From: Nitrospirales bacterium
GTDB lineage: Bacteria; Nitrospirota; Nitrospiria; Nitrospirales; UBA8639
Reading direction: 5' to 3'
NCBI GenBank assembly: GCA_029261355.1
Contig: JAJDBM010000010.1
Location: 186,001 to 250,000, forward strand
DNA: 64,000 bases
Shown: piece by piece, positions 1 through 64,000 of the stretch
Layout: every line of letters starts with the position of its first letter
Position numbering within the stretch: position 1 is the stretch's first letter
Translations under genes and position numbers: made by a program
The notes under the pieces: generated by a model
Seen by the model: the letters and a program-made list of their open reading frames with translations, nothing else
Databases searched by the model: none
Told to the model about the DNA's origin: nothing

Positions 1-2
1 AT

Positions 3-254
3 TGGCGGGATTGGGATCATTCTGCCATTATGCCCACGCTGGAGGTTATTCCAGGGACACGTATGCGAGAGTACGTCAAGAGCTGGATTACCGCGTTGGA
101 TTTAAAGCGTTTGTCCCCGGAGGAAGACGTCGACATTGAAGTGGAGAAAGTTAAACCGCATTATGAAGAAGATCGTGCTCTTGTAGCAGTGACGTCAGAG
201 TCGACATCTTATTCAGAGAGTGACCTACCTGACGATCTGTTAGACGGTGAGTAA
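3..254 (+). CDS. C-terminal end of an unidentified protein (cut by window start)
   Basis: The frame is open from the first bases of the window to a TAA at 252-254. It reads into the internal Met at 30 without a stop, so the gene almost certainly begins outside the window. The visible 83 residues are hydrophilic and end in a very acidic tail rich in Glu, Asp and Ser. There is no signal peptide, membrane segment or motif that I recognise in this part. The next gene starts about 300 bases downstream on the same strand. I cannot assign a function from this fragment. Confidence 0.55.
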   Translation, partial: WRDWDHSAIMPTLEVIPGTRMREYVKSWITALDLKRLSPEEDVDIEVEKVKPHYEEDRALVAVTSESTSYSESDLPDDLLDGE

Positions 255-563
255 CGGTTTTTCGCATTCTGATTTCGGTCTCGGATGATTCGCGGAGACC
301 AAGGGGTTAGTGGTATTCTGCACCCAGGAACCATGAATGCGGAACGGTGTCAGAGGGTCGAGACCCCACTTCGTCAATATCACAATCCGAGTGTTTCCTA
401 AGCATTGCATTAACGTTTTCTGTTTTTTTTGAAGGACTGTGTCTGTGCGGGACATTCCCGTCACAGTGACGATTCCGCTATCTGCAGCCTACCTGTTGGT
501 ATTCCTTTCAACGGTAAGAAGTTCTGCGCTGGTGTATCCAGGGAAAGATGTGTTGTGTAATTG
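255..563. other. Intergenic stretch, nothing recognised
   Basis: About 300 bases between the partial gene and the membrane protein. Short open frames on the minus strand here have no ribosome binding site and no recognisable product. I see no clear terminator hairpin or promoter. Confidence 0.4.
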
Positions 564-1889
564 ATGAGTAAGGTCTCCGAGGTACAGACTCCAATGAGTC
601 TCCGGAAAGTTTTTGAGCTTTGGTGGCCATTGGCGGGAAGTTGGGTGCTCATGGGCATTGAGCTTCCTATTGTGAGTGCAGTCATGGCTCGTCTTGCTGA
701 CCCAGAAATACATTTGGCTGCCTATGGAGGGGTCGTCTTTCCCCTGGCGCTCATTATTGAATCCCCCGTCATCATGCTGTTAGTCGCCTCGACCGCGTTA
801 TCTAAAGATTGGACGTCGTATGTGTTTCTTCGACGATTCATGAGTCAACTAGCTTGCGCCCTCACCGTGCTTCATGTGTTGGTCGCATTTACACCGCTTT
901 ATGATGTGATTGTAGTGGATATCATTGGTGTGCCCGAAGGGATTCGAGAGCCTGCACGAATCGGATTGATGTTGATGACTCCGTGGACGGCGGCCATTGC
1001 GGTTCGTCGTTTTCAACAAGGCGTGCTCATTCGATATGGCCGAACCCAATTGATTGGAGTTGGAACGGCTCTGCGTTTGATCGTGAATATGACGATTTTA
1101 GGAGTTGGGCTATACTGGGAATCAGCTCCAGGGATTGTTGTGGCAACGGTTGCCGTGTCCATCGGCGTGTTGACTGAGGCGATCTTTGTGAATATCCAGG
1201 TACAGCCATTATTGGCACGTATGCGGGCTGATCCTCACGATTCAGAAGTCCCATTGACGATGGAGAGGCTTCTTAAGTTTTATATTCCACTTGCGATGAC
1301 TTCGTTGTTGGCCTTATTGGCTTTGCCGATTGGCAGTGCGGCCTTGAGCCGAATGCCTCGTGCGCTTGATTCTTTGGCCGTCTGGCCGGTCATGGCCGGT
1401 TTATCGTTTACGCTCCGCAGTCTTGGGTTGGCATTTCAAGAAGTGGTGGTCACATTGATTGATCAACCTGGTGCGATCCTCATTCTTCGTCGCTTTGCTC
1501 TCAGACTTGCGCTGATCACTAGCAGCCTTCTTTGTATTATTGCAGCCTCGCCACTTGGCCGAATGTGGTTTGGCGACATTGCAGGTCTCTCTCCAGAACT
1601 GACTGAGCTAGGGGCTAGTGCCATTTGGTTAGCAATTTTTCTTCCAGGGTTAAGTGCAATTGAAAGCTTTTATCAAGGAAGATTGGTCCAGAGACATCAG
1701 ACGAAAAGCATAACCGAAGCTGTGGCCATTGCCCTTGTCGCGAGTGCGTCCATTTTGGTTGTTGGTACCTATTATGGACAAATCACCGGGCTCTACGTCA
1801 GTGTGTTGGGTGTGAGCGTTGGATTAATTTGCCAAACATTGTGGTTATTCTACCGCAGCACATCTTCTCCACTTCCACTATCGAGTTGA
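564..1889 (+). CDS. Polytopic membrane protein, possibly MATE/MOP-superfamily transporter
   Basis: A very hydrophobic protein of about 441 residues with roughly twelve predicted membrane helices in two halves. The first half spans about residues 15-210 and the second about 225-435. They are separated by a charged loop containing the run RMRADPHDSEVP. The layout and length (about 440) fit the MATE/MOP flippase-transporter superfamily, but I see no decisive family motif. Substrate and direction are unknown. TTG at 561 precedes ATG at 564 in frame; neither has a strong Shine-Dalgarno, and ATG 594 with GAGGT upstream is a further candidate start. It stands alone, with no partner gene near it. Confidence 0.7.
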   Translation: MSKVSEVQTPMSLRKVFELWWPLAGSWVLMGIELPIVSAVMARLADPEIHLAAYGGVVFPLALIIESPVIMLLVASTALSKDWTSYVFLRRFMSQLACALTVLHVLVAFTPLYDVIVVDIIGVPEGIREPARIGLMLMTPWTAAIAVRRFQQGVLIRYGRTQLIGVGTALRLIVNMTILGVGLYWESAPGIVVATVAVSIGVLTEAIFVNIQVQPLLARMRADPHDSEVPLTMERLLKFYIPLAMTSLLALLALPIGSAALSRMPRALDSLAVWPVMAGLSFTLRSLGLAFQEVVVTLIDQPGAILILRRFALRLALITSSLLCIIAASPLGRMWFGDIAGLSPELTELGASAIWLAIFLPGLSAIESFYQGRLVQRHQTKSITEAVAIALVASASILVVGTYYGQITGLYVSVLGVSVGLICQTLWLFYRSTSSPLPLSS

Positions 1890-2184
1890 TACATTTTGCG
1901 ACACTTTATTTTGGCATCGCCATTCTGGCTCTGGGTCCATGTAATCGGTCGCAATGTAGGAATATAGGTCACTTTTTAGGGATGTGAATGTTTTTCCCTT
2001 CACCCTACAAGAGTGGTTTATTGAGCGAGTTTGCTTAAACATGTTGAAATGTTTAAATAAATAGAAAGATCCTCTTTTTAACGGAACGGGTACATCATTT
2101 GCTCATTCAATAGGAGTGTGGTGAGGTGTTTTTTGATGTTTGTCACTAGTATCTTTTCACTTGTTGGAAGAAAGCGGGGAGACC

Positions 2185-2553
2185 ATGGAGCGAGTCTTAG
2201 TCATTGATGATGATAATCTCGTTCGAGATTCCCTGACTTTAACACTTGAATGGGCGGGGTATGATGTATCAGAGGCCACTAACACACAAGAAGGATTATC
2301 CTTTCATCGGGAAAATCCTGCCACGATCGTGGTCGCAAATGAAATTAATTCTAATGAAGATAGGTTGGAGCAAATTCGCGCGTTTCACAGCCATTCTCCA
2401 ACCGTTCCTATCATTGCCATTTCAGGAACAGTTCCCTCAAGCGATCAAGAGACTGACCGTCTTAATAGTATTTCAACGAGCATCGTTCATTTGCAAAAGC
2501 CCTTTACGGTCGATGAGTTACTTGCCACGATCCAAACGGCACTTCCTCACTAA
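2185..2553 (+). CDS. Stand-alone receiver-domain protein lacking the phosphoacceptor Asp
   Basis: This protein of 122 residues has one CheY-like receiver domain and no output domain. The acidic pocket (VLVIDDDN), the conserved Ser in IIAISGT and the Lys in HLQKPF are present. Where the phosphorylated Asp should sit, at the end of beta-3, the sequence reads TIVVANEINS, so that residue is Ala or Asn. It therefore probably cannot be phosphorylated in the usual way and may act as an atypical (pseudo-)receiver. The ATG at 2185 is preceded by GCGGGGAG at good spacing; the upstream TTG at 2140 has none. No kinase gene is adjacent. Confidence 0.85.
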   Translation: MERVLVIDDDNLVRDSLTLTLEWAGYDVSEATNTQEGLSFHRENPATIVVANEINSNEDRLEQIRAFHSHSPTVPIIAISGTVPSSDQETDRLNSISTSIVHLQKPFTVDELLATIQTALPH

Positions 2554-2651
2554 CATTTCTCATTTCTGAAAAAAATCGGAATTTACGCTCTTGTTCCTTG
2601 TCGCGTTTTGCATTGCAACGCACAAGCATGCGGGGTCTTGCCTGAATGGGA

Positions 2652-3119
2652 TTAATCGCTAGGAGGTTCGAAGTGTCCTGGTATGCGTTTTTGCCAGGGA
2701 ACGGTTGCGGTTTGTGCTTGCTTGAGCAGACTACGAAGGTTGACTTCGGCGGCTCGCAGGAGTTTTGGTTCGCCGCTTTGAAGGAGTGCGGCAAGAAGCG
2801 AATACATTTCTCGTTGCTCCTGAGTCCCATGAGCGATGAGTTCTAGAATAGGGTCTGGAGATTCTATATTGGTCCAATCGCTCTCTTTATCGTCAGGGTC
2901 TCCCAATAGGGTGTTGATCGCCGTGGGATTACAATAGAGCCAGCCAGGAGGTATGCCGAGTCCAGTTGCCAGGACCTCGAGTGCTGAGGCCGGAGGATCC
3001 AACTCACCAGCTTCGATGGCTTCAAGCTCCGTCGAAGGTATCCCCACTTTCTTTGCCAAGCCAGTCACGGAATTTCCTCGCATGCGTCGCCAGGCTTGAA
3101 TATGTTCATTGATAGGCAT
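2652..3119 (-). CDS. XRE-family (Cro/CI-type) transcriptional regulator
   Basis: A protein of 155 residues with an N-terminal Cro/CI helix-turn-helix over about residues 5-60. It starts INEHIQAWRRMRGNSVTGLA and continues through VGIPSTELEAIEAG, ending with the GIPPGWLYCNP turn typical of XRE proteins. The remaining 90 residues are helical and polar and may mediate dimerisation or ligand binding; I do not recognise them. The gene points away from the receiver gene (convergent) and away from dnaE2 on its other side. Its target is unknown; self-regulation from the 3120-3435 interval would be usual for the family. Confidence 0.85.
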   Translation of the reverse strand: MPINEHIQAWRRMRGNSVTGLAKKVGIPSTELEAIEAGELDPPASALEVLATGLGIPPGWLYCNPTAINTLLGDPDDKESDWTNIESPDPILELIAHGTQEQREMYSLLAALLQSGEPKLLRAAEVNLRSLLKQAQTATVPWQKRIPGHFEPPSD

Positions 3120-3435
3120 CCGTCGATCTTAGCCAACGCTTGGACTGATGTCTATAGCCGTTTCAATGAATTTCCGTACCCTTGAAGCATTTGATACCGC
3201 GTTGAAAGTTCGTATGGTTACGCTGGAACGTCTTTGGATTCACTATAGTGCTCCTTAAGCGTATCGCTCTTGAAGCGTCGTTCGTTCCTCGAGCGTGTGT
3301 GCTGTAGCGATCAAGGGGGCAAGCATGAAACGTAAAAGCGCAGTACTGAGACTCTTCTTACGAGATATGAATGCCGAGATCCGTTTTTATCTCGCTCATG
3401 ATGTTTCGTGGTCACAAGGAGATTCAGCAGTTAGG
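3120..3435. other. Intergenic region upstream of the XRE gene
   Basis: About 315 bases that must carry the promoter of the minus-strand XRE gene and the 3' end of the dnaE2 transcript. A short plus-strand open frame at 3295-3483 runs antisense into dnaE2 and has no convincing start. I see no clear operator or terminator. Confidence 0.4.
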
Positions 3436-6400
3436 TCAAGCCTTGTTCATAGGGACCGTGCGAACTTTTTTTACGGTCAATGAATAGGTTTGAAATTCTT
3501 CTTCGACGACCCCTTCTATAATGTATGGCCCCTGGTTGATTAGGAGGTGGCCAAACTGTCGATACGTTTTTGGAAAGAAGGTGGCCTCGTATAATCCTGT
3601 CAAATCTTCAAAGGTCACAAATTCCATCGGTTCTCCATTTTTTGTCTGGACGGATTTTTCTGTAATCATCCATCCGATCATGGTGATAATGTGATGGACA
3701 TGTTGCTTCATGTCACATGCTGGCACATGCGTTAATCCTTGAAATGTTCTCGCATACAATTCTAGTGGATGTGTCGTGAATGGGAATCCGAATAGCTCAA
3801 TTTCGTGCTGAGCCTTTTGACTTGGCGGGTAATCTGGTGGAATGGGAAGAGCCGACAACATATTGAATCGAAGGGTATGGGTTTGTTTCGTTGTTAGGAT
3901 TTCGCAGTGCGCATGCAGTCGCCAGAGAAGGCCTGGGCGTGTGACTTCACCGGCAATGCTATCGAAACACCCAGCTTTTACTAAAAGTCGGGTTTGAGCT
4001 GGCTCGTCCTTGGTACGAGTGAGGAAATCTTGCAATGATCGAAATCTGCCTCGCCTTGTGCGTTCATCAAGAAGTGATTTAATCACATCAGCTTTTATTC
4101 CTTTGATTTGCATGAAGCCCATGCGAATGGTGTTGCCCGTTCCTATGTATTGCCAATGACTGAGATTAATATCTGGCGGTAAAATTGTGAGCCCCATACG
4201 ACGGGCTTCTGACAAGTAGGCGAATGGGGAATAGAACCCGCCTTGGTTGTTCACCACAGCTGCCATGAATTCTGCTGGATAATGGGCTCTCAGATAGGCC
4301 GATTGAAACGAGACCTGAGCATACGATGCCGAATGTGGTTTACAGAAACTATATCCGGCAAAACTCATGACCATGCTCCACATTGTGGCAATTGCCTGCG
4401 CTGATGCTCCCTTAGCTGCAGCGCCACGAGAGAACTGTGTTTGATAATCGTGAAGTTGTCGCTCCTTGTGTTTCTTACTCAGTATTTTTCGCAATTGATC
4501 GGCATTTTCTACTGAAAATCCTGCCACTGCCATCGCGACTTTTGTGACATCTTCCTGGTAGACCATCAGGCCGTGCGTGTCAGCTAAGACATCTTCAAAG
4601 AGAGGATGAACTGAGTGATGCGATCCACCATGTGCACGTAATACAAAGTCTCGATTGTAGAGGGCGCCTGCTGGGCGAACGAGGGAAGAAACCATGACGA
4701 CATAATCAAACACATCCAATTTTGATTGTCGTGTCTGTGTCATGGGTTGCCAGAGTTTTTTTAGCAATAGACGTGTGGCTGGGGACTCAATATAAAAGCA
4801 TCCAATCGTGTCACTTTGGCGAATTAACTCTTGGGTTTGTCTATCACAGAGCGGATCCCATGGGATTTCGTTGAGGCGTTGCCCTGTTTGATTTGCAACC
4901 GCATCAAGTGCATCTCGAATGACGGCGAGTGAACGGTTTCCTAATATGTCGAGTTTCACCAGCCCGGCATCTTCGGTTTGATCTTTTTCCCATTGAATAA
5001 TGGGTACGCCTTTTCTCGAAACTTGAATTGGGACATAGCGCTGCATGTCATCGGGGGCAATAATGACTCCACCACAATGAACGCCTAGATTTCGGAGGCA
5101 GCCCTCGAGTCGAAGCGCGATCGCGATGATCGCTGGCCAAGGTTCACTCAGCCCTATGGCATGGCAAATTTTTTCTGTCCATACGGGTATCGTGAGCTTT
5201 GTGGGAGGGAGATGGAATGCCGTTTGACGCACGAGGCGTGGCATGACTCGATTCAGTTCAGTTGGTGACATGCCATAGACTTTGGCGACTTCGCGAATAG
5301 ACGCACGAAAGCCAAGCGTATTGTGATTGGCCACCATTGCGGTACGACGAGTGCCGTATTTTGAAAAAATATAATCCAGGATGCGATCTCGTTCGTCCCA
5401 TGGAAAATCAATGTCGATGTCTGGTGGATCTTGCCGACCCTCATTCAAAAAACGTTCAAAAAATAAGTTGTGACGAATCGGATCAACGTGAGTGATACCT
5501 AAGCAGTATGAGACAATTGATGCAGCAGCAGACCCGCGACCGCACGTACGTGGGGCCTGTAGAACAATGTCTTGAACAATTAAGAACCACATCGCAAATC
5601 CCTTTAAACGGATGACACGTAATTCGGTCTCGATTCGTTTTTCTACTGTTTCAGAAATCCCTCCATATCGTTGTGTGGCGCCTTCATATGTTTTATTTCG
5701 GAGTGTGGCGAACGTGTATGGATCTGTGTGGTCTTGAAAGGCTTGCTGTACTGTCTGTTTGAAGTTCCATGCCGTGTGACAGCGGTCGGCAATGCGGCGT
5801 GTATTGAGAATGGCCTGAGGGATATGAGTGTACTGCGGTTCGAGGATCGTATTTGGGGCTAGCCAATGGTTGCGTGCGCAACACGTATTGGGTGGCAACT
5901 GAGAGAGTGTGGTCTTCAGCGCGATTGCTTGTAACACCTGATGGAGTTGAAATTCTTCAGGTTGAATGAAATGTACGCGATTGGTTGCAATTGGCGGAAG
6001 TCCAGAGCGCCGACTAAATGCAACGGCGTGATGCATCAAGGCTCCTGGCGTGAGTTCAACGTAGAGGTTTGTGTGCTTCCGTTTTTTCCATGTGGTGAGT
6101 GCTGGAATGTCGTCAGATAATACGAGAAGGTCACGATGGTGTTGGGTGACAGTTTCAATGAAATCAAAATCATCATGGCAATGTCGAGCTGACAGCAATC
6201 GGCAAAGGTTGGTGTATCCAGTCATGGTTGTGGCCAATAAGGTGGCACGGTGCTGTTTGTGAGTGAGCTCTGCTCCAAGAATAGGCTTAAGCCCCATTCG
6301 CTGAGCTACTTCCACAAATCGAACGGCTCCATATAATCCGTTGGTATCGGTCAGTGCGAGTGCGTCGGCTCCTTGAGCATGAGCCGTGGCACATAAATCT

Positions 6401-6468
6401 TCCAGTGAGGAAACCCCAGACATGGGTGAGTAATTAGAATGGACGTGGAGATGAACGAAGGGCGGCAT
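3436..6468 (-). CDS. dnaE2: Error-prone DNA polymerase III alpha subunit DnaE2
   Basis: DnaE2 is the catalytic polymerase of the damage-inducible mutasome and performs translesion synthesis. The product is about 1010 residues, close to the usual 1030-1090. The N-terminal PHP domain begins VHLHVHSNYSPMSG. The catalytic carboxylates of the C-family polymerase lie in PPDIDIDFPWDERD, with the fingers region around YQEDVTKVAMAVAGFS. A C-terminal OB fold starts near IITMIGWMITEKSVQ. I chose the ATG at 6468 because GGGGG lies about 7 bases before it; the frame remains open 18 codons further. It overlaps the imuB-like gene by 35 bases, so the two are surely one transcript. No imuA or lexA is beside them. 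Confidence 0.95.
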   Translation of the reverse strand: MPPFVHLHVHSNYSPMSGVSSLEDLCATAHAQGADALALTDTNGLYGAVRFVEVAQRMGLKPILGAELTHKQHRATLLATTMTGYTNLCRLLSARHCHDDFDFIETVTQHHRDLLVLSDDIPALTTWKKRKHTNLYVELTPGALMHHAVAFSRRSGLPPIATNRVHFIQPEEFQLHQVLQAIALKTTLSQLPPNTCCARNHWLAPNTILEPQYTHIPQAILNTRRIADRCHTAWNFKQTVQQAFQDHTDPYTFATLRNKTYEGATQRYGGISETVEKRIETELRVIRLKGFAMWFLIVQDIVLQAPRTCGRGSAAASIVSYCLGITHVDPIRHNLFFERFLNEGRQDPPDIDIDFPWDERDRILDYIFSKYGTRRTAMVANHNTLGFRASIREVAKVYGMSPTELNRVMPRLVRQTAFHLPPTKLTIPVWTEKICHAIGLSEPWPAIIAIALRLEGCLRNLGVHCGGVIIAPDDMQRYVPIQVSRKGVPIIQWEKDQTEDAGLVKLDILGNRSLAVIRDALDAVANQTGQRLNEIPWDPLCDRQTQELIRQSDTIGCFYIESPATRLLLKKLWQPMTQTRQSKLDVFDYVVMVSSLVRPAGALYNRDFVLRAHGGSHHSVHPLFEDVLADTHGLMVYQEDVTKVAMAVAGFSVENADQLRKILSKKHKERQLHDYQTQFSRGAAAKGASAQAIATMWSMVMSFAGYSFCKPHSASYAQVSFQSAYLRAHYPAEFMAAVVNNQGGFYSPFAYLSEARRMGLTILPPDINLSHWQYIGTGNTIRMGFMQIKGIKADVIKSLLDERTRRGRFRSLQDFLTRTKDEPAQTRLLVKAGCFDSIAGEVTRPGLLWRLHAHCEILTTKQTHTLRFNMLSALPIPPDYPPSQKAQHEIELFGFPFTTHPLELYARTFQGLTHVPACDMKQHVHHIITMIGWMITEKSVQTKNGEPMEFVTFEDLTGLYEATFFPKTYRQFGHLLINQGPYIIEGVVEEEFQTYSLTVKKVRTVPMNKA

Positions 6469-7645
6469 GAGTGTTCCCCCACCAAATTGCCTGTTGACCA
6501 AATCGTGTTCGAATCTGATCAAGGCACAATGTTAAACCTGAGACGTTTTTGGGAGGCAACGGTTTTTCCGGCCATTTTTCAAGGAAGAGCTCGCCTTGCT
6601 TGAGAAATGCGGTTAATTGTGTCGCGCGTATGATGAGGCGGCTCACTCGGACTCGACGGGTGAAGCTTCGCGCAAGAAGCTTGAAGGCATAGGGGAGCAG
6701 ATCAGTTTCCCAATATGTTCCGGATCGAAGTACATGAGAGTGAGAGAGTTCCAGGCCGTCATGATATTGCAGGTTGAGCGTGATGTTGTGGCACATCCGT
6801 TGTTGATTTCGTAACTGGCGACAGACTCGTTCGAGAAGTCCATACAGTGTACCTTGTAGATGAGCAAGATCGATCTCTGGAGGGACAAGGGTGTAGGTCG
6901 CGCTGATTTGCGATTGTTGGGGTGGGCATAAAACGGGAGACGAGTCGGTTCCATGTGCCCAGGCATGAATGGAGTGCGCCTGTCGTCCTAGTACGATTTC
7001 AAGGTGGGCGAGTTCAATATCTGCAAGATCTTGTAATGTGTGGATATTTAAATCCGCTAAGATCGGAAGCATCGTCTTTGCATGATGAATACTGAGCGGT
7101 AAGGTTTGAATGGGGAGGGGCGCTAGAAACGCTTCCTCAGAACCATGTTGAATATCACAGAGTCGTGGAGGGCTAATAATTGTTGAGGCAATGCGTGCGA
7201 CCAACTTGTTGCTGGCAAGTCCGGCAACCCCCACGAGCCCATATTGCTCTGTGATTTCTCGCTTGATTCGCATGGTGGTATCACAGGCCGACCCAAAGAG
7301 CCTAGTTGTTCCAGTGAGGTCAAAAAAGAAGTGTCCCGGTTGAATCGGTTCCCATGCAGGGGAAAATTGGGAAATAGTGTTTGTGAGCGCATGGTGAGCT
7401 TTACGGATGTCAGTAGTCCGTGGCGTGAGGATATGGAGCGATGGGCATTGCCGTCGAGCTTGGACTACGAGCTGGCCAGGCAAGACACCATCGTGCAGGG
7501 CTTCTTGTGAGGCCTCGATAATAGGTGATCGTGAGGCCTGTGAAATGGCAACGGCAATTGGCCGTTTTTGTAAGGAAGAATTGTTTAGTCGAGCTAAGGC
7601 GATGGAAAACGTTGGGACAGAAAAGCAGGCAATATGACGATTCAT
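6434..7645 (-). CDS. imuB: ImuB-like Y-family polymerase homolog, probably catalytically inactive
   Basis: A 403-residue DinB/UmuC-fold protein. The N-terminus (HIACFSVPTFSIALARL) aligns with the start of Pol IV, but the metal-binding Asp is replaced. The second catalytic site, DE in active enzymes, reads GHFFFDLTG, so the acidic pair is not visible. This matches ImuB proteins, which act as a non-catalytic adaptor linking DnaE2 to the sliding clamp. The HhH region (about residues 185-240) and a little-finger-like domain ending CLDQIRTRFGQQAIWW follow. It is shorter than typical ImuB (about 500 residues), so the usual C-terminal extension is reduced. The gene overlaps dnaE2 by 35 bases and lies upstream of it. 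Confidence 0.85.
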   Translation of the reverse strand: MNRHIACFSVPTFSIALARLNNSSLQKRPIAVAISQASRSPIIEASQEALHDGVLPGQLVVQARRQCPSLHILTPRTTDIRKAHHALTNTISQFSPAWEPIQPGHFFFDLTGTTRLFGSACDTTMRIKREITEQYGLVGVAGLASNKLVARIASTIISPPRLCDIQHGSEEAFLAPLPIQTLPLSIHHAKTMLPILADLNIHTLQDLADIELAHLEIVLGRQAHSIHAWAHGTDSSPVLCPPQQSQISATYTLVPPEIDLAHLQGTLYGLLERVCRQLRNQQRMCHNITLNLQYHDGLELSHSHVLRSGTYWETDLLPYAFKLLARSFTRRVRVSRLIIRATQLTAFLKQGELFLEKWPEKPLPPKNVSGLTLCLDQIRTRFGQQAIWWGNTHAALRSSPRPF

Positions 7646-7720
7646 TGTGGAGGTACGCTCTTCTATAGCAGGAAATAAGGGGCTCTAAGGAACTTGAACG
7701 TCTTAATGTCTTTGCCCTGA

Positions 7721-7739
7721 ATGTATCCAATGGTTACAT
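7721..7739. promoter_or_regulatory. 19-bp palindrome upstream of imuB-dnaE2, candidate SOS operator
   Basis: The sequence ATGTATCCAATGGTTACAT matches its reverse complement at 16 of 19 positions (ATGTAnCCAnTGGnTACAT). It lies 76-94 bases upstream of the imuB start codon, where a LexA-type operator for an inducible imuB-dnaE2 operon would be expected. It does not look like the Escherichia (CTGT-N8-ACAG) or Bacillus (GAAC-N4-GTTC) SOS boxes. Assigning it to LexA is inference. Confidence 0.5.
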
Positions 7740-7944
7740 TTTATGAGGGTTTCTGTCAAGAATTATGGGGACGGTTTTTATGAAATCAAGCTATCTGTGA
7801 TCGTTTCTCACGACGATATTGACTAGGATTCATCGTTATTTAGAATTAGGTAATATTAAGATTCACATATAAAATGTTTTTGCTCTAACGCTCCCTCCAG
7901 TAAATGCAGACCCTAAAGTTGTTTGGAACGATTAAAGAGGAATG

Positions 7945-9756
7945 ATGATCCGAATTAGTCAAGGACATTGGGGAATAGGTGTCATGACTTGTTTGTTTGC
8001 GTTTGTTTTTATGCCGGAACTGATGTTTGCGGAATTGAGCCCAACCCAGATTGTCATTGTGTCCAATGAGAATAGTAATGAAAGTCAATCGGTAGCGGCG
8101 CACTATGCTCGGAAACGAGGAGTCCCTGTATCACACATTATTTCCGTGGATACTTCGACACAAGAAACGATTAGCCGAGAAGGGTATGAACAGTCTATCG
8201 TTCAGCCCATTCGAAAAGCGTTAGAGATGAAAAACCTTGCTTCGACAATCCGTGTGATCGTCACGACGTACGGGATTCCCCTTCGTGTCAAGGCTCCTCG
8301 TATTTCTCCACAAGAAAAGACATGGGTCGATGATGCGAAGGCTTGGCGAACATCATCGATTGAGTTTCTTGAAGAGCTCAAAAATGATATCGAGCAGATT
8401 GCGATTTCGGAGTCCCATGTCATACCAAATCATTCTCAATCGTCTGACTTCAGTCATTCGAAGCTGGATACGCGGACCATTGAATTGTTTGTTCAGAAAG
8501 TGAGTCAATCCATTGCGCAGGCTACTCGCCGAATTGATCAATTAGAAGATTCCAACAATACGAGGGGTTCTCATCATCGCGTTCTCGAAAAAGTCATTCA
8601 GCGCATCAATGGTTTAGCTGGAAAATCGCAGATCTTACGGGGTTTGTCTGAAAAGACTGTGACGCCGGTGGACAGATCATTGACCGCCATTCGCACTCAG
8701 CTTCGTTCGGCGGAGCATCTTATTGCCTTACTGCAAACGAACCCTTCCGAGAAGGGCCGAGAACGTGCCTATCAAGTGGTACAAGAGTATTTTGGTGTGG
8801 TTGGTGTTCTTCGTTTTGCGAACCAAGAAATCGAGCGATTGAGTTATATCCGCGCAGATGCGAGTGTCGATAGTGAATTGAGTCTGCTGTGGTGGGATCG
8901 AGCCCTGGCTCACCCATCAGAGAAACTTCCCAATCCTTTGTATGCCTGGTATCCCGAACATTCTCAAGGGCAGGCACCACAGATTCCTCTTATGATGGTG
9001 AGTCGACTTGATGCGCCAACTGCTGAGTTAGCCAAACAACTGGTTGATCATGCCATGCTTGCCGAGCAAAACGGATTGAAAGGGAACGCCTATTTTGATG
9101 CACGGGGAATGGATTCGGATCGACTTTTGAGTTACGGACATTATGATCGGGATATCCGGATGCTCAGCGAGGCTGTGGAGAAGGTTTCTTCCTACTCGGT
9201 TGTCCTAGAAAACACTGAGGCGCGATTTAGCCAATCAGGCGATGCCCCAGATGTTGCGGTCTATGTTGGCTGGTATCGTCTTCGGCATTATGAAGATGCC
9301 TTTGCCTTTAATCCAGGTTCGATTGGTTATCATATTGCTTCCGGTGAGGCCGTCAGTCTTCATGATCCCATTGAACGAGGGTGGTGTAAGAATGCGTTGG
9401 AACGAGGGATTACCGTGACTCTTGGTCCGATTGGAGAGCCGTATCTTGATGCGTTCCCTTTGCCAACAGAGTTTTTTGGTCTACTGCTCACTGGGAAGTA
9501 TTCATTGGTCGAAGCCTTTTATCTTTCATCGCGTCACGTCAGTTGGCGGATGGTTCTGATCGGAGACCCCTTGTATAATCCATGGCGTGGAAAAGGACTC
9601 GCTCAAAAAGTGAAGGCATCGGGGATGTTGAGGTTACAGACGTTTCCTGTTCCTCCATCCGAGCGATACTTTTTGGATCCGGTTCACGCTCGTACGGCAT
9701 TACAGGAAGAACGGGAGCAAGCCTTGTCCAGGCTCTCACTTGGTACGACGCATTAA
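7945..9756 (+). CDS. Exported TIGR03790-family protein of unknown function
   Basis: A protein of about 603 residues with an N-terminal signal peptide (hydrophobic core GVMTCLFAFVFMPELMFA). Next comes the block typical of the TIGR03790 family: TQIVIVSNENSNES, AAHYARKRGVPVSHIISVD and VIVTTYGIPLRV. An inserted helical, coiled-coil-like region occupies about residues 125-290. The C-terminal half has PDVAVYVGWYRLRHY, GSIGYHIASGEAVS and the end motif WRMVLIGDPLYNPW. The biochemical role of the family is not established. ATG codons lie at 7942 and 7945 after AAAGAGG (7934-7940); the second is better spaced. The stop overlaps the start of the next gene (TAATG), so they are likely co-transcribed. Confidence 0.8.
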   Translation: MIRISQGHWGIGVMTCLFAFVFMPELMFAELSPTQIVIVSNENSNESQSVAAHYARKRGVPVSHIISVDTSTQETISREGYEQSIVQPIRKALEMKNLASTIRVIVTTYGIPLRVKAPRISPQEKTWVDDAKAWRTSSIEFLEELKNDIEQIAISESHVIPNHSQSSDFSHSKLDTRTIELFVQKVSQSIAQATRRIDQLEDSNNTRGSHHRVLEKVIQRINGLAGKSQILRGLSEKTVTPVDRSLTAIRTQLRSAEHLIALLQTNPSEKGRERAYQVVQEYFGVVGVLRFANQEIERLSYIRADASVDSELSLLWWDRALAHPSEKLPNPLYAWYPEHSQGQAPQIPLMMVSRLDAPTAELAKQLVDHAMLAEQNGLKGNAYFDARGMDSDRLLSYGHYDRDIRMLSEAVEKVSSYSVVLENTEARFSQSGDAPDVAVYVGWYRLRHYEDAFAFNPGSIGYHIASGEAVSLHDPIERGWCKNALERGITVTLGPIGEPYLDAFPLPTEFFGLLLTGKYSLVEAFYLSSRHVSWRMVLIGDPLYNPWRGKGLAQKVKASGMLRLQTFPVPPSERYFLDPVHARTALQEEREQALSRLSLGTTH

Positions 9757-10259
9757 TGTCTAAAGTGGAGAGTGAGATGTACTATGACCTTTTGCACAGT
9801 CCTGTTGGCAGGCTGTTACTTGTTGGCAATCATCAAGGATTAAAGATGCTTATTTTCCAAGATGGCAAGCATCCTCAAGAGATCGACTCGCAATGGAAAA
9901 AAAATCGGCAACCATTGCAAGACATTATCGCCCAGTTGGAGGCCTATTTCGAAGGGGGTCTCACTACATTTTCCGTGAAGCTTTCTCCTGACGGTACGGA
10001 CTTTCAACAAAAGGTATGGAAAGCCCTTCGACGTATTCCTTACGGGAAAACGGTTTCCTATGGTGAGATCGCCAGACAGATTGGAAATCCCAATGCCTCA
10101 CGAGCTGTAGGAGCAGCGAATGGACAAAACCCCATTTCTATTATTGTGCCCTGTCATCGCGTCATTGGAGCTAATGGTAAGTTGGTGGGGTATGGCGGTG
10201 GGTTGCCAATTAAGCAGTCGTTGCTTGAGCTTGAAGAGCAGACTCGTAGTTCACGATAA
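9756..10259 (+). CDS. ogt: Methylated-DNA--[protein]-cysteine S-methyltransferase
   Basis: Suicide DNA repair protein that removes alkyl groups from O6-alkylguanine (and O4-alkylthymine) onto its own cysteine. The ORF of 167 residues shows the family signature IIVPCHRVIGANGKLVGYGG with the acceptor Cys. Before it is the DNA-binding helix-turn-helix (RIPYGKTVSYGEIARQIG) and NPNASRAVGAANGQNP. An N-terminal ribonuclease-like domain covers the first 80 residues. The start at 9756 overlaps the upstream stop as TAATG. An alternative ATG at 9777 has a better Shine-Dalgarno (GGAG, 6 bases away). No Ada-type regulatory domain is fused. Confidence 0.93.
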   Translation: MSKVESEMYYDLLHSPVGRLLLVGNHQGLKMLIFQDGKHPQEIDSQWKKNRQPLQDIIAQLEAYFEGGLTTFSVKLSPDGTDFQQKVWKALRRIPYGKTVSYGEIARQIGNPNASRAVGAANGQNPISIIVPCHRVIGANGKLVGYGGGLPIKQSLLELEEQTRSSR

Positions 10260-10296
10260 GGAGGAGTCCCGGGTGATCCAATATTGCTGAGAGGGC

Positions 10297-10860
10297 CTAT
10301 ACGGGTTTAGGCGTCATCGGCGCAATTGAACCGAAGTGCACACCAAAACTCTCTTGGTGACGATCAGAGACATAACGAGTGAGGGCTTCATGAATGACTG
10401 GAAATGCGAGATGGTCCCAGGGGATGTCATCGAGGGAGACCAATTGGACTTCCAGGCTCTCCTCGCCTGCCCCAAACTCTCGTTGTAGGAGTTCCCCGCG
10501 ATAGATCGTATACACTTGATCCACATATTGTAATGAGTACACGGCGTAAAGGGCGGTGATACGAACCTCGGCCTTGGCCTCTTCCAATGTTTCTCGTGCT
10601 GCGGCTTCTTCGGTACTTTCACCCATTTCCATAAACCCAGCCGGAAACGTCCAGAAGCCTACTCGTGGCTCAATGGCTCGACGACATAAGAGGATTTGTC
10701 CTTCCCATTCAGGTATACAGCCTGCGACAATCTTGGGGTTCTGGTAATGAATGGTGTGACATGATGGACAGACGGCTCTCAGCCGATCTTCACCCTGAGG
10801 GATTTTCTGCTCAACTGACGTGCCACATTGACTGCAAAAATTTATTGGAGGAAGAGACAT
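10297..10860 (-). CDS. Nudix hydrolase with N-terminal zinc ribbon
   Basis: A Nudix hydrolase of 187 residues that cleaves a nucleoside diphosphate linked to another moiety. The N-terminus has a four-cysteine zinc ribbon, CSQCG at about residue 9 and CPSC at about 31, followed by HYQNPKIVAGCI. The Nudix box runs GFMEMGESTEEAAARETLEE, with the usual Gly near its end replaced by Lys, as in some zinc-ribbon members. Likely substrates are ADP-ribose or NAD-type compounds, but the exact one cannot be read from the sequence. It is convergent with the methyltransferase gene. Confidence 0.88.
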   Translation of the reverse strand: MSLPPINFCSQCGTSVEQKIPQGEDRLRAVCPSCHTIHYQNPKIVAGCIPEWEGQILLCRRAIEPRVGFWTFPAGFMEMGESTEEAAARETLEEAKAEVRITALYAVYSLQYVDQVYTIYRGELLQREFGAGEESLEVQLVSLDDIPWDHLAFPVIHEALTRYVSDRHQESFGVHFGSIAPMTPKPV

Positions 10861-11188
10861 ATGTCTATGTATCGGATGTATGATATGTAAGCAACAGCTT
10901 GCGGTGTGGATTGTTCGGAAATCATTGCATACCGCCTACTGAACTATAAGAAAAGGTGAGAAAGGCATGTGAGCAAAATGGAAAAAGAGTTGAGAGCAAT
11001 TGTTCATTTTGACTAGCCTGTTCATCTCCTTCTTCAGATGTACCATAAATTATCCCCTTTGGTCACGACAAACTCACTTACATGTCAGAATGGCATGATT
11101 GTGATAGAGTGAGGGCTTTTGGTAAGGTTGATCCCCCAAACTTCGGGTTTTTACCTGTACACCGCAAACAATAAAGGAACATGATCTG
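10861..11188. other. Intergenic region between divergent nudix and ettA genes
   Basis: About 330 bases carrying the promoters of two divergent genes. AAAGGA at 11174-11179 is the probable ribosome binding site of ettA. I see no convincing operator or structured RNA. Confidence 0.4.
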
Positions 11189-12874
11189 ATGGGTACCGAT
11201 GATAAACAGGTGATTTTTTCGCTGATAGGAGTAGGTCGTGTCCATCCGCCTAAAAAACAGGTTCTGAAGGATATTTATCTCTCCTTTTATTATGGAGCGA
11301 AAATTGGAGTGTTGGGACTCAATGGATCAGGGAAAAGTAGCTTGCTCAGGATTATTGCCGGACTTGATTCCGATTATCTGGGTGAGATGACTTTTTCGAA
11401 AGGCTATTCGGTGGGGTTGTTGGAACAGGAACCTCAATTGGAGGCTGGCAAAACAGTAAAAGAAGTCGTCGAAGAGGGGCGGGCAGAACTCATCGGTCTT
11501 TTACGGGATTATGAAGCGGTCAGTAACCGATTTGCTGAAGAGATGTCCCCAGAAGACATGGAAAAGTTGATTGATAAACAGGCTCGATTACAAGAGCAAA
11601 TCGAAGCGGCGAATGGGTGGGAGCTTGAACATGAACTTGAAATCGCGATGGATGCGTTACGGTGTCCACCATCGGACACATTAGTAGATAACCTGTCCGG
11701 TGGGGAACGTCGTCGAGTTGCACTCTGTCGGTTGATGATTCAAGAGCCTGATATTCTATTGTTAGACGAACCCACCAACCATCTCGACGCGGAATCGGTG
11801 CAATGGCTAGAGCAGCATTTGCAGCAATATAAAGGTACCGTCATTGCGGTGACTCACGATCGGTATTTTCTCGATAATGTGGCCGGTTGGATTTTAGAGT
11901 TGGATCGAGGACAAGGCATTCCATTTCAAGGAAATTACTCTTCCTGGCTTGAGCAGAAACAAAGTCGATTGGAAAAAGAAGAGAAAACCGAATCCAAGCG
12001 AAGAAAGACCCTTGAGCGAGAGTTGGAATGGATTCGCATGTCCCCCAAAGGACGACAAGCCAAAGGCAAGGCTCGGGTTGCACGTTATGAGCAACTGGTG
12101 AGCGAAGAACAGGATCAGCAAAGTCAGGATCTAGAAATATACATTCCACCTGGCCCTCGGTTAGGTGATCTGGTTATCGAAGTGAATGGGCTCACTAAGG
12201 CCTTTGGAGAGAAAGTCCTCTTTGAGAATCTGTCGTTTACCTTGCCACGAGGAGGGATTGTGGGCGTGATTGGTCCAAATGGTGCGGGGAAGACGACATT
12301 GTTTCGAATGATCATGGGGGCTGAAAAACCTGATGTTGGAGAGTTTACGATCGGAGAAACGGTGAAGCTCGGCTATGTGGATCAAGATCGAACCCTTGAT
12401 GGAAGTCGTACGGTGTGGGAAGTCATTTCTGACGATCAAGAAACGATCTCGCTGGGGAAAACGGAAGTGAACTCTCGAGGGTATGTCTCGCGGTTCAACT
12501 TTGCAGGCGCTGATCAACAAAAGAAAGTTAAAGATCTCTCTGGTGGAGAACGTAACCGGGTCCATTTAGCGCGGATGCTCAGGGAGGGAGCCAATGTGCT
12601 CCTTTTAGATGAACCCACCAATGACTTGGATGTGAATACGCTTCGTGCGTTGGAGGAAGGGCTCGAGCAATTTGGTGGTTGTGCTGTCGTCACGAGTCAT
12701 GATCGATGGTTTCTTGATCGAATTGCGACCCATATATTGGCCTTTGAAGGGGATAGCCAGGTTGTGTGGTATGAAGGCAATTATAGTGAGTATGACGCGA
12801 ATCGGAAAAAACGATTGGGCAAATCTGCTGAGACTCCCCATCGAATTCGCTATCGCAAATTAGCGAAAGGGTAA
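11189..12874 (+). CDS. ettA: Energy-dependent translational throttle protein EttA (ABC-F)
   Basis: ABC-F ATPase of 561 residues that binds the ribosomal E site and gates the first elongation step according to the ATP/ADP ratio. Two ABC cassettes are complete. The first has Walker A GLNGSGKSS, signature LSGGERRR and Walker B LLLDEPTNHLDAE. The second has Walker A GPNGAGKTT, signature LSGGERNR and LLLDEPTNDLD. The linker between them is the charged P-site tRNA-interaction motif region (about residues 245-320). N-terminal GVGRVHPPKKQVLKDI and the overall length match EttA rather than Uup. It acts in the cytosol and is independent of membrane transport. Confidence 0.95.
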   Translation: MGTDDKQVIFSLIGVGRVHPPKKQVLKDIYLSFYYGAKIGVLGLNGSGKSSLLRIIAGLDSDYLGEMTFSKGYSVGLLEQEPQLEAGKTVKEVVEEGRAELIGLLRDYEAVSNRFAEEMSPEDMEKLIDKQARLQEQIEAANGWELEHELEIAMDALRCPPSDTLVDNLSGGERRRVALCRLMIQEPDILLLDEPTNHLDAESVQWLEQHLQQYKGTVIAVTHDRYFLDNVAGWILELDRGQGIPFQGNYSSWLEQKQSRLEKEEKTESKRRKTLERELEWIRMSPKGRQAKGKARVARYEQLVSEEQDQQSQDLEIYIPPGPRLGDLVIEVNGLTKAFGEKVLFENLSFTLPRGGIVGVIGPNGAGKTTLFRMIMGAEKPDVGEFTIGETVKLGYVDQDRTLDGSRTVWEVISDDQETISLGKTEVNSRGYVSRFNFAGADQQKKVKDLSGGERNRVHLARMLREGANVLLLDEPTNDLDVNTLRALEEGLEQFGGCAVVTSHDRWFLDRIATHILAFEGDSQVVWYEGNYSEYDANRKKRLGKSAETPHRIRYRKLAKG

Positions 12875-12903
12875 ATTATTCCTCTTGAGAGAACAGAGGT
12901 GGT

Positions 12904-13134
12904 ATGTTCGGACAACGACCAGAAGTCTTTATTGCTCGAACCGTTGGGATTATTTGTATTGCCTTGGGGTTTGTTTTAGGAATGCATGGTCTTGATCATC
13001 CTGATTCCATTTGGTTGTCCACGGCATTAGGGTTGATTGTCACTGGGATGGCGGCGCAATTATTTGCGCTCATTCGGTCGTTCATCAGAATATCCGAAAA
13101 TGAAAATGAAAATGAAAATGAACCAAAACCGTAA
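12904..13134 (+). CDS. Small two-helix membrane protein with acidic repeat tail
   Basis: A protein of 76 residues with two likely membrane helices (VGIICIALGFVLGMHGL and STALGLIVTGMAAQLFALI). The short C-terminal tail is NENENENE, encoded by four tandem GAAAAT units at 13096-13119. A good ribosome binding site (CAGAGG) precedes the ATG. The gene follows ettA by 29 bases and precedes a lipoprotein gene by 27 bases, so the three may be co-transcribed. I do not recognise the family. Confidence 0.65.
   Translation: MFGQRPEVFIARTVGIICIALGFVLGMHGLDHPDSIWLSTALGLIVTGMAAQLFALIRSFIRISENENENENEPKP
13096..13119 (+). repeat. Hexanucleotide microsatellite (GAAAAT)x4
   Basis: Four perfect tandem GAAAAT units inside the 3' end of the small membrane-protein gene. 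Each unit encodes Glu-Asn, and copy-number change keeps the frame. Confidence 0.9.
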
Positions 13135-13161
13135 TATGATACCGTTGAGAGTCCTCTAAAT

Positions 13162-13617
13162 ATGTACTGGAATATCCTGACGGATCTTTTGAAGTATGGT
13201 CTTATTCTCGTGCTTGGCTTTGCACTGATGAGTTGTGGTCATTGGCGTGATCGCTATTTTGATGGCGGCGTGGACGAGCTGACGCAACTTGATGTCCGTG
13301 AAAAACTTGGCAAGCCGCACATCGTTGAAACCTCGCTCTTAGACAAGAAAACGATGTGGGTGTATCGAGTGGCCATACCAGAAAGCGAGCTTGATTCATC
13401 TGGATTGAGTAACGTTGGAGCTGGCGTAGCGGGCATTGGGAATGCGGTCGCATCATTAGTTGGAAAAGGAGAACAGGGAGGGGCCACGCGAGAAGGGATT
13501 GTGTGTTTGCGGTATGAGTTGACGTTTGACGAAGAACGGCTGCTTAGAGAGTGGGTACGTCAAACCTGTCAACTGAAAAAACCAGAAAACCCATTCGGAC
13601 TTCGTGAAACTCGATAA
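13162..13617 (+). CDS. Putative lipoprotein of unknown function
   Basis: A protein of 151 residues with a type II signal peptide (ILVLGFALMSCG, lipid-modified Cys about residue 25). The start of the mature part, VDELTQLDVREKLGKPHIVE, resembles the beginning of SmpA/OmlA/BamE-like folds that occur in many small envelope lipoproteins. A glycine-rich segment (VGAGVAGIGNAVASLVGKG) interrupts the domain at about residues 90-115. I treat the BamE-like similarity as tentative. It is the third gene after ettA. Confidence 0.65.
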   Translation: MYWNILTDLLKYGLILVLGFALMSCGHWRDRYFDGGVDELTQLDVREKLGKPHIVETSLLDKKTMWVYRVAIPESELDSSGLSNVGAGVAGIGNAVASLVGKGEQGGATREGIVCLRYELTFDEERLLREWVRQTCQLKKPENPFGLRETR

Positions 13618-13736
13618 TGGATACCATGTCCAATGGAGGAACGCGGTATGGTTTGTGATTGTTGGGGAAATGTATGTTGAAACGTAATCCGTCTCGTCGT
13701 CATATAGGCTTGGCACGTGTTAATGGTGCCTGTGTT

Positions 13737-13765
13737 TTGACAGTATCAAGAGTTTTGGCTAGATA
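13737..13765 (+). promoter_or_regulatory. Sigma-70-type promoter for the zinc-ribbon-like gene
   Basis: TTGACA at 13737-13742, a 17-base spacer, then TAGATA at 13760-13765. The expected start of transcription is near 13772, just before the possible start codon at 13789. Confidence 0.5.
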
Positions 13766-13788
13766 TAATGTGGGTTTTCTATATAGTT

Positions 13789-14133
13789 ATGCCAATATTT
13801 AAAAGCCCTGCCTTTATTCAGCAATGTTTTGCGGTACATCCTTTATCCTTAAGTGTGAAGATGGTCGATCTTCCAGAAAAAGTTGGCATTTTTTGTGAGA
13901 ACTGTAATATGCGACACCGTCTTCAGGTTACGACCTGTCAAAGTCAGATCGGAGAAGAACCGTTTACCGACGTGGGAGCTGCCCATAGTTTAAAGCAATG
14001 TATGGCCGATCATGCCGTAGATTTGCGTGTGAGTCAGATCAGTCCTCAATCAGATTCTGTTCAATTTCGTTGCAGGCTTTGTCGACGTGCTTACCATATG
14101 GATGTATCTTTGTTTGAAACCCACCAAAAATAA
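13789..14133 (+). CDS. Small protein with two CxxC pairs (putative zinc-binding)
   Basis: A protein of up to 114 residues carrying CENC near the N-terminus and CRLC near the C-terminus. This is the spacing of a split zinc-binding fold, with two more isolated cysteines between. There is no signal peptide or membrane segment. The start is uncertain: ATG 13789 sits just after a good promoter, while ATG 13861 (beginning MVDLPEKVGIF) would place the first CxxC near the N-terminus, as is usual for such proteins. I do not recognise the family. A strong bidirectional terminator follows the gene. Confidence 0.55.
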   Translation: MPIFKSPAFIQQCFAVHPLSLSVKMVDLPEKVGIFCENCNMRHRLQVTTCQSQIGEEPFTDVGAAHSLKQCMADHAVDLRVSQISPQSDSVQFRCRLCRRAYHMDVSLFETHQK

Positions 14134-14153
14134 AAAGTCCTAGCTTTCGTAAG

Positions 14154-14188
14154 CAAAAAAAGAGCCGCTCTTGAGCGGCTCTTTTTTT
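14154..14188. terminator. Bidirectional rho-independent terminator
   Basis: Perfect 10-bp stem AGAGCCGCTC / GAGCGGCTCT (14161-14170 and 14173-14182), with A-tract before and T-tract after. It ends both the plus-strand zinc-ribbon-like gene and the minus-strand peroxiredoxin gene. Confidence 0.93.
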
Positions 14189-14208
14189 ATCTTGTCTCAC
14201 AAATGTAC

Positions 14209-14844
14209 TTATTTATTTGGTTGTGGTGTATACCGGAGATACGGTTTTACCGCACGATGTCCCTTAGGGAAGAGAGCCGGGATATCGGCATCAGCCACAG
14301 CTGGGGTAATAATACAATCTTCCCCATCTTTCCAGTTTGCGGGCGTTGCGACTTTATGCTTTGCCGTCAGTTGTAATGAATCAACGACTCGCAGTAATTC
14401 ATCAAAGTTTCGTCCGCAGGATGCTGGATACGTGAGGGTCAATTTGACCTTCTTATCTGGGCCAATGATAAAGACTGAACGCACAGTCATGTTATCTAAT
14501 GCGTTGGGATGGATCATGTCATAAAGATTCGCAACCGTTTTATCTGGGTCGGCGATAATTGGATAGCCAACGGTACAGCTTTGAGTCTCATTGATGTCAT
14601 TAATCCAGCCTTTATGTGAATCAAGCGGATCGACGCTAATCGCTAAGACTTTCACATTTCTTTTCTTGAATTCATCGTTAATCTTGGCCACAGCACCAAG
14701 CTCTGTTGTACAAACTGGCGTATAATCTTTGGGGTGAGAGAAGAGAATGCCCCAACCATCGCCCAGCCATTCATGGAAATTGACGCTACCTTCGGTGGTT
14801 TCTGCTGTGAAATTTGGTGCTTCATCGCCTAACCGCAGTGCCAT
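14209..14844 (-). CDS. 1-Cys peroxiredoxin (Prx6-type)
   Basis: A peroxidase of 211 residues that reduces hydrogen peroxide and organic hydroperoxides. The catalytic site is HPKDYTPVCTTELG, with the peroxidatic Cys at about residue 45. The long C-terminal dimerisation extension (VATPANWKDGEDCIITPAV) and the overall length of 211 place it in the Prx6/1-Cys group rather than AhpC. There is no signal peptide, so it is cytosolic. Its transcript ends at the shared terminator. A second thiol peroxidase, exported, is encoded at 48.7-49.3 kb. Confidence 0.93.
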   Translation of the reverse strand: MALRLGDEAPNFTAETTEGSVNFHEWLGDGWGILFSHPKDYTPVCTTELGAVAKINDEFKKRNVKVLAISVDPLDSHKGWINDINETQSCTVGYPIIADPDKTVANLYDMIHPNALDNMTVRSVFIIGPDKKVKLTLTYPASCGRNFDELLRVVDSLQLTAKHKVATPANWKDGEDCIITPAVADADIPALFPKGHRAVKPYLRYTPQPNK

Positions 14845-15275
14845 AACATGCCTCGCTTATAAATGAAGTGGATGGATAAAACCTCTTGTTGAGAGGGATG
14901 GTACTTTTGGTTGATTGCTCATTGAAGAGATCCAAAGAATCTCGATCTCTTCGAGAAAGAACCAAGTCTACGTGATGTCAGAGAAGATGGTCAACTGAGC
15001 TCTCCCTTTATGGGGCAAGTTTTTCAATGGCAATCATTGTGCAGCAAATACCTGATTGTGATGAAGGACTATAGAGATTGCTCGCTGAGTTTAATAATCA
15101 ACATGCATCGAATGAGGTTAAAGAAAAGACGAGCAACGTTTAACGATTCTGAGTCTCATGAAAGTCTCGGAGTGTATGATGGCAGAAGAGTGTTAATGCC
15201 TGATAACGATTAGTCTGAACTGTGCCACCCCCGTGATATCGAGTGATTGAAGGGGTACCGACCTATCTGTACTTA
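14845..15275. other. Intergenic stretch, no gene recognised
   Basis: About 430 bases upstream of the peroxiredoxin gene. A plus-strand open frame at 15010-15213 has no convincing ribosome binding site and unusual composition, so I do not call it. The region lies beside a decayed gene and may itself be decayed sequence. Confidence 0.35.
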
Positions 15276-15783
15276 ATTCTCACTAAATTGTAGTGGGTGG
15301 AAATTTAAGGTTCCTCCATCGCCATACCCAATATCTCTGACCTCAAGGGGGCAAGTTTCATTTGGGTCTGCGCCTCTAAATGGTTTTAAGTCTTGAGCAG
15401 TTCGAAAAATATCTTCAAAGGGTGGAGGTCCTTGGCTAATTGCGTGGTCTGCCTCAATATCAAAGGTTGTGTTACTGAAATGCTCTCCATTTGCTCCCAC
15501 TCTCTTTCCCAACAATACGTGTTAATTGTCCGGTCAAGTCAGATAGAGTTCTAACTCGCCTACCCAAGTATGCTCAATGTCGACGGTTACCCATAGATTT
15601 TCAATGGCATGAGGAGAGTAAAAGTCGTATTGATTTTGTTGAGTATTAATTGGACATGTAGCTAAAAGGTGGGGTTTATTTGAATGGGGATACTCAAAAT
15701 ATAAACTGTTTAACAGTAGCTGAGGTGAGGCTAATAACAACAGTGCTTGTATTAAAATTTGATACTGGGATTGTCTTGATAAT
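15273..15783 (-). pseudogene. Frameshifted remnant of a P-domain (proprotein convertase P) protein
   Basis: Two minus-strand frames together make one P/Homo-B domain. Downstream from about 15600 one frame reads LWVTVDIEHTWVGELELYL and then stops. From about 15535 another frame gives DLTGQLTRIVG, and a third, from about 15515, gives KRVGANGEHFSNTTFDIEAD, then DLKPFRGADPNET and GDGGTLNFHPLQF. These are the successive conserved blocks of the domain that follows the protease domain in subtilisin/kexin-like proteins. At least two frameshifts are needed to join them, and I find no protease domain upstream. This is a gene in decay. Its original product was probably secreted. Confidence 0.75.
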
Positions 15784-15907
15784 AGAAGGAAGATTTCAGT
15801 GACCCATCAATGCTTCAGGTCCAGCTCCAGTTCGCGTTGGAATCCCTGTGTTAACTGAACCGGGTGTTTGCTCTCCAGAGGCATTGCCTGGGCCAGTCTC
15901 AGCGGCG

Positions 15908-16516
15908 TTAGTGATTGAGGGAATCTTGTCTGGAGGTCGTTGTGTAAGAAAGCAGTACTTCGGCAGTTTTGCGTGCATGTTGAGCGACCAAAGCAGGGCC
16001 ACTGACATGGGCCGTGGCGATAGCACCTTCCATGAGTAGTAAGATTTGGGCCGATAGTTCTTTGGGGGTAACGGCCCCGGCAGCTTGAGCGAGGGTCAAA
16101 ATATATTGACCAAACACACGTTTGTGTTCAGCTGATGCTTGGTGAACGGGATGATTGTGCTGAGCATATTCGGCTGTCGCGTTGATAAACATGCATCCCT
16201 GAAAGTCTGGCGCTTGAAACCATTCTTCCAACACATCGAATAATGCCAGGATGCGCTCTGCTGGGGATGTGGCACGTTGTTCAATTTCTGAAATGAACCA
16301 ACGTCGGACGAAATCATCGCGCCGACGGAGTGCGGCCAGAATCAATGCATCTTTTGAATCGAAGTATTTGTAAAGCGTAGGTTTGGAGACATTGGCCTTG
16401 GTCAAAATCATGTCAATGCCGGTCGCATGAAATCCTCGCTCATAGAACAATTGGAGGGCAGCTTCAACAAGGCGTTCTTTAGTGGCCAAGACTGGGTCTA
16501 AAGTAGTAGATGGCAT
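15908..16516 (-). CDS. TetR/AcrR-family transcriptional regulator (copy 1)
   Basis: A protein of 202 residues with an N-terminal TetR helix-turn-helix: RLVEAALQLFYERGFHATGI followed by ANVSKPTLYKYFDSKDALIL. The C-terminal ligand domain contains EWFQAPDFQGCMFINATAEY and a helix with EHKRVFGQYI. It is a clear paralog of the TetR gene just upstream (16560-17141), with the same blocks in the same order (GCMFINAT, EHKR-FG, LLMEGA). The two are arranged head to tail 43 bases apart and probably form one transcript. The ligand is unknown. It likely binds TTACTTAC-type palindromes of the kind seen at 17423-17472. Confidence 0.92.
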   Translation of the reverse strand: MPSTTLDPVLATKERLVEAALQLFYERGFHATGIDMILTKANVSKPTLYKYFDSKDALILAALRRRDDFVRRWFISEIEQRATSPAERILALFDVLEEWFQAPDFQGCMFINATAEYAQHNHPVHQASAEHKRVFGQYILTLAQAAGAVTPKELSAQILLLMEGAIATAHVSGPALVAQHARKTAEVLLSYTTTSRQDSLNH

Positions 16517-16559
16517 GGTGAATGTGTGGAGGTTAACTTACGGGTGATTGTTCTCCACA

Positions 16560-17141
16560 TCACTGTGGATCGTGGCTTTCCTTCAAGGCGTGGTCGATCA
16601 AGATTTCGGCAGATCGTTTGGCTTGCTGAGCCGCTGTTTTGGCTTGACTGACGTGAGCGGTGATCACGGCACCTTCCATCAGTATGAGAAGTTGCTCAGT
16701 GAGTTCATTCGGCGTCAACACCTTGAGTTTATCAACCAGGTCTCCAATGTGTCGACCAAAAATTCGTTTATGTTCAGCCGCAGCTTGGTGGATGGGATCG
16801 TCTAAATGAGGGAACTCTACAGTGGCATTAATAAACATACACCCTCGGAATTCTTGAGTCAGAAAAAACTCTCCCAATGTTTCGAAGAGAGCTAGTAGCT
16901 GTTCACGAGGCGTGTTTCCCCGACGTGCCATCTCTCGCATCAGCCAATTTCGAGACTGCTCATCTCGGAGACGAAGGGCAGCCAGAATCAGTTCGTTTTT
17001 GGATCGAAAGTATTTATAGAGTGTCGGCTTTGATATTCCAGCTACTGCCAAAATCGTATCCACGCTGACGACATGAAACCCCTTGTCATAAAAGAGTTTT
17101 AAGGCCGTGTCGACCAGTTTATCTCTTAACTTCGAAGCCAT
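16560..17141 (-). CDS. TetR/AcrR-family transcriptional regulator (copy 2)
   Basis: A protein of 193 residues. The helix-turn-helix is at about residues 5-52 (LVDTALKLFYDKGFHVVSVD, then AGISKPTLYKYFRSKNELIL). The C-terminal domain has EFRGCMFINATVEF, AAEHKRIFGRHIGDL and LLILMEGAVITAHVS, closely parallel to copy 1. The gene starts at the left edge of a long AT-rich regulatory region (17142-17617) containing at least two palindromic TTACTTAC sites and further half-sites. Autoregulation plus control of the divergent PEP-CTERM gene is therefore likely. The tandem duplication suggests either heteromeric action or division of ligands. Confidence 0.92.
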   Translation of the reverse strand: MASKLRDKLVDTALKLFYDKGFHVVSVDTILAVAGISKPTLYKYFRSKNELILAALRLRDEQSRNWLMREMARRGNTPREQLLALFETLGEFFLTQEFRGCMFINATVEFPHLDDPIHQAAAEHKRIFGRHIGDLVDKLKVLTPNELTEQLLILMEGAVITAHVSQAKTAAQQAKRSAEILIDHALKESHDPQ

Positions 17142-17225
17142 CTCACTGTAATCCTCTCTCAGGTAAAGATGTCCTTATGCTATCCCAGGAAGATGAAGGT
17201 CTTTATGACTCAAGAGCGCTATTTA

Positions 17226-17287
17226 TTTACTTAAGTCACTCGGAGGCCATTTCTGGATGTAAATTTAAATATTTACTTACCAGTTAT
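17226..17287. promoter_or_regulatory. Additional TTACTTA(C) half-sites upstream of the TetR genes
   Basis: TTACTTAAGTCA near 17227-17238 contains the palindrome ACTTAAGT. TTTACTTACCAGTTA near 17272-17286 is a good half-site with a poor second half. Both lie between the TetR start and the full operators and could serve autoregulation. Confidence 0.4.
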
Positions 17288-17354
17288 TTAAATGTAATTA
17301 TTTTTTATCTTACTGTATAGCAAATTGTAGGGTATTACAAATTATAGTGTCTGC

Positions 17355-17375
17355 ATATTGTATGTATATTTAATT
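17355..17375 (+). repeat. 21-bp motif, copy 1 (second copy at 22073-22093)
   Basis: The 21-base sequence from 17355 to 17375 (core TATTGTATGTATATTTAA) recurs at 22073-22093 with a single T/C difference. Both copies sit in AT-rich upstream regions, this one before the first PEP-CTERM gene and the other before the LuxR-type gene. A shared regulatory site is possible. Confidence 0.5.
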
Positions 17376-17413
17376 TGAGAAGTAAATGAGTACTTGTAAG
17401 GAGACTTTATTTC

Positions 17414-17442
17414 TTGACATTTACTTACTAGTAAGTTAATTT
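17414..17442 (+). promoter_or_regulatory. Sigma-70-type promoter with TetR operator in the spacer
   Basis: TTGACA (17414-17419), a 17-base spacer, then TAATTT (17437-17442). The perfect palindrome ACTTACTAGTAAGT (17423-17436) occupies the spacer, so a bound regulator would block RNA polymerase. It reads toward the PEP-CTERM gene at 17618. Confidence 0.7.
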
Positions 17443-17454
17443 TCTGCTCATGGC

Positions 17455-17472
17455 TTACTTACCGGTAAGTAA
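17455..17472. promoter_or_regulatory. 18-bp perfect palindromic operator
   Basis: TTACTTACCGGTAAGTAA is identical to its reverse complement over all 18 bases. It shares TTACTTAC with the palindrome in the promoter spacer 18 bases upstream. The size, symmetry and adjacent TetR genes make it the likely operator. It lies near or just after the expected transcription start. Confidence 0.8.
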
Positions 17473-17617
17473 ATATTTGCTTTCTGCTAACTTTCTCGTC
17501 CCTTTCAATGCATCTATGACATTCATTCGCAATGTCAGTGTTGCCCAACATTTTCTAGGAGATGGCCATCTCTTTTTTTGTCAGCGTTTTTTTACCCCTC
17601 AAACAAAGGAGGTCGTT

Positions 17618-18418
17618 ATGAAGCGTCGCATGGGTATGTGGGAGAACAGGTCAGCTGTATTAGACTCGCCTTTTCTCTTTCACAAAATGATAGGGATGGA
17701 CGCACAGGTCTTCATCGTTGGCCTTGTATTGCTGTCCTCAAGCCTGAATGTTCAAGCCGCAACATTTGGATTTACCAATAGTGCAGCATTTCAAGCTGCG
17801 TTACCAAGCCCTGCATCGATCGTCAATTTTGACAATGTGAATGCAGGTACCTCAGTTCAGGAAGGAGTGCCGTTTCAAGGCATCTCTTTTTCAAGCAATG
17901 TTGACAATACTTTAGGGCGGTCAGGATTGATTATCTCCGCCGAATTTTTGACCACCTCGCCGATCAACAATTTGGGAGTTGATGATGGTTTTTCAAATGA
18001 GTTTTTGTTTGGGGATGAAGTGGCATTGAGTTTCAGTGACCCTGTCCAAGCCGTCGGGTTGTCTATCGTGGTCGCTCCCACGGTGACATTGTCTAACGAT
18101 TTTCAGCTTACGGGTGGAGGAGGCAGCATATTTAATATTGGTACCCCAGAACAGACTCTATTCGATGGAGGCGAAGTTTTCTTTTTGGGCCTGATTAGTG
18201 ATCAAGCATTCACTAATGCTCAATTGATCAGCTTTGGAGACCAATCTGACACGACTTTAGGATTTAACGTGGATGATATTTCCACTGTTTCTGCAGCAAA
18301 TCCCGCTCCCATACCAGAGCCATCGACTTTGTTCCTTTTAGGGACCGGTCTATTGATGTTGGGAGGGGTAAGGCGATGGAGAAAGGTGGAACACATGGTC
18401 CTCAAAGAGGCTGCGTGA
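17618..18418 (+). CDS. PEP-CTERM exported protein
   Basis: A protein of 266 residues. It has an N-terminal signal segment (VFIVGLVLLSSSLNVQAATF), a secreted beta-rich domain (FNFDNVNAG-like start, GVPFQGISFSSNVD, ALSFSDPVQAVGLSI), and a C-terminal PEP-CTERM sorting signal (PIPEPSTLFLLGTGLLMLGG then RRWRK). Such tails are cut by exosortase-type enzymes during export to the cell surface; no exosortase is in this window. The frame is open further upstream, but AAAGGAGGT directly before ATG 17618 fixes the start. The long leader contains two TetR-type operators. It is the first of four exported-protein genes on this strand. Confidence 0.88.
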   Translation: MKRRMGMWENRSAVLDSPFLFHKMIGMDAQVFIVGLVLLSSSLNVQAATFGFTNSAAFQAALPSPASIVNFDNVNAGTSVQEGVPFQGISFSSNVDNTLGRSGLIISAEFLTTSPINNLGVDDGFSNEFLFGDEVALSFSDPVQAVGLSIVVAPTVTLSNDFQLTGGGGSIFNIGTPEQTLFDGGEVFFLGLISDQAFTNAQLISFGDQSDTTLGFNVDDISTVSAANPAPIPEPSTLFLLGTGLLMLGGVRRWRKVEHMVLKEAA

Positions 18419-18518
18419 AAACGCAACCTCTCAATGGAGTCGCAAGGTCAACGTGGTAACCGTGTGGTAACCGTACACATGATATTTCATTACTCATGGC
18501 AAAATCAGGAGGATTAGC

Positions 18519-19649
18519 ATGAAAAATGTTTCTCGTAATCTAACAACCTTTCTCAGTTCCGCCGTACTAGCCGCCACACTCGGATTGAGTATGTCCGCTC
18601 AGGCCATTGTGTACACCGCAAGCAACGAAGTCAGTGGCAATGATGTGATTGCCTTTGATGTGAATAGTCGTGGCAATCTCACAGAAGTTGGTCGATTCGA
18701 TACGCAGGGCACTGGAACCGGGACGTCGCTAGGGAATCAAGCCGCGTTAACGACAGATGCCAGTGATCGCTGGCTGTTTGTTGTGAGTCCAGGAAGTGGC
18801 GAGTTGACGAGCTTTCGGTTACAACCGACAGGTCTACAGTTCGTCAATAAAGTTCCATCTGGTGGAACGCGTCCTTTGAGTGTGACGGTATTCGGCACTC
18901 TGGTCTATGTACTGAATGAAGGTGATGGGCAAAGTAACGATCCGAATTTTCGCTATGACAATATTAGTGGATTCGAATTTACGCCAGGTGGGATTTTGGT
19001 CCCCATTCCTAACTCCACTCGCCTGATTGATGCCACTCAATTAACCGCGCCTGCACAAGTTGGATTTAACAAGTCAGGCACGGTCTTACTCATCACAGAA
19101 AAATCAACAAATACGCTGACGACTTTCGTGATGCAACAAGATGGAACTCCGGTGAATACACCCTTAAAGCGGCCGTCGTTTATTCCGACTCCATTTGGGT
19201 TTTCGTTTGGTGACCGGGACTTTGTGTTTATTACAGAAGCCAATGGTGGTGGGCAGGGGATGACGGTCTCGTATCGCGTGGCTCGGGACACTGGTGAGGT
19301 CTCAGGCAGAGTAGATTCGATTGATCAAGGCACAGCCACCTGTTGGACTGTGTTGTCCAGTGATCAGACGGTTGGGTATGCCACCAACACGGGAGATGGG
19401 ACGGTCTCGTTGTATCGCGTTGGATTCGGTGGCGATCTGGAGTATTTCTTTCCGACAAATCAGGACACGCCTATTACGACAGGGACGGGAGTACGTGATG
19501 CTGTGTTGACACAAAACAATCAATTTTTAGTCACACTCAACAACGGAGACGGAGAGATCCGTGGATTTTTTGTGAATCGTACTGGCGCGATTTCCCCGAG
19601 AGGTACGTTGCCGGTTCCGGGGAGCGTCACGGGGTTAGTGGCTCGATAA
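18519..19649 (+). CDS. Exported beta-propeller protein, lactonase-like
   Basis: A protein of 376 residues with a signal peptide (AAT..LGLSMSAQA, cut before IVYTASNEV). It then has repeated units of the seven-bladed 6-phosphogluconolactonase/YVTN type: YTASNEVSGNDVIAFDVN, FVVSPGSGELTSFRL, YVLNEGDGQ, LLITEKSTNTLTTFV, VGYATNTGDGTVSLYRV and FLVTLNNGDGEIRGFFV. The fold is clear, but catalytic activity is not. Many exported relatives are described only as beta-propeller proteins. AGGAGGATTAGC precedes the ATG. It follows the PEP-CTERM gene and is probably in the same regulon, but it lacks a PEP-CTERM tail itself. Confidence 0.85.
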   Translation: MKNVSRNLTTFLSSAVLAATLGLSMSAQAIVYTASNEVSGNDVIAFDVNSRGNLTEVGRFDTQGTGTGTSLGNQAALTTDASDRWLFVVSPGSGELTSFRLQPTGLQFVNKVPSGGTRPLSVTVFGTLVYVLNEGDGQSNDPNFRYDNISGFEFTPGGILVPIPNSTRLIDATQLTAPAQVGFNKSGTVLLITEKSTNTLTTFVMQQDGTPVNTPLKRPSFIPTPFGFSFGDRDFVFITEANGGGQGMTVSYRVARDTGEVSGRVDSIDQGTATCWTVLSSDQTVGYATNTGDGTVSLYRVGFGGDLEYFFPTNQDTPITTGTGVRDAVLTQNNQFLVTLNNGDGEIRGFFVNRTGAISPRGTLPVPGSVTGLVAR

Positions 19650-19659
19650 CAAGGCTATC

Positions 19660-19701
19660 CTCATGGGGCTGTTGAGAACATCATTGCAATGGCCCCATGA
19701 G
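19660..19701. terminator. Inverted repeat after the beta-propeller gene
   Basis: CTCATGGGGC at 19660-19669 pairs perfectly with GCCCCATGAG at 19692-19701 across a 22-base loop. No T-tract follows on the plus strand (A-run instead), so it may be an mRNA-stabilising hairpin or a weak terminator. Confidence 0.45.
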
Positions 19702-19809
19702 TGAAAAAAAACTAATAGAGGCAGGGGAATTGGAGTTCTTTGTCTGTCAGCCTCTCGTGTGGGCACGTGGTCTAAGCATTTTTTTTAACTTTCTATAGGA
19801 GAAGCAATT

Positions 19810-20532
19810 ATGACGAACCGAGTAGCCAGCACCTTGCTATTAGATATGATACTTCTGAGTCTGTTCTCGACGGCCGAGGCGGCGTTGGTGGGTCGGTTGC
19901 CGGTCACACCTGGGGGCACGGACTATCAGGCGGTCTATGACATCGATCGGGACATCACCTGGTTAGCCGACGCCAACCTGGCGGCAACCACGACCTTTAG
20001 GGTCCCGGGTATTGCGGCCGACGGCCGCATGAGTTGGTTCACCGCCAATAGCTGGATTGGCAGTCTGAACGCCACAACACAAAATGGTGGTGTCGGATTT
20101 TTGGGCTTCACCGACTGGCGGCTGCCGAGCGCATTCAACCAAGACGGGAGTGGGCCGTGTGGGCCTGTGTTGAATTGTACGGGCAGTGAGATGGGCCACT
20201 TGTTTTATGATGAACTGGGCGGGAATGATAATGAATCAGTATTTGATCAAACGAATGATACGCAAGAGGAAATCGACAACTTGGCGTTGTTCAGCAACGT
20301 GCAGTCCCGCTTATATTGGTCTGGTACGGAATTAGCTCTCGGTACCAGCAGCGCGTGGTTCACCAGCTTCCGTAGCGGTCGCCAGAGCACGAGTGAGAAG
20401 GAGGAGTTCAACTTCGCCTGGGCCGTGCGTTCCGGGGATGTGGCTGCGGTGCCGGCCCCCTCGGCGATGTTGTTGATGGGGAGCGGGTTAGTGGGGTTAC
20501 TCATCATAAAGAGGCGCTACGCTCATGTTTAG
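19810..20532 (+). CDS. DUF1566-like PEP-CTERM exported protein
   Basis: A protein of 240 residues with a signal peptide ending STAEAAL. The Lcl/DUF1566-type domain shows YDIDRDITWLADANLA, GFTDWRLPSAFN, SRLYWSGTELALG and FNFAWAVRSGD. The C-terminus carries a PEP-CTERM-like tail, VPAPSAMLLMGSGLVGLLII then KRR. GGAGAAGC precedes the ATG. The coding sequence is visibly richer in G and C than its neighbours, which may reflect separate acquisition. Its last 8 bases overlap the next gene. Confidence 0.85.
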   Translation: MTNRVASTLLLDMILLSLFSTAEAALVGRLPVTPGGTDYQAVYDIDRDITWLADANLAATTTFRVPGIAADGRMSWFTANSWIGSLNATTQNGGVGFLGFTDWRLPSAFNQDGSGPCGPVLNCTGSEMGHLFYDELGGNDNESVFDQTNDTQEEIDNLALFSNVQSRLYWSGTELALGTSSAWFTSFRSGRQSTSEKEEFNFAWAVRSGDVAAVPAPSAMLLMGSGLVGLLIIKRRYAHV

Positions 20533-21043
20533 ATTCATGTTTTCGTTCCAGAGCCATTTGATGGTCACAATCCTCACACTCACGATTGCAGCATTGTTCC
20601 ATGCGCATCCAGCTTCGGCGGCGATGATGAGCACATCGTTCACATTAAACGATGCCAATGTAATAGGCGATTTCCAACTATTGCTGCCCTTAGGCGGTAC
20701 ACCCAACGAGATACTCGCCTACAACTTAGATTTCGGTCCCGACGCATTATTCAATTCGAGTACTGACCTTATGTCCAACACATCATGCAACTCCGTCTCC
20801 TGCAGTTTTGACTTGGTGGCATCTTCGGGAATGGAGTTATTTATGGCAATCTCTAACACTTCATCTAACTTCATGTACGTATTTAGGCTTGGCGAAATTG
20901 GGACAATCCTAATGGGTGAGTTTGTGCCAACACCACCCCAGGTCCCCGTACCATCCTCGACCCTGTTACTAGGCACCGGCCTATTCGGCCTCGCCGGCTA
21001 TCGGTGGCACCATCGACGACATGAGGGGACCCAAGTCGGCTAA
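20525..21043 (+). CDS. PEP-CTERM exported protein
   Basis: A protein of 172 residues with a signal peptide (LTLTIAALFHAHPASA). A short beta-rich mature domain contains a possible disulfide (CNSVSC). The C-terminal sorting tail is VPVPSSTLLLGTGLFGLAGY followed by the basic cluster RWHHRRH. It overlaps the preceding gene by 8 bases (ATGTTTAG), which implies translational coupling. The tail is a variant in which Val-Pro-Val-Pro replaces Pro-Glu-Pro, as in the preceding gene (Val-Pro-Ala-Pro). Function unknown; presumably a surface or extracellular-matrix component. Confidence 0.82.
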   Translation: MFRFMFSFQSHLMVTILTLTIAALFHAHPASAAMMSTSFTLNDANVIGDFQLLLPLGGTPNEILAYNLDFGPDALFNSSTDLMSNTSCNSVSCSFDLVASSGMELFMAISNTSSNFMYVFRLGEIGTILMGEFVPTPPQVPVPSSTLLLGTGLFGLAGYRWHHRRHEGTQVG

Positions 21044-21137
21044 CCCACCTTCTCACCATCACCACCACCAGGACAGGTCCCCTCCCAACAGTCGAGACCC
21101 CGTATGGGCCTCGGCTGTTTTACTCAGAAGGATAAAA

Positions 21138-21263
21138 TTAGGTTTGATGATGTCCTTGTAATCGCCAGAGAGTAAACCCTAAGAGACCTGAACCAAGCAG
21201 CAAGACGCTCTTTGGTTCAGGAACGGATCCTACGGTCAACTTGCCGAGTGTAATGGCAGAGTT
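21138..21263 (-). pseudogene. Ghost of a PEP-CTERM protein (C-terminal sorting signal only)
   Basis: Read on the minus strand, this stretch encodes VGSVPEPKSVLLLGSGLLG followed by a few residues ending in a basic end and a stop. It is an unmistakable PEP-CTERM signal. In frame just upstream is a TAG (21264-21266). Beyond it the same frame stays open to about 21400 without any start or signal peptide. The orientation is opposite to the three intact PEP-CTERM genes. It is the remains of another family member. Confidence 0.72.
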
Positions 21264-21586
21264 CTAAGGGCCGCTGTTGCTGTCAACTGAGCACTTGGAA
21301 CGCGATGGCTTGTCAGTGACTGGGTGGTTGCCATCAGAGGATTCCAGGCGTTGAATACCCGTATTAATGAGAAGGGGTGGGAGATCTACTCTTTGTCTAT
21401 CATTTTATAGGAAATGGTAGGTGTGTGATTCGGTATGATTTGAGAAGTTACAATACCAATGAACGGTAGCGTATTTGGGCCATGGCTGTTCGTCGAGAAA
21501 TGACTCTGCTCTTCGGGGAATATGGCGGTCCTTGATAAAGGAAATGTGTTATGAGTCAATCGTGGGTTTGATTCCTCTGATTGACT

Positions 21587-21616
21587 AGCGGAGGGTCAAG
21601 CCGTAGGCCCTCCGCT
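21587..21616. repeat. 9-bp inverted repeat (hairpin)
   Basis: AGCGGAGGG at 21587-21595 and CCCTCCGCT at 21608-21616 form a perfect stem with a 12-base loop. No T-tract is adjacent. It lies alone in a 1.2-kb gene-poor stretch. Confidence 0.5.
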
Positions 21617-22072
21617 GGAAGCTTCAGCCCCTTGATTCTATTTCCAGCCTGAGTTGGAACGGTCAATAGGTCATGAATTCTCGAATGTAAGGAATTGGAA
21701 TTTTTTGAGATCCTCCTCCCAGGTGGGTGGGGGAACGATATTGGTGGATCCTGAAACGTGGTCTCATTCAACTCACGATTGTGATCGCTGGTCGAATACG
21801 TGATGATATTTTTGGCTGAAAAATGAAAATTATCTATATATGGTGTCAGTAAATGGTGAGCCCATAGGAAGGGAATGCTCTAGTGTCTGTAAGTTTTAAT
21901 CAAATTACTTTCACGGCTATTCGATGAATGAATTGGTAAAATATCTCGTGCTAATTGGCCGTATGACATTCTTCTATTGTTTCCAAAACAGACACCAAAA
22001 ATAAGGGGGAGGGTCTTCGCCTATATTTATGCTAGATAATGCAGCTATGTTAATAAAGGTTACAGCATGTAA

Positions 22073-22093
22073 ATATTGTATGCATATTTAATT
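22073..22093 (+). repeat. 21-bp motif, copy 2 (first copy at 17355-17375)
   Basis: Core TATTGTATGCATATTTAA. It differs from copy 1 by one base and lies about 175 bases before the LuxR-type start codon. Confidence 0.5.
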
Positions 22094-22268
22094 ATTTCTG
22101 TGTCATCACTTCAGTCATCTGCTAGCTTTTTTCATTCCGTTTCCCCCTGTATTTGATGAATGACAGTTAATCGGATAATTAGGAATATTTATTGCAAAAA
22201 TGCGGGGTCAAAGCTTGAGTTAAATATTATTTATCCATGTGAGGCTCTTCTGGAGTCTCTGAATTCTT

Positions 22269-22778
22269 ATGTTGCATAGCAATGATCATCCGGTAGGCTT
22301 GGTTCTTTTGGACGCAACTCTGAGCCCTTCTTTTATTAGTCCTGAAGCAGAAAGAGCCTTATCTTCGTTAACTGAGGTTACTCTCTCGCCTCGAAACAGG
22401 GGTGTCTACTATCTTCCTAAGGCTATCCATTTGTTTGCTCGAGACTTACAATTGAGGAGTAAGGAATCATATAAAAGACGACAGTCTAAACCGATCTCTT
22501 TCACGAGACTCATTAGGGGGCGAGACCAAGGTCTTTTCTTACGTGGAAGCGAATGTTGGTTGGGGCCTTCAAGTCGTTATCTCTATTACCTGATATCTGT
22601 CGTTTCGGTGAAAGAGCTTCATCTTGCAGAAGCAGGACTTCTCACTCCAAGAGAAATCGCTGTGGCAGGTCTCTCGGTACAAGGCTTTAAAGGTAAAGCG
22701 ATTGCGAAGCAATTGAATATTAGTATTCACACAGTATATGACCACATGAAGTCTATTCGATTAAAAATTCCTAAATGA
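22269..22778 (+). CDS. LuxR-family (GerE-type helix-turn-helix) regulator
   Basis: A protein of 169 residues. The last 50 residues form a LuxR/GerE DNA-binding domain: GLLTPREIAVAGLSVQGF, then KAIAKQLNISIHTVYDHMK. The N-terminal part, beginning VGLVLLDATLSPSFISPEAE, resembles the short PAS-like sensor of many LuxR proteins found beside exopolysaccharide or PEP-CTERM genes, but no ligand residues are evident. There is no receiver domain. Its position after the PEP-CTERM cluster, plus a shared 21-base motif, makes it a candidate local regulator. Confidence 0.8.
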   Translation: MLHSNDHPVGLVLLDATLSPSFISPEAERALSSLTEVTLSPRNRGVYYLPKAIHLFARDLQLRSKESYKRRQSKPISFTRLIRGRDQGLFLRGSECWLGPSSRYLYYLISVVSVKELHLAEAGLLTPREIAVAGLSVQGFKGKAIAKQLNISIHTVYDHMKSIRLKIPK

Positions 22779-23419
22779 GACGAAGGCTCAAGAATGACTA
22801 TCTTCTAGAAAAAGTTTGCTCACCCGTCGTTCTTGAAAGCCTCACTTACATATGATCACATCGGTAACGTGAGGACTTCGAAAAATTGTTTTATGATTTC
22901 AGCACAGACATTGAAATACCGTGAATGATCATCAATCCCTCATATCACCTCACCCTTAGCGTCAATTTCTTGTGAGCGAAAGACAAGTCCCTTAATTTTG
23001 TGTCGTGTCCCGTCGTCGAACCTCGAGATTCCTTTCATGTTTCCCGATCCGGTCCTAATAATTTAAACTTCTTAATCTCATGTTTCCATTGTCTAAGTAT
23101 TCAGGGAATTCTCTGTGTCAGTGTTTTTGTTCTCATTAAGCTTGAGGCATCATTCTTTTTTTGGGGGACGAAGTTCATTGATGGATTTATTCTTGAGATG
23201 GGGGGCCGATAGTGTGAGCATTTAGTGGGTAAGCAATGGCGTTTTCTCATGGGTCTGAGAATAACCATCGATGAACTCCCAGTCATTCTGGTGATCGTGT
23301 TTCCATACATATCAAGGAACGGCTGAAGCGTTTGGTGTCATGATTGATGGAACAAGCAGGTGGGTTAGTTTGCAGATAAAGGGCATGCAAGAGAACAATA
23401 GGGCCTTTGGCAAGCGGAT
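22779..23419. other. Intergenic stretch, no gene recognised
   Basis: About 640 bases. Overlapping short frames on both strands (23000-23310) lack start signals. A loose inverted repeat (CCTCACTTAC ... GTAACGTGAGG, about 22840-22875) follows the LuxR gene and might end its transcript, but it has no T-tract. Confidence 0.35.
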
Positions 23420-24355
23420 CTAGCCCTTATCCTTTACGGCCGGAGTTTGTGTTGTTTCCTTATAGCCTCGACCTCTAAAGGTTAATTCTGCTATTGCGGA
23501 TTTATCGAGTTCTCCTTTTCCGAGTTGTACGAGCCGTTGGTACTGTTCTAGGGTTGCTGAGGCAAGTGGGGTGGCTAGCCCTTCTTGTTTGGCTAGCTCC
23601 ACCGCTATGGCAGAATCTTTTGCTGCATGTGCCGCTGAAAAATAACATTCGTGATCTCGATTGACCATGTCGCCCCCATCCGTTTCAAGCACGCGCGAGG
23701 CCGCCCCGGTTTGAGCAAACACGTCTCGTACGATGTTGAGGTCAAGTCCTAACGCATCAGCAAGGCCCAATCCTTCTGCTAATCCCGCAGTGTTGATATT
23801 CATGACCATGTTGACGAGTGCTTTGACTTTTGCGGCTTCTCCCGCTTTTCCAATGTGTTGAAGTGCCACACTCATTGATTGTAGCAGTGGCTTCGCACGT
23901 TCAAACGCTACGGTCTTCCCTCCACACATGAGATATAATGTGCCTTCACGAGCTTGGGTAATGCTGCTCGCCATTGCGGCTTCGAGGTTGAGTCCTCCCT
24001 GTGCCTCGACGAGAGTTTCAATCTCACTATGCACGGATGGGGTGATCGTGGCGCAATTAATAAATAGACAATCTTTTGCATGGGCAAGGAGGCTATCGGG
24101 CGTGTTTGATTGAAAAATTTCTCGCATGCCCTGATCATCACTGACGACAGTGATGACGGTATTAGATCCTTTTGCGACGTCAGCTGGTGTCATCGCGGCT
24201 TCACATCCTAGTTCCTGTGCGAGGGATGTTGTTGTAAGCTGGTTTCTATCAAAGATAGTTGTTAGCTTATACCCATGGTCATGAAGTCGGCGAGCCATAT
24301 TGGCTCCCATGCGTCCAACGCCGACAAATCCGACTCGAAAATCTGTTTTTACCAT
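23420..24355 (-). CDS. NAD(P)-dependent beta-hydroxyacid dehydrogenase family protein
   Basis: A protein of 311 residues from the 3-hydroxyisobutyrate / 6-phosphogluconate dehydrogenase superfamily. The N-terminal Rossmann motif is RVGFVGVGRMGANMARRL. The substrate-site loop EAAMASSITQAREGTLYLMC corresponds to the usual GGxxGAxxGTLxxM block, and the catalytic Lys lies in GEAAKVKALVNM. Members reduce or oxidise small beta-hydroxyacids such as tartronate semialdehyde or succinic semialdehyde; the substrate here is uncertain. The Asn after the catalytic Lys reads NMVMN. AAGGAG lies 10 bases before ATG 24355 and 7 before TTG 24358, so TTG may be the true start. Confidence 0.88.
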   Translation of the reverse strand: MVKTDFRVGFVGVGRMGANMARRLHDHGYKLTTIFDRNQLTTTSLAQELGCEAAMTPADVAKGSNTVITVVSDDQGMREIFQSNTPDSLLAHAKDCLFINCATITPSVHSEIETLVEAQGGLNLEAAMASSITQAREGTLYLMCGGKTVAFERAKPLLQSMSVALQHIGKAGEAAKVKALVNMVMNINTAGLAEGLGLADALGLDLNIVRDVFAQTGAASRVLETDGGDMVNRDHECYFSAAHAAKDSAIAVELAKQEGLATPLASATLEQYQRLVQLGKGELDKSAIAELTFRGRGYKETTQTPAVKDKG

Positions 24356-24663
24356 CAACGTCTATCTCCTTATATCCTATTGAACGAGTTTGCATGATTT
24401 GTGTGACTGGGGTTAATTCAGCTTCGGTATAGTAGAGAAATGTGTATCATTATTCCAGTCGCTCTGGCGGTTCGAGCTGGGTGAATTCAGGGTTGATCTA
24501 TCAGATATGGTGATAATTCTGAGAGATGTCAGGGTTTTGAGAAACTTTGTGAACGCAAAATGACAATCTTGATGTATATTCTATAGATCTTACAAAGCAA
24601 GAAGAGGTATGGTATGCCTTTATTTGTATTGATTTTGACCAACCTACAAGAGAGAAACATACT
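24356..24663. other. Divergent intergenic region before purE
   Basis: About 300 bases between two divergent genes. It must contain both promoters, but I see no clear consensus boxes and no purine-type riboswitch. Confidence 0.35.
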
Positions 24664-25170
24664 ATGACTCAACAAACTGATCGCTCAGCTCCTCGCGTCG
24701 CAATTTTAATGGGAAGTCGAAGTGATTTAGATACCATGAATCATGCAGGTGAGATGCTTGCAAAATTAGAGATTGGGTTTGAGGTGCGGATATTATCGGC
24801 CCATCGTGCCCCAGACGCCTTAATCGAATATGTCACTCAGGCAGAAACACGTGGGATTCAAGTGATAATTGCTGGGGCTGGTGGTGCGGCTCACTTAGCA
24901 GGGGTTATTGCAGCCAAAACAATATTGCCGGTCTTGGGTGTGCCCATGCAATCAAAGGCCTTGCAGGGAATGGATTCATTGTTGTCGATTGTACAAATGC
25001 CAAAAGGTATTCCTGTTGGAACCTTAGCGATTGGACAAGCTGGGGCTGCCAATGCAGGGTTATTGGCGGCGGCCATTTTGGCTGTAGCTGACAAGGAGGT
25101 TCGTGAACGGCTCAAAGCATTTCGAGAGGAGCAGACTCGAAAAGTATTAGCGGATCAAATCGCTGAGTAA
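24664..25170 (+). CDS. purE: N5-carboxyaminoimidazole ribonucleotide mutase PurE
   Basis: Class I PurE of 168 residues; it converts N5-CAIR to CAIR in purine synthesis. The nucleotide-binding start is [14 protein letters not shown], the active-site block is ILSAHRAPD, and the Gly-rich [14 protein letters not shown] and [20 protein letters not shown] follow. Length fits the family (about 160-170). No purK follows it, so purK must be elsewhere. A second purine gene, purA, is at 58.2 kb. Confidence 0.95.
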
Positions 25171-25204
25171 GCCTTGAGTCTTAGCTGAAATTGCCCATGA
25201 TGGG

Positions 25205-25432
25205 TTAATGGTGTTTTTCAGATTGTTCTTCTATTCGTTGAAAACGTAGTAAGCGTTGTCCGTCTTTTTCCACCTGTTCTTCAAACATTTCTTTGGGTCT
25301 CACCCACAAGCCGAATTCTCCATAGAGTGCGCGATAGACGACGAATTCTTGATCCGTCTCACTATGTCGTGCGCAGCCAATGACCTGATATTCTTTTCCT
25401 TTGTAATGTCGATATCTTCCTTCTGTGACCAT
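25205..25432 (-). CDS. DUF1653 small protein
   Basis: A protein of about 75 residues matching the DUF1653 fold: GRYRHYKGKEYQVIGCARHS, VVYRALYGEFGLWVRPKEMF, then a charged tail. The domain usually stands alone and its function is unknown. GAAGGGAAGG directly before ATG 25432 fixes this start. An upstream ATG at 25453 would overlap the preceding stop as ATGA. The gene follows the RNA methyltransferase gene closely and is probably translated from the same mRNA. Confidence 0.82.
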   Translation of the reverse strand: MVTEGRYRHYKGKEYQVIGCARHSETDQEFVVYRALYGEFGLWVRPKEMFEEQVEKDGQRLLRFQRIEEQSEKHH

Positions 25433-25449
25433 CGGACCTTCCCTTCTCA

Positions 25450-26226
25450 TCATTCAAGATTTGGTAATGGAAATTGTTGTCTATAGCTATAGAGGGCAAT
25501 ACTTGTGGCAACGGCCGCATTTAATGAGTCTGCGTTTTGACATTGAGGGATCGTGAGTGTTGCGGGAAATGATCCAGTTGGTAGACCAAGTCCTTCTTCT
25601 CCTACCAGAATGCGGATATCTTGAGGCCATTGCCAAGTTGTCAAAGATTGTCCTGTAAGATTCATTGCCACAATCCATTGGCAGATGTCAGGGCATGTCA
25701 ACGCCTGGATGCTTGGGCCTTGCACGATGTGAATATTAAAGACGGCACCACTTGAAGAGCGAATGGTTCTTGGATGAAAGGGGTGAGCGGCTTCTTCTAA
25801 GAGGATCAGTTTTTGTACTCCAAAGGCCGCACAGCTGCGAATGACTGCTCCCAGGTTTAGAGGGTCTCCGAGTGGACACAAAACTTCAAGGCCTTCAGGT
25901 GGCGCTTCCAGGGAAGTGGATGCACAGTCTTTAAGGTGACAGATGAGAAGGGGGAAAGACGTCCCTGCCGTATCGAGTGATCGAAGAAGATCGCCAGCTA
26001 GTTGATAGGCCTTGATGTGGGCAGGGAGTTCTTGCTTGTGAGCGATTTTGGCCGAGTAGAGGAATTCATGGCCGAGAGATGGATGGTGGCTCAATATTTC
26101 ATGGATGATTTTTTCTCCGCTCACCAAACATTGCTGATGTCGGGTCATGCCTTTTGAATCACGTAACGATATCCAACGTTTGAAGTGAGGGTTTTGTGTA
26201 CTCGTGATTTGTTGATTGCCATCCAT
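25450..26226 (-). CDS. TrmH/SpoU-family RNA 2'-O-methyltransferase
   Basis: A 258-residue SPOUT enzyme that methylates a ribose 2'-OH in rRNA or tRNA using S-adenosylmethionine. The three SpoU motifs are present: DPLNLGAVIRSCAAFG (motif 1, with Ser for the usual Thr after Arg), ILVGEEGLGLP (motif 2) and IPQCQNADSLNAAVATSIAL (motif 3). The N-terminal region (NPHFKRWISL, then CLVSGEKIIHEIL) is the RNA-binding substrate domain. The specific target cannot be deduced. It heads a two-gene minus-strand unit with the DUF1653 gene. Confidence 0.9.
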   Translation of the reverse strand: MDGNQQITSTQNPHFKRWISLRDSKGMTRHQQCLVSGEKIIHEILSHHPSLGHEFLYSAKIAHKQELPAHIKAYQLAGDLLRSLDTAGTSFPLLICHLKDCASTSLEAPPEGLEVLCPLGDPLNLGAVIRSCAAFGVQKLILLEEAAHPFHPRTIRSSSGAVFNIHIVQGPSIQALTCPDICQWIVAMNLTGQSLTTWQWPQDIRILVGEEGLGLPTGSFPATLTIPQCQNADSLNAAVATSIALYSYRQQFPLPNLE

Positions 26227-26494
26227 AGGGGAGTCCTTGAAGAAGGGAAGACGTGGTGTGTGACTAGGGTCTGAAAACGGTTCGAATTGTATCGAGAGTT
26301 GTTACGTAAGAATCAAGAACATTGAGCCGTATCATAACAGAATGTGTATACAGATACCGATGCTGAAGACCGATAAAGTGCATGAGATGTATGATCTCGA
26401 CATTGTGTATGCAGTAACAGAGTACGTCTCATATCGTGTTGGAATTGAGGCGTTAAAATATTAAAGGGAACAGAATTTTGCCGGAGGACGTTTC

Positions 26495-27616
26495 ATGTTT
26501 AAAGCATTGTTCGGGGATGGTAAAGAGTCGAAGTCGAGCGGAAATGTCAAGGACAAGGAGCCATCTAGTCAAGATCATGCTGAGCCGGCTCCTGAGGCAC
26601 TCGCCAAAGTTATGCGTGTGTTCGGTCGGTATTCATTCGATCTCGATCACCTTGAAGCGGCAGACATAGAAAAAGAATTCGAGCGATGGGCGATGCATGT
26701 GCTTGTGGGCAGTACTGTTTCAGAAGATGGTGAGCCTCTGCCTGGTGGTCGGCGAGATTGGGGTGGCCTCAATCGATTTGTGAATACTCATCGGCAGCAT
26801 GAAAAAAAATATGTGGCCGAAAGCCTGGGAGATTTGCGAGATGTTCTGTTGACATTTACACAAACGATTGGCAAAGCCGTTATTGAGGATCAGGAGGCTG
26901 ATCGTCATATGGTTGAGCATATTGGTGGATTGCGAAATGCATCAGAAGCCAGTTCCGCTGAAGATATGAAACGCGCACTGCTTACGGCGGTTGGCGGCAT
27001 TTCTCAGCTCTTAGAAGACCGAAAGCAACGTCAGCAAGCTCATGTGGAAACCTTGGGCTCAAAACTCAAAAAAGTACAAGAAGAACTGGGGCAGGCTCGT
27101 AAGGAAATGGTTTTGGATCCCTTAACGAAACTCTATAATCGAGCCGCTCTAGACATGCAGGTAGAGCGGGTCGTGGGACTCAGTTTTTTTTCCGGTACGG
27201 CTGCGAGTTTAATTATGGTCGACATTGATCATTTTAAGCTGGTTAATGATACGTACGGTCATCGTGCAGGAGATGCCATATTGCAACAGTTTGCTGATCG
27301 GTTGGTCACGATTTTTCTGCGTAAATCAGACTTTATTGCACGTTATGGTGGGGAAGAAATGATGGTGTTGCTTCAGGGCGATGGATTGATGGTGAGTGAA
27401 CGAATCGTTGAACGATTCCTCGAAGCTATTAGAGGTACCCCGTTTGAACATGAAGGGGTTGAGATTTCCATTACAGCATCAGCTGGTTTGGCGGAACTTA
27501 TTCCAGGGGAATCAGTTGCATCGTGGATTGAACGGGCAGATCGTGCGTTGTATCAAGCGAAGGAGGCTGGGCGTGATCGAGTCTGCATCGCCTCGTCAGA
27601 GGCGATTCCAGCATAA
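26495..27616 (+). CDS. Diguanylate cyclase (GGDEF) with helical N-terminal domain
   Basis: A protein of 373 residues. The C-terminal GGDEF domain (about residues 200-370) makes cyclic di-GMP from GTP. It has DPLTKLYNRAALD, the metal-binding IMVDIDHFKLVND, and the active loop ARYGGEEMMVLL, in which the canonical final Phe is Met. An RxxD inhibitory site (RKSD) lies five residues before the loop, so product inhibition is expected. The N-terminal 190 residues are soluble and helical, with a coiled coil just before the GGDEF domain. No membrane segment or known sensor is visible. GGAGG lies 7 bases before the ATG. It is convergent with the HDOD gene. Confidence 0.9.
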   Translation: MFKALFGDGKESKSSGNVKDKEPSSQDHAEPAPEALAKVMRVFGRYSFDLDHLEAADIEKEFERWAMHVLVGSTVSEDGEPLPGGRRDWGGLNRFVNTHRQHEKKYVAESLGDLRDVLLTFTQTIGKAVIEDQEADRHMVEHIGGLRNASEASSAEDMKRALLTAVGGISQLLEDRKQRQQAHVETLGSKLKKVQEELGQARKEMVLDPLTKLYNRAALDMQVERVVGLSFFSGTAASLIMVDIDHFKLVNDTYGHRAGDAILQQFADRLVTIFLRKSDFIARYGGEEMMVLLQGDGLMVSERIVERFLEAIRGTPFEHEGVEISITASAGLAELIPGESVASWIERADRALYQAKEAGRDRVCIASSEAIPA

Positions 27617-27647
27617 TAGAGTTTGATCCAAAGGGCGAGTAACATAT

Positions 27648-28685
27648 TTAAGCTTGTGTCGTGTTGGGTGCAGTCGCCAGAAGGACATTTGTGGCGGTAC
27701 TCAGGACCTGTTCGATTTCTTCCGCACTGCCTACATGGTCTTGAAAGAAGCTGGATATTTCTGTCAGGCCTTCTGGAATTAATCGTAAGATCGTCTCAAC
27801 GTCCTCAGGATTGAGGTCAAGCAAGTTCTTCGCGGCGGTGGCGGCTTCCGTTACTGCCTTTTCTGTTTCCGAATAACACCACACATCGGCGAGTTTCCCT
27901 GAAAGAGCGACGCAATTGAGTAAGATGTGTTGTTCGGCTGAGCAGTTAGTTTGCTCCTCTGGATGGTGGCTTGCTGCAATGGCCATTTGAAAATCTTTTG
28001 GAAGCTGCCAGGATTCGGCGACCCATTTTCCCATTTTGGCATGGTCACACCCAAAATACTGTTTTTCAAGTATCTGGAGGTGCGTATGGTCATCTTGGGA
28101 ATCTGTCGTTAACGTTCTGGTGACTTCAGGTGCCACTCCATTTAAGGCTAAGAGGCCGATGTCTTGAAGTAACGCGGAGATAAAAATAAGTTCAGGGTCA
28201 GGAACCTTACACCACCGTCCTACTATTCGGCCTGCAATGCTTGCCATAATTGAACGGCGCCAGAACTTTACATGATCCATTCCTACTTGTCCCGGGTTAT
28301 TCATGTCATGAAAGAGTCGGTAAAAGCAAAAAGAAAAGGCCAAAGAGCCCACTTCGTTCATCCCAAGCAATGTGACGGCTTGAGCGATGCTGGTCACAGT
28401 ATGTTGTGATCCTCCATAAAAGCTAGAATTTGCTGTCTGTAGGAGTCGAGCGACAACTGCAGGGTCTTGACCTATTAATGCCGCGAGCTGATCGACACCG
28501 GCATCTTCATCCCTACACATTTTCAATATTTTTGAGGCGATTGGAGGAAGCGCCGGGAGATTCAGACTCGAACGAAGATGGTCAAAAAGTGGAAGATCCT
28601 CGTCAGTATCTCTGGTGTGTTCTTCACCATTTTGTTGAACGATTTCTGGGAAATTTGTACCGTTGTTACTCAATTCAATCTCCAA
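27648..28685 (-). CDS. HDOD-domain signalling protein
   Basis: A protein of 345 residues with an HDOD domain over about residues 38-235: LNLPALPPIASKILKMC, LAALIGQDPAVVARLLQTAN and IAQAVTLLGMNEVGSLA. The pseudo-active site includes ALLQDIGLLAL and AASHHPEE. HDOD proteins lack phosphodiesterase activity in most cases and act in signalling, often beside GGDEF or chemotaxis genes. A helical C-terminal region follows. The only plausible start is TTG at 28683-28685, since the first in-frame ATG is far inside the domain. It is convergent with the GGDEF gene 31 bases away. Confidence 0.85.
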   Translation of the reverse strand: MEIELSNNGTNFPEIVQQNGEEHTRDTDEDLPLFDHLRSSLNLPALPPIASKILKMCRDEDAGVDQLAALIGQDPAVVARLLQTANSSFYGGSQHTVTSIAQAVTLLGMNEVGSLAFSFCFYRLFHDMNNPGQVGMDHVKFWRRSIMASIAGRIVGRWCKVPDPELIFISALLQDIGLLALNGVAPEVTRTLTTDSQDDHTHLQILEKQYFGCDHAKMGKWVAESWQLPKDFQMAIAASHHPEEQTNCSAEQHILLNCVALSGKLADVWCYSETEKAVTEAATAAKNLLDLNPEDVETILRLIPEGLTEISSFFQDHVGSAEEIEQVLSTATNVLLATAPNTTQA

Positions 28686-28887
28686 ATATTGAGATGATGA
28701 ATAATGCTGCTGCTTAATATTTCGGTAAAAACAAGTGAAGCTTAAGGAGGAATTTGAATGTTGGCTCTTTCCTCAACGGTATTCAGGGGCGATGTGATAG
28801 TCGTTCGAATTATTTTCGAATGTGTGAGATTGGATGGTGCGATAGATTGATCGGTGATGTGTCGCTAGGGACGAATTTGAGTGATCA

Positions 28888-30846
28888 TTACGATGTATAG
28901 CCGATGCCTATATTGAATGAAAGCTGTGGGGCAGGAAATCCTTGGAACTCTTCATAGTGAGCATTTGAGAGATTTTCTATTCTGCCAAATAGGGTCCACT
29001 TGGATGTTGGGCGGTACGTGATTGCAAGGTCAGCTTTGATATAACCGGCAATTTCGTCGTCTTGAGTGGGAATTTGAAGGTCAACGCGAGAGCCAACTGC
29101 TCGTACTTGAGTGCGAATGGTCCAACTTGGAGATGGCTGAACAGTGAGAATAATTCCGCCACTCCATTGAGGCCGATTCCGTAGTGCCTCTGAAGATCCT
29201 TGGATCTTTGTGTCGAGATAGGTCAATACCCCTTTGGCGAAAATCCAAATCTTGGGACTGTACAGGGTTGAAAGTTCTAATCCTTGGGTGGTGACGGTTT
29301 GGAGATTGACAAGTCGGAAGATATTTTGTTGTGCCAGTGTTGGATCTAAATCAATGAGTTCTGAAAATCGGTTTCGAAAATACGTGAGTTCTAGTTCAAG
29401 GGATGCCTTGGATATCTGCTGTTTGATACCCATATCCCATCCTTTACTAGTTTCAGGTTTGAGCTGTGAATTTCCGATTGTTGGGTCGGAAAGGCTGGCC
29501 ATCCCTGGTAGTTTAAATCCTTCTCCATACCCTCCTCGAAATTGGGTGGAATCAGTGGCCTGATACCGTAGTGCAATACGAGGGCTTACCTCAGCACCAA
29601 AGCTTTCGGGAATATCGACACGAACACCACCAATAATATGAATATTTGAGAGGATTGAGGCAGAAACTTCTGTGAACAATGCACTTGTGCTTCGTGTGTT
29701 GTGGAAATCAGTTTCTAGATCCGTCGGTGCTCCAAGAGTTGTCAGCTTGAGAGTTCCATTTCGTTTGCCAATTTCTGAGGTGACCTGCATGCCTCCAGTC
29801 AATGACCATTCTGGCGACAGTGTCATAGTATGCTCCCACCGTGGTTGTATTCGCGTATAGGTCGTATCTGAATTATTGGGAGGAATTTGGAACATGGTCG
29901 GAGTCGAGAGCACTCCTGGATTGTTACTGTGTTGTGTTCGGCGAAAGAGATGAAGGGAGAATTGGTGTTGCCAATCATCAGTGAGTGTCTGGTCAATGTG
30001 GAGTCCTGTCACCAGTTCGTAGGTATTTCGTTTCTCAGTGTCCCGTAAAAATGCCAGGCGAGGGCCACCGCTCCCTTCAGGAAATGCTCGTGATGCCGTG
30101 TGAGTGAATTGTCCGGTCAGGCGGAGCTTGACCGGCGTATTATCATGCCATTTCAGGTGCCATCCAACTGTTTCTAAGGCAAACCTATCATTTTTCACTT
30201 GCTCATCATTGCGAGTGTGGGAAAAGGACAGTGCATACGATGCCGGTCCGATAGGCCCATTCACTTGGAGAATTTCACGGGTATATCCAAAGCGTCCTCC
30301 TGAGAGTTGAAGCGAGTGATGGGATTCCTGTTCTCCAGACTGTGTGATGATATTGATGACTCCTGAAACGGCTTCTGATCCGTAGCGTGCTGACAGTGGG
30401 CCGCGAATTATTTCAACTTGTTCAATTCGTTCTGGAGTGAGAGTCGAAAGGTCGACTGACCCACCACGAGAATTGGTCGGATCATTGATGGGAACCCCAT
30501 CAATCATGACTAATGTGAAATTCGGATCGCTCCCACGAAGATAGAGAGAGGTCACTCCACCTCGCCCCCCCAATTCATCAACATACAGTCCTGCGACCTG
30601 CTGAAGGACTTCGCTGAATCGATGAGCTTGTTGTGCCTCTATTTCTTTTCGAGTGATCAGGGTGACATTAGCTGGCGATTGAGAGACTGGAGTCTCGAGT
30701 GCAGAGGCACTGACAACAATGGGGGCAAGCTGAGTCACAGAGTTCTGTTCAGCCCCATTGGCTATGCCAAGAAGGGAGCGAAAGATGCCTATAGTCATTA
30801 TGAGCCCTACGAAGCAGGGAAGGGGAATAGATGTGCGTATGTCCAT
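28888..30846 (-). CDS. TonB-dependent outer-membrane receptor (BtuB/CirA-like)
   Basis: A protein of 652 residues with a signal peptide (ending GIANGA), a plug domain at about residues 55-165, and then a 22-strand barrel. The plug contains PANVTLITRKEIEAQQAHRF, GGVTSLYLRGSDPNFTLVMI, then DGVPINDP, PERIEQVEIIRGP and LSARYGSEAVSGVINIIT. It imports a scarce ligand such as a siderophore, heme or cobalamin using TonB energy. The plug resembles BtuB, but no cobalamin riboswitch is seen upstream, so the ligand is open. It ends in NIGIGYTS, without the usual terminal aromatic residue. Confidence 0.92.
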   Translation of the reverse strand: MDIRTSIPLPCFVGLIMTIGIFRSLLGIANGAEQNSVTQLAPIVVSASALETPVSQSPANVTLITRKEIEAQQAHRFSEVLQQVAGLYVDELGGRGGVTSLYLRGSDPNFTLVMIDGVPINDPTNSRGGSVDLSTLTPERIEQVEIIRGPLSARYGSEAVSGVINIITQSGEQESHHSLQLSGGRFGYTREILQVNGPIGPASYALSFSHTRNDEQVKNDRFALETVGWHLKWHDNTPVKLRLTGQFTHTASRAFPEGSGGPRLAFLRDTEKRNTYELVTGLHIDQTLTDDWQHQFSLHLFRRTQHSNNPGVLSTPTMFQIPPNNSDTTYTRIQPRWEHTMTLSPEWSLTGGMQVTSEIGKRNGTLKLTTLGAPTDLETDFHNTRSTSALFTEVSASILSNIHIIGGVRVDIPESFGAEVSPRIALRYQATDSTQFRGGYGEGFKLPGMASLSDPTIGNSQLKPETSKGWDMGIKQQISKASLELELTYFRNRFSELIDLDPTLAQQNIFRLVNLQTVTTQGLELSTLYSPKIWIFAKGVLTYLDTKIQGSSEALRNRPQWSGGIILTVQPSPSWTIRTQVRAVGSRVDLQIPTQDDEIAGYIKADLAITYRPTSKWTLFGRIENLSNAHYEEFQGFPAPQLSFNIGIGYTS

Positions 30847-31099
30847 GATTCATTCAAGATTGAAGAAATAGGACAAAGAGTAATTTCCTCATATGTTCGC
30901 CATATTGAGTACCTCTATCTAATTTTTTAAATGAGTATTTTAGCATGGGATAAAAACAGGAGAAATGACTGAATACGACTTTGATGGTGGGGATGATAGA
31001 TACTCTGAGGATGAAACACTCAGATTCAAGAGTGATGGGGGATCGTAACTGTCTGCTGGAGAATGGCGAATCGACACAGGGCAGTGGTAGTCGGCAATA

Positions 31100-32236
31100 C
31101 TATTGCGCGATCGCTTCGTTTTTTTGGCTCAAGAGCCCTGCTTGGTCAAGGAGTGCTTCACGTTGTTTGAGGAACGTGGTGTTGTGTGGATCGGTGCGGA
31201 GCAAATTCGACAGGGACCAGAAGGCATCATACCATAATCCGGATCCTGCATAGAGACGAGGGGCTTCTGGTGAAGGGTTATCCTGATTGATCTCAGGTGG
31301 GATGGAAGGAGAGCTTGAAACCCGCTTGATGAGTCCACTGGCTGTGATGGTTTCTTGGTGCGTTCCAGTCATTAGCTTTACGTCCCACCTATAGGAGACA
31401 TCTGGCAGGAGACGAATGCCATAGTCCTTAAGGGAGATGTGATGCATACCGGGTTCAAGAGGAGGGAGGAGGCGCATTTCGAAAACGACTGCAATATCTC
31501 CTTGCTCCGTCAGCATGACATCAATGGGATTGTGTGTAGCTTCAGATAGATACCAGAAAAGGGTCGGTTGCTCATGAATGGTATGACCAAGGTGATTTGG
31601 TGCGAATACAAGAAGATGGGGTCCATCATTTTTGGGTGTTAGTTCCAGAGCCGCTTTTTGAGGCTGCCTTGTGGTTGGGGGCTGGTAACTTAAACCATGA
31701 GATGGAGACTGAGGTTGTAGGTTCAATGGAGAAGTTTGGATTGGCAGAGAGACGGGAGACGAAGGGGTTGGTGTGGTCACGGCAGGGCGGGGCAACTCGA
31801 CAGAGGGGTGGGGTCTCGTGGGTTGAGGGACCGCTTCAGGAAGTGAGGAAGGCTGAGGGGATTTGGTCGAGCCTTTTGCTTCCAGCTTTTGCCCACCCGG
31901 AAGAAACAGTGTGATGAAAAATTGATGTTGGTCTGCTGGTCTAGTCAGGGCCATTGGAGAAAAAAGCTCGTACTGTTCATGGGTGAGGGCTTCGGCTTGT
32001 AAAATAATCTTTCTTTTTTTGTCTTCCTGAGTCAAACGCAATTCTGAGCTCCCAGCAGGTTCAACAAAATATTTACCTGGTTCCACCGTGATAGGAGTGC
32101 CGTCAATTGCCTGGAAGTGTAAGGCTCGGGTTAGAACTATATTGGGTTGACTCGCCCAGACATCCTGGATCCCTAACAACCCAAGAATGCACACCGCTAA
32201 GATCATCATATATTTCATATAATCAAATTGACGCAT
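31100..32236 (-). CDS. Exported DUF928 protein with N-terminal repeat module
   Basis: A protein of 378 residues. After the signal peptide (hydrophobic core MILAVCILGLLGIQDVWA) comes a roughly 90-residue module: NIVLTRALHFQAIDGTPITV, EPGKYFVEP, then FFITLFLPGGQKLEAKGS. Related modules occur twice in the protein at 40.2-41.9 kb. A Pro/Ser/Thr-rich linker (about residues 115-200) joins it to a DUF928 domain (HLLVFAPNHLGHTIHEQPTL, FWYLSE, LKDYGIRLLPDVSYRWDVKL). DUF928 is common in cyanobacteria and related loci that also carry CHAT or two-partner secretion proteins; its role is unknown. GGAGG before ATG 32236 fixes the start. Confidence 0.82.
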   Translation of the reverse strand: MRQFDYMKYMMILAVCILGLLGIQDVWASQPNIVLTRALHFQAIDGTPITVEPGKYFVEPAGSSELRLTQEDKKRKIILQAEALTHEQYELFSPMALTRPADQHQFFITLFLPGGQKLEAKGSTKSPQPSSLPEAVPQPTRPHPSVELPRPAVTTPTPSSPVSLPIQTSPLNLQPQSPSHGLSYQPPTTRQPQKAALELTPKNDGPHLLVFAPNHLGHTIHEQPTLFWYLSEATHNPIDVMLTEQGDIAVVFEMRLLPPLEPGMHHISLKDYGIRLLPDVSYRWDVKLMTGTHQETITASGLIKRVSSSPSIPPEINQDNPSPEAPRLYAGSGLWYDAFWSLSNLLRTDPHNTTFLKQREALLDQAGLLSQKNEAIAQ

Positions 32237-33244
32237 AACGTCCTCCGCACGAATTATACACATGATGAGGTCACGTGTTGTGTTTTATCTATGGGGGTAA
32301 GCGATTTCCTGTATTGTAATATCATTAACTCTACTTATGCCACTATTGTCACGTGAGGTAACAGGACCTGTAAATTCCTATCGTGGTCTGTTCCCTCACG
32401 GTTGTTGCACCATATTCTCGAAGGATAGGTATCAAGCTGATTGCATAGCTTTTCCAACTTTAGTATGACCTATCAATCGTCTCTAACCGATCAGTTTTAA
32501 TATCTGGCATTTGTCCGTAGATCAAACTACGTAAATACGTAGGGAAGTATTAGGAATTCAACTTTCTTGTAATTATTTTTTTGTGACCGATTCGTCCTTA
32601 TGGGGGCTACAATGTGGGGCCATTGATCGCGATTCATCCTATCCGGCGAATGGTATCTGTGTTTCTTTGATATCTCTTTCTTAGTTTTCTCAGCAGCAGT
32701 CTCAATCAAGGTAGTCAGGCAGAGAGCCTTTTCCTGCGCATGAGAAAGTCGTTCTGTTTCTACTATGGGAATCTTGAAAAAATCCGTCAGCGGGGTTCTT
32801 GCCCTCTCGCTCTCTGAACGCGATATATCGTTCTGAGCTGGACGAAAGGACTGCGGCCTTGTTGGACGAACTTTTTTGAACATTCCCTTACATTCATGAT
32901 CTGAGTCTCGACCAGAGGATTGATCAGCCATTGAAATGAAATATTCAACAGCCCCACTGTCAGAGAACAGGGAATTTCGTTGAATACATTGGTGAAGGGA
33001 TCTTCCTCCTCTGTATGAAGTCGAACCCCTACAGTTCGCCATTTTTAATCGAGATTGGGTACGAAACGAAGCGACATGTAACCTATTGAAAATTTGGATA
33101 TTTATGGTTGATGGTTCATATGGACATTTAAGGGAACATGATTTGCTACTCATTTATATGACAACGCTCAATGCAATGGCCAGTACAAGGAAATCAGCAT
33201 TGAGGATCTGGGTGATGGACCGTATTACAACAGGAGGTGTTCTC
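32237..33244. other. Gene-poor kilobase with one doubtful open frame
   Basis: This stretch separates the DUF928 gene from the small exported protein. A minus-strand frame of 208 codons (32527-33153) could encode a basic protein from an internal Met at about 32931. There is no ribosome binding site and no recognisable domain, so I give it little weight. A plus-strand frame from 33086 merges into the next gene but lacks a start signal. Confidence 0.4.
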
Positions 33245-33490
33245 ATGGGTGCACGCATCTTTTCAGGTCTGATGGTTGTAGCGATCGTTGGGGTATTCAT
33301 GTTCGCTCCTGCGTCAACTTTTGCAGGAAACGCTGCAGATGCCATGAGCAAATTGAAAGAGCAATCTGCCATTAAAGCCAAGTCTGCCGAAGGTCCAAGT
33401 AAAGCTGATGGCGCATCAGCTGAGGCAAAAGAAAAAGCCAAGAAAGCGGTGAAGGGGATGGTAGAAAAAGGAAAGAAGTTGAAGAACTAA
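33245..33490 (+). CDS. Small exported Lys/Ala-rich protein
   Basis: A protein of 81 residues with a signal peptide (GLMVVAIVGVFMFAPASTFA, cut before GNAADAM). The mature peptide of about 50 residues is almost only Lys, Ala, Glu, Ser and Gly and should be helical or disordered (EAKEKAKKAVKGMVEKGKK). The start at 33245 is fixed by AGGAGG 8 bases upstream; the frame is open much earlier. A strong terminator follows, so it is a monocistronic gene. The function is unknown. Confidence 0.7.
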   Translation: MGARIFSGLMVVAIVGVFMFAPASTFAGNAADAMSKLKEQSAIKAKSAEGPSKADGASAEAKEKAKKAVKGMVEKGKKLKN

Positions 33491-33586
33491 CCGGCGGAAG
33501 ATTGTTGGAGTTTTTCCAGCTTCTCAAGCGCCGAGTGTGGAGTTAGCTTTTCATTCTACCTCATATCCGCTAACTCTATTCTGAAA

Positions 33587-33621
33587 GGGCTCATTCGATT
33601 GGATACGAATGAGCCCTTTTT
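33587..33621 (+). terminator. Rho-independent terminator
   Basis: Perfect 11-bp stem GGGCTCATTCG / CGAATGAGCCC (33587-33597 and 33606-33616) with an 8-base loop and TTTTT after it. It ends the small exported-protein transcript. Confidence 0.93.
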
Positions 33622-33964
33622 CTTTGTCTTGTTGAAGATGTCAAGAACGGAGCATTGCATGTTTCCTTTATGCAGATGAATAATGGATTTTTAGATTGAG
33701 ATCAAATGACGATGGATTGAATGTGGCCTTTACGCGATTGTCGCAGGGAATTTTTGAGATCTATGGATGACGGGGGTCTGTGTGCTTCGCAGCATTTGTT
33801 TTAAACACAATTTCGGTGTGAACCGAGCTCCATGATGGTTCAATTATTACTGGCAACAATCCTTTTTCTATGAGAGTATATAGGATACGCCTCTCACTTT
33901 AATGTGGGACATCGAAGGATGATTATCTATCTTGATGATGTATGAGTGTTGTCTATAGAACCAT
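33622..33964. other. Intergenic stretch before the glycosyltransferase
   Basis: About 340 bases after the terminator. AT-rich, without a recognisable gene or structured RNA. Confidence 0.35.
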
Positions 33965-34783
33965 ATGATTGACACACGAAACTCTCCAACTCTTTCTATC
34001 GTTATCCCTGTGTTTAATGAACGAAACACAATTGAGGAGTTGCTCCGCCGAGTATGTGGCGTTGATCTGCATGGAATAGAAAAAGAGATTATTCTGATCG
34101 ATGATGGGTCAACCGATGGGACGGCAGATTGGTTGATGGAGTTTATGGAAAATTCGGATACAAAGAGAGAGCTGGATTTCGTTTCTCTTGGCGCGAATAT
34201 TGCCCCGAGTAATATTCATGTTGTGTACCATGAAATAAACCAAGGAAAGGGGGCGGCTCTGCGCCGAGGATTTCGTGAAGCCATTGGTAAGATTATCTTG
34301 GTACAAGATGCAGATCTAGAATATGATCCGCATGACTATGGGGATCTGCTTAGTCCAATACTCCGTGGTCGTGCTGATGTGGTGTATGGGTCGAGGTTTC
34401 TCAGTCAGGAGAGGCCGCCTTGGACGATGGCTGGCTACATCGGAAATAAACTCATTACGGCATTATCAAACGCAAGTACTGGACTCATGTTGTCTGATGT
34501 ATGGACAGGCTATAAGGTGTTCAAGCAATCAGTCATTCAATCGATGGAGTTGCATGAATGTGGATTTGAGTTGGAGCTAGAGTTAACGAGCAAAGTGGCC
34601 CATGGTCAATGGCGAATTTGCGAAGTGCCGATTAGCTATTCGCCTCGTACACGTGCAGAGGGTAAGAAAATTACATGGAAAGATGGAGTTGCAGCTATTC
34701 AATGTATGATCCACTATCGGCAGGACACTCTTCTTAGTCATTCACATGACATTCAGAAAGTCAGTAACAGCCAAGATCCCTGA
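33965..34783 (+). CDS. Family 2 glycosyltransferase (DPM/DolP-mannose synthase-like)
   Basis: A GT-A fold glycosyltransferase of 272 residues. Key motifs are [33 protein letters not shown] and the metal-binding [26 protein letters not shown]-like ([11 protein letters not shown]) and [11 protein letters not shown] follow. These match the polyprenyl-phosphate sugar transferases of the dolichyl-phosphate mannose synthase group. A short insertion at about residues 60-75 is unusual. There is no C-terminal membrane segment, so it is soluble or peripheral. No cell-wall gene adjoins it. Confidence 0.9.
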
Positions 34784-34831
34784 TGAGAAAGGTTGTGGCG
34801 CATTAGTCTGTCACCGCTGACCATCCAAATA

Positions 34832-36046
34832 TTACCCTCTTTCACAGTGCTCTCCCACTCCTATCGGTTTACCCAAAAACTCTGTCAATGAAGAGTATAT
34901 TTTATTTGTGGAGTCTTCCTCTTCTTTTGGGATAACTGAGTCTATTATGGGAATGGTGAAATTGAATGTCGTTCCCTGGTGTTGAGAAGACTCAATCCAA
35001 ATCTTCCCGTCATGCAACTCGACGACTTTTTTGCATATGGCCAGTCCGATTCCTGTTCCTTCGACTTTTGAAGTCGTGTCCAATCGCTGGAAAATACCAA
35101 AGACCTTTTCAATGTCTGTTGGCGCAATACCTATTCCATTGTCTTTGACCATAAAGAGCCAATGTGTGTCCAAATGTGATACGGAAATATGGATAGTCAA
35201 TGGTTGTTCACTTCGAAACTTCAGCGCATTACTGAGAAGGTTTTGAAATAATTGGTGAAGAAATGTTGGATTTCCATGTACGGTGGGTAATGGGTCGGAC
35301 TGTATGGTGCTTTGAACTTCTTGGATTGTATCGCCAAGTTCAACCAACACTTCATCGAATACTTGTTGAAGGTCTACGGGTTTATACGATTGTTCTGCTT
35401 TCCCCACAACTGCATATTCTAATAAATCTGTCATGAAGAGACGCATGTGCTTCGCGCTATTGAGTGCTCGTTGAAGGTATTCCTGAGCGCGCTCACTTAG
35501 TTGGCTGTTTCTATCTTTTTCAAGAAGCTGCAAAAATGTGATGACTCTTCGGACAGGGGCTTGCAGGTCATGAGACGCGGTGTAGGCGAATTGTTGTAAC
35601 TCGAGCTGGGAGCGTTCAATTTCCTTGCGTTGCTTAAGCGTAAATTGTAGACGAACTGCATCTTTTACCGCTCTTGAAATGGCGCGATAGAGGCCTTCAG
35701 CTGTCATCTTTCTTTTTACAATATAATCCACTGCCCCATTTTTTAAGGCATCGACCGCGAGAGTTTCATTTCCTTGGCCAGTGAGCATCAGTACTGGAAT
35801 TGGAGAGGCAAGATGTTCCTGACCCAAGGACTCAATAAACTCAAGTCCGTTGATGTCAGGAAGTTGGTAATCCAACAATATGCAATCGGGCTGTTCGGAT
35901 CTGCAAAGCTCTAAGCCCTCGCCTCCAGTATTTGCTTCTAAGATACGGAATGTTTGTTGTGTGTTCGTATGCAAAAAGCGAGAAAATACATCTCGATCTT
36001 CTTGACAGTCATCAATGATTAATACAGAAATTATAGGTGTCTTCAT
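34832..36046 (-). CDS. Receiver-histidine kinase hybrid
   Basis: A protein of 404 residues. The N-terminal receiver domain (about residues 1-125) has the acidic pair in VLIIDDCQEDRDVF, phospho-Asp in CILLDYQLPDINGLEF, Thr in VLMLTGQG and Lys in YIVKRK. A HisKA domain has the H-box FAYTASHDLQAPVRRV. A HATPase domain follows (FQNLLSNALKFRSE, MVKDNGIGIAP, IFQRLDTTSKVEGTGIGLAI). It is the receiver-first architecture of phytochrome-associated or phosphorelay kinases. The start at 36046 places Met directly before the receiver. Its 5' neighbour on the same strand is the ghost of a similar kinase. Confidence 0.9.
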   Translation of the reverse strand: MKTPIISVLIIDDCQEDRDVFSRFLHTNTQQTFRILEANTGGEGLELCRSEQPDCILLDYQLPDINGLEFIESLGQEHLASPIPVLMLTGQGNETLAVDALKNGAVDYIVKRKMTAEGLYRAISRAVKDAVRLQFTLKQRKEIERSQLELQQFAYTASHDLQAPVRRVITFLQLLEKDRNSQLSERAQEYLQRALNSAKHMRLFMTDLLEYAVVGKAEQSYKPVDLQQVFDEVLVELGDTIQEVQSTIQSDPLPTVHGNPTFLHQLFQNLLSNALKFRSEQPLTIHISVSHLDTHWLFMVKDNGIGIAPTDIEKVFGIFQRLDTTSKVEGTGIGLAICKKVVELHDGKIWIESSQHQGTTFNFTIPIIDSVIPKEEEDSTNKIYSSLTEFLGKPIGVGEHCERG

Positions 36047-36212
36047 AATTGCGAGTTTACCTTCTTGGGGAATAAGATCAACTTTATTCCAGAATCCCTG
36101 TAATTGGACCATGACATTTGTGAGGCCATAAAAAGGTTAGAGGGGCTTGATCGAATTCACGAAATATTCAGACCCTCGACTTATTTCTGGTACTTTCCCA
36201 AAAACTTCCTGA

Positions 36213-36500
36213 TTATTTGCAACCAATAGTATTAGTTCCTGGGGAAATGATGTCATCTTTCATTTTCCTCTCAAAGGACAAGAAAGAGGTTGAGCCTTCT
36301 CCATACGTTGATTTAACCCAGAAAATTCCCTCGTGCCGTTCAAGCCGGTTTTTGGCAATAGTCAATCCAGCTCCTCTTCTCTTACCAAACTTATCTCGAG
36401 GATGGAGTCGTTTGAAGAGGCGGAAAATATTGGGTAGATGTCTGTTTTGTATTCCTATTACGTTGTCACGGACTATAGAACAATTGGAATATTGAGTGTC
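36213..36500 (-). pseudogene. Degenerate C-terminal end of a histidine kinase ATPase domain
   Basis: On the minus strand this reads SIVRDNVIGIQNRHLPNIFR, LFKRLHPRDKFG, AGLTIAKNRLERHEGIFWV and STYGEGSTSF, then stops at 36213. These are the G1, F and G2 boxes of a HATPase domain, but key glycines are lost: DNGIGI has become DNVIGI and GTGIGLAI has become GAGLTI after an inserted RR. There is no start or dimerisation domain upstream in frame. It is a decayed relative of the kinase at 34832-36046. Confidence 0.75.
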
Positions 36501-36811
36501 GTGAGATCAGTTGTTATTAAAGATGCTTGACGTCTTTCGTTCTTAGATGATTGCTCGGTGCGTTAGGATCAATTCTTGATGAGATTCGTGATGTCAGAAA
36601 ATGATTGAAGTGGGAAAAGGCTATTGATGGCTGTGTGAGAGTGTGCATTGTTTTGTGTCAGTGTTTGAGGACTCGTCAGTGCCAGATTATTGTATTTGAC
36701 TTCAAAAATGAGGATGAGATTCTTGTGAATATGAGTGAATGGTGGCTATTACTTTCCCCTTTTTTCCTATCCTTAAGTTGTAATTTGGAATGACCGATCA
36801 ATTGCGATATC
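36501..36811. other. Intergenic region, likely promoter of the riboswitch operon
   Basis: About 310 bases between the kinase ghost and the riboswitch. Short open frames here look accidental. The promoter of the riboswitch transcript should lie near 36740-36800, but I cannot see clear boxes. Confidence 0.35.
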
Positions 36812-36905
36812 AAGTGAACAAGGCAAACCATTCGTAAGGGTGGGACGCAAAGCCAAGGGACCTTCTTCGATAGGGGAATAGGAGGTTCGCCAGGTTGCCA
36901 CGAAT
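36812..36905 (+). ncRNA. Cyclic di-GMP-I (GEMM-I) riboswitch
   Basis: The sequence shows the conserved GEMM-I core in order: AAGGCAAACCATTC, a GTAA (GNRA) tetraloop, GGGTGGGACGCAAAGCC, a variable second stem (36857-36887) and the closing CAGGTTGCC, which pairs back with GGCAAACC. The base at the position that distinguishes cyclic di-GMP from cyclic GMP-AMP binders is G (36822), consistent with cyclic di-GMP. A rho-independent terminator follows 25 bases later, then a kinase gene. It probably controls transcription of the three-gene signalling operon at 37025-39943. Whether ligand turns the switch on or off cannot be read with confidence. Confidence 0.9.
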
Positions 36906-36930
36906 GAAATATTGGCACCCAAGGTTATGC

Positions 36931-36956
36931 GCCCATTCGAAAGAATGGGCTTTTTT
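36931..36956 (+). terminator. Riboswitch-associated rho-independent terminator
   Basis: Stem GCCCATTC / GAATGGGC (36931-36938 and 36943-36950) with a GAAA loop and TTTTTT. It stands between the aptamer and the first codon of the operon, so it is likely the expression platform or part of it. Confidence 0.9.
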
Positions 36957-37024
36957 GTTATGGCCCAGATACTGAACCTTCTTAGAAGGTAAGAAGAAAC
37001 ATACATCATGGGGAGGGGGACCAC

Positions 37025-38206
37025 GTGATATCTGCGACTGAGACGATGCGAGTGCTGCTGGTGGAGGATAGCGAAGATGATGCGGTCATCACGCGAGCGG
37101 TGCTTTCTGATATTCCTGGGGTCAAATTTGAAATGGATTGGGTCTCTTGTTATGAAGATGGCCTAGAGCGAATTAAACACGATCATTACGATATCGACCT
37201 CCTTGATTATCATCTTGGAAGCCGATCAGGTCTTGATCTTTTACGGGAAATTCATGAGCAAGGTTCCCATCCACCGGTTATTATGCTGACTGGGCAGGGA
37301 GCTGAAGCTATAGTCATGGAAGCGATGCGTTCGGGAGCATCCGATTACATTCCCAAGCAACTCATGTCTCCAGAAAGTCTAGAGCGGGCCATTTCTCACG
37401 CCGTAGAAAAGAACCAACTTCAGAAGAACCTTGATCAACATCATTATGAACTTGAACAAGCGAACGCCGAACTTCTACGGAAAAATGAAGAAATTCAACG
37501 ATTTTATCATGTGTTAGCGCATGAGCTGAAAACTCCGCTGACGGCTGCGACGGAATTTGTCGAAATTATCCTTGAAGGGCTAGCTGGTCCCTTAACGAAA
37601 GAGCAACAAGAATACTTGGAGATTGTTGATGGTTGCTGTGATTCGTTAAAGCAGAACATCAATGACCTTTTTGATACCACTCGATTGGAGACTGGAAAAC
37701 TGAGCGTCATTCCACAGCCCGATGATTTGAGTACTCTCATCCCGAAAGTCATCACGACTTTCGTCCCGCTGTTTCAAAATAAAGAGGTCACATTACAATA
37801 TTCTTTGCCTGCGGACGCTCTCTCTGTTTTTATGGATCAGCATCGCATTCGCCAAGTCCTTAACAATTTACTTAGTAATGCGTTGAAGTTTACGTCAAAA
37901 GCTGGATCCGTGATGGTCAAGGTTGAAGAAGATGTCACGAATTCTGACCATGTGCTGATTTCTATTTCTGATACGGGTGTTGGGATACGACCTGAACAAC
38001 TCAGCCAAGTCTTTGAGCGGCTCTATCAGATCAGAACCAATAGTTCGCCGGCAGTGGCAGGTTTGGGGCTTGGGTTATTTCTTAGTCAACAATTGGTCAA
38101 ATTACACGGTGGAGAACTGACTGTCAAAAGCAAGCTCGGAGAGGGAAGTACGTTTTCTTTTACTCTTCCGAAAGTGAAAGTAGGCGAGTCCAACATTACT
38201 GCATAG
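37025..38206 (+). CDS. Receiver-histidine kinase hybrid (first gene of riboswitch operon)
   Basis: A protein of 393 residues. The receiver domain at about residues 8-130 has VLLVEDSEDD, phospho-Asp in DIDLLDYHLGSRSGLD, Thr in IMLTGQG and Lys in DYIPKQ. A short coiled coil leads to the HisKA H-box FYHVLAHELKTPLTA. The HATPase domain carries NNLLSNALKFTS, SISDTGVGIRPEQL and GLGLGLFLSQQL. The start codon is GTG at 37025, preceded by GGGGAGGGGG. A GEMM riboswitch and terminator precede it by 70-210 bases. No sensor domain is visible, so input probably comes through the receiver from an upstream kinase. Confidence 0.92.
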   Translation: MISATETMRVLLVEDSEDDAVITRAVLSDIPGVKFEMDWVSCYEDGLERIKHDHYDIDLLDYHLGSRSGLDLLREIHEQGSHPPVIMLTGQGAEAIVMEAMRSGASDYIPKQLMSPESLERAISHAVEKNQLQKNLDQHHYELEQANAELLRKNEEIQRFYHVLAHELKTPLTAATEFVEIILEGLAGPLTKEQQEYLEIVDGCCDSLKQNINDLFDTTRLETGKLSVIPQPDDLSTLIPKVITTFVPLFQNKEVTLQYSLPADALSVFMDQHRIRQVLNNLLSNALKFTSKAGSVMVKVEEDVTNSDHVLISISDTGVGIRPEQLSQVFERLYQIRTNSSPAVAGLGLGLFLSQQLVKLHGGELTVKSKLGEGSTFSFTLPKVKVGESNITA

Positions 38207-38218
38207 TGAGGGATAGAG

Positions 38219-38608
38219 ATGCAAAAACGTATTTTGGTTGTAGAGGACGATGAAAATATTGTGAAAGCGCTCGGGGTCCGTCTTCGTTCGAAGGGGTACG
38301 ATGTCGTGGTCTCTTATGATGCGGTCATGGGGATGCAAAAAGCCATGGAGCAACCACCTGATCTTATTCTCCTTGATATCATGATGCCTGGAGGCAATGG
38401 TGTGACGCTCGCTGAGCGATTGCAGAGTTCCTCGAAAACCGGACAAATTCCCATTATTTTCATGACAGCGAGCAAGCAATGTGAACTACGTACACAGGCG
38501 CATGCTCTGGGTGCTGTCGGATTTTTTGAAAAGCCTTTCGACTTTGGAGAGCTTCTTGCCACGGTACGAGCTGCCTTGGAACATCCATCCGTATGTCTGG
38601 TTGGGTAG
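38219..38608 (+). CDS. Stand-alone response regulator receiver protein
   Basis: A CheY-like protein of 129 residues with all conserved residues: acidic pair in RILVVEDDEN, phospho-Asp in LILLDIMMPGGNG, Thr in IIFMTASK and Lys in GFFEKPFDFGEL. There is no output domain, so it may relay phosphate or act on a partner protein. It starts 12 bases after the preceding stop. It lies between two receiver-kinases, which suggests that the three exchange phosphate. Confidence 0.92.
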   Translation: MQKRILVVEDDENIVKALGVRLRSKGYDVVVSYDAVMGMQKAMEQPPDLILLDIMMPGGNGVTLAERLQSSSKTGQIPIIFMTASKQCELRTQAHALGAVGFFEKPFDFGELLATVRAALEHPSVCLVG

Positions 38609-38653
38609 AGCCACGAGATCTTAGTCTCACTTTGAAGAAAGACCATTTATCTG

Positions 38654-39943
38654 ATGCCTACGATAGATGAGGTGAAATGTGAGCCAGATGTGGTTCGTCT
38701 CCTTCTCATCGAAGACGATGAAGATGATGCACTGATTGCGAAGTCCCTGCTCTCAGAAATTCGCGGAATCAAGTTTGATGTAGATTGGGTCTCTTCATAT
38801 GAGGGGATTCCTACCCATATTGCTCAAAGCCAGTATCACATTTGTCTCCTTGATTATTATTTGGGATCTTGCACAGGCCTCGATGTCTTGGGAGAAGCCC
38901 TTCAATATGGCTGTCAGATTCCGATTATTATGATGACGGGAACTGCTGATCGGGAAATTGATCAAAAAGCCATCATGCTTGGTGCTGCAGATTATGTGAT
39001 TAAAGGTGAGGTCAATTCCCAGCTTTTAGAACGTGTTATTCGTCATGCGCGAGAACGGAAGAAAGCTGAAACGGAACGTGCCGAACTGCATGCGAAACTC
39101 ATTGAGACCTCTCGCCAGTTAGGTATGGCCGATATCGCGATCAATGTTCTTCATAATGTCGGAAATGTCTTGAATAGTATCAACGTGTCAGCTGGGTTGA
39201 TTGCTAATCTCCTGCAGAAAGCTCATGTTGGTGAAATTAGTAAAATTTCGGACATGTTGAAAACTCATGCTGACAACCTTGGAGCATTTCTTACGGAAGA
39301 TTCAAAAGGGAAGTTCGTTCCACAGTTTCTCGAAGAACTTGGGAAAGATTTGTCATCACGAGTGAGTCAGACTTTAGTAGAAACCAATACCCTTCTTTCC
39401 AAAGTTGACCATGTGCGAAGGATCATCGATGCGCAGCAGGATATCGCAAGACCCGGTGGGTTACAGGAGCCTGTTCGATTAGAAGAATTAACTGATCAGG
39501 CGTTAATGATTAATCGTGAAGATATAAACCACCATAACATTGAGGTTGTTCAGGAATATGAAGTCCTTCCTCAAGTGATTCTTGACAAACATCAGATTTT
39601 ACAAATATTGGTGAATCTTATCCGAAATGCTAAACATGCCATGATTGACAAAGAGGGGAACTCTCATTGCCTTACGTTGCGGATCCTGAGAAGGGTTCAC
39701 CAAGTAAGTCAATTGGAAGTTCAGGTGAGTGATACTGGTATAGGTATTTCGTCTGAGAATCTTACGAAAATATTTGCTCAAGGTTTTACCACAAAGGCGA
39801 AGGGGCATGGTATTGGACTTCATAGCAGTGCCTTGGCTGCGAAAAACTGTGGAGGAGCTCTCCATGTTTCGAGTAATGGTGAAGGGTGTGGTGCAACTTT
39901 TACATTGATCTTACCTGAGAAAGTGTTGGAAGTTCCTGGTTAA
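38654..39943 (+). CDS. Receiver-histidine kinase hybrid with HNxGN-type H-box
   Basis: A protein of 429 residues. The receiver is complete (LLLIEDDEDDALIAK, phospho-Asp in CLLDYYLGSCTGLDV, IIMMTGTAD, YVIKGEV). The receiver is very similar to that of the first gene, including the segment GIKFDVDWVSSYEGI. The dimerisation helix carries DIAINVLHNVGNVLNSI rather than a standard HisKA H-box, so the predicted phosphorylated His belongs to the HNVGN kinase group. The HATPase domain has LVNLIRNAKHAM, VSDTGIGIS and GHGIGLHSSALAA. It is the last gene of the operon. Confidence 0.9.
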   Translation: MPTIDEVKCEPDVVRLLLIEDDEDDALIAKSLLSEIRGIKFDVDWVSSYEGIPTHIAQSQYHICLLDYYLGSCTGLDVLGEALQYGCQIPIIMMTGTADREIDQKAIMLGAADYVIKGEVNSQLLERVIRHARERKKAETERAELHAKLIETSRQLGMADIAINVLHNVGNVLNSINVSAGLIANLLQKAHVGEISKISDMLKTHADNLGAFLTEDSKGKFVPQFLEELGKDLSSRVSQTLVETNTLLSKVDHVRRIIDAQQDIARPGGLQEPVRLEELTDQALMINREDINHHNIEVVQEYEVLPQVILDKHQILQILVNLIRNAKHAMIDKEGNSHCLTLRILRRVHQVSQLEVQVSDTGIGISSENLTKIFAQGFTTKAKGHGIGLHSSALAAKNCGGALHVSSNGEGCGATFTLILPEKVLEVPG

Positions 39944-40165
39944 CAAGGGAAGGGACATGAGAGAGGGGGCATTTGTGAAAGATGATGACAGCGTGAGGCC
40001 GTATAATTTTTTTAAATGGCCTTCCTGACACAACGAGAATTCCTTCCTTGATATTTCCCCTCATTCGTATTGCGTTATTTTCTTTCTATCATCCAAGCCT
40101 ATCCCGACTCATGCAAACCCTCAAATCTACTAGGATAATTGAACGCAATGGAATCTTCTTATGAG

Positions 40166-41899
40166 TTAGTATTTCCAAGAATGGGTATAGGAGAATGCGG
40201 CATCAACTGGTGATAGGCCAACTCCGACACCAGGGCCAAACCCAAATCCTTGAAACTGCTTGACCTTTTCATCAAGCATGACATCAACTGCTCCAGAAAC
40301 AATCTTGGATGGAGGACCAGCTGATATTCCAATCCCAGAACCCCATCCTTTGAAGGAGTCTAACGAAACTTTAGGGAAGAAGGCGACTTCAGCTGTGAGG
40401 CCAACTGTGGCATTGGTGACTCCTTGAGGGCCGATAAACCAATACTTGCCACCATTGCCACGCAAATCTGTGACGCCCATTAGCCCAACTTGCAATCCGA
40501 TGCCGATGCCTCCTCCGAGTGTGATCTGATAACCCAAATAAAAATGTTCGTCTTGAGCTCCTCGTGAGCGCACCAAAGCGAACTTAGGCACCATACCCAG
40601 TTGCATAAGTTTTTTATCCATCATAGAGACTGAATCACTGCAAAAGGTGTTCGTACTAAAGATAGCATCCAACTTCTTTTTGGTCTTGTTCATAGACTTT
40701 GCGATTCTTTTTAACTCGGGGATTTTTGCTTTGTGTGTTTGAAGGTTATGCGTGATCTTGGCTATGAGCTGATCATGAAAACTTTTGTCATTTTTAAATC
40801 GATTCTCTGCATTTTTATTTTTTCTTTTGGCTGAGGGAATCACATTCTTCATGAATCCCGCTACGGTTTTTCCTCCCTTAATTAATCCAACGGTTGCCTT
40901 ACAAGCTTGAATCTTGGCGAACTTTGCCGTTTGTTGAGCGATCTGCTTGGCCTTTACTGCAGCCATCTTCGCGGCATGCTCAGCAGCTCGCTTGGCTTTC
41001 AAGGCTGCTTGACTCGCACCCTTCCCCACTTTTTTGGCAGTACTCCCTATGCTTCGTCCTGTTTTTCTGGTCGTGCCTCTTGCTTTTCTGTATGTCCGGC
41101 TTGCTCGCTTCTTGGCTTTATTCAATGATTTCTTGAAGTTAAATCCGCGTGGTTGAATACCACTATACGATCCTGTGGCTTCGAGAGTTTCCCCGGTTGG
41201 CAAGAGGAGCATCATGTGGTGAAGATCTAATTCATTTTCTGTCGAGCCAGGCAGGGATAAGGCAATGAGTGCGTCAATTTCCGTATCGTTCGTACCTTTC
41301 TGTGTCTCAATAAGAAGTGCCTTGCGTCGTTCTTTACCAGGGATTAAGCGGATCCAATCTTGTGCGTCTTCTGCGGTATAGGTTCCAGGTTCAGCTATCA
41401 CAGGACTGCCGTCAGGCGCAATAAAGTAAACGGCTTTCTCAAAGGTGACCGTGGTTGGACTACTTGGGAGATCTACGTCCTCAGAAATTCCCCGGCTTCG
41501 GATTCCAGGATACGTACCAATGGCCTGAAGCGCCTGCCCATTTGGAAGGTAGAGAATTACTAGATGGGTATTGGCTAACGGTCCATCTTGTCCAGGAATT
41601 GAGGCGGCAGTCGCAAGGGGAATTTCAGCGTCATGAGAATTCTCATTTGCGTCAATTATGATAGAGGTCTTGGAGTCGCTTGAGGAAAGAGATAATGTGC
41701 CATTACCTGCACTGACCGCATAGGTGCCTGATTCTATCATAATTTCTTCGCCTTGAGGATCTTCAAATTTAACTGCTTTGTCCAAAATAATCATGGTGGG
41801 CGATTTTTCTGGACTGGCAGCCTGGACTATCGTGCTAAGGCTCAATAGTCCGCAGGCGAGTAGGCCAATTAACAGATTTAAGAGACGAGGGTATCTCAT
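40166..41899 (-). CDS. Exported multidomain protein with tandem modules, basic linker and glycine-rich C-terminus
   Basis: A protein of 577 residues with a signal peptide (LLIGLLACGLLSLSTIVQAA). Two related modules of about 100 residues follow: first MIILDKAVKFEDPQGEEIMI ... LVILYLPNGQALQAIGTYPG, then VTFEKAVYFIAPDGSPVIAE ... HMMLLLPTGETLEATGSYSG. Each ends in IxxRG. A third copy begins the DUF928 protein at 31.1-32.2 kb. Residues about 255-330 are extremely Lys/Ala/Arg-rich, reminiscent of histone H1 tails. The C-terminal 150 residues are Gly-rich beta structure, possibly a barrel or surface domain (GGGIGIGLQVGLMGVTDLRG, FGFGPGVGVGLSP). I do not recognise the whole. AGGAG precedes the ATG. 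Confidence 0.78.
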   Translation of the reverse strand: MRYPRLLNLLIGLLACGLLSLSTIVQAASPEKSPTMIILDKAVKFEDPQGEEIMIESGTYAVSAGNGTLSLSSSDSKTSIIIDANENSHDAEIPLATAASIPGQDGPLANTHLVILYLPNGQALQAIGTYPGIRSRGISEDVDLPSSPTTVTFEKAVYFIAPDGSPVIAEPGTYTAEDAQDWIRLIPGKERRKALLIETQKGTNDTEIDALIALSLPGSTENELDLHHMMLLLPTGETLEATGSYSGIQPRGFNFKKSLNKAKKRASRTYRKARGTTRKTGRSIGSTAKKVGKGASQAALKAKRAAEHAAKMAAVKAKQIAQQTAKFAKIQACKATVGLIKGGKTVAGFMKNVIPSAKRKNKNAENRFKNDKSFHDQLIAKITHNLQTHKAKIPELKRIAKSMNKTKKKLDAIFSTNTFCSDSVSMMDKKLMQLGMVPKFALVRSRGAQDEHFYLGYQITLGGGIGIGLQVGLMGVTDLRGNGGKYWFIGPQGVTNATVGLTAEVAFFPKVSLDSFKGWGSGIGISAGPPSKIVSGAVDVMLDEKVKQFQGFGFGPGVGVGLSPVDAAFSYTHSWKY

Positions 41900-42172
41900 C
41901 TGATTCTCCTATATTCGTTGACTATATAATAAATTTTACAAACGTGGCTTTTCATCGTTGGTCGAATCTATGAGTACAAAAGTTCATGGAGTGCTACATC
42001 GAGGTTGATTCTCGCTAGGTTCGTGAAACGATATAGGGATGTGTTCATCTCATTAGATTTACCTTGTTATGTCAAGGACACTAAGAGAAATTTGGGCTGA
42101 ATAGGTTGTGGGTGTAGAACCAGGGTTCCTGGTTCTCCTACGAAGCAAATCTAAATTTTTCGAAAAGAAGGT

Positions 42173-43195
42173 CTATTGATGTCGGAACCACCGTGTGACG
42201 CGTAGGGCTTCCCCAGCAGTTTTTGCGAAAAAGGTGGTGGGGAGAAGTTGTTGGTCTTGTTGTAAGCCTGTGGTAATGGCGAATGGCGAAGGGCTCCGGC
42301 GTGCTGTCGAAAATCCTTGCGGAATAACTGGAGCTTCTGTGACTTGGTGTGGTCTGTCACTTGGGAGACGTTCGTGTCCAGCGATGCGAGTCATAATGGT
42401 TTCAATGTCATTTCGTTTTTTATGAGAGGCGACAAAAAAGATGGTTTCAATTCCCTTAAACTGGTCAAGGCTAAACCAATTGTTGCCTTCAGGAATCATA
42501 TATTGCTGGTTCGCGCTGACGGGGTTAGCAAAGGGGTTTCCAGGTGGAGGGAAGACACCTTGTGCCCAAGCTGAGCCATCAATGGAGATCACATACACAA
42601 AACCATTCGACTTCGATCGAAACATGATGCGAAATTTATCGCCTGCTTGCGCATTGCCTCGTCCATCCCTCATCACGTCCCCATCATGAATCGGTAATAA
42701 TGTGACTGCACCGTTGTGGGCCGTTTTACGTACGAGTAAGACATCTAATGCAATCGGACTCGTGTCTTCTGATATTTGGCTATAGAACTCTTCGTCATGC
42801 CCTTCTTGGCTTGGTTGGAATGATGAATCTTCATGTGGGTGTTCTGAATATTCATTGTCCCCGTCTTCTGGGTAGTTTTGATTCTGAAAAAATTGTTCTG
42901 AGGAGTTTTGATTGTGAGGGGATTGGTACTCATCAGAGGAATAGGGCGTGGCCCCTTGCTCTGAATCGTTCCCGATCATCTGTGAAGAAGAATTAAGTTG
43001 TGGCTGTCGAAGTGATACCATCAGATCTTGCAGGTCATTGTTATACGGTTTGTCATAATTATTGAGGGCAGTGTGTAGCAATCCTGCAGAGAAGTCGATG
43101 AGTGGTGGGATGATGAACGGGAGTGCGGCACATCCTCCAAACATGAAAGAAATGAGAAGGACATGAAGGTGTGATGGCCAATGTCTGTGTTTCAT
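42173..43195 (-). CDS. DUF4384 lipoprotein (copy 1)
   Basis: A protein of 340 residues with a lipoprotein signal (SFMFGGCAAL). A low-complexity, Asn/Gln/Ser/Glu-rich linker covers about residues 60-145. The DUF4384 domain lies at about 150-270: DGDVMRDGRGNAQAGDKFRI, GFVYVISIDGSAWAQGVFPP, NPVSANQQYMIPE and GIETIFFVAS. The C-terminus, FFAKTAGEALRVTRWFRHQ, is nearly identical in copy 2. DUF4384 commonly accompanies caspase-like or kinase domains and is thought to sense or bind in the envelope; its biochemical role is unknown. The gene is 43 bases downstream of copy 2 and probably in one operon with it. Confidence 0.85.
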   Translation of the reverse strand: MKHRHWPSHLHVLLISFMFGGCAALPFIIPPLIDFSAGLLHTALNNYDKPYNNDLQDLMVSLRQPQLNSSSQMIGNDSEQGATPYSSDEYQSPHNQNSSEQFFQNQNYPEDGDNEYSEHPHEDSSFQPSQEGHDEEFYSQISEDTSPIALDVLLVRKTAHNGAVTLLPIHDGDVMRDGRGNAQAGDKFRIMFRSKSNGFVYVISIDGSAWAQGVFPPPGNPFANPVSANQQYMIPEGNNWFSLDQFKGIETIFFVASHKKRNDIETIMTRIAGHERLPSDRPHQVTEAPVIPQGFSTARRSPSPFAITTGLQQDQQLLPTTFFAKTAGEALRVTRWFRHQ

Positions 43196-43238
43196 CTACC
43201 TATTTCTCAGTCATTCTTCCTGTAAAGAAGAGAGCGAA

Positions 43239-44564
43239 TTATTGATGTCGGAACCAACGAGTGATGCGGAGATCTTCTCCTGCCGTTTTTGCCAAAAAGC
43301 TCGTTGGGATGATTTCTTGTTGTCCCCCATTGGAGAGCGCGACATCAAAGGAGGAGTGACTTGGTTGTGATTTGGCGTATCCGTTTGGAATGATCGGAGC
43401 TTTGGTGACCTGCTGAGGAGTCGAAGATGCCAGTCTTTCTCTTCCCATGATCCCTTTGAACAAATCTTCAATGTCCTGACGTGGTTCCGAGGAGGCGATA
43501 AAGAAAATTGTTTCAATTCCTTGAAATTGGTCAAGACTAAACCAGTTTGACTGTTCGGGTATTACATATTGTTGATTGGTTTTTACCGGGTTGGCAAAGG
43601 GAGTCGTGGGTGAAGGGAAAATGCCTTGTGCCCAGCCTGATCCATCAATTGCAATGACGTAGACAAAGGCGTCACTATTTGGTCGGAACATAATACGAAA
43701 CTTATCACCTGCGTGAGGGTTTCCTCGTCCGTCTCTTAGAAGGTCTCCATCTTTGATGGGAAGGATGACAGGTGTTCCATTTCGTGTGGTTTTTTTCACC
43801 AATGCGACATCGAGACTGATAGCCGGTCCATGCGATTCATATTCATCTTGTTGCTCATAGTTCTTTTCTTGTTGGCTATATTCAGTTCCATCTTGATTAT
43901 AGTTTTGATCAGATTGATTGGGGTTGTATCCATTTTGCTCGTCCTCATAGGACTGTCCGTCTGTTCCGACTTGTTGCTGATCGCAAGGGTTGTCCTGTGG
44001 TTCTCCGACGGAAAATCGTCCAATCCCACGAGAGACTGGCTGGTCAACGTTTGAGTCATAATCTGTATCTTGAGCATATTGATATTGCTCATCATCAAAG
44101 CCCTGGTCTATCCCTTCTCCATCTTGCTCTTGATCATCTTGGTAGGGGTCGATGCCTTGCTCAAAATCACCTTGATCGGAATAGTCCTGTCCATCGCCAG
44201 TGTAAGTCTGTTCGTCTTGGGAATACCCTTGGTTATCATCGACAGGGAATTGATCTTGGGTGTTGTTGTCAGGCTCGTGTTGTTGTCGATTCCGTTTTCT
44301 TAACCATTTTGGTGTGACGAGTTTGGTTAGAAATTTATCAAGTTTTCCCGTATATTTTTGACTATAGTTTGAGGCTGCTGTGGCAAGTAAGTTACCACCA
44401 AAACTCATCAGAGAGGTCGTGAACTGATTCTGGAGAAAACTTGAGGCAGAAGATGGTGCTTGAGATGGGCAGGGGTTACCAGAAAGATGACTCGTTCCTG
44501 TTGGGGTGGCACAGGAAGATACAAATATCAGCAGAACAATAAGAGCGATAGATCGTTTCAGCAT
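43239..44564 (-). CDS. DUF4384 lipoprotein (copy 2) with long acidic Gln/Tyr-rich linker
   Basis: A protein of 441 residues with a lipobox (LIFVSSCATP). It is a paralog of the gene downstream. The DUF4384 block is GDLLRDGRGNPHAGDKFRIM, AFVYVIAIDGSGWAQGIFPS, NPVKTNQQYVIPE and GIETIFFIAS. The C-terminus LAKTAGEDLRITRWFRHQ matches copy 1. The linker (about residues 95-255) is an Asp/Gln/Tyr/Gly-rich low-complexity region, strongly acidic and probably disordered. It would let the DUF4384 domain extend from the membrane. The two linkers differ while the domains are conserved, which argues for an old duplication. Confidence 0.85.
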   Translation of the reverse strand: MLKRSIALIVLLIFVSSCATPTGTSHLSGNPCPSQAPSSASSFLQNQFTTSLMSFGGNLLATAASNYSQKYTGKLDKFLTKLVTPKWLRKRNRQQHEPDNNTQDQFPVDDNQGYSQDEQTYTGDGQDYSDQGDFEQGIDPYQDDQEQDGEGIDQGFDDEQYQYAQDTDYDSNVDQPVSRGIGRFSVGEPQDNPCDQQQVGTDGQSYEDEQNGYNPNQSDQNYNQDGTEYSQQEKNYEQQDEYESHGPAISLDVALVKKTTRNGTPVILPIKDGDLLRDGRGNPHAGDKFRIMFRPNSDAFVYVIAIDGSGWAQGIFPSPTTPFANPVKTNQQYVIPEQSNWFSLDQFQGIETIFFIASSEPRQDIEDLFKGIMGRERLASSTPQQVTKAPIIPNGYAKSQPSHSSFDVALSNGGQQEIIPTSFLAKTAGEDLRITRWFRHQ

Positions 44565-44730
44565 ATACGTACCTCTATAGAGCCGGTTCCATTCATGATT
44601 AAGGGGTTGACCACACTCAACTATCGCATGACATTCTATGCCTTTTTTTTAAGAGGGGTCAATGAATTTGCTTTAAAGAACGGTTTGGATTCACGGTTGT
44701 GAAGTGAGTCGGGTGCTGTTGGACTTTGGT

Positions 44731-45435
44731 TCATTCGTTTGCTGGTGTGGCAGATCGAACGATTGTTGGCTGTGCCAGGAGAGTCTCCAGACTTGCCTCT
44801 ATTGGAGTCAGGTCATTGGTGGATATTTTGAGTACGTAGGCGCCGTCTAGAGATGGGCCACGTATAATCTGTGCATGAATGAGCTGAAGTAAGCCCTGAA
44901 TTTCGCTTTGAGTTGCCGTTTCAGTAAAGATGATATGAATGTGGTGTGACTCTGAAGGTGATGGGGCTTGAGGTATTCCCCGAGGGACGACAGGCTCCCA
45001 GTCAGGTAAGGTTTGATTGTTCCCGAGGTTGGTCATGAGGAGTGCCGATTGTCCCACAATGACTATCGTCGCGAGGACTGGCACCCATGGAACAGTAAAG
45101 AGGGATTGAATCCAGGCTTGGATTTGTTTCAGGAGGTTTGGGCCTGTATGAGACTTTCGTTGTATGGTTGTTTCAGCTGATGATTGTTCTTCTCGAATTC
45201 TGGCCATGACTTGCTCGAATACGACGGATGAGGGTCCAGTTTGTTCATTGATGGAAGCTTTCACTGCAGCTCGTGTGCGTTTCATCTCATCGAGTTCTAT
45301 TTGACAGCGCTCACAATTGGGTAAGTGAGTTTCAACGTCTTGTTTTTCTTGACGATCCAAGGTGTCAGTGAGATACCAGGGAAGCAATGTCGCTTCATGG
45401 TGAGTCGACGGATCGAGTTGGTCAGATTCATTCAT
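44731..45435 (-). CDS. Anti-sigma factor with zinc-finger HC2 domain
   Basis: A protein of 234 residues. The N-terminal anti-sigma zinc-binding motif is ETHLPNCERCQIELDEM (His-x3-Cys-x2-Cys). One membrane helix, VPWVPVLATIVIVGQSALLM, lies at about residues 115-135. The periplasmic C-terminal domain, HIHIIFTETATQSEIQGLLQ then IIRGPSLDGAYVLKI, resembles the beta-alpha-beta domain found in several anti-sigma factors and looks somewhat like a peptidase propeptide fold. It should hold the adjacent ECF sigma factor at the membrane until a signal arrives. It overlaps the sigma gene by 4 bases. Confidence 0.88.
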   Translation of the reverse strand: MNESDQLDPSTHHEATLLPWYLTDTLDRQEKQDVETHLPNCERCQIELDEMKRTRAAVKASINEQTGPSSVVFEQVMARIREEQSSAETTIQRKSHTGPNLLKQIQAWIQSLFTVPWVPVLATIVIVGQSALLMTNLGNNQTLPDWEPVVPRGIPQAPSPSESHHIHIIFTETATQSEIQGLLQLIHAQIIRGPSLDGAYVLKISTNDLTPIEASLETLLAQPTIVRSATPANE

Positions 45436-46016
45436 AGCATGGTCTCACTAAAGCCTAATGCATGCATGTGGCCTTTGAGTTGTTGTTTGGCATAAAACAC
45501 ACGAGTTTTCACGGTATTCATGGGTATATTTAATAATGATGAAATTTCTTGATAGGGTAATTCTTCAAAAAATGCCAAATGGAGCACTTCGCGATGATCG
45601 GGAGACAGGTCTTTCATGGCCTGGGTGGTTAATTTGGCTAATCCCTTTTGTTGAACGTGATCTTCAGGGCTATCACCGACGTCAACCGTTTCTTCCGCAT
45701 CATCTAATGAGACGGAACTTTGACGGTGACTCGAGACTCGTCGAATGGCATCAATACCTTTATGGTGCGCGATCCCAAATATCCACGTCGAAACTTTTGA
45801 GTCTCCACGAAATTTTCCTGCATTTTTCCAGACCGCGACCATCACTTCGACCATGGTCTCTTCCGTCAGAGTAGGGTCCCCGAGCATGCTGATGAGATAT
45901 TGAAAAATTCGCTTTTCATATCGGTGATACAATGCTTGAAAGGCTTCTTCATCCCCTTGCCCAGCCTCAGAGGTCAAGTCTTGATCACTTCTGTCATGTA
46001 CGTCAGTCGTTGTCAT
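45432..46016 (-). CDS. ECF-type RNA polymerase sigma factor
   Basis: An ECF (group 4) sigma factor of 194 residues. Region 2 runs AFQALYHRYEKRIFQYLISM to DSKVSTWIFGIAHHKGIDAI. Region 4 is LSPDHREVLHLAFFEELPYQ then EISSLLNIPMNTVKTRVFYA. There is no region 1.1 or 3. It is followed by its anti-sigma gene with a 4-base overlap and is divergent from the metacaspase gene, whose upstream region is a natural target. Confidence 0.93.
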   Translation of the reverse strand: MTTTDVHDRSDQDLTSEAGQGDEEAFQALYHRYEKRIFQYLISMLGDPTLTEETMVEVMVAVWKNAGKFRGDSKVSTWIFGIAHHKGIDAIRRVSSHRQSSVSLDDAEETVDVGDSPEDHVQQKGLAKLTTQAMKDLSPDHREVLHLAFFEELPYQEISSLLNIPMNTVKTRVFYAKQQLKGHMHALGFSETML

Positions 46017-46143
46017 GGTCAGGGATGTTCACTGAGGTGTGTCAATGGGGCACCGATTCTCTATCTTCTTGACTTTATCCCAACTAACACATTTCATCAA
46101 AACCCTCAAGAGACGTTCTCTTGATCTTGCTAAAATTGAATTA

Positions 46144-46156
46144 TTGAGACTCTCAA
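46144..46156. promoter_or_regulatory. 13-bp palindrome in the sigma/metacaspase divergent region
   Basis: TTGAGACTCTCAA is a perfect palindrome with one central base, lying between the ECF sigma and metacaspase start codons. A related TTGAGAGTT occurs at 46181-46189. It is a possible operator for an unidentified regulator. Confidence 0.4.
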
Positions 46157-46249
46157 TGAGACTAATACTCTGAATCCAACTTGAGAGTTGATACAATGAA
46201 GATTAGACTAGGAATAACTAACATTTTCAGGATTTTCAAGAGGGTCAAT

Positions 46250-48496
46250 ATGAACATTCCAACGACACATGCTCGAGCTCACTATCTGGTCATAGGGTGT
46301 GTCCTGTGTTTCACGCAAAGCTTTCTCTGGGTGGGGCCTGTTTTTTCGGAACCATCTCCAGATCCCATACGCCGGGCACTGCTTATTGGCATTGGCAAGT
46401 ATCAAGAATTGCCGAGGCTTCCTGGCTCCAAGAATGATATGAACTTGGTTCATCAAGTATTGCAGACGCGATATGGGTTTGCTGAAAAGAATATACGTAT
46501 TGTGCGCGATGAGGAAGCCACGCGCGAGAATGTTTTGTTGGCCCTGACGCAGTTTGTCTCTGAGGTTGGTTCTCGTGATGTTGCGTATATTCACTACTCG
46601 GGTCATGGATCACAAGTGGAAGATGTGAGCGGAGATGAAACTGGCGATGAGTTGGATGAAACCATTGTTCCTTATGATGGAAGAACCGAAGGGGTCCCTG
46701 ACATTACTGATGATGAACTTGAGGAGATTTTGTCGAAGTTGAAAACCAATACCGCGATTGTCGTGTTGGACTCTTGTCATTCCGGCACCGCGACTCGCGG
46801 ATTGGAAGTTAGAGTGCGTTCGGTACCCCGAGACACGCGTGTTGCCCTGTATAAGCAATCCATGGTGCGTACACGAGCCATTGTGCCCTTGGCGTCTGCT
46901 CGGTATGTATTGATGAGTGGGGCGGCATCACATGAAGAGGCACTCGATGGGCCGGTTGATGGTCGATACCATGGGTTTTTCACCCATTCTTTATTTAAAA
47001 GCCTTCAGTTAGCGGATCCTGATGCTTCGGCCTCTGAGGTCTTTGCAGGAGCCAAGCGAGAGCTCAAACGGATTCAAAATCAGTTTGGACGGTCGAGTAT
47101 GCCTGAACCACAGCTCGAAGCTTCAAAAAGTCGCTTAGAGCAACCTCTTTTCATGCATAATCCAAGTGTGGCCCAGACAGTCGGCCCTGCAAAGGCGGGA
47201 GAGACTCGACGACCATGGGTCAGCCTGATGAATCAAGCTAAAGGCAAGGTGGTGTTATCTAACGCTGTCGCACTTGGAGGGTCCGTCGGATCGGTGTGGG
47301 GAATTTACCCCAACGGAGAAGCAGATTTTAATCCGGGACAGGCCAAGGCTTTTGCCAGAATCGTCAGCACTAAAGGCAGTCATTCCCTGGCGAATGTTGA
47401 GCCGCAAGGTCTCTCAATTCCAAATGGTGCACGAGCAGCTCTATTAGTTTCTGCTCCGCCATCAGGACGAATTCCTGTACGTCTCCGAAGCGTTGACCAA
47501 GCAAACCACGAATGGCTACAAGAAGCGTTGCAACAGCGGTTAGGGGAGGTAGAGATTGTTGGCGAAGGAACCTTTGCTCGATTTGTAGTTGATGTGAAAG
47601 GGAAGAATCTTCATGTCTATAGTGCTGATGCTGCGAAAGAAATCGCTGCGTTACCAGCGTCCAGATCTGCTAACTCAGTTGATTCGCTTGCTCAAATCTT
47701 GACGCAATCGCGCAATGCCTCCAGTCTTTTAGCTATGGAAAACCCTGCTACTCGGATGACATTGGATGTTCGTGTTGTGCAAGTTAGTGATCGTGGCATT
47801 GCGGTCGTGAGTGACAGAATGGAAGCTCCCGCTTACCGCATTCGTCGAGCCGGAAGTCCACGCACGTTGACGAATAGTCTACAGCTTGAAATTTCGACGG
47901 ACACGGATAGCTATATCACGATCATGGATGTGGATGCCGAGGGAATTGTGAATGTACTCTTTCCTAATCCATATACAAAGAAAGGGTTCTATCCAGATGG
48001 GTTTATCAGAGCCAATAGGTCGGTCTTGATTCCAGATTCTCTTCGTTCCGGGAATCGGGCTGGTTTCCATTTCGATTATGCGAATCCTGCAGGTGTGGAT
48101 ACTATTCGTGTCTTTGCCAGCACAGATCGTCGATTAGCCGAGAAAATTCGTCAATCTGTTCAACCTGGCAGATCTGGATCGATGAAGGTTCGACGACCGA
48201 TCACACAATTAACCAGCTTACGTCAGGAACTAGTTGGCAGTCTGACTCGAGGTCTTATCACTGTCCCTGATGAACCGGTGTCTCAGTTGAGTCAAACGCC
48301 AATTCACCCCAACACTTCAATGATGATTCAAGGCCAAGAGTTTGTTGAAGCCAAACAAGAACAATACGAGGAAGTGTCCATGGGGGAACCAGAACCTGAG
48401 TCAGGGGCTGGGCGCAATGATTTTCAAGCCATTCCAGTTCAACAACATATTTCTGACTGGACTGCGGCTTCTGTGACAGTGTTGGTTGGAGAATAA
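46250..48496 (+). CDS. Exported metacaspase (peptidase C14) with DUF4384-like domain
   Basis: A protein of 748 residues with a signal peptide (YLVIGCVLCFTQSFLWVGPV). The caspase-like domain at about residues 35-280 has the catalytic His in IHYSGHGSQVED (about 119) and the catalytic Cys in VVLDSCHSGTATRG (about 176). Bacterial metacaspases cleave after Arg or Lys, often with calcium, but the specificity here is inferred. A linker region follows, then a DUF4384-like domain at about 550-660 (LEISTDTDSYITIMDVDAEG, IVNVLFPNPYTK). ATG 46250 has AGAGGG upstream; the frame opens earlier at TTG 46181. It shares its upstream region with the ECF sigma gene. Confidence 0.9.
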   Translation: MNIPTTHARAHYLVIGCVLCFTQSFLWVGPVFSEPSPDPIRRALLIGIGKYQELPRLPGSKNDMNLVHQVLQTRYGFAEKNIRIVRDEEATRENVLLALTQFVSEVGSRDVAYIHYSGHGSQVEDVSGDETGDELDETIVPYDGRTEGVPDITDDELEEILSKLKTNTAIVVLDSCHSGTATRGLEVRVRSVPRDTRVALYKQSMVRTRAIVPLASARYVLMSGAASHEEALDGPVDGRYHGFFTHSLFKSLQLADPDASASEVFAGAKRELKRIQNQFGRSSMPEPQLEASKSRLEQPLFMHNPSVAQTVGPAKAGETRRPWVSLMNQAKGKVVLSNAVALGGSVGSVWGIYPNGEADFNPGQAKAFARIVSTKGSHSLANVEPQGLSIPNGARAALLVSAPPSGRIPVRLRSVDQANHEWLQEALQQRLGEVEIVGEGTFARFVVDVKGKNLHVYSADAAKEIAALPASRSANSVDSLAQILTQSRNASSLLAMENPATRMTLDVRVVQVSDRGIAVVSDRMEAPAYRIRRAGSPRTLTNSLQLEISTDTDSYITIMDVDAEGIVNVLFPNPYTKKGFYPDGFIRANRSVLIPDSLRSGNRAGFHFDYANPAGVDTIRVFASTDRRLAEKIRQSVQPGRSGSMKVRRPITQLTSLRQELVGSLTRGLITVPDEPVSQLSQTPIHPNTSMMIQGQEFVEAKQEQYEEVSMGEPEPESGAGRNDFQAIPVQQHISDWTAASVTVLVGE

Positions 48497-48657
48497 CTCG
48501 GACATATTTAAAACCTATCCTTCCCCGCGTGTGGTGTCACCCTCGTGCTCAAATCCTCATGTATGAGCCTATACCTTGTGGTTTTGGTGGTTGTGGATTT
48601 CTTACCCTCACGAAAAAACATGGTGTTTAGAGCCGCCCCTTTGTGAATGCCGAATAG

Positions 48658-49320
48658 TTAACTGGGTTTTGCCAGTGACCGTGCCACTTGGAACGCGGCT
48701 TCCATGTCTGGCATTTGAGCAAGTTCTGGGGTGACTTGAAGGTAGCGAACTACGTTTTCTTTATCGACAACAAGTACGGCTCTTGACAGAATATGTGGTT
48801 CTTGAATGAACAGGCCATGTTTTCTCCCAAACTGTCCGCCTCGATAATCTGAGAAAAAAGTCACATTCTGAATCTGTGCCTCTTTGGCAAACCGATCTTG
48901 AGCAAATGGAGTATCGATGCTCACGGTGAGTAACTCTACGGTTTTATCCAGTCCATTATTCTTCTCGCTTAGGTAGTGCGTTTGTTGTTCGCAGACTTTT
49001 GTATCAAGAGAAGGTACCACGCTGATAACCCGAATCGTCCCCTTCGTATCAGCTATGTCGATAAGAGATAGATCATTTTTCGCGACCTGCACATGACGAA
49101 GCACGTCCCCAACTTTAATTCGAGTTCCCGATAGGGCAAAGTTTTTTCCGTGAAGGGTCACAGAAGTTCCTTCTCCGACCAAAATGGTTTTCTTCGTGAC
49201 TGGAATGTCTTTATAGATAAACCCTTGTCGGTTTTCAGTTTGAGTTGTTGTACAACCCACGAGAGTCAATAGACTAATGGTCGCTATGACAAGAGTCGTT
49301 GGTTTTTTGAACGATCGCAT
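48658..49320 (-). CDS. tpx: Lipoprotein thiol peroxidase lacking the resolving cysteine
   Basis: A protein of 220 residues of the Tpx family of atypical peroxiredoxins. A lipobox (LLTLVGCTTT) targets it to the envelope, which is unusual for Tpx. The peroxidatic Cys is in VPSLDTKVCEQQTHYL. In ordinary Tpx the resolving Cys follows LPFAQxRFC; here the block reads TPFAQDRFAKEAQIQ, so it is Ala. The only other cysteine in the protein is the lipidated one. It must therefore be reduced by another thiol (1-Cys mechanism) or serve as a sensor. Confidence 0.88.
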   Translation of the reverse strand: MRSFKKPTTLVIATISLLTLVGCTTTQTENRQGFIYKDIPVTKKTILVGEGTSVTLHGKNFALSGTRIKVGDVLRHVQVAKNDLSLIDIADTKGTIRVISVVPSLDTKVCEQQTHYLSEKNNGLDKTVELLTVSIDTPFAQDRFAKEAQIQNVTFFSDYRGGQFGRKHGLFIQEPHILSRAVLVVDKENVVRYLQVTPELAQMPDMEAAFQVARSLAKPS

Positions 49321-49676
49321 GGTGTTCTCCTCTTCGTGAGTGTCGTTGTTTCTGGGACTGAGACGTGAAGGTCTGAGTATGCACTATTCATTTTGGCATA
49401 ATAGGCATACCAGAAGAAATCTGAATAAGAAAAAGCTAAGGGACGTGTGTCGCAAATTGTTGGTTTTGTTCACGTTCCCTGATGAATCTTCTTGAGACCC
49501 ACCTTTTTGTTACTTCTCATTGCCTAAAAATGGCTTGATATGTCATTTCGGTTCATGAGAGATGAGGTGGATCTCATACGTTCCGAAAAAGAGGTATACT
49601 GTCGATGTGCATGTGTCGGGTTGATAGGGTGGTAGGCGAGACGGGGTACTGAATTCAACGTTTTGAATGTTCCTTC
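49321..49676. other. Divergent intergenic region
   Basis: About 355 bases between the lipoprotein peroxidase and the cyclase-repeat gene. It must hold two promoters. I see a short imperfect GATGAG ... CTCAT repeat near 49560-49580 but no firm signal. Confidence 0.35.
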
Positions 49677-50582
49677 ATGCGTAAGAGACTGCTCCAATCT
49701 ACTTTAACCGATATCATGAAGAGAAACTTGTCGGATGGTGGGTTTTCCAATCAACCCCATGGCATGTTTCGTCCCGATGCCACAGCTTGGGCCATGATAA
49801 TCTTTAAGACGCAAGCTGGTCATGAGGAATTAGTCGAAGCTGCTGGAAAACGATTAGAACGTTCTCAGATAATTGATGGGCGTGTTGTGCTCTCTCAGGA
49901 TCATCTCGATGCGGTTTGGCCAACGCCATTATCTATTCTTGCCTGGCAGGGATCTTCATCCAGCAAAGACTCTTGGAGTAAGGCCGTCGCGTTTCTGCTT
50001 CAGGCCGCAGGAGTCCATTGGGAAAATACTGATCAAGCTTTGGTCGGACATGATACTCTTATTCCTGGTTGGCCATGGAGTGAGGACACGCATTCATGGG
50101 TGACGCCAACGGCAATGTCAATGCTGGCTTTAGCCTCCGCTGGGTTTCGAGAGCATGAGCGAGTGCAGGCTGGCGTTCGCTTATTGGTTGATCGGCAAAT
50201 ACCCAGTGGAGGGTGGAATTATGGGAACACGTCAGTGCTTGGAAAAGAGCTTCGTCCTTTTCCTGAAACCACAGGATTGGCATTAAACGCTTTGGCTGGA
50301 CATGTGAAACAAGAGCAGATCCAATCAAGTTTGGAATTTCTTCTTGAGCATGTTTCAACTTTTCGTACGCCTCTTTCTCTAGGGTGGTCAATTTTAGGGC
50401 TCAGGGCTTGGCATATAGTTCCAGACCTTGCGCCCGAGTGGATCAATGAAACGCTTGAGCGAGGTCATCGCTTTGATGGGTATGATACCGCATCCCTGTG
50501 TGTGCTGTTGGCTGCGGGTCTTGCCACAGGCGGCCTAGAAAGTTTACTGCCGTCAGTGCCTCAAGAGAGCCGTTTATATTAG
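49677..50582 (+). CDS. Prenyltransferase/squalene-cyclase-repeat protein
   Basis: A 301-residue all-helical protein with several terpene-cyclase-type alpha/alpha repeats: LSDGGFSNQPHG, THSWVTPTAMSMLALASAGF, IPSGGWNYGNTSVLGKELRP and FPETTGLALNALAG. The QW-like PSGGWNYG is typical of the fold. No clear DxDD or DxDDTA catalytic motif is visible, so enzymatic cyclase activity is doubtful. It is followed 27 bases later by a Tat-exported DUF362 gene and then a DUF5069 gene, suggesting an operon. There is no signal peptide. Confidence 0.8.
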   Translation: MRKRLLQSTLTDIMKRNLSDGGFSNQPHGMFRPDATAWAMIIFKTQAGHEELVEAAGKRLERSQIIDGRVVLSQDHLDAVWPTPLSILAWQGSSSSKDSWSKAVAFLLQAAGVHWENTDQALVGHDTLIPGWPWSEDTHSWVTPTAMSMLALASAGFREHERVQAGVRLLVDRQIPSGGWNYGNTSVLGKELRPFPETTGLALNALAGHVKQEQIQSSLEFLLEHVSTFRTPLSLGWSILGLRAWHIVPDLAPEWINETLERGHRFDGYDTASLCVLLAAGLATGGLESLLPSVPQESRLY

Positions 50583-50609
50583 GGCGTAAGAGAAATTGAT
50601 CTAACCGGT

Positions 50610-51629
50610 ATGTCCCAACAATCAACCAATTTTTTGACATGGACGAGGCGTCAGTTCCTTAAGTTGTTTCTGGCTGGAAGTTCTCTTGCGGCCTCATCAG
50701 TTTCCGTCCCGATGGTCGGGAACGCATCAGACGTTCGATCTCAAGTATTTGTCGGAAAGGCTCCTACGTATGATGGAAATATTCGTGCAATTATTGAACG
50801 AGGGTTTCAGGAGTTAGGCGTTTCAAAGGCAGAAATTCATGGGAAAAAGATTTTTTTGAAACCGAATCTTGTTGAAACACATGTTGAACATGCACACATT
50901 AATACCCACCCACTTGTTGTTCGTGCGGCCATTGAGGCTTTTCTTAGTCTTGGTGCTCGACAAGTGGTCGTGGGCGAAGGGCCAGGACATCGGCGAGATG
51001 CTTTACATATTTTGGAAGAATCAGGTCTTGGTCCAATTTTGTATGAAGACCGTATTCCATTCATCGATTTAAATGAACAGACAGGGTATGCGGTCAAAAA
51101 CCAAGGAGAGTGGACGTCCCTTTCTACCTTAACGTTTCCAGGGGTGTTCCATGATGTCGATTGGATTATCTCGATGCCTAAATTGAAAACACATCATTGG
51201 GCTGGGGTGACCTTGTCGATGAAGAATCTTTTTGGTGTAATGCCAGGTCTCTATTACGGTTGGCCGAAAAATGTGTTGCACCACCAAGGTATTCACGAAT
51301 CTATTTTAGATATCACGGCCACATTGAAACCACATTTTGCGATTGTGGATGGCATTGTTGGGATGGAAGGTGACGGTCCAATCATGGGTTCTCCAAAGTC
51401 TATGGGGGTTGTGGTCATGGGGCGAAATCTTCCAGCTGTCGATTCAACCTGTGCGCGGTTAATGGGGATTGATCCTTATCAGGTTCCTTATTTGAATGCG
51501 GCTGCTGATTGGCTAGGCCCCATTAATGAAGAGCGTATCTATCAACGTGGGGACTCCATCGGGTCGCTTCAGCAAAATTTTTCCTTGCTTCCCCACATTC
51601 CAGCTCATCAAAGATTACGCTTGAGCTAA
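50610..51629 (+). CDS. Tat-exported DUF362 protein
   Basis: A protein of 339 residues. A twin-arginine signal (WTRRQFLKLFLAGSSLAASS) targets it across the membrane folded. The DUF362 domain shows KKIFLKPNLVETHVEHAHIN, TVHP-like NTHPLVVRAAIEAF, VVVGEGPGH, SMPKLKTHHWAGVTLSMKNL and IVDGIVGMEGDGPIMGSPKS. Many DUF362 proteins are fused to ferredoxin domains; this one is not. The function is unknown, though Tat export suggests a bound cofactor. It is second in the three-gene cluster. Confidence 0.88.
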   Translation: MSQQSTNFLTWTRRQFLKLFLAGSSLAASSVSVPMVGNASDVRSQVFVGKAPTYDGNIRAIIERGFQELGVSKAEIHGKKIFLKPNLVETHVEHAHINTHPLVVRAAIEAFLSLGARQVVVGEGPGHRRDALHILEESGLGPILYEDRIPFIDLNEQTGYAVKNQGEWTSLSTLTFPGVFHDVDWIISMPKLKTHHWAGVTLSMKNLFGVMPGLYYGWPKNVLHHQGIHESILDITATLKPHFAIVDGIVGMEGDGPIMGSPKSMGVVVMGRNLPAVDSTCARLMGIDPYQVPYLNAAADWLGPINEERIYQRGDSIGSLQQNFSLLPHIPAHQRLRLS

Positions 51630-51694
51630 CTGTTGTCTGATAGTGAATATTCACATCATGGTAGTCATGTTTTTGTCGTGAAATCTTTATTGAG

Positions 51695-52132
51695 ATGATT
51701 GGGATACGTAAACCAACGGATGAGATCACTGGTTGTTGTTGGCTGCCACGGTTCATTGACAAAGTGCGAATGAGGGATTCTGGAGAATTATCATTTTTGT
51801 ATCGGATATCTTTTTGTAGTCAGTTGGGATTAGATGGGTATTTTTTACGACATTTCCAACTGCAGCAAAATAAATTTCTTAAAACTGTTCAAGATTCTAA
51901 GGGACGTGATGATCTGGTCAGCGCGTGGTTCCTGGATCAACCGACTGTGACAACTGAGAGAATTGCTGCGTGGAATGCGTTGGCTTCTCGGGTAGGCAGT
52001 AAGGGCTATTCAGGGTATTGGACATTTTATTTACTGAAATGGGTTTTGTATCCGAAGGCCATCGAGAGCCCTGTTTCTAGCCTATTTGAAGCTATCATTC
52101 AAGATGAAGAATGTGATGTCGTTGCAAAGTGA
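51695..52132 (+). CDS. DUF5069-type protein
   Basis: A protein of 145 residues. Its start, CCWLPRFIDKVRM, together with the block LGLDGYFLRHFQLQQNKFLK matches the DUF5069 pattern (WLxRmiDKaR ... lgid ... Fl). The second half, covering WFLDQPTVTTERIAAWNALA, fits the same family. No signal peptide. The role is unknown. It is third in line after the DUF362 gene, with 65 bases between them. Confidence 0.7.
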   Translation: MIGIRKPTDEITGCCWLPRFIDKVRMRDSGELSFLYRISFCSQLGLDGYFLRHFQLQQNKFLKTVQDSKGRDDLVSAWFLDQPTVTTERIAAWNALASRVGSKGYSGYWTFYLLKWVLYPKAIESPVSSLFEAIIQDEECDVVAK

Positions 52133-52159
52133 TGTCTCGTCTTCGACGGTTCTGTAATA

Positions 52160-53239
52160 TTATTGCCTGATTGTGTCTAAGGCAAACGTCAACTTTTTTG
52201 ACTCAATTGTACTGTCCCAAGATAGTCGTATGGCAGGGGTTTCACCCTCAGGATAGTCCTTGAATTGTTTGACGACAATCTGTTTTTTTTGGATGATCTT
52301 CATGAGGCTATCGTGCGCTTGATGTGAAAATGTTAAAATGCCTGGTCCATGTGGCCCGCTCCATTCCTTCGTCTGTATTTCTTTTATTTCCTTTAGTTGG
52401 TTTTTCACCTGTTCTCTTATCTTTTTAAGACTCTCTGTATTAAAGCCTTCTTGTTTTTTGATCATGCAGGCTTTCGCTAGTCCAGCAATGAGGCCAATAT
52501 TCTGCGTGCCAATCTCAAATCGAGAGGCTGGGACTTGTTCTCCAGAGATGGATGTTGAACGGATAGATGGAACCTGTTCCAATAGTCGTGCTGAGATGAT
52601 CAGCCCCCCAGTTCCCAATGGTCCACCGCACCATTTGTAGCCAGAGAAAAAATAGGCATCACAGTTGATCCTTTCAATATTGACAGCTATCTGCCCCACG
52701 GCCTGCGCCCCATCAACGATACAGAGAATATTGCGTTCTCTTGCAAGGTCCGCGATCTCGGCAATTGGAAAGATTCGTCCATCGACGTGGGACACATGAC
52801 TCAGAAGAATGGCTCTGATTTTTTGATTCTGCATGGCATGCTGAACAGACGAGAGGAATTGTTGTGGTGATGAAGTTGGTTGCAAGAAATGTGTAACAAC
52901 TCCTCTGTGTTGCAGGGCAAGTAATTCATTTCGAATTGAAGGGTTTTCATGAGTTGTGCTGAGAATGATGTCGCCTGGTCGCCAAGCAATCAAAGAGAGC
53001 AACATGTAATTGGCTGTGGAGGCATTCGGTAGAAAGGCAATGAATGACTGATCTGAGATCTGAAATAAATCTCTGACTGTTTCGCGGCATTCTTGAACTT
53101 TTGCTCGATACCATTGAATCCCTGCGTCAGAATATAAGTGTTCTTTGAATTCAGAGAGCGTCTTCTCGACTTCCTGTTCGACTTGTAAGAGTGTAGGGCT
53201 TAACGCTGCGAAATTGAGGTAGATCATTGGTGTTCTCAT
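52160..53239 (-). CDS. Class V aminotransferase (cysteine desulfurase/epimerase-like)
   Basis: A PLP enzyme of 359 residues. The cofactor-binding block is IVDGAQAVGQIAVNIERINC with the Schiff-base Lys in AYFFSGYKWCGGPLGTGGLI. Earlier blocks include FLPNASTANYMLL and LLSHVSHVDGRIFPI. It groups with the isopenicillin-N-epimerase / SufS-like class V enzymes, but I see no conserved desulfurase Cys loop, so the reaction is uncertain. It is convergent with the DUF5069 gene. Confidence 0.85.
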   Translation of the reverse strand: MRTPMIYLNFAALSPTLLQVEQEVEKTLSEFKEHLYSDAGIQWYRAKVQECRETVRDLFQISDQSFIAFLPNASTANYMLLSLIAWRPGDIILSTTHENPSIRNELLALQHRGVVTHFLQPTSSPQQFLSSVQHAMQNQKIRAILLSHVSHVDGRIFPIAEIADLARERNILCIVDGAQAVGQIAVNIERINCDAYFFSGYKWCGGPLGTGGLIISARLLEQVPSIRSTSISGEQVPASRFEIGTQNIGLIAGLAKACMIKKQEGFNTESLKKIREQVKNQLKEIKEIQTKEWSGPHGPGILTFSHQAHDSLMKIIQKKQIVVKQFKDYPEGETPAIRLSWDSTIESKKLTFALDTIRQ

Positions 53240-53468
53240 GTGTAGGGAAGCACTGTACCCTTGGCATGCCTTCCTCAGACATTTAAGGGGAATATTTCTT
53301 GAGTATTTTTTTTATTAAGGGCTAGGTTTTTTCTCAATGAAGTGTTAATGGGATGGTCTTTCCCCTCCTCTGGTTTTGTGGACGAATCCGAAACGGTTCT
53401 GGAGACTTTCTTTGAATCAGTCGTGAGTCCTTTACTTCAGTGACTCGCATGAAAGAGTCGAGGTGATG

Positions 53469-54305
53469 TCAATTTTGAATGACATTTATTTGCCTCTCAT
53501 GAGCATTATTTTTTTTGGATAGGAATGATTCCAACGCCTGATTGAAGGCTTCGGGTTGCTCATAGTTGGACAAATGTCCTGCGTGTGAAATAGTCGCGAG
53601 TTGAGCATGAGGAATGCGCTGAGCAATATAACGGGATTCCGATGGTGGGGTGGCGACGTCGTTTTCCCCTACCATGACAAGTGTTGGGCAGGAAATCTGT
53701 GGCAAAAGAGATGTCGAGTCAGGTCTGGAGGCCATGGCCATGAGATCGACGATGATGCCAGATGATTGATTGTTAAGAATCATTGAACGAACCTGAGCCA
53801 CGATGTTTTTCCGGTTTTCAATGGTGGTTGGAGCGAGAAGTTTCGGAATCATCATGTCGGCAATCGAAGTTGGCCCTTCTTTGTATGCCGTTTGAGCCAG
53901 AGATAATCGTCCAGCCTTTCCTTCTTCATGGTCTTCTTGCGCACGTGTGTCAGCGAGAACAAGAGCTTTTACCACATCAGGGAATAAGCGATACAATGTA
54001 AAAAGGATATACCCACCCATAGAAAGTCCAATGAACGTCGCATGTTGCACATTCAAGTGGCGCAAGAGTTCATACACATCTTTTGCATAGTCTTCTAGTG
54101 TGAAATTCCACAACAAGGCATCTGACTCTCCATGTCCACGGAGATCTAGGGTGATCACTCTATATTGCTTGGAAAATGGTGCAATTTGTGGTTCCCACAT
54201 TATGCGTGACAAAGGAAACGCATGAATGAAAACAAGGGCGTCACCCGTTCCTGAATTTGTATACGCGATCGTGATTCCGTTGATGTTGGCTTTCAATGTA
54301 CTCAC
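53469..54305 (-). CDS. Alpha/beta hydrolase
   Basis: A hydrolase of 278 residues. The oxyanion His is in VFIHAFPLSRIMW and the nucleophile elbow is FIGLSMGGYILF (Ser). The acid is likely Asp in VMVGENDVATP, and the catalytic His is in SHAGHLSNYEQP. DLRGHGESD precedes the elbow. This resembles 3-oxoadipate enol-lactonase and related esterases, but the substrate is open. The gene is alone on the minus strand, upstream of divergent rarA. Confidence 0.88.
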   Translation of the reverse strand: MSTLKANINGITIAYTNSGTGDALVFIHAFPLSRIMWEPQIAPFSKQYRVITLDLRGHGESDALLWNFTLEDYAKDVYELLRHLNVQHATFIGLSMGGYILFTLYRLFPDVVKALVLADTRAQEDHEEGKAGRLSLAQTAYKEGPTSIADMMIPKLLAPTTIENRKNIVAQVRSMILNNQSSGIIVDLMAMASRPDSTSLLPQISCPTLVMVGENDVATPPSESRYIAQRIPHAQLATISHAGHLSNYEQPEAFNQALESFLSKKNNAHERQINVIQN

Positions 54306-54487
54306 CTCAAGTTTAGGTAAGGATGACTTCTCGCAATAGATTTCAGTGTTCTTATGATGAGTTGAGTCGATGACGATTCCGTTTAACGTGATTTGCAGGA
54401 AAGCGTTGAATGGTTATAGCATAGAACGATTATTATTCAATTCTTCTAGGATAGCGTGATGCAATTATTCTTTGTCCTGGTGTTCCA

Positions 54488-55783
54488 ATGAACGAAGCTG
54501 AACAATCTGAGCTGTTTCCCACGGTTCCAGAGAAGCAGCCCATGCGAACTCCATTGGCCGATCGACTGCGGCCGCGCGATTTTTCCGATTTCGTTGGACA
54601 AGATGATGTGTTAGGTCAGGATACGCCCTTGCGACGAGCAATTGAACATGACCGTCTGCCTTCTCTTATTATTTGGGGTCCTCCGGGATCGGGGAAGACT
54701 ACGTTGGCCGGGTTAATTGCTAAAAAGGTTCAGGGGGTATTTGTCCCATTTTCGGCGGTGTTAAGTGGGGTCCCAGAATTACGCACGATTCTAAAAATTG
54801 CCAAGCAACGCCAATCGGTCTCTGGAGAGCGAACCCTTTTGTTTGTCGATGAAATTCATCGATTCAATAAGGCGCAGCAAGATGCATTTCTTCCACATGT
54901 TGAATCTGGCGATATTACACTCATAGGAGCCACGACGCAGAATCCGTCCTTTGAGGTTATTGCGCCATTGTTATCACGTTCATTGATCGTCTCTCTGCAT
55001 CAACTTTCAGATGAAGCGCTGGGGCGCATATTGAAGCGTGCACTGACGGATAGGGAGCATGGTCTTGGCTCGAGCGAAATATCCCTCACATCGAAAGCCC
55101 AGACAATTCTTATCCGGTATGGAAATGGGGATGCACGATCAATGCTGACAGCATTAGATTTTGTCGTTAGTCAGGCGAAAACCTCATCAGGGAAACGTGT
55201 GGTTATTGAGCATGCAACTGTGGAAGCCGCTCTTCAGAAAAAGGCACTTCGCTATGATCGGGATGGTGAGGAACATTACAATGTCATTTCGGCCTACATC
55301 AAAAGCATGCGAGATTCCGATCCTGATGGAGCATTGTACTGGTTAGCGCGAATGCTTGAGGGAGGGGAAGATCCAAAGTTTATCGCGCGTCGTATGGTCA
55401 TCTTTTCGTCCGAGGATGTAGGAAATGCTAATCCACAAGCGTTGCTCATGACCACCGCGATTTTTAAGGCTGTAGAAGTTATTGGCCCACCTGAAGTGCA
55501 TATTAACTTAGCTCATGGCACGACGTATCTTGCCGCTAGTGCGAAGAGCAACGCCTCGTATGTGGGCTTAAAAGAGGCCATGCACGATGCAAAAGAACTT
55601 GGGAATTTACCTGTTCCCATGCATCTTCGAAATGCCGTGACTTCGCTTATGAAGGGAATGGGCTACGGCAAGGGGTATCGCTATGCGCATAATGATCCTG
55701 AAGCAAAAGTAGGACAAACTCATTTACCAAAAGAACTATTGAACCGAAAGTACTATCGGCCTACTCAGGAAGTTGATGAGTGA
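54488..55783 (+). CDS. rarA: Replication-associated recombination protein A (RarA/MgsA)
   Basis: An AAA+ ATPase of 431 residues that acts at stalled replication forks, related to the clamp-loader family. PLADRLRPRDFSDFVGQDDV opens the domain. Walker A is WGPPGSGKTTLA, Walker B is LLFVDEIHRFNKAQQDAFLP, sensor 1 is IGATTQNPSFEV, and the C-terminal tetramerisation region follows (AARMVIFSSEDVGNANPQAL-like, RRMVIFSSEDVGNANPQAL). Length fits the family (about 430-450). Cytosolic. Confidence 0.95.
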   Translation: MNEAEQSELFPTVPEKQPMRTPLADRLRPRDFSDFVGQDDVLGQDTPLRRAIEHDRLPSLIIWGPPGSGKTTLAGLIAKKVQGVFVPFSAVLSGVPELRTILKIAKQRQSVSGERTLLFVDEIHRFNKAQQDAFLPHVESGDITLIGATTQNPSFEVIAPLLSRSLIVSLHQLSDEALGRILKRALTDREHGLGSSEISLTSKAQTILIRYGNGDARSMLTALDFVVSQAKTSSGKRVVIEHATVEAALQKKALRYDRDGEEHYNVISAYIKSMRDSDPDGALYWLARMLEGGEDPKFIARRMVIFSSEDVGNANPQALLMTTAIFKAVEVIGPPEVHINLAHGTTYLAASAKSNASYVGLKEAMHDAKELGNLPVPMHLRNAVTSLMKGMGYGKGYRYAHNDPEAKVGQTHLPKELLNRKYYRPTQEVDE

Positions 55784-55839
55784 AAAAGAAATGGGTAGGG
55801 GGGGATGACTGGAATGTATTTAATTATGTGAAGTGTCGC

Positions 55840-57696
55840 CTAGAGTTGTTCAAATTGGTTTTTGGCGGTTTCGAGTTGTGTCGAAAATTCTGTCCAGCGG
55901 TTCGTGAGTTTTTCAAGATCTCTTCCCCACATGTCCCGCTCTTGGTGTAGCGCATTCCACCGACTGTAGTCTTGGTAGGTGGCTGGGTCTGCTAGTTCCT
56001 TATCTCGGAGTCCCATCCGTTCTTCAAGAGTGGCAATCTCTTCTTCAGCCTTACTCACTTGTTTTTCGAGTCTCGCGACGGTTTTGGATAGTTCTCTTCG
56101 CGAAGGCCCTTGAGAGACGGGTGGAGTTGGTGGGGCGGCCGTGGCTTGAGCTTTCGGTTGTTTATGTTTTTTATGTTGTTTGGTGGGTTTCTCTGATTCC
56201 ACAGTCTTTGTGGTTTCTTTGATGGATTGCCATTCTTGTGCACGTTTCCACAAATAATATTCATAGTCGCCAATATAATCACGCGCTCGTCCATCGTCGA
56301 TTTCGACGATGCGGGTGGCCGCACGGGATAAGAAGACAGGGTCGTGAGAAATAAAGACAATGGTTCCAGGAAATGCGGTTAGAGCATCAGTTAGAACGTC
56401 GACGGAAACGGGGTCTAGGTGATTGGTTGGCTCGTCTAAGAGTAAGGTGTTGGCCGGCTCAATTAACATTCGCGCTAACGCGACGCGATTGCGCTCTCCT
56501 CCACTGAGTGCTTTGATCGGCTTTTTTTGATCATCCCCTGAAAACAAAAAGACACCGGCAATGCTGCGTAAAAAATTTCTTTCGGCCATCGGCGCGGCTT
56601 CTTCAAGCGAATCAAGGATTGAATGTTCTGGGTCCAGGATTTCTGCCTGATGCTGCGCAAAATAGTGAACTGTGACTTCATGTCCTAACGTCCGTGTGCC
56701 TTGTTCAAACTTCAATGCTCCTGAAAGCATTTTTAACAATGTGGATTTCCCAGCTCCGTTTTCGCCAACCAATGCAACTCGTTGTCCGCGCGCCAGAGAA
56801 AAATCAAGCCCTTCATAGATGATTTTTTCGCCATAGGCCTTATGAATACCTTGTAGATCAATCACTTGTTTTCCGCTTGGTCGTGGCTCGGGAAATTTAA
56901 AGCGCATGCGTTTCCCGTCACGCTTTCGCTCTATGAGTTTGACCTTTTCTAACTGTTTAATGCGAGATTGTACCTGGCTGGCTTTATTGGCTTGATATCG
57001 AAATCGATCGACAAACGTTTGGACGCGAGACACTTCCTTTGCTTGGCGGGTGGCAGCGGATGCTTCCTGAGCATCGCGTTCTGTTCGCAGCTTTTGGAAT
57101 GTTTGGTAATTGCCTCGATATTCTTGGATCGTATAATTTCGCAGCTCCCAGATATGTGTCACCATGCGGTCAAGGAAGGTCGTATCATGACTAATCATGA
57201 GCAAGGTCATGTTGGTTGAGAGTAAAAATTTCTCAAGCCAGGCTTGTGTGGGATTGTCGAGATGATTCGTAGGCTCATCGAGCATCAGCACATCAGGTTC
57301 AGTCAAGAGTAAATGTGCGAGCGCAATTCGCATCCGATACCCGCCCGATAACGTTTGCATGCTCCGATCCCAGTCATCCTCCCCAAATCCTAATCCGCCG
57401 AGGATCCTCTTCGCCTCGTATTCGGGATATTCGTTTCGATGAGTGGCTTCAATGATGGTTCGGCCAGGTAAGGTCTCGAGTTCTTGAGGAAGGTACCCAA
57501 TTTTCAAATGAGGTCTGAGGCGGATATTTCCCTCATCCGCCGTATCGGTACCGATAATTAAGCGTAAGAGGCTGGTTTTCCCTGTGCCATTGGGCCCTAC
57601 GAGTCCAATACGGGTATTGGGTCTGAGGTGGGCGCAAGCCTCAGAGAATAATGTCTTGGTCGGATATTCTTTTGAGAGTTTCTCAATATGCAGCAT
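55840..57696 (-). CDS. ABC-F family ATPase (YheS/Uup type)
   Basis: A protein of 618 residues with two ABC cassettes and no membrane domain. First cassette: Walker A GPNGTGKTS, signature LSGGYRMR, Walker B VLMLDEPTNHLD. Second cassette: GENGAGKST, LSGGERNR, LLLDEPTNHLD. The charged linker with YQANKASQVQSRIKQLEKVK lies between them. A C-terminal coiled coil (about 545-618) follows a basic, Lys/Pro-rich hinge, as in Uup and YheS. ABC-F proteins act on the ribosome; the ettA gene at 11.2 kb is a different member. Which of Uup or YheS this is cannot be decided from motifs alone. Confidence 0.9.
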   Translation of the reverse strand: MLHIEKLSKEYPTKTLFSEACAHLRPNTRIGLVGPNGTGKTSLLRLIIGTDTADEGNIRLRPHLKIGYLPQELETLPGRTIIEATHRNEYPEYEAKRILGGLGFGEDDWDRSMQTLSGGYRMRIALAHLLLTEPDVLMLDEPTNHLDNPTQAWLEKFLLSTNMTLLMISHDTTFLDRMVTHIWELRNYTIQEYRGNYQTFQKLRTERDAQEASAATRQAKEVSRVQTFVDRFRYQANKASQVQSRIKQLEKVKLIERKRDGKRMRFKFPEPRPSGKQVIDLQGIHKAYGEKIIYEGLDFSLARGQRVALVGENGAGKSTLLKMLSGALKFEQGTRTLGHEVTVHYFAQHQAEILDPEHSILDSLEEAAPMAERNFLRSIAGVFLFSGDDQKKPIKALSGGERNRVALARMLIEPANTLLLDEPTNHLDPVSVDVLTDALTAFPGTIVFISHDPVFLSRAATRIVEIDDGRARDYIGDYEYYLWKRAQEWQSIKETTKTVESEKPTKQHKKHKQPKAQATAAPPTPPVSQGPSRRELSKTVARLEKQVSKAEEEIATLEERMGLRDKELADPATYQDYSRWNALHQERDMWGRDLEKLTNRWTEFSTQLETAKNQFEQL

Positions 57697-57796
57697 TGCG
57701 GCACACAGCTTTGCCTTTTGTACCTAACAGCAAAGTCCGTCTGGTTGAAGACAAGGAGATTTGATCTGTTCAGGGGTTCCTAAAAGGAGGAAGTAT

Positions 57797-57872
57797 TGGT
57801 GGAGCTGGCCGGGATTGAACCGGCGACCTCGTGAATGCCATTCACGCGCGCTCCCAACTGCGCCACAGCCCC
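57797..57872 (-). tRNA. tRNA-Ala (GGC anticodon)
   Basis: The reverse strand folds as a cloverleaf: acceptor GGGGCTG/CAGCTCC, D arm with AGTTGGGA, anticodon stem CGTGA/TCACG with loop ATGGCAT (anticodon GGC) and TpsiC arm GCCGG-TTCGATC-CCGGC. CCA is encoded. The 76-base length is normal. Confidence 0.96.
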
Positions 57873-58036
57873 ACTCGCAAGAGTGATGCTACCATGGGAT
57901 ATGGTAGGGGTCAAGGAATGCGGAGGATGAAACCACAGATGTGAGGTAAAAAATAGTGATGGGTGAATGAGTCTGTCGTACGTGACTTCGAACGTTTTCT
58001 TGTCGAACGTCTCCTTGAGCCTTTCTGCGTGAAATG

Positions 58037-58065
58037 TTGACAAATCTTTCCGTTAAACATAGGAT
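58037..58065 (+). promoter_or_regulatory. Sigma-70-type promoter upstream of purA
   Basis: TTGACA at 58037-58042, 17-base spacer, TAGGAT at 58060-58065. The transcript should start near 58072, about 95 bases before the purA start codon. Confidence 0.6.
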
Positions 58066-58074
58066 CACCCTGTG

Positions 58075-58106
58075 AGCTCTGGCAAATTATTTGTCAGAGC
58101 TTTTTT
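58075..58106 (+). terminator. Hairpin with T-tract at the 5' end of the purA transcript
   Basis: AGCTCTGGCAAAT and ATTTGTCAGAGCT pair over 12 of 13 positions around a single central T, and TTTTTT follows. It has the form of a rho-independent terminator but stands immediately after the predicted start of transcription. It may stop readthrough or act as a 5' stabiliser. Confidence 0.6.
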
Positions 58107-58166
58107 GTTGTGATGAATCATCAGTAGGATTCATTGGAAATGAAACATCAGTCGTAAGGTGAGTTT

Positions 58167-59486
58167 ATGGCGAATTTGATTGTAGTCGGTTCCCAGTGGG
58201 GTGATGAAGGAAAGGGCAAGATCGTTGATTTGCTTGCCAGTGAAGCTCGTGTGATCGTTCGGTTTCAAGGCGGCTCTAATGCTGGCCATACGGTGATTAC
58301 TAAGCGTGGAACCTTTATCTTTCATCTTGTACCTTCGGGCATATTGTATAGAGGAAAGCTCTGTGTGTTAGGAAATGGGGTAGCCATTGATCCAGGTGGC
58401 TTTCTTGATGAGCTTGACGGGTTGTCGGCTCAAGGTCTTAAGGTCGGACGCAATTTAGTGATCAGCCATCGTGCTCATTTGATTATGCCCTACCATAAGG
58501 CCATTGACCGGGCTGCTGAAGAAGCAAAGGGTGCTCGTAGAATTGGAACAACGGGGAGAGGCATTGGTCCAGCCTATGTTGATAAAATGGCACGGATAGG
58601 TATCAGGGTTGGAGACTTGTTGAATCCTCAAGCGTTTAAGCGGAAATTGCAAGAAAATCTTGTGGAGGTGAATAGTCTTTTACGCCATATTCATAAGACG
58701 AATGGATTTCAGGTCGATAAAATTTATACTGAATATATGAGTTACGCAAAACGACTCAAAGGATATATTGGAGATGTTCCGCTTCTGCTTGAGAAGGCGA
58801 TGAAGAAGGCTGACCCCATTCTTTTTGAAGGGGCACAAGGTACACATTTAGACATTGACTTTGGAACCTATCCCTATGTGACTTCGTCCAGTTCCTGCGC
58901 TGGTGGAGCCTGCATCGGGACTGGCGTTGGCCCCACGAAAATTGATGCAGTTTTAGGCGTGACTAAAGCCTATACGACACGCGTGGGAGGTGGGCCTTTC
59001 CCTACCGAACTGACGGATGATATTGGGGAAAATCTGAAAGCGAAAGGGCAAGAATTTGGCGCAACGACAGGGAGAGCTCGTCGGTGTGGATGGTTTGATG
59101 CGTTGTTGCTTCGGCATGCCGTTCGGGTGAATGGCTTGACCTCGCTCGCTGTGACAAAGCTTGATGTTCTTGATGGATTTAAGGAACTCAAGATTTGCAA
59201 TGGCTATCGATACAACGGAAAACTGTACAGAGAAATGCCATCGGATCTTGAGATGCTGACTAAGTGCACGCCGGTCTATGAAAGATTTCCTGGCTGGAAG
59301 TCGGAAACGTCTGGGATGGTGTCCTACAAATCGCTTCCTATCGAAGCCAAGCGTTATTTGTCAAGAATTGAAGAGCTGACCGGTTGTCCCATTGATATGA
59401 TTTCGACGGGATCAAGACGTGAACATACCATTGTTTTAAAGAACCCCTTAGGGCCAATAAAAAAACCTTCACGTTCTCGAAAATAA
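58167..59486 (+). CDS. purA: Adenylosuccinate synthetase PurA
   Basis: An enzyme of 439 residues that condenses IMP and aspartate using GTP, the first step from IMP to AMP. The GTP-binding loop is VVGSQWGDEGKGKIVDLLA, followed by RFQGGSNAGHTV. The IMP-site block is RRIGTTGRGIGPAYVDKMAR. Near the middle is ILFEGAQGTHLDIDFGTYP, and ATTGRARRCGWFDALL follows. Length and order match the family. Its spacing places it alone after its own promoter, with tRNA-Lys 64 bases behind it. Confidence 0.96.
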   Translation: MANLIVVGSQWGDEGKGKIVDLLASEARVIVRFQGGSNAGHTVITKRGTFIFHLVPSGILYRGKLCVLGNGVAIDPGGFLDELDGLSAQGLKVGRNLVISHRAHLIMPYHKAIDRAAEEAKGARRIGTTGRGIGPAYVDKMARIGIRVGDLLNPQAFKRKLQENLVEVNSLLRHIHKTNGFQVDKIYTEYMSYAKRLKGYIGDVPLLLEKAMKKADPILFEGAQGTHLDIDFGTYPYVTSSSSCAGGACIGTGVGPTKIDAVLGVTKAYTTRVGGGPFPTELTDDIGENLKAKGQEFGATTGRARRCGWFDALLLRHAVRVNGLTSLAVTKLDVLDGFKELKICNGYRYNGKLYREMPSDLEMLTKCTPVYERFPGWKSETSGMVSYKSLPIEAKRYLSRIEELTGCPIDMISTGSRREHTIVLKNPLGPIKKPSRSRK

Positions 59487-59549
59487 TATCACCATTTGCT
59501 CAATTGTTGTTTGACAACCCCTAGCCTGGTTGTTAACCTCGGCACAGGT

Positions 59550-59625
59550 GAGCCGCTAGCTCAGTTGGTAGAGCATCGCCCTTTTAAGGCGAGGGTCGAG
59601 CGTTCGAGCCGCTCGCGGCTCACCA
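59550..59625 (+). tRNA. tRNA-Lys (TTT anticodon)
   Basis: Acceptor GAGCCGC/GCGGCTC, D arm AGTTGGTA, anticodon stem TCGCC/GGCGA with loop CTTTTAA (anticodon TTT), TpsiC arm GAGCG-TTCGAGC-CGCTC and encoded CCA. Length 76 bases. Confidence 0.96.
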
Positions 59626-59911
59626 AAATTCCTTGGCTAAAGAAAAGTTATCCCCCCTACTCTTCAAGTCTAAGGTCCTCTTTTCCTAAACACTTGAGCA
59701 CATCCCTTTATTTAGCAGATTGGCGTTACCGTCAATTTATCCATGCGGTGGGTGTGGCAGTGAGCACTCATTCGAATTACTGATTTTCTCGGTCATGATG
59801 TATTGCCAGCAGGTGGCGTTGATTGCTATCGTTGCCGGCATTATTCCTTTTCATTTGGGGAACATACAAATGTCTCCTTCTTATAATTGTCCTTATAGAG
59901 GAGTGTAAGCA

Positions 59912-60181
59912 ATGACTCGATGTATTGTAATGATCATCTTTCTTGCCGTGACAACGACATCGCTAGCGACCGCATCATCAACATGGGTTCTGTGGGGAAT
60001 TAAGAAAACCATGATCCAAAGTACTGACAAAGGGAAATCTGGCGTGTGGAGCTATATTGATGCGTTCTACGCGAAAAATGACTGTACGATTCGTAAAGAG
60101 GCATTATCACAAAAGCATGAAGATTATCGGTATGAATGTATACCGGTGGAAATGAATCCAAACGACTTAGTCTTCTATTAA
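59912..60181 (+). CDS. Small exported protein of unknown function
   Basis: A protein of 89 residues with a signal peptide (MIIFLAVTTTSLATASS). The mature part of about 68 residues, beginning TWVLWGIKKTMIQ, has two Cys (NDCTIRKEA and RYECIPVEM) that could form one disulfide. AGAGGAGTG precedes the ATG. A terminator follows at once, so it is a single-gene transcript. The family is not recognised by me; TWVLW near the start and the Cys pair are the visible marks. Confidence 0.7.
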   Translation: MTRCIVMIIFLAVTTTSLATASSTWVLWGIKKTMIQSTDKGKSGVWSYIDAFYAKNDCTIRKEALSQKHEDYRYECIPVEMNPNDLVFY

Positions 60182-60192
60182 TCCGATTATGT

Positions 60193-60222
60193 AAAGGCCA
60201 TGCTGACTGCATGGCCTTTTTT
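60193..60222 (+). terminator. Rho-independent terminator
   Basis: GGCCATGC (60196-60203) pairs with GCATGGCC (60209-60216) with TTTTTT after it. It lies 15 bases after the small exported-protein stop. Confidence 0.92.
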
Positions 60223-60246
60223 CAATTCATTTTAGAAGTGTCCTTT

Positions 60247-60281
60247 AATATTGGGTGGAGTCTCATTCTCCACCCAATATT
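60247..60281. repeat. Perfect 14-bp inverted repeat (hairpin)
   Basis: AATATTGGGTGGAG (60247-60260) and CTCCACCCAATATT (60268-60281) form a perfect stem with loop TCTCATT. A short T-run follows on the plus strand and an A-rich flank precedes it. It stands between the terminator of one gene and the 3' end of the zinc-ribbon gene, and could terminate the minus-strand transcript or be a mobile-type palindrome. Confidence 0.65.
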
Positions 60282-60387
60282 TTGTTGACGGTCAGACACA
60301 TCCTCACGCCTTCGTCATTTCCCTCGAGTTATTCGTTGTTTTTCTTCTCTCCCTGCCGCTGTCGTTCAGTTGTTTTTATTATTTGTA

Positions 60388-60651
60388 CTATGCCGCTACC
60401 GGCTTTGGCTTGAGCCGATCTTTTCCTGGTCGAGATGAGGGAATCGGTTGATGGCGTTTTTGATTCGTATGGATGACATGATCGACGATCCATCCGCAGT
60501 TAATGCATCGCTTGCCATTTTTCCACAAATACCCTCCTTGAAACATGTCCATAAGGTCTACATGAACCAAGAAACCGTGACAGCGTGTGCAGGTATCGGT
60601 ATGGGGCATACTCTCTTTGGATTGAATGGTGTTGGATTGGTTTAATCTCAT
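60388..60651 (-). CDS. Small zinc-ribbon protein
   Basis: A protein of 87 residues with two CxxC pairs: HTDTCTRCHGFLV at about residue 20 and KRCINCGWIVDHVI at about 50, which form a treble-clef or zinc-ribbon fold. The intervening segment is FQGGYLWKNG. The tail is basic (RHQPIPSSRPGKDRLKPKP). GGAGGAGTCACC precedes the ATG, so the start is secure. I believe that short proteins of this form are frequent in Nitrospira-like genomes, where they are hypothetical; this is from memory. Perhaps a regulator or nucleic-acid-binding protein. Confidence 0.78.
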   Translation of the reverse strand: MRLNQSNTIQSKESMPHTDTCTRCHGFLVHVDLMDMFQGGYLWKNGKRCINCGWIVDHVIHTNQKRHQPIPSSRPGKDRLKPKPVAA

Positions 60652-61114
60652 GGTGACTCCTCCATTGTTTTTTATGGAAGGAAAGCAAAGAATATGCCGC
60701 TCCGTTTGAGTGGAAATTTATTGAAGGTTCGCTTAGGTGACTGTCGTAGGATCAGAGGATTTTGAGATGTCTTTTAAGGGGGTTTTTATAGAAAGGAAGA
60801 AAACAATTAGGATTTGAGAGAAGTGAGAGACGCTGAATCACGCTTGAGGATATGAATGTTTGTGAATCGTATTGAGCGTGATGATAAGACACCAGAAGAT
60901 ACCACATGAATCTATTTCGATACAGCTTCGAGTAGTGGCCCAGTGATTCGCGCTAATCAGTAACAATCATTGGAGATGAGGCTCGTGAATTGATGAGATG
61001 GAGTATTTGATACAAGACCATTTATAGCTTGAGTATGTGGAGGACCTTGGGTGGCTTTGAAAATCGAAGGTGCGCGCGCGGCCTGGGCAGGTGTTTTATG
61101 TGTCAGGTAATTCG
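60652..61114. other. Gene-poor stretch
   Basis: About 460 bases with no recognisable gene. It lies between the zinc-ribbon gene and a decayed secretion locus. Confidence 0.4.
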
Positions 61115-61480
61115 AGAGTAAGTGGGGGGGGGAGGGGGCAAGGGTTGTTAGGCCTTGCCCGTTAACGAGGAGGCTGCTAAATAGGCCTTTGTTGTGCGCG
61201 CTCTATAATCCTGCGACTACACGGATTGTTTCTGGTCGCTTCGCAATGGCCTCACTCAAGTATTGAACAGGTGATGCGATATTAATATCACCACTTATGC
61301 CTAATTGAGATGAGGCATCAATGATACTGTCTTGAGTAATCACGAGCACCACATTAGCGATAAGATTAGTATTACCTTCTGCGCCTTCATTCGCTTGAGA
61401 TAAGACTTGACTGTTTTGGGTGAAGATGAATTCCGAAGTAAGACGATATTCCCACCCTGCGTCAGGGCTTGAGCTTATCT
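61115..61480 (-). pseudogene. Decayed C-terminal end of a two-partner secretion exoprotein
   Basis: The minus strand reads FIFTQNSQVLSQANEGAEGN, IIDASSQLGISGDINIASP and VQYLSEAIAKRPETIRVVAG, then a TAG (61203-61205). Beyond it the same frame continues SAHNKGLFSSLLVNGQGLTT. That is the standard closing order of haemagglutinin-like TpsA proteins: DASSQLGxxGxV, then a Leu-Pro-type segment, then SSfvvxGrgGLP. So the TAG is a nonsense mutation, and everything upstream (the large beta-helix) is missing. The partner transporter gene lies at the right edge of the window. Confidence 0.75.
61124..61160. repeat. G-rich tract and GGGCAAGG hairpin
   Basis: A run of G (about nine, then A, then five) at 61124-61138 adjoins an inverted repeat GGGCAAGG / CCTTGCCC (61136-61143 and 61153-61160). 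It lies inside the decayed exoprotein end. The homopolymer may be a natural mutation hot spot or a sequencing uncertainty. Confidence 0.5.
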
Positions 61481-62156
61481 TTCTGGTTATGCACCGTGAA
61501 ACACTTGATTTCGTAAGCCAATGATCCTGTGTTCCTATGCGTTTTCCCAAGATCAATACCTTCCAATCGGTATGTTGGTGTCTGTGGCACGATCGCATAA
61601 AGAGTCTCAGAATGGGTACGAATGATTGTTCCAGTTGAGGCAATTAATCGAATGAAATCGTGATGTCCTTTAAGACGTAAGTTGTTGGATTATCAATGAC
61701 AAAGTCGGCCATAATCGTCTGACCTTCGCGAGGGTATGCTGTTGTGGTCAGTTCAAGTTTGCTTGAAATGTGATCGATGAGTTGAAGCTTGAGATTCAAC
61801 TGCTGAATATGTTCTTGGTGTACCTTGAGTTTTTCCGTGACCTGCGCTCGGAAGGTTTTTAAACGGGTTTTAGTCCATTTGTGTGTCTCAACTGTAGAAG
61901 GTGGTTGGGATGCAACTTGAGAAGTTATTGGTGAGGGAGAAATGATCACGTGAGACGCATATGGCTCTGGAGACTGTCGTGGAATGGTCTTGTTTATCGG
62001 TTTTTCAGGTAACGAGTTTTTCACCGTTTGTTTGTCTACTCCTTGATTGACTGTAAGATTTTCATGAGCGCGCATGTCTTGAGGTACGCAAGAGGTGAGT
62101 CATGCATATGATAAAGGAAGGATCCTTAATTTGCTTCTTCTCGATCTTTGTGTCAT
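61462..62156 (-). pseudogene. Frameshifted lipoprotein-type gene with nonsense mutation
   Basis: An ATG at 62156 opens a basic signal-like start, but a TGA (62100-62102) interrupts it just before LTSC, the expected lipobox. The frame then continues VPQDMRAHENLTVNQGVD, a Pro/Ser-rich stretch, a helical segment (KTRLKTFRAQVTEKLKVHQ) and a beta domain (GQTIMADFVIDNPTTYVLKD), before a frameshift near 61645. In the shifted frame it goes on with LIASTGTIIRTHSETLYAIV and TYRLEGIDLGKTH and stops at 61462. It is a broken secreted-lipoprotein gene beside the TPS locus. Confidence 0.7.
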
Positions 62157-62679
62157 TTCTTGAATCCTTAATATAGCGATCTGCTGATCGGTCCAACATA
62201 TAGCGAACGTATCCTTTCACATGGAGTCCAGGCAATATCGATGTACTGTGTGTTCGCGTAGGACAGCTTTCCTCGGTGAAGTATTGAAGTCACAAAACGT
62301 TGCCTCGCTCTCCTACCTTCAGAGAAATTTCAATAAATCTTGAAATACCCATTTACTCTATAAGTGAGATGAGGGGCTCTACGAGAACCTATAGCCTATT
62401 GATGTGAGTAATTTAACAACCTCATTCCTATGGAATGTTCTGAGGCACTGCAGCTTGAGGTAAGTGCGCACAAGTGAACGATAGAATATGGTTTGAATGA
62501 TTTTGTTGGTTGCCTAACTCTTCGAGACACATTCATTATCACTTCACAGGCTTCTTTTTGAGGAACGGCTGACTCAATGTTGCACTTAAGTTCCTTCATA
62601 AAACCCCGAAAAAGAACAATAAGAGGAAGGCTTGCTTGCTTCTTCGTAAGAGATTTGGGAAGGGAACGAGAGACTCAGG
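62157..62679. other. Gene-poor stretch between decayed lipoprotein and OmpA-like gene
   Basis: About 520 bases with scattered short frames and no recognised product or regulatory signal. The promoter of the OmpA-like gene should lie near its right end. Confidence 0.4.
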
Positions 62680-63453
62680 ATGGGAGAGGGATTCCGAAGA
62701 AGACGATGGGACCGATTGAGGGTATTGAGGTTGGCCTGTGGAGGTTTCACCCTCATGTTTTTACTTCTCATGAATGCATGGGGCGTGGCTAACGCGACCG
62801 AAGTATCATGGAGAGAAGCATCTCAAGAGCGGGTAGGGCAATTTGAGGTCATGCAACCGTTACATATTGTTTCGGTCCCTTCTCACGCATCGCCGAGGCT
62901 TTCTGAGAGAGCAGAGACTTTGTTTGACTTGTATTTTGATGAAGACCGTCCATTTATTGGAGGTTCGGCATACGAATCTATAGAAGAAGCCGTGGATATT
63001 CTTCATGCCCATCCTGAAGCAAAGCTTTCACTTGCAACCTATTGCGACCAAAGAAGTTCCACTGCCTATGGTATGGCGTTAAGTAATCAACGTACTAGGC
63101 AGGTGCAGGAATTCCTTCAAGACTTGGATATATTGAGTGTCCAGATTGTGACTGGAAGTTATGGGAATGAAGCTCTTCAATGTGGGGAAAAGAATTTTGC
63201 CTGCTGGGAAGAGCGAGGTCGGTTTCAATCTGCGTTTAAGTATCTCGCAATCAGTCACCCTAAGCTTGGCTGTTTCGTTCGTGTGGGTGTCATGGGAGAA
63301 GAGACATTTTTTTACAACATTTTTTTATCTAAGCAAACAACATTTTTACAGAAAATCACTCTGGCACCCGTTCTGAAGCGAAGGCGATTGTCACGATACG
63401 TTTTTCATTCCACCTCAACCTCTCCATCTTCTCAAATGATGGCTTTTCAATAA
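62680..63453 (+). CDS. OmpA/Pal-type peptidoglycan-binding protein
   Basis: A protein of 257 residues. A long N-region (MGEGFRRRRWDRLRVLRL) leads into a signal segment (ACGGFTLMFLLLMNAWGVANA). The OmpA C-terminal domain at about residues 85-180 reads LFDLYFDEDRPFI, EEAVDILHAHPEAKLSLATY, then SNQRTRQVQEFLQDL and GNEALQCGEKNFACWEERGR. The Gln/Asp pattern that binds peptidoglycan is partly altered (CDQRSSTAYGMALS). It is an envelope-anchoring protein. An unusually long tail, about 50 residues beyond the domain, is basic and not conserved in shape. Such proteins often sit beside two-partner secretion genes, as here. Confidence 0.75.
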   Translation: MGEGFRRRRWDRLRVLRLACGGFTLMFLLLMNAWGVANATEVSWREASQERVGQFEVMQPLHIVSVPSHASPRLSERAETLFDLYFDEDRPFIGGSAYESIEEAVDILHAHPEAKLSLATYCDQRSSTAYGMALSNQRTRQVQEFLQDLDILSVQIVTGSYGNEALQCGEKNFACWEERGRFQSAFKYLAISHPKLGCFVRVGVMGEETFFYNIFLSKQTTFLQKITLAPVLKRRRLSRYVFHSTSTSPSSQMMAFQ

Positions 63454-63484
63454 ATTGACAAAGCTATTACTTCATCTGCAAAGA

Positions 63485-64000
63485 TTATAAGACCTCTAGG
63501 ACAATTTGGAAGTGAACCCCATGATCTTGGAGATTGGTGTTCGAATCTGGGATGTGATTTAATTGTTGTCCCCAATACACATTGGCATAGACATGCTGCA
63601 GGAGTGGGTGAGATTGCTGGCGGAACGAAAATCTCAATCCTGCACCAATACTCGCCAATGTGTGTGGCGAGGCTGTGTTGCCCTTTGCATCCCATGAACG
63701 TCCCACGTCTATGAATGGAGCAAACTGCATCGTCTCCATACCTAAGACGGAGGGAAGCACGGGAATACGCGATTCGATTGAAAACAAGTATGCGTTATCC
63801 CTAACAAGCGAATTTTCCCGATAGCCGCGCACGGTAAATCGACCACCCATGGCATATTGTTCAAGAGGAAAGAGTCGGTCGTTGGCGATTTGGAGATCCA
63901 TACGCCCAATGACCTGAATTCCTAGCGGATCAAAACGATGGGCGCCCTGCACTTGACCGATCCAACTAAAAAAATGGCTATCAGGAACAGAAGAAGTGGA
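63485..64000 (-). CDS. Two-partner secretion transporter (ShlB/FhaC/HecB family), partial
   Basis: The C-terminal part of an outer-membrane TpsB transporter; the gene runs beyond the right edge of the window. The frame is open from the window edge: SVPDSHFFSWIGQVQGAHRF, DLQIANDRLFPLEQYAMGGR, FTVRGYRENSLVRDNAYLFS, then APFIDVGRSWDAKG and LASIGAGLRFSF. FTVRGYRE is the signature loop of the BamA/TpsB superfamily that reaches into the pore. About 170 residues are visible, with no lesion seen. Its exoprotein partner is decayed at 61.1-61.5 kb, although another copy may exist outside. Confidence 0.88.
   Translation of the reverse strand, partial: STSSVPDSHFFSWIGQVQGAHRFDPLGIQVIGRMDLQIANDRLFPLEQYAMGGRFTVRGYRENSLVRDNAYLFSIESRIPVLPSVLGMETMQFAPFIDVGRSWDAKGNTASPHTLASIGAGLRFSFRQQSHPLLQHVYANVYWGQQLNHIPDSNTNLQDHGVHFQIVLEVL

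Follow-up and report, generated by a model that had tools for sequence, protein, structure and literature searches.

A candidate extracytoplasmic metacaspase network with a shared arginine motif in Nitrospirota

In a 64,000-nucleotide stretch of a Nitrospirales bacterium genome (hereafter the window), an exported metacaspase-type protease is encoded beside an ECF sigma/anti-sigma pair and two DUF4384 lipoproteins, and a short arginine motif recurs in the protease, in the juxtamembrane linker of the anti-sigma factor and in a family of exported proteins. We judge it probable that this extracytoplasmic metacaspase is the site-1 protease of the anti-sigma factor and a maturase of exported proteins that carry the motif. 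In the scheme we infer, the exported caspase, once active, would cut after arginine at [IV]-x-x-R/[GSA]-[hydrophobic]. Self-cuts in the p20/p10 loop and the loop ahead of DUF4384 would mature the caspase. A site-1 cut would also fall in the anti-sigma factor, within its disordered linker and only a few residues from the membrane on the periplasmic side; intramembrane and cytoplasmic proteolysis would follow and free the ECF sigma factor. In proteins of the type encoded at 40166-41899, cleavage would detach the variable C-terminal modules from the N-terminal domain that these proteins share. As partners in the outer membrane or periplasm, the DUF4384 lipoproteins would probably act as a subunit for docking or regulation, and those of Nitrospira probably as substrates as well. 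The balance tilts slightly towards a broader reading in which a single cleavage-site code unites an extracytoplasmic metacaspase network in Nitrospirota and some other bacteria. Its exported caspases, one or two in number, would cut [IV]-x-x-R/[GSA] in themselves, in the anti-sigma factor and in the polymorphic exported family, and the code would be switched on or off with the type of neighbouring protease (caspase or subtilase).

An earlier note on this DNA had described a caspase-DUF4384 protease, an ECF sigma/anti-sigma pair and two DUF4384 lipoproteins, and all five genes were confirmed. The protease (46250-48496, + strand; Pfam, orthologs and AlphaFold2 model) consists, in order, of a signal peptide, a C14 caspase domain (Peptidase_C14, 1.4e-27), middle beta domains, a DUF4384 domain (47876-48127, + strand; Pfam, 1.8e-15) and a disordered C-terminal region. 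Its start is more likely the ATG at 46250, which yields the signal peptide MNIPTTHAR...VFS, than the TTG at 46181. On the - strand lie the ECF sigma factor (45432-46016; Sigma70_r2/r4 in Pfam, with NCBIfam in agreement; the gene is a conserved neighbour) and a transmembrane anti-sigma factor with a zf-HC2 domain (Pfam) and a C-terminal periplasmic domain (44731-45435), the two genes overlapping by 4 bp (ATGA at 45432-45435). Lipoprotein 1 (43239-44564, - strand) is built from a lipobox, a conserved N-terminal segment, a low-complexity linker, DUF4384 and a C-terminal TRWFRHQ tail, and lipoprotein 2 (42173-43195, - strand; Pfam and homology) is its paralog; both have a lipobox Cys (SSC and GGC) and DUF4384 by Pfam. 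The functional unit reaches past the range covered by that note, out to an exported protein of a polymorphic family, here called cargo (40166-41899, - strand). The genes at 48658-51629 (peroxiredoxin-like lipoprotein, SQHop_cyclase-like and DUF362) were rejected as module members because they are conserved in the nearest genome alone.

Co-occurrence of C14 peptidase, DUF4384 lipoprotein and ECF/zf-HC2 genes in relatives had been put forward as a check on this island, and the gene set does recur far above chance, in 14 of 99 genomes. Within this profile survey of the order, full-length caspase orthologs and the lipoprotein (E < 1e-30) occupy exactly the same 14 genomes, and the anti-sigma factor (E < 1e-27) is found in these 14 and in G003, which retains a short caspase. 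Caspase and lipoprotein are adjacent in the 14 genomes under two layouts, one with the caspase divergent from ECF-antisigma-lipoproteins and the other with ECF-antisigma-caspase and a divergent lipoprotein. Co-occurrence and adjacency extend over two of the order's families and hold in part in Gammaproteobacteria; the module is coherent, conserved and envelope-facing as had been proposed, and we found no paper on it in the open-access literature, in line with the note's calling it undescribed. Gammaproteobacterial caspase orthologs L133, L135, L136, L142 and L161 come without the motif and without this anti-sigma factor, a point against the proposed scheme. TPR-CHAT genes adjoin the locus in L130 and G003.

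The catalytic motifs of the protease are HYSGHG (H119; 46592-46609, + strand) and DSCHSG (C176; 46769-46786, + strand), and the H119/C176 dyad, reported as in place by the earlier note, is invariant in 23 orthologs. Also invariant in these orthologs are D63, S117 and D174, the latter two being predicted S1-pocket residues within the same two motifs. By motif position, the three match the S1-pocket residues named for TbMCA2, Asp95, Ser156 and Asp211 (PMC4357240), and an acidic S1 pocket of the Arg/Lys-specific type is predicted from them. The best relatives with a solved structure are metacaspases. Predicted self-cleavage sites are VRTRAI in the p20/p10 linker (residues 206-211; 46865-46882, + strand; pLDDT < 50 over 207-212) and VSDRGI in the loop before DUF4384 (residues 512-517; 47783-47800, + strand; pLDDT < 50 over 513-523). 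A looser site, SLTRGL (residues 664-669; 48239-48256, + strand), marks the start of the disordered tail, and Nitrospira orthologs have the strict motif in its place (IATRGI, VKTRGV). All three arginines, R209, R515 and R667, fall within segments of pLDDT < 50 in the AlphaFold2 model.

Placement of the motif in disordered linkers extends to the anti-sigma factor. Its transmembrane helix (residues 117-138; 45022-45087, - strand; AlphaFold2 secondary structure and hydrophobicity by eye) is followed by a disordered juxtamembrane linker (residues 140-156; 44968-45018, - strand; AlphaFold2, pLDDT < 50), and it is here, between helix and C-terminal domain, that the predicted caspase site VVPRGI is found (residues 149-154; 44974-44991, - strand), with an invariant Arg152. 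The C-terminal domain (44743-44949, - strand) has a beta-alpha-beta-beta-alpha-beta order, a generic ferredoxin-like topology that recalls the subtilisin propeptide. Pfam gave no I9 match to this domain, and Foldseek returned subtilisin propeptides among weak matches to generic ferredoxin-like folds, with the best E value of 8e-3 going to unrelated proteins; the likeness is therefore one of fold only.

Counts of the strict metacaspase-type motif, [IV]-x-x-R-[GSA]-[IVLFM], were compared with an expectation from shuffling. The motif was first spotted by eye in these proteins and counted afterwards, with few sequences truly out of sample, and by this count it is present in the juxtamembrane linker of 25/25 caspase-linked anti-sigma factors (27 sites, 2.7 expected). 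Two further, new caspase-linked anti-sigma factors also carry it, and the resulting 27/27 correspond to 14 clusters at 50% identity, the related genomes not being independent. Caspases have 78 sites (11.2 expected) and lipoproteins 26 (2.3 expected). As negative controls, the ECF sigma factors showed no excess (2 sites, 2.2 expected), and other neighbouring genes had 46 sites with 33.4 expected. A ready-made negative control is offered by the closest anti-sigma paralogs, which share the three-part architecture: the linker motif is present in 0/17, and for 8 of these 17 the neighbour was confirmed to be a subtilase. At the level of sequence, the motif is specific to caspase-linked proteins.

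Since the step from motif to caspase cleavage is itself drawn from sequence, another periplasmic protease (trypsin-like, HtrA or subtilase) might cut at the arginine, or the motif might be an uncut binding motif, with the caspase a co-regulated passenger. The propeptide-like C-terminal domain of the anti-sigma factor and the subtilases adjoining its paralogs would suit such a protease, but the motif divides the anti-sigma factors by neighbour, recurs in the disordered loops of the caspase itself and agrees with known metacaspase peptides, and we regard this account as unlikely. Assays of Arg-specific metacaspases employ Ac-VRPR and Ac-VRTR (PMC10896300), and the preference of MALT1 is LVSR (PMC6207715); the window caspase has VRTR in its own loop, and cargo sites read IRSR, IRPR and VRSR.

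The cargo protein at 40166-41899 contains two copies of an undescribed domain of ~105 residues, each with the motif at its end (predicted sites IRSRGI at 41486-41503 for copy 1 and IQPRGF at 41141-41158 for copy 2, both - strand), followed by a region rich in Lys and Ala and then a Gly-rich C-terminus. At least two copies of the domain occur in 13 of the 14 caspase genomes, with one copy in G081, and likewise in G039 and G041; other genomes have at most one, mostly without the motif. The C-termini vary, 53 scanned proteins matching 17 Pfam families, most of them by one member each, and the modules include PI-PLC-X, Amidase_2 and M19 dipeptidase as well as PAN, CARDB, Collagen and TIG. Several findings on the cargo weigh against the proposed scheme. 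Cargo arrays adjoin a second exported caspase, fused to WD40, which may be the true protease of the cargo. G039 and G041, both fragmented MAGs, are rich in cargo and had no detected ortholog of the island caspase; G041 holds the WD40-caspase. In one cargo protein of G037 a Lys replaces the Arg of the motif, and G031, which is without the caspase, has the near-motif VQIRD.

An N-terminal domain, a site and a variable C-terminus together form a removable-leader architecture, and transpeptidases are known in clan CD (PorU, GPI8). A sortase- or transamidase-like enzyme of this clan might cut at Arg and anchor the cargo's variable C-terminal part at the surface, the nearly invariant TRWFxH tail of the lipoproteins contributing to the acceptor or docking site. 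This is highly improbable in our view: no acceptor is known, hydrolysis suffices for the anti-sigma and self-sites, and the structurally solved sequence relatives are metacaspases with hydrolytic activity.

If the caspase is instead a site-1 protease and maturase, the lipoproteins would be its partners. Their C-termini had been called nearly identical, which holds for the last ~20 residues (17/21); the last 194 residues are just 62% identical (120/194). The tails read ITRWFRHQ in lipoprotein 1 (43242-43265, - strand) and VTRWFRHQ in lipoprotein 2 (42176-42199, - strand), and [IV]TRWF-x-H is conserved in all aligned lipoproteins of the family. The tail was also considered as a tag on other proteins and rejected, the tail-only short ORFs being decayed 3' ends beside lipoprotein arrays. 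A substrate role, which the earlier note had allowed for, fits most Nitrospira lipoproteins, where a putative site lies directly ahead of DUF4384, but not the window's own two, in which the strict motif is absent; PVSRGI in the linker of lipoprotein 1 (44022-44039, - strand) is a relaxed candidate that fails it.

Promoters were sought in aligned intergenic regions of ten loci of the Nitrospira type and seven from the same family. Ahead of the sigma gene, a promoter-like element, TTGAGGG-N11-AAATGTGTTAG, is conserved in the window and in Nitrospira. The lipoprotein gene of Nitrospira-type loci has a conserved promoter to itself, TTGACC-N17-TACAAT, which is sigma-70-like and differs from the element on the sigma side. 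No shared ECF-type promoter motif was found in these loci. In the model of the earlier note, the sigma factor is at the head and controls both the protease and the lipoproteins, in what amounts to an envelope-stress or cell-death regulon whose lipoproteins serve as sensors or substrates. ECF factors commonly control their neighbours, and both the adjacency conserved in two layouts and the element ahead of the sigma gene speak for such a regulon. Against it, the lipoprotein promoter is of a different kind and no ECF-type element is shared, so control of the whole set by the sigma factor is unproven; nor does this model account for the linker's Arg motif, and we consider it rather unlikely. A caspase-type cleavage motif in anti-sigma linkers suggests that the sigma factor is downstream of the protease, and the direction of control is probably the reverse of the one first proposed.

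To our knowledge, few natural substrates of bacterial caspase homologs have been described. In the present case they appear to be given by the genome itself, through a short conserved motif common to protease, regulator and exported family. If this is true, Nitrospira-type bacteria would have metacaspase-driven regulated proteolysis in the envelope, a bacterial parallel to the Arg-directed signalling of MALT1 and metacaspases. The arrangement resembles RseA/DegS/RseP in its transmembrane anti-sigma factor, cytoplasmic sigma-binding part and flexible periplasmic linker with a predicted first cut. It differs in that the candidate site-1 protease is an exported, predicted Arg-specific metacaspase encoded alongside rather than a PDZ serine protease, and in that other proteins carry the site too, as a conserved sequence motif.

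CRISPR-linked cascades also join proteases to ECF factors, namely Craspase with Csx29-Csx30-CASP-sigma (PMC10028731) and CalpL-CalpT-CalpS and SAVED-CHAT (PMC11417357). In these, as proposed here, a protease relieves an anti-sigma factor and an ECF sigma factor is freed, and in Craspase and SAVED-CHAT the protease is of the caspase clan. Those systems work in the cytoplasm and respond to target RNA or cyclic oligoadenylate, whereas here protease and target linker are extracytoplasmic; no residue of Csx30 is essential for cutting (PMC10028731), whereas Arg152 is invariant in the present anti-sigma factor. The island caspase comprises signal peptide, C14 and DUF4384 only, with no CARF/SAVED or TPR-CHAT in the protein, and no cas genes were seen among the neighbours given a Pfam scan. 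We also weighed an anti-phage or abortive-infection system with the caspase as executioner, to which the neighbouring TPR-CHAT genes and a partial match of the caspase to the PADLOC caspase model (64.6 bits, profile positions 5-158 of 453) might point. We give it hardly any credence: export of caspase, lipoproteins and cargo, and a transmembrane anti-sigma factor as the switch, set the island apart from cytoplasmic defence caspases, and PADLOC matches no other island protein.

Also related are the ECF/zf-HC2 anti-sigma/S8 subtilase clusters, direct paralogs in the same genomes with the same three-part anti-sigma factor and propeptide-like C-terminal domain, but with a subtilase for the caspase and a linker without the Arg motif. 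Polymorphic toxin systems with caspase-like releasing peptidases (PMC3482391) likewise combine a shared N-terminal domain, a variable C-terminal module and caspase-like processing, the last proposed here; their peptidase is fused in cis, whereas ours would be a separate protein acting in trans, many of the present C-termini are not toxin-like (PAN, CARDB, collagen, TIG), and a regulator shares the site. An association with DUF4384 is mentioned in the literature on orthocaspases and metacaspases (PMC7475262, PMC6426788, PMC8283722), which have the C14 domain and His-Cys dyad in common with this protein, but the present enzyme is exported and belongs with a sigma/anti-sigma pair, lipoproteins that have the tail and cargo that carries the motif. 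Protease-released ECF signalling is already known as a kind, and a metacaspase version of it in the envelope would be new.

The five genes named in the earlier note are real, as judged from their Pfam domains and the window sequence. The minus strand carries an ECF sigma factor (45432-46016), a zf-HC2 anti-sigma factor (44731-45435) whose gene overlaps that of the sigma factor by 4 bp, and two DUF4384 lipoproteins (43239-44564 and 42173-43195). Divergent from these, on the plus strand, is a C14 caspase (46250-48496) with an H119/C176 catalytic dyad and a DUF4384 domain towards its C-terminus; ATG 46250 is its best start and includes a signal peptide. Among 99 genomes of the order (98 relatives, those with names being Nitrospirales, Nitrospirae or Nitrospira MAGs, and the 4.63 Mb assembly itself), which are related and in several cases fragmented, a full-length caspase ortholog is found in 14, and strong lipoprotein matches (E < 1e-30) in exactly the same 14. 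For scale, 1/C(99,14) is 2.6e-17, a significance that the relatedness of the genomes lowers. The anti-sigma factor is found in these 14 genomes and in one more (G003), where the caspase is short and lacks DUF4384 and the lipoprotein is missing. The genes adjoin wherever contigs permit, in two layouts: in the window family the caspase is divergent from ECF-antisigma-lipoproteins, and in the Nitrospira-type loci the order is ECF-antisigma-caspase with the lipoprotein divergent. That the neighborhood survived rearrangement between these layouts argues for functional linkage, and the single island of C14 peptidase, DUF4384 lipoprotein and ECF/zf-HC2 genes proposed in the earlier note is thereby upheld as a shared, adjacent gene set. 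Outside the phylum, a Chromatiales genome (L133) and Pseudomaricurvus (L137) have the caspase and a tailed lipoprotein without the sigma pair, so the caspase-lipoprotein pair may be older than its coupling to sigma; Gammaproteobacterium GL140 (L130) has the ECF factor, anti-sigma factor and caspase. TPR-CHAT protease genes adjoin the module in Nitrospirales NPIRA02 (L141:5434-7974) and in the gammaproteobacterial MAG (L130:4667-7285). In a Chromatiales MAG (L161:7407-9849) these domains are wired differently, with the caspase ortholog divergent from an unrelated ECF factor and a Ser/Thr kinase fused to DUF4384.

The anti-sigma alignment contains a single invariant arginine (R152) just outside the membrane helix, within a stretch that is otherwise unalignable. 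In the AlphaFold2 model, the helix (117-138) is followed by a disordered segment (residues 140-156) and then by a compact C-terminal domain (163-231). Surrounding sequences such as VVPRGI, IIERGI, VTTRGL and ISTRSV conform to [IV]-x-x-R-[GSA]-[IVLFM], a predicted metacaspase-type cleavage site. This motif occurs in 25/25 caspase-linked anti-sigma factors (27 sites altogether, against 2.7 expected after shuffling) and in two found later (L270, VLPRSV; L271, VVERGI), the 27 proteins forming 14 groups at 50% identity. It occurs in none of the 17 closest paralogs sharing the zinc finger, helix and C-terminal domain (L072-L077, L082, L083, L273-L280, L282), eight of which adjoin an S8 subtilase by Pfam; one chance match falls in the membrane helix region of L281, an anti-sigma factor of different architecture. 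A parallel gene set at L072-L077, L082, L083 and L273-L280 comprises an ECF factor, an anti-sigma factor whose C-terminal domain is subtilisin-propeptide-like and, in the confirmed cases, an S8 subtilase; it is widespread in the phylum and apparently has no name so far.

The motif is likewise enriched in the caspases (78 sites, 11.2 expected) and lipoproteins (26 against 2.3), with no signal in the ECF sigma factors (2 against 2.2) and a weak one in 166 other genes (46 against 33.4); it was first spotted by eye and then counted, mostly in those same sequences, and is best safeguarded by the comparisons with paralogs, sigma factors and background genes and by a small out-of-sample set. In the window caspase, VRTRAI (R209), VSDRGI (R515) and the looser SLTRGL (R667) all lie in AlphaFold2 segments with pLDDT < 50. 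Nitrospira lipoproteins carry a site (VYPRSV, IYPRGV, VRPRSV) directly before DUF4384, and the strict motif is absent from both window lipoproteins. Short ORFs coding only the last 10-50 lipoprotein residues (..TAGEDLRITRWFRHQ; L042:1201-1281, L196 near 4379 and 5092, L197 near 4451 and 5162, L194 near 4569) occur downstream of lipoprotein arrays, as well as in a few genomes that lack the module, and look like relics of lost copies. VRPR and VRTR peptides are metacaspase assay substrates, and CrMCA-II is strictly Arg-specific (PMC10896300). D63, S117 and D174, all invariant in 23 caspase orthologs, match by position the assigned S1-pocket residues of TbMCA2 (PMC4357240).

Downstream of the second lipoprotein, window gene 40166-41899 belongs to an exported cargo family recurring beside the module in most loci. 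Its domain of ~105 residues, without a Pfam match above cut-off, is present in one or two copies per protein and ends in G-x-x-SG-[IV]-x-x-R-[GSA] (the window gene has IRSRGI and IQPRGF), most commonly as [IV]-R-[SP]-R-[GA]. The C-terminal parts vary by Pfam: PAN, PI-PLC-X, Amidase_2, Peptidase_M19, beta-helix, FG-GAP, CARDB, collagen and unknowns. A genome-wide search found at least two copies (up to 16) in 13 of the 14 caspase genomes and one in G081, 11-12 in G039 and G041, one in each of G002, G003, G004, G025, G031, G042 and G043, and zero in the remainder. In genomes that have no caspase, these lone copies are mostly without the Arg site: it is absent from those of G002, G003, G004, G025 and G042, G031 has the near-site VQIRD, and the G043 copy is a fragment. 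A site-less subgroup also exists in caspase genomes, including the single-domain window gene 31100-32263, which has site-less orthologs in the nearest caspase genomes. The window's own genome holds six further motif-bearing cargo genes in an array 70 kb away, headed by another exported caspase, a fusion with WD40 repeats (L235:6314-9847; contig C10, about 152-156 kb), which is an alternative protease for the cargo; WD40-caspase/cargo-type pairs also occur in at least eight relatives. Beside the caspase of a Nitrospirae locus (L138:2949-3476, 4723-6483, 6702-9298), three exported proteins that differ greatly in length instead share an N-terminal ..QVQERA[VI]P, of the same motif type, directly after the signal peptide, and may be a second cargo family.

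Most likely, the exported caspase would mature itself and cut the anti-sigma linker as site 1, further proteolysis would free the sigma factor, and the caspase or WD40-caspase would separate cargo C-termini from the shared domain. The lipoprotein DUF4384 domain and invariant TRWFxH tail are tentative candidates for caspase control. As the earlier note supposed, the sigma factor may control both protease and lipoproteins; a search of aligned intergenic regions of module loci revealed no clear common ECF promoter. Searches of the open-access literature turned up no account of this module. The proposed mechanism works like RseA-type regulated proteolysis and the CRISPR-linked Craspase (PMC10028731) and CalpL (PMC11417357) cascades, but the island belongs to neither, because an exported caspase stands in place of the PDZ protease and lacks any domain for sensing RNA or nucleotides. 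Polymorphic toxins that have caspase releasing peptidases (PMC3482391) are similar to the cargo, but the island peptidase would act in trans.
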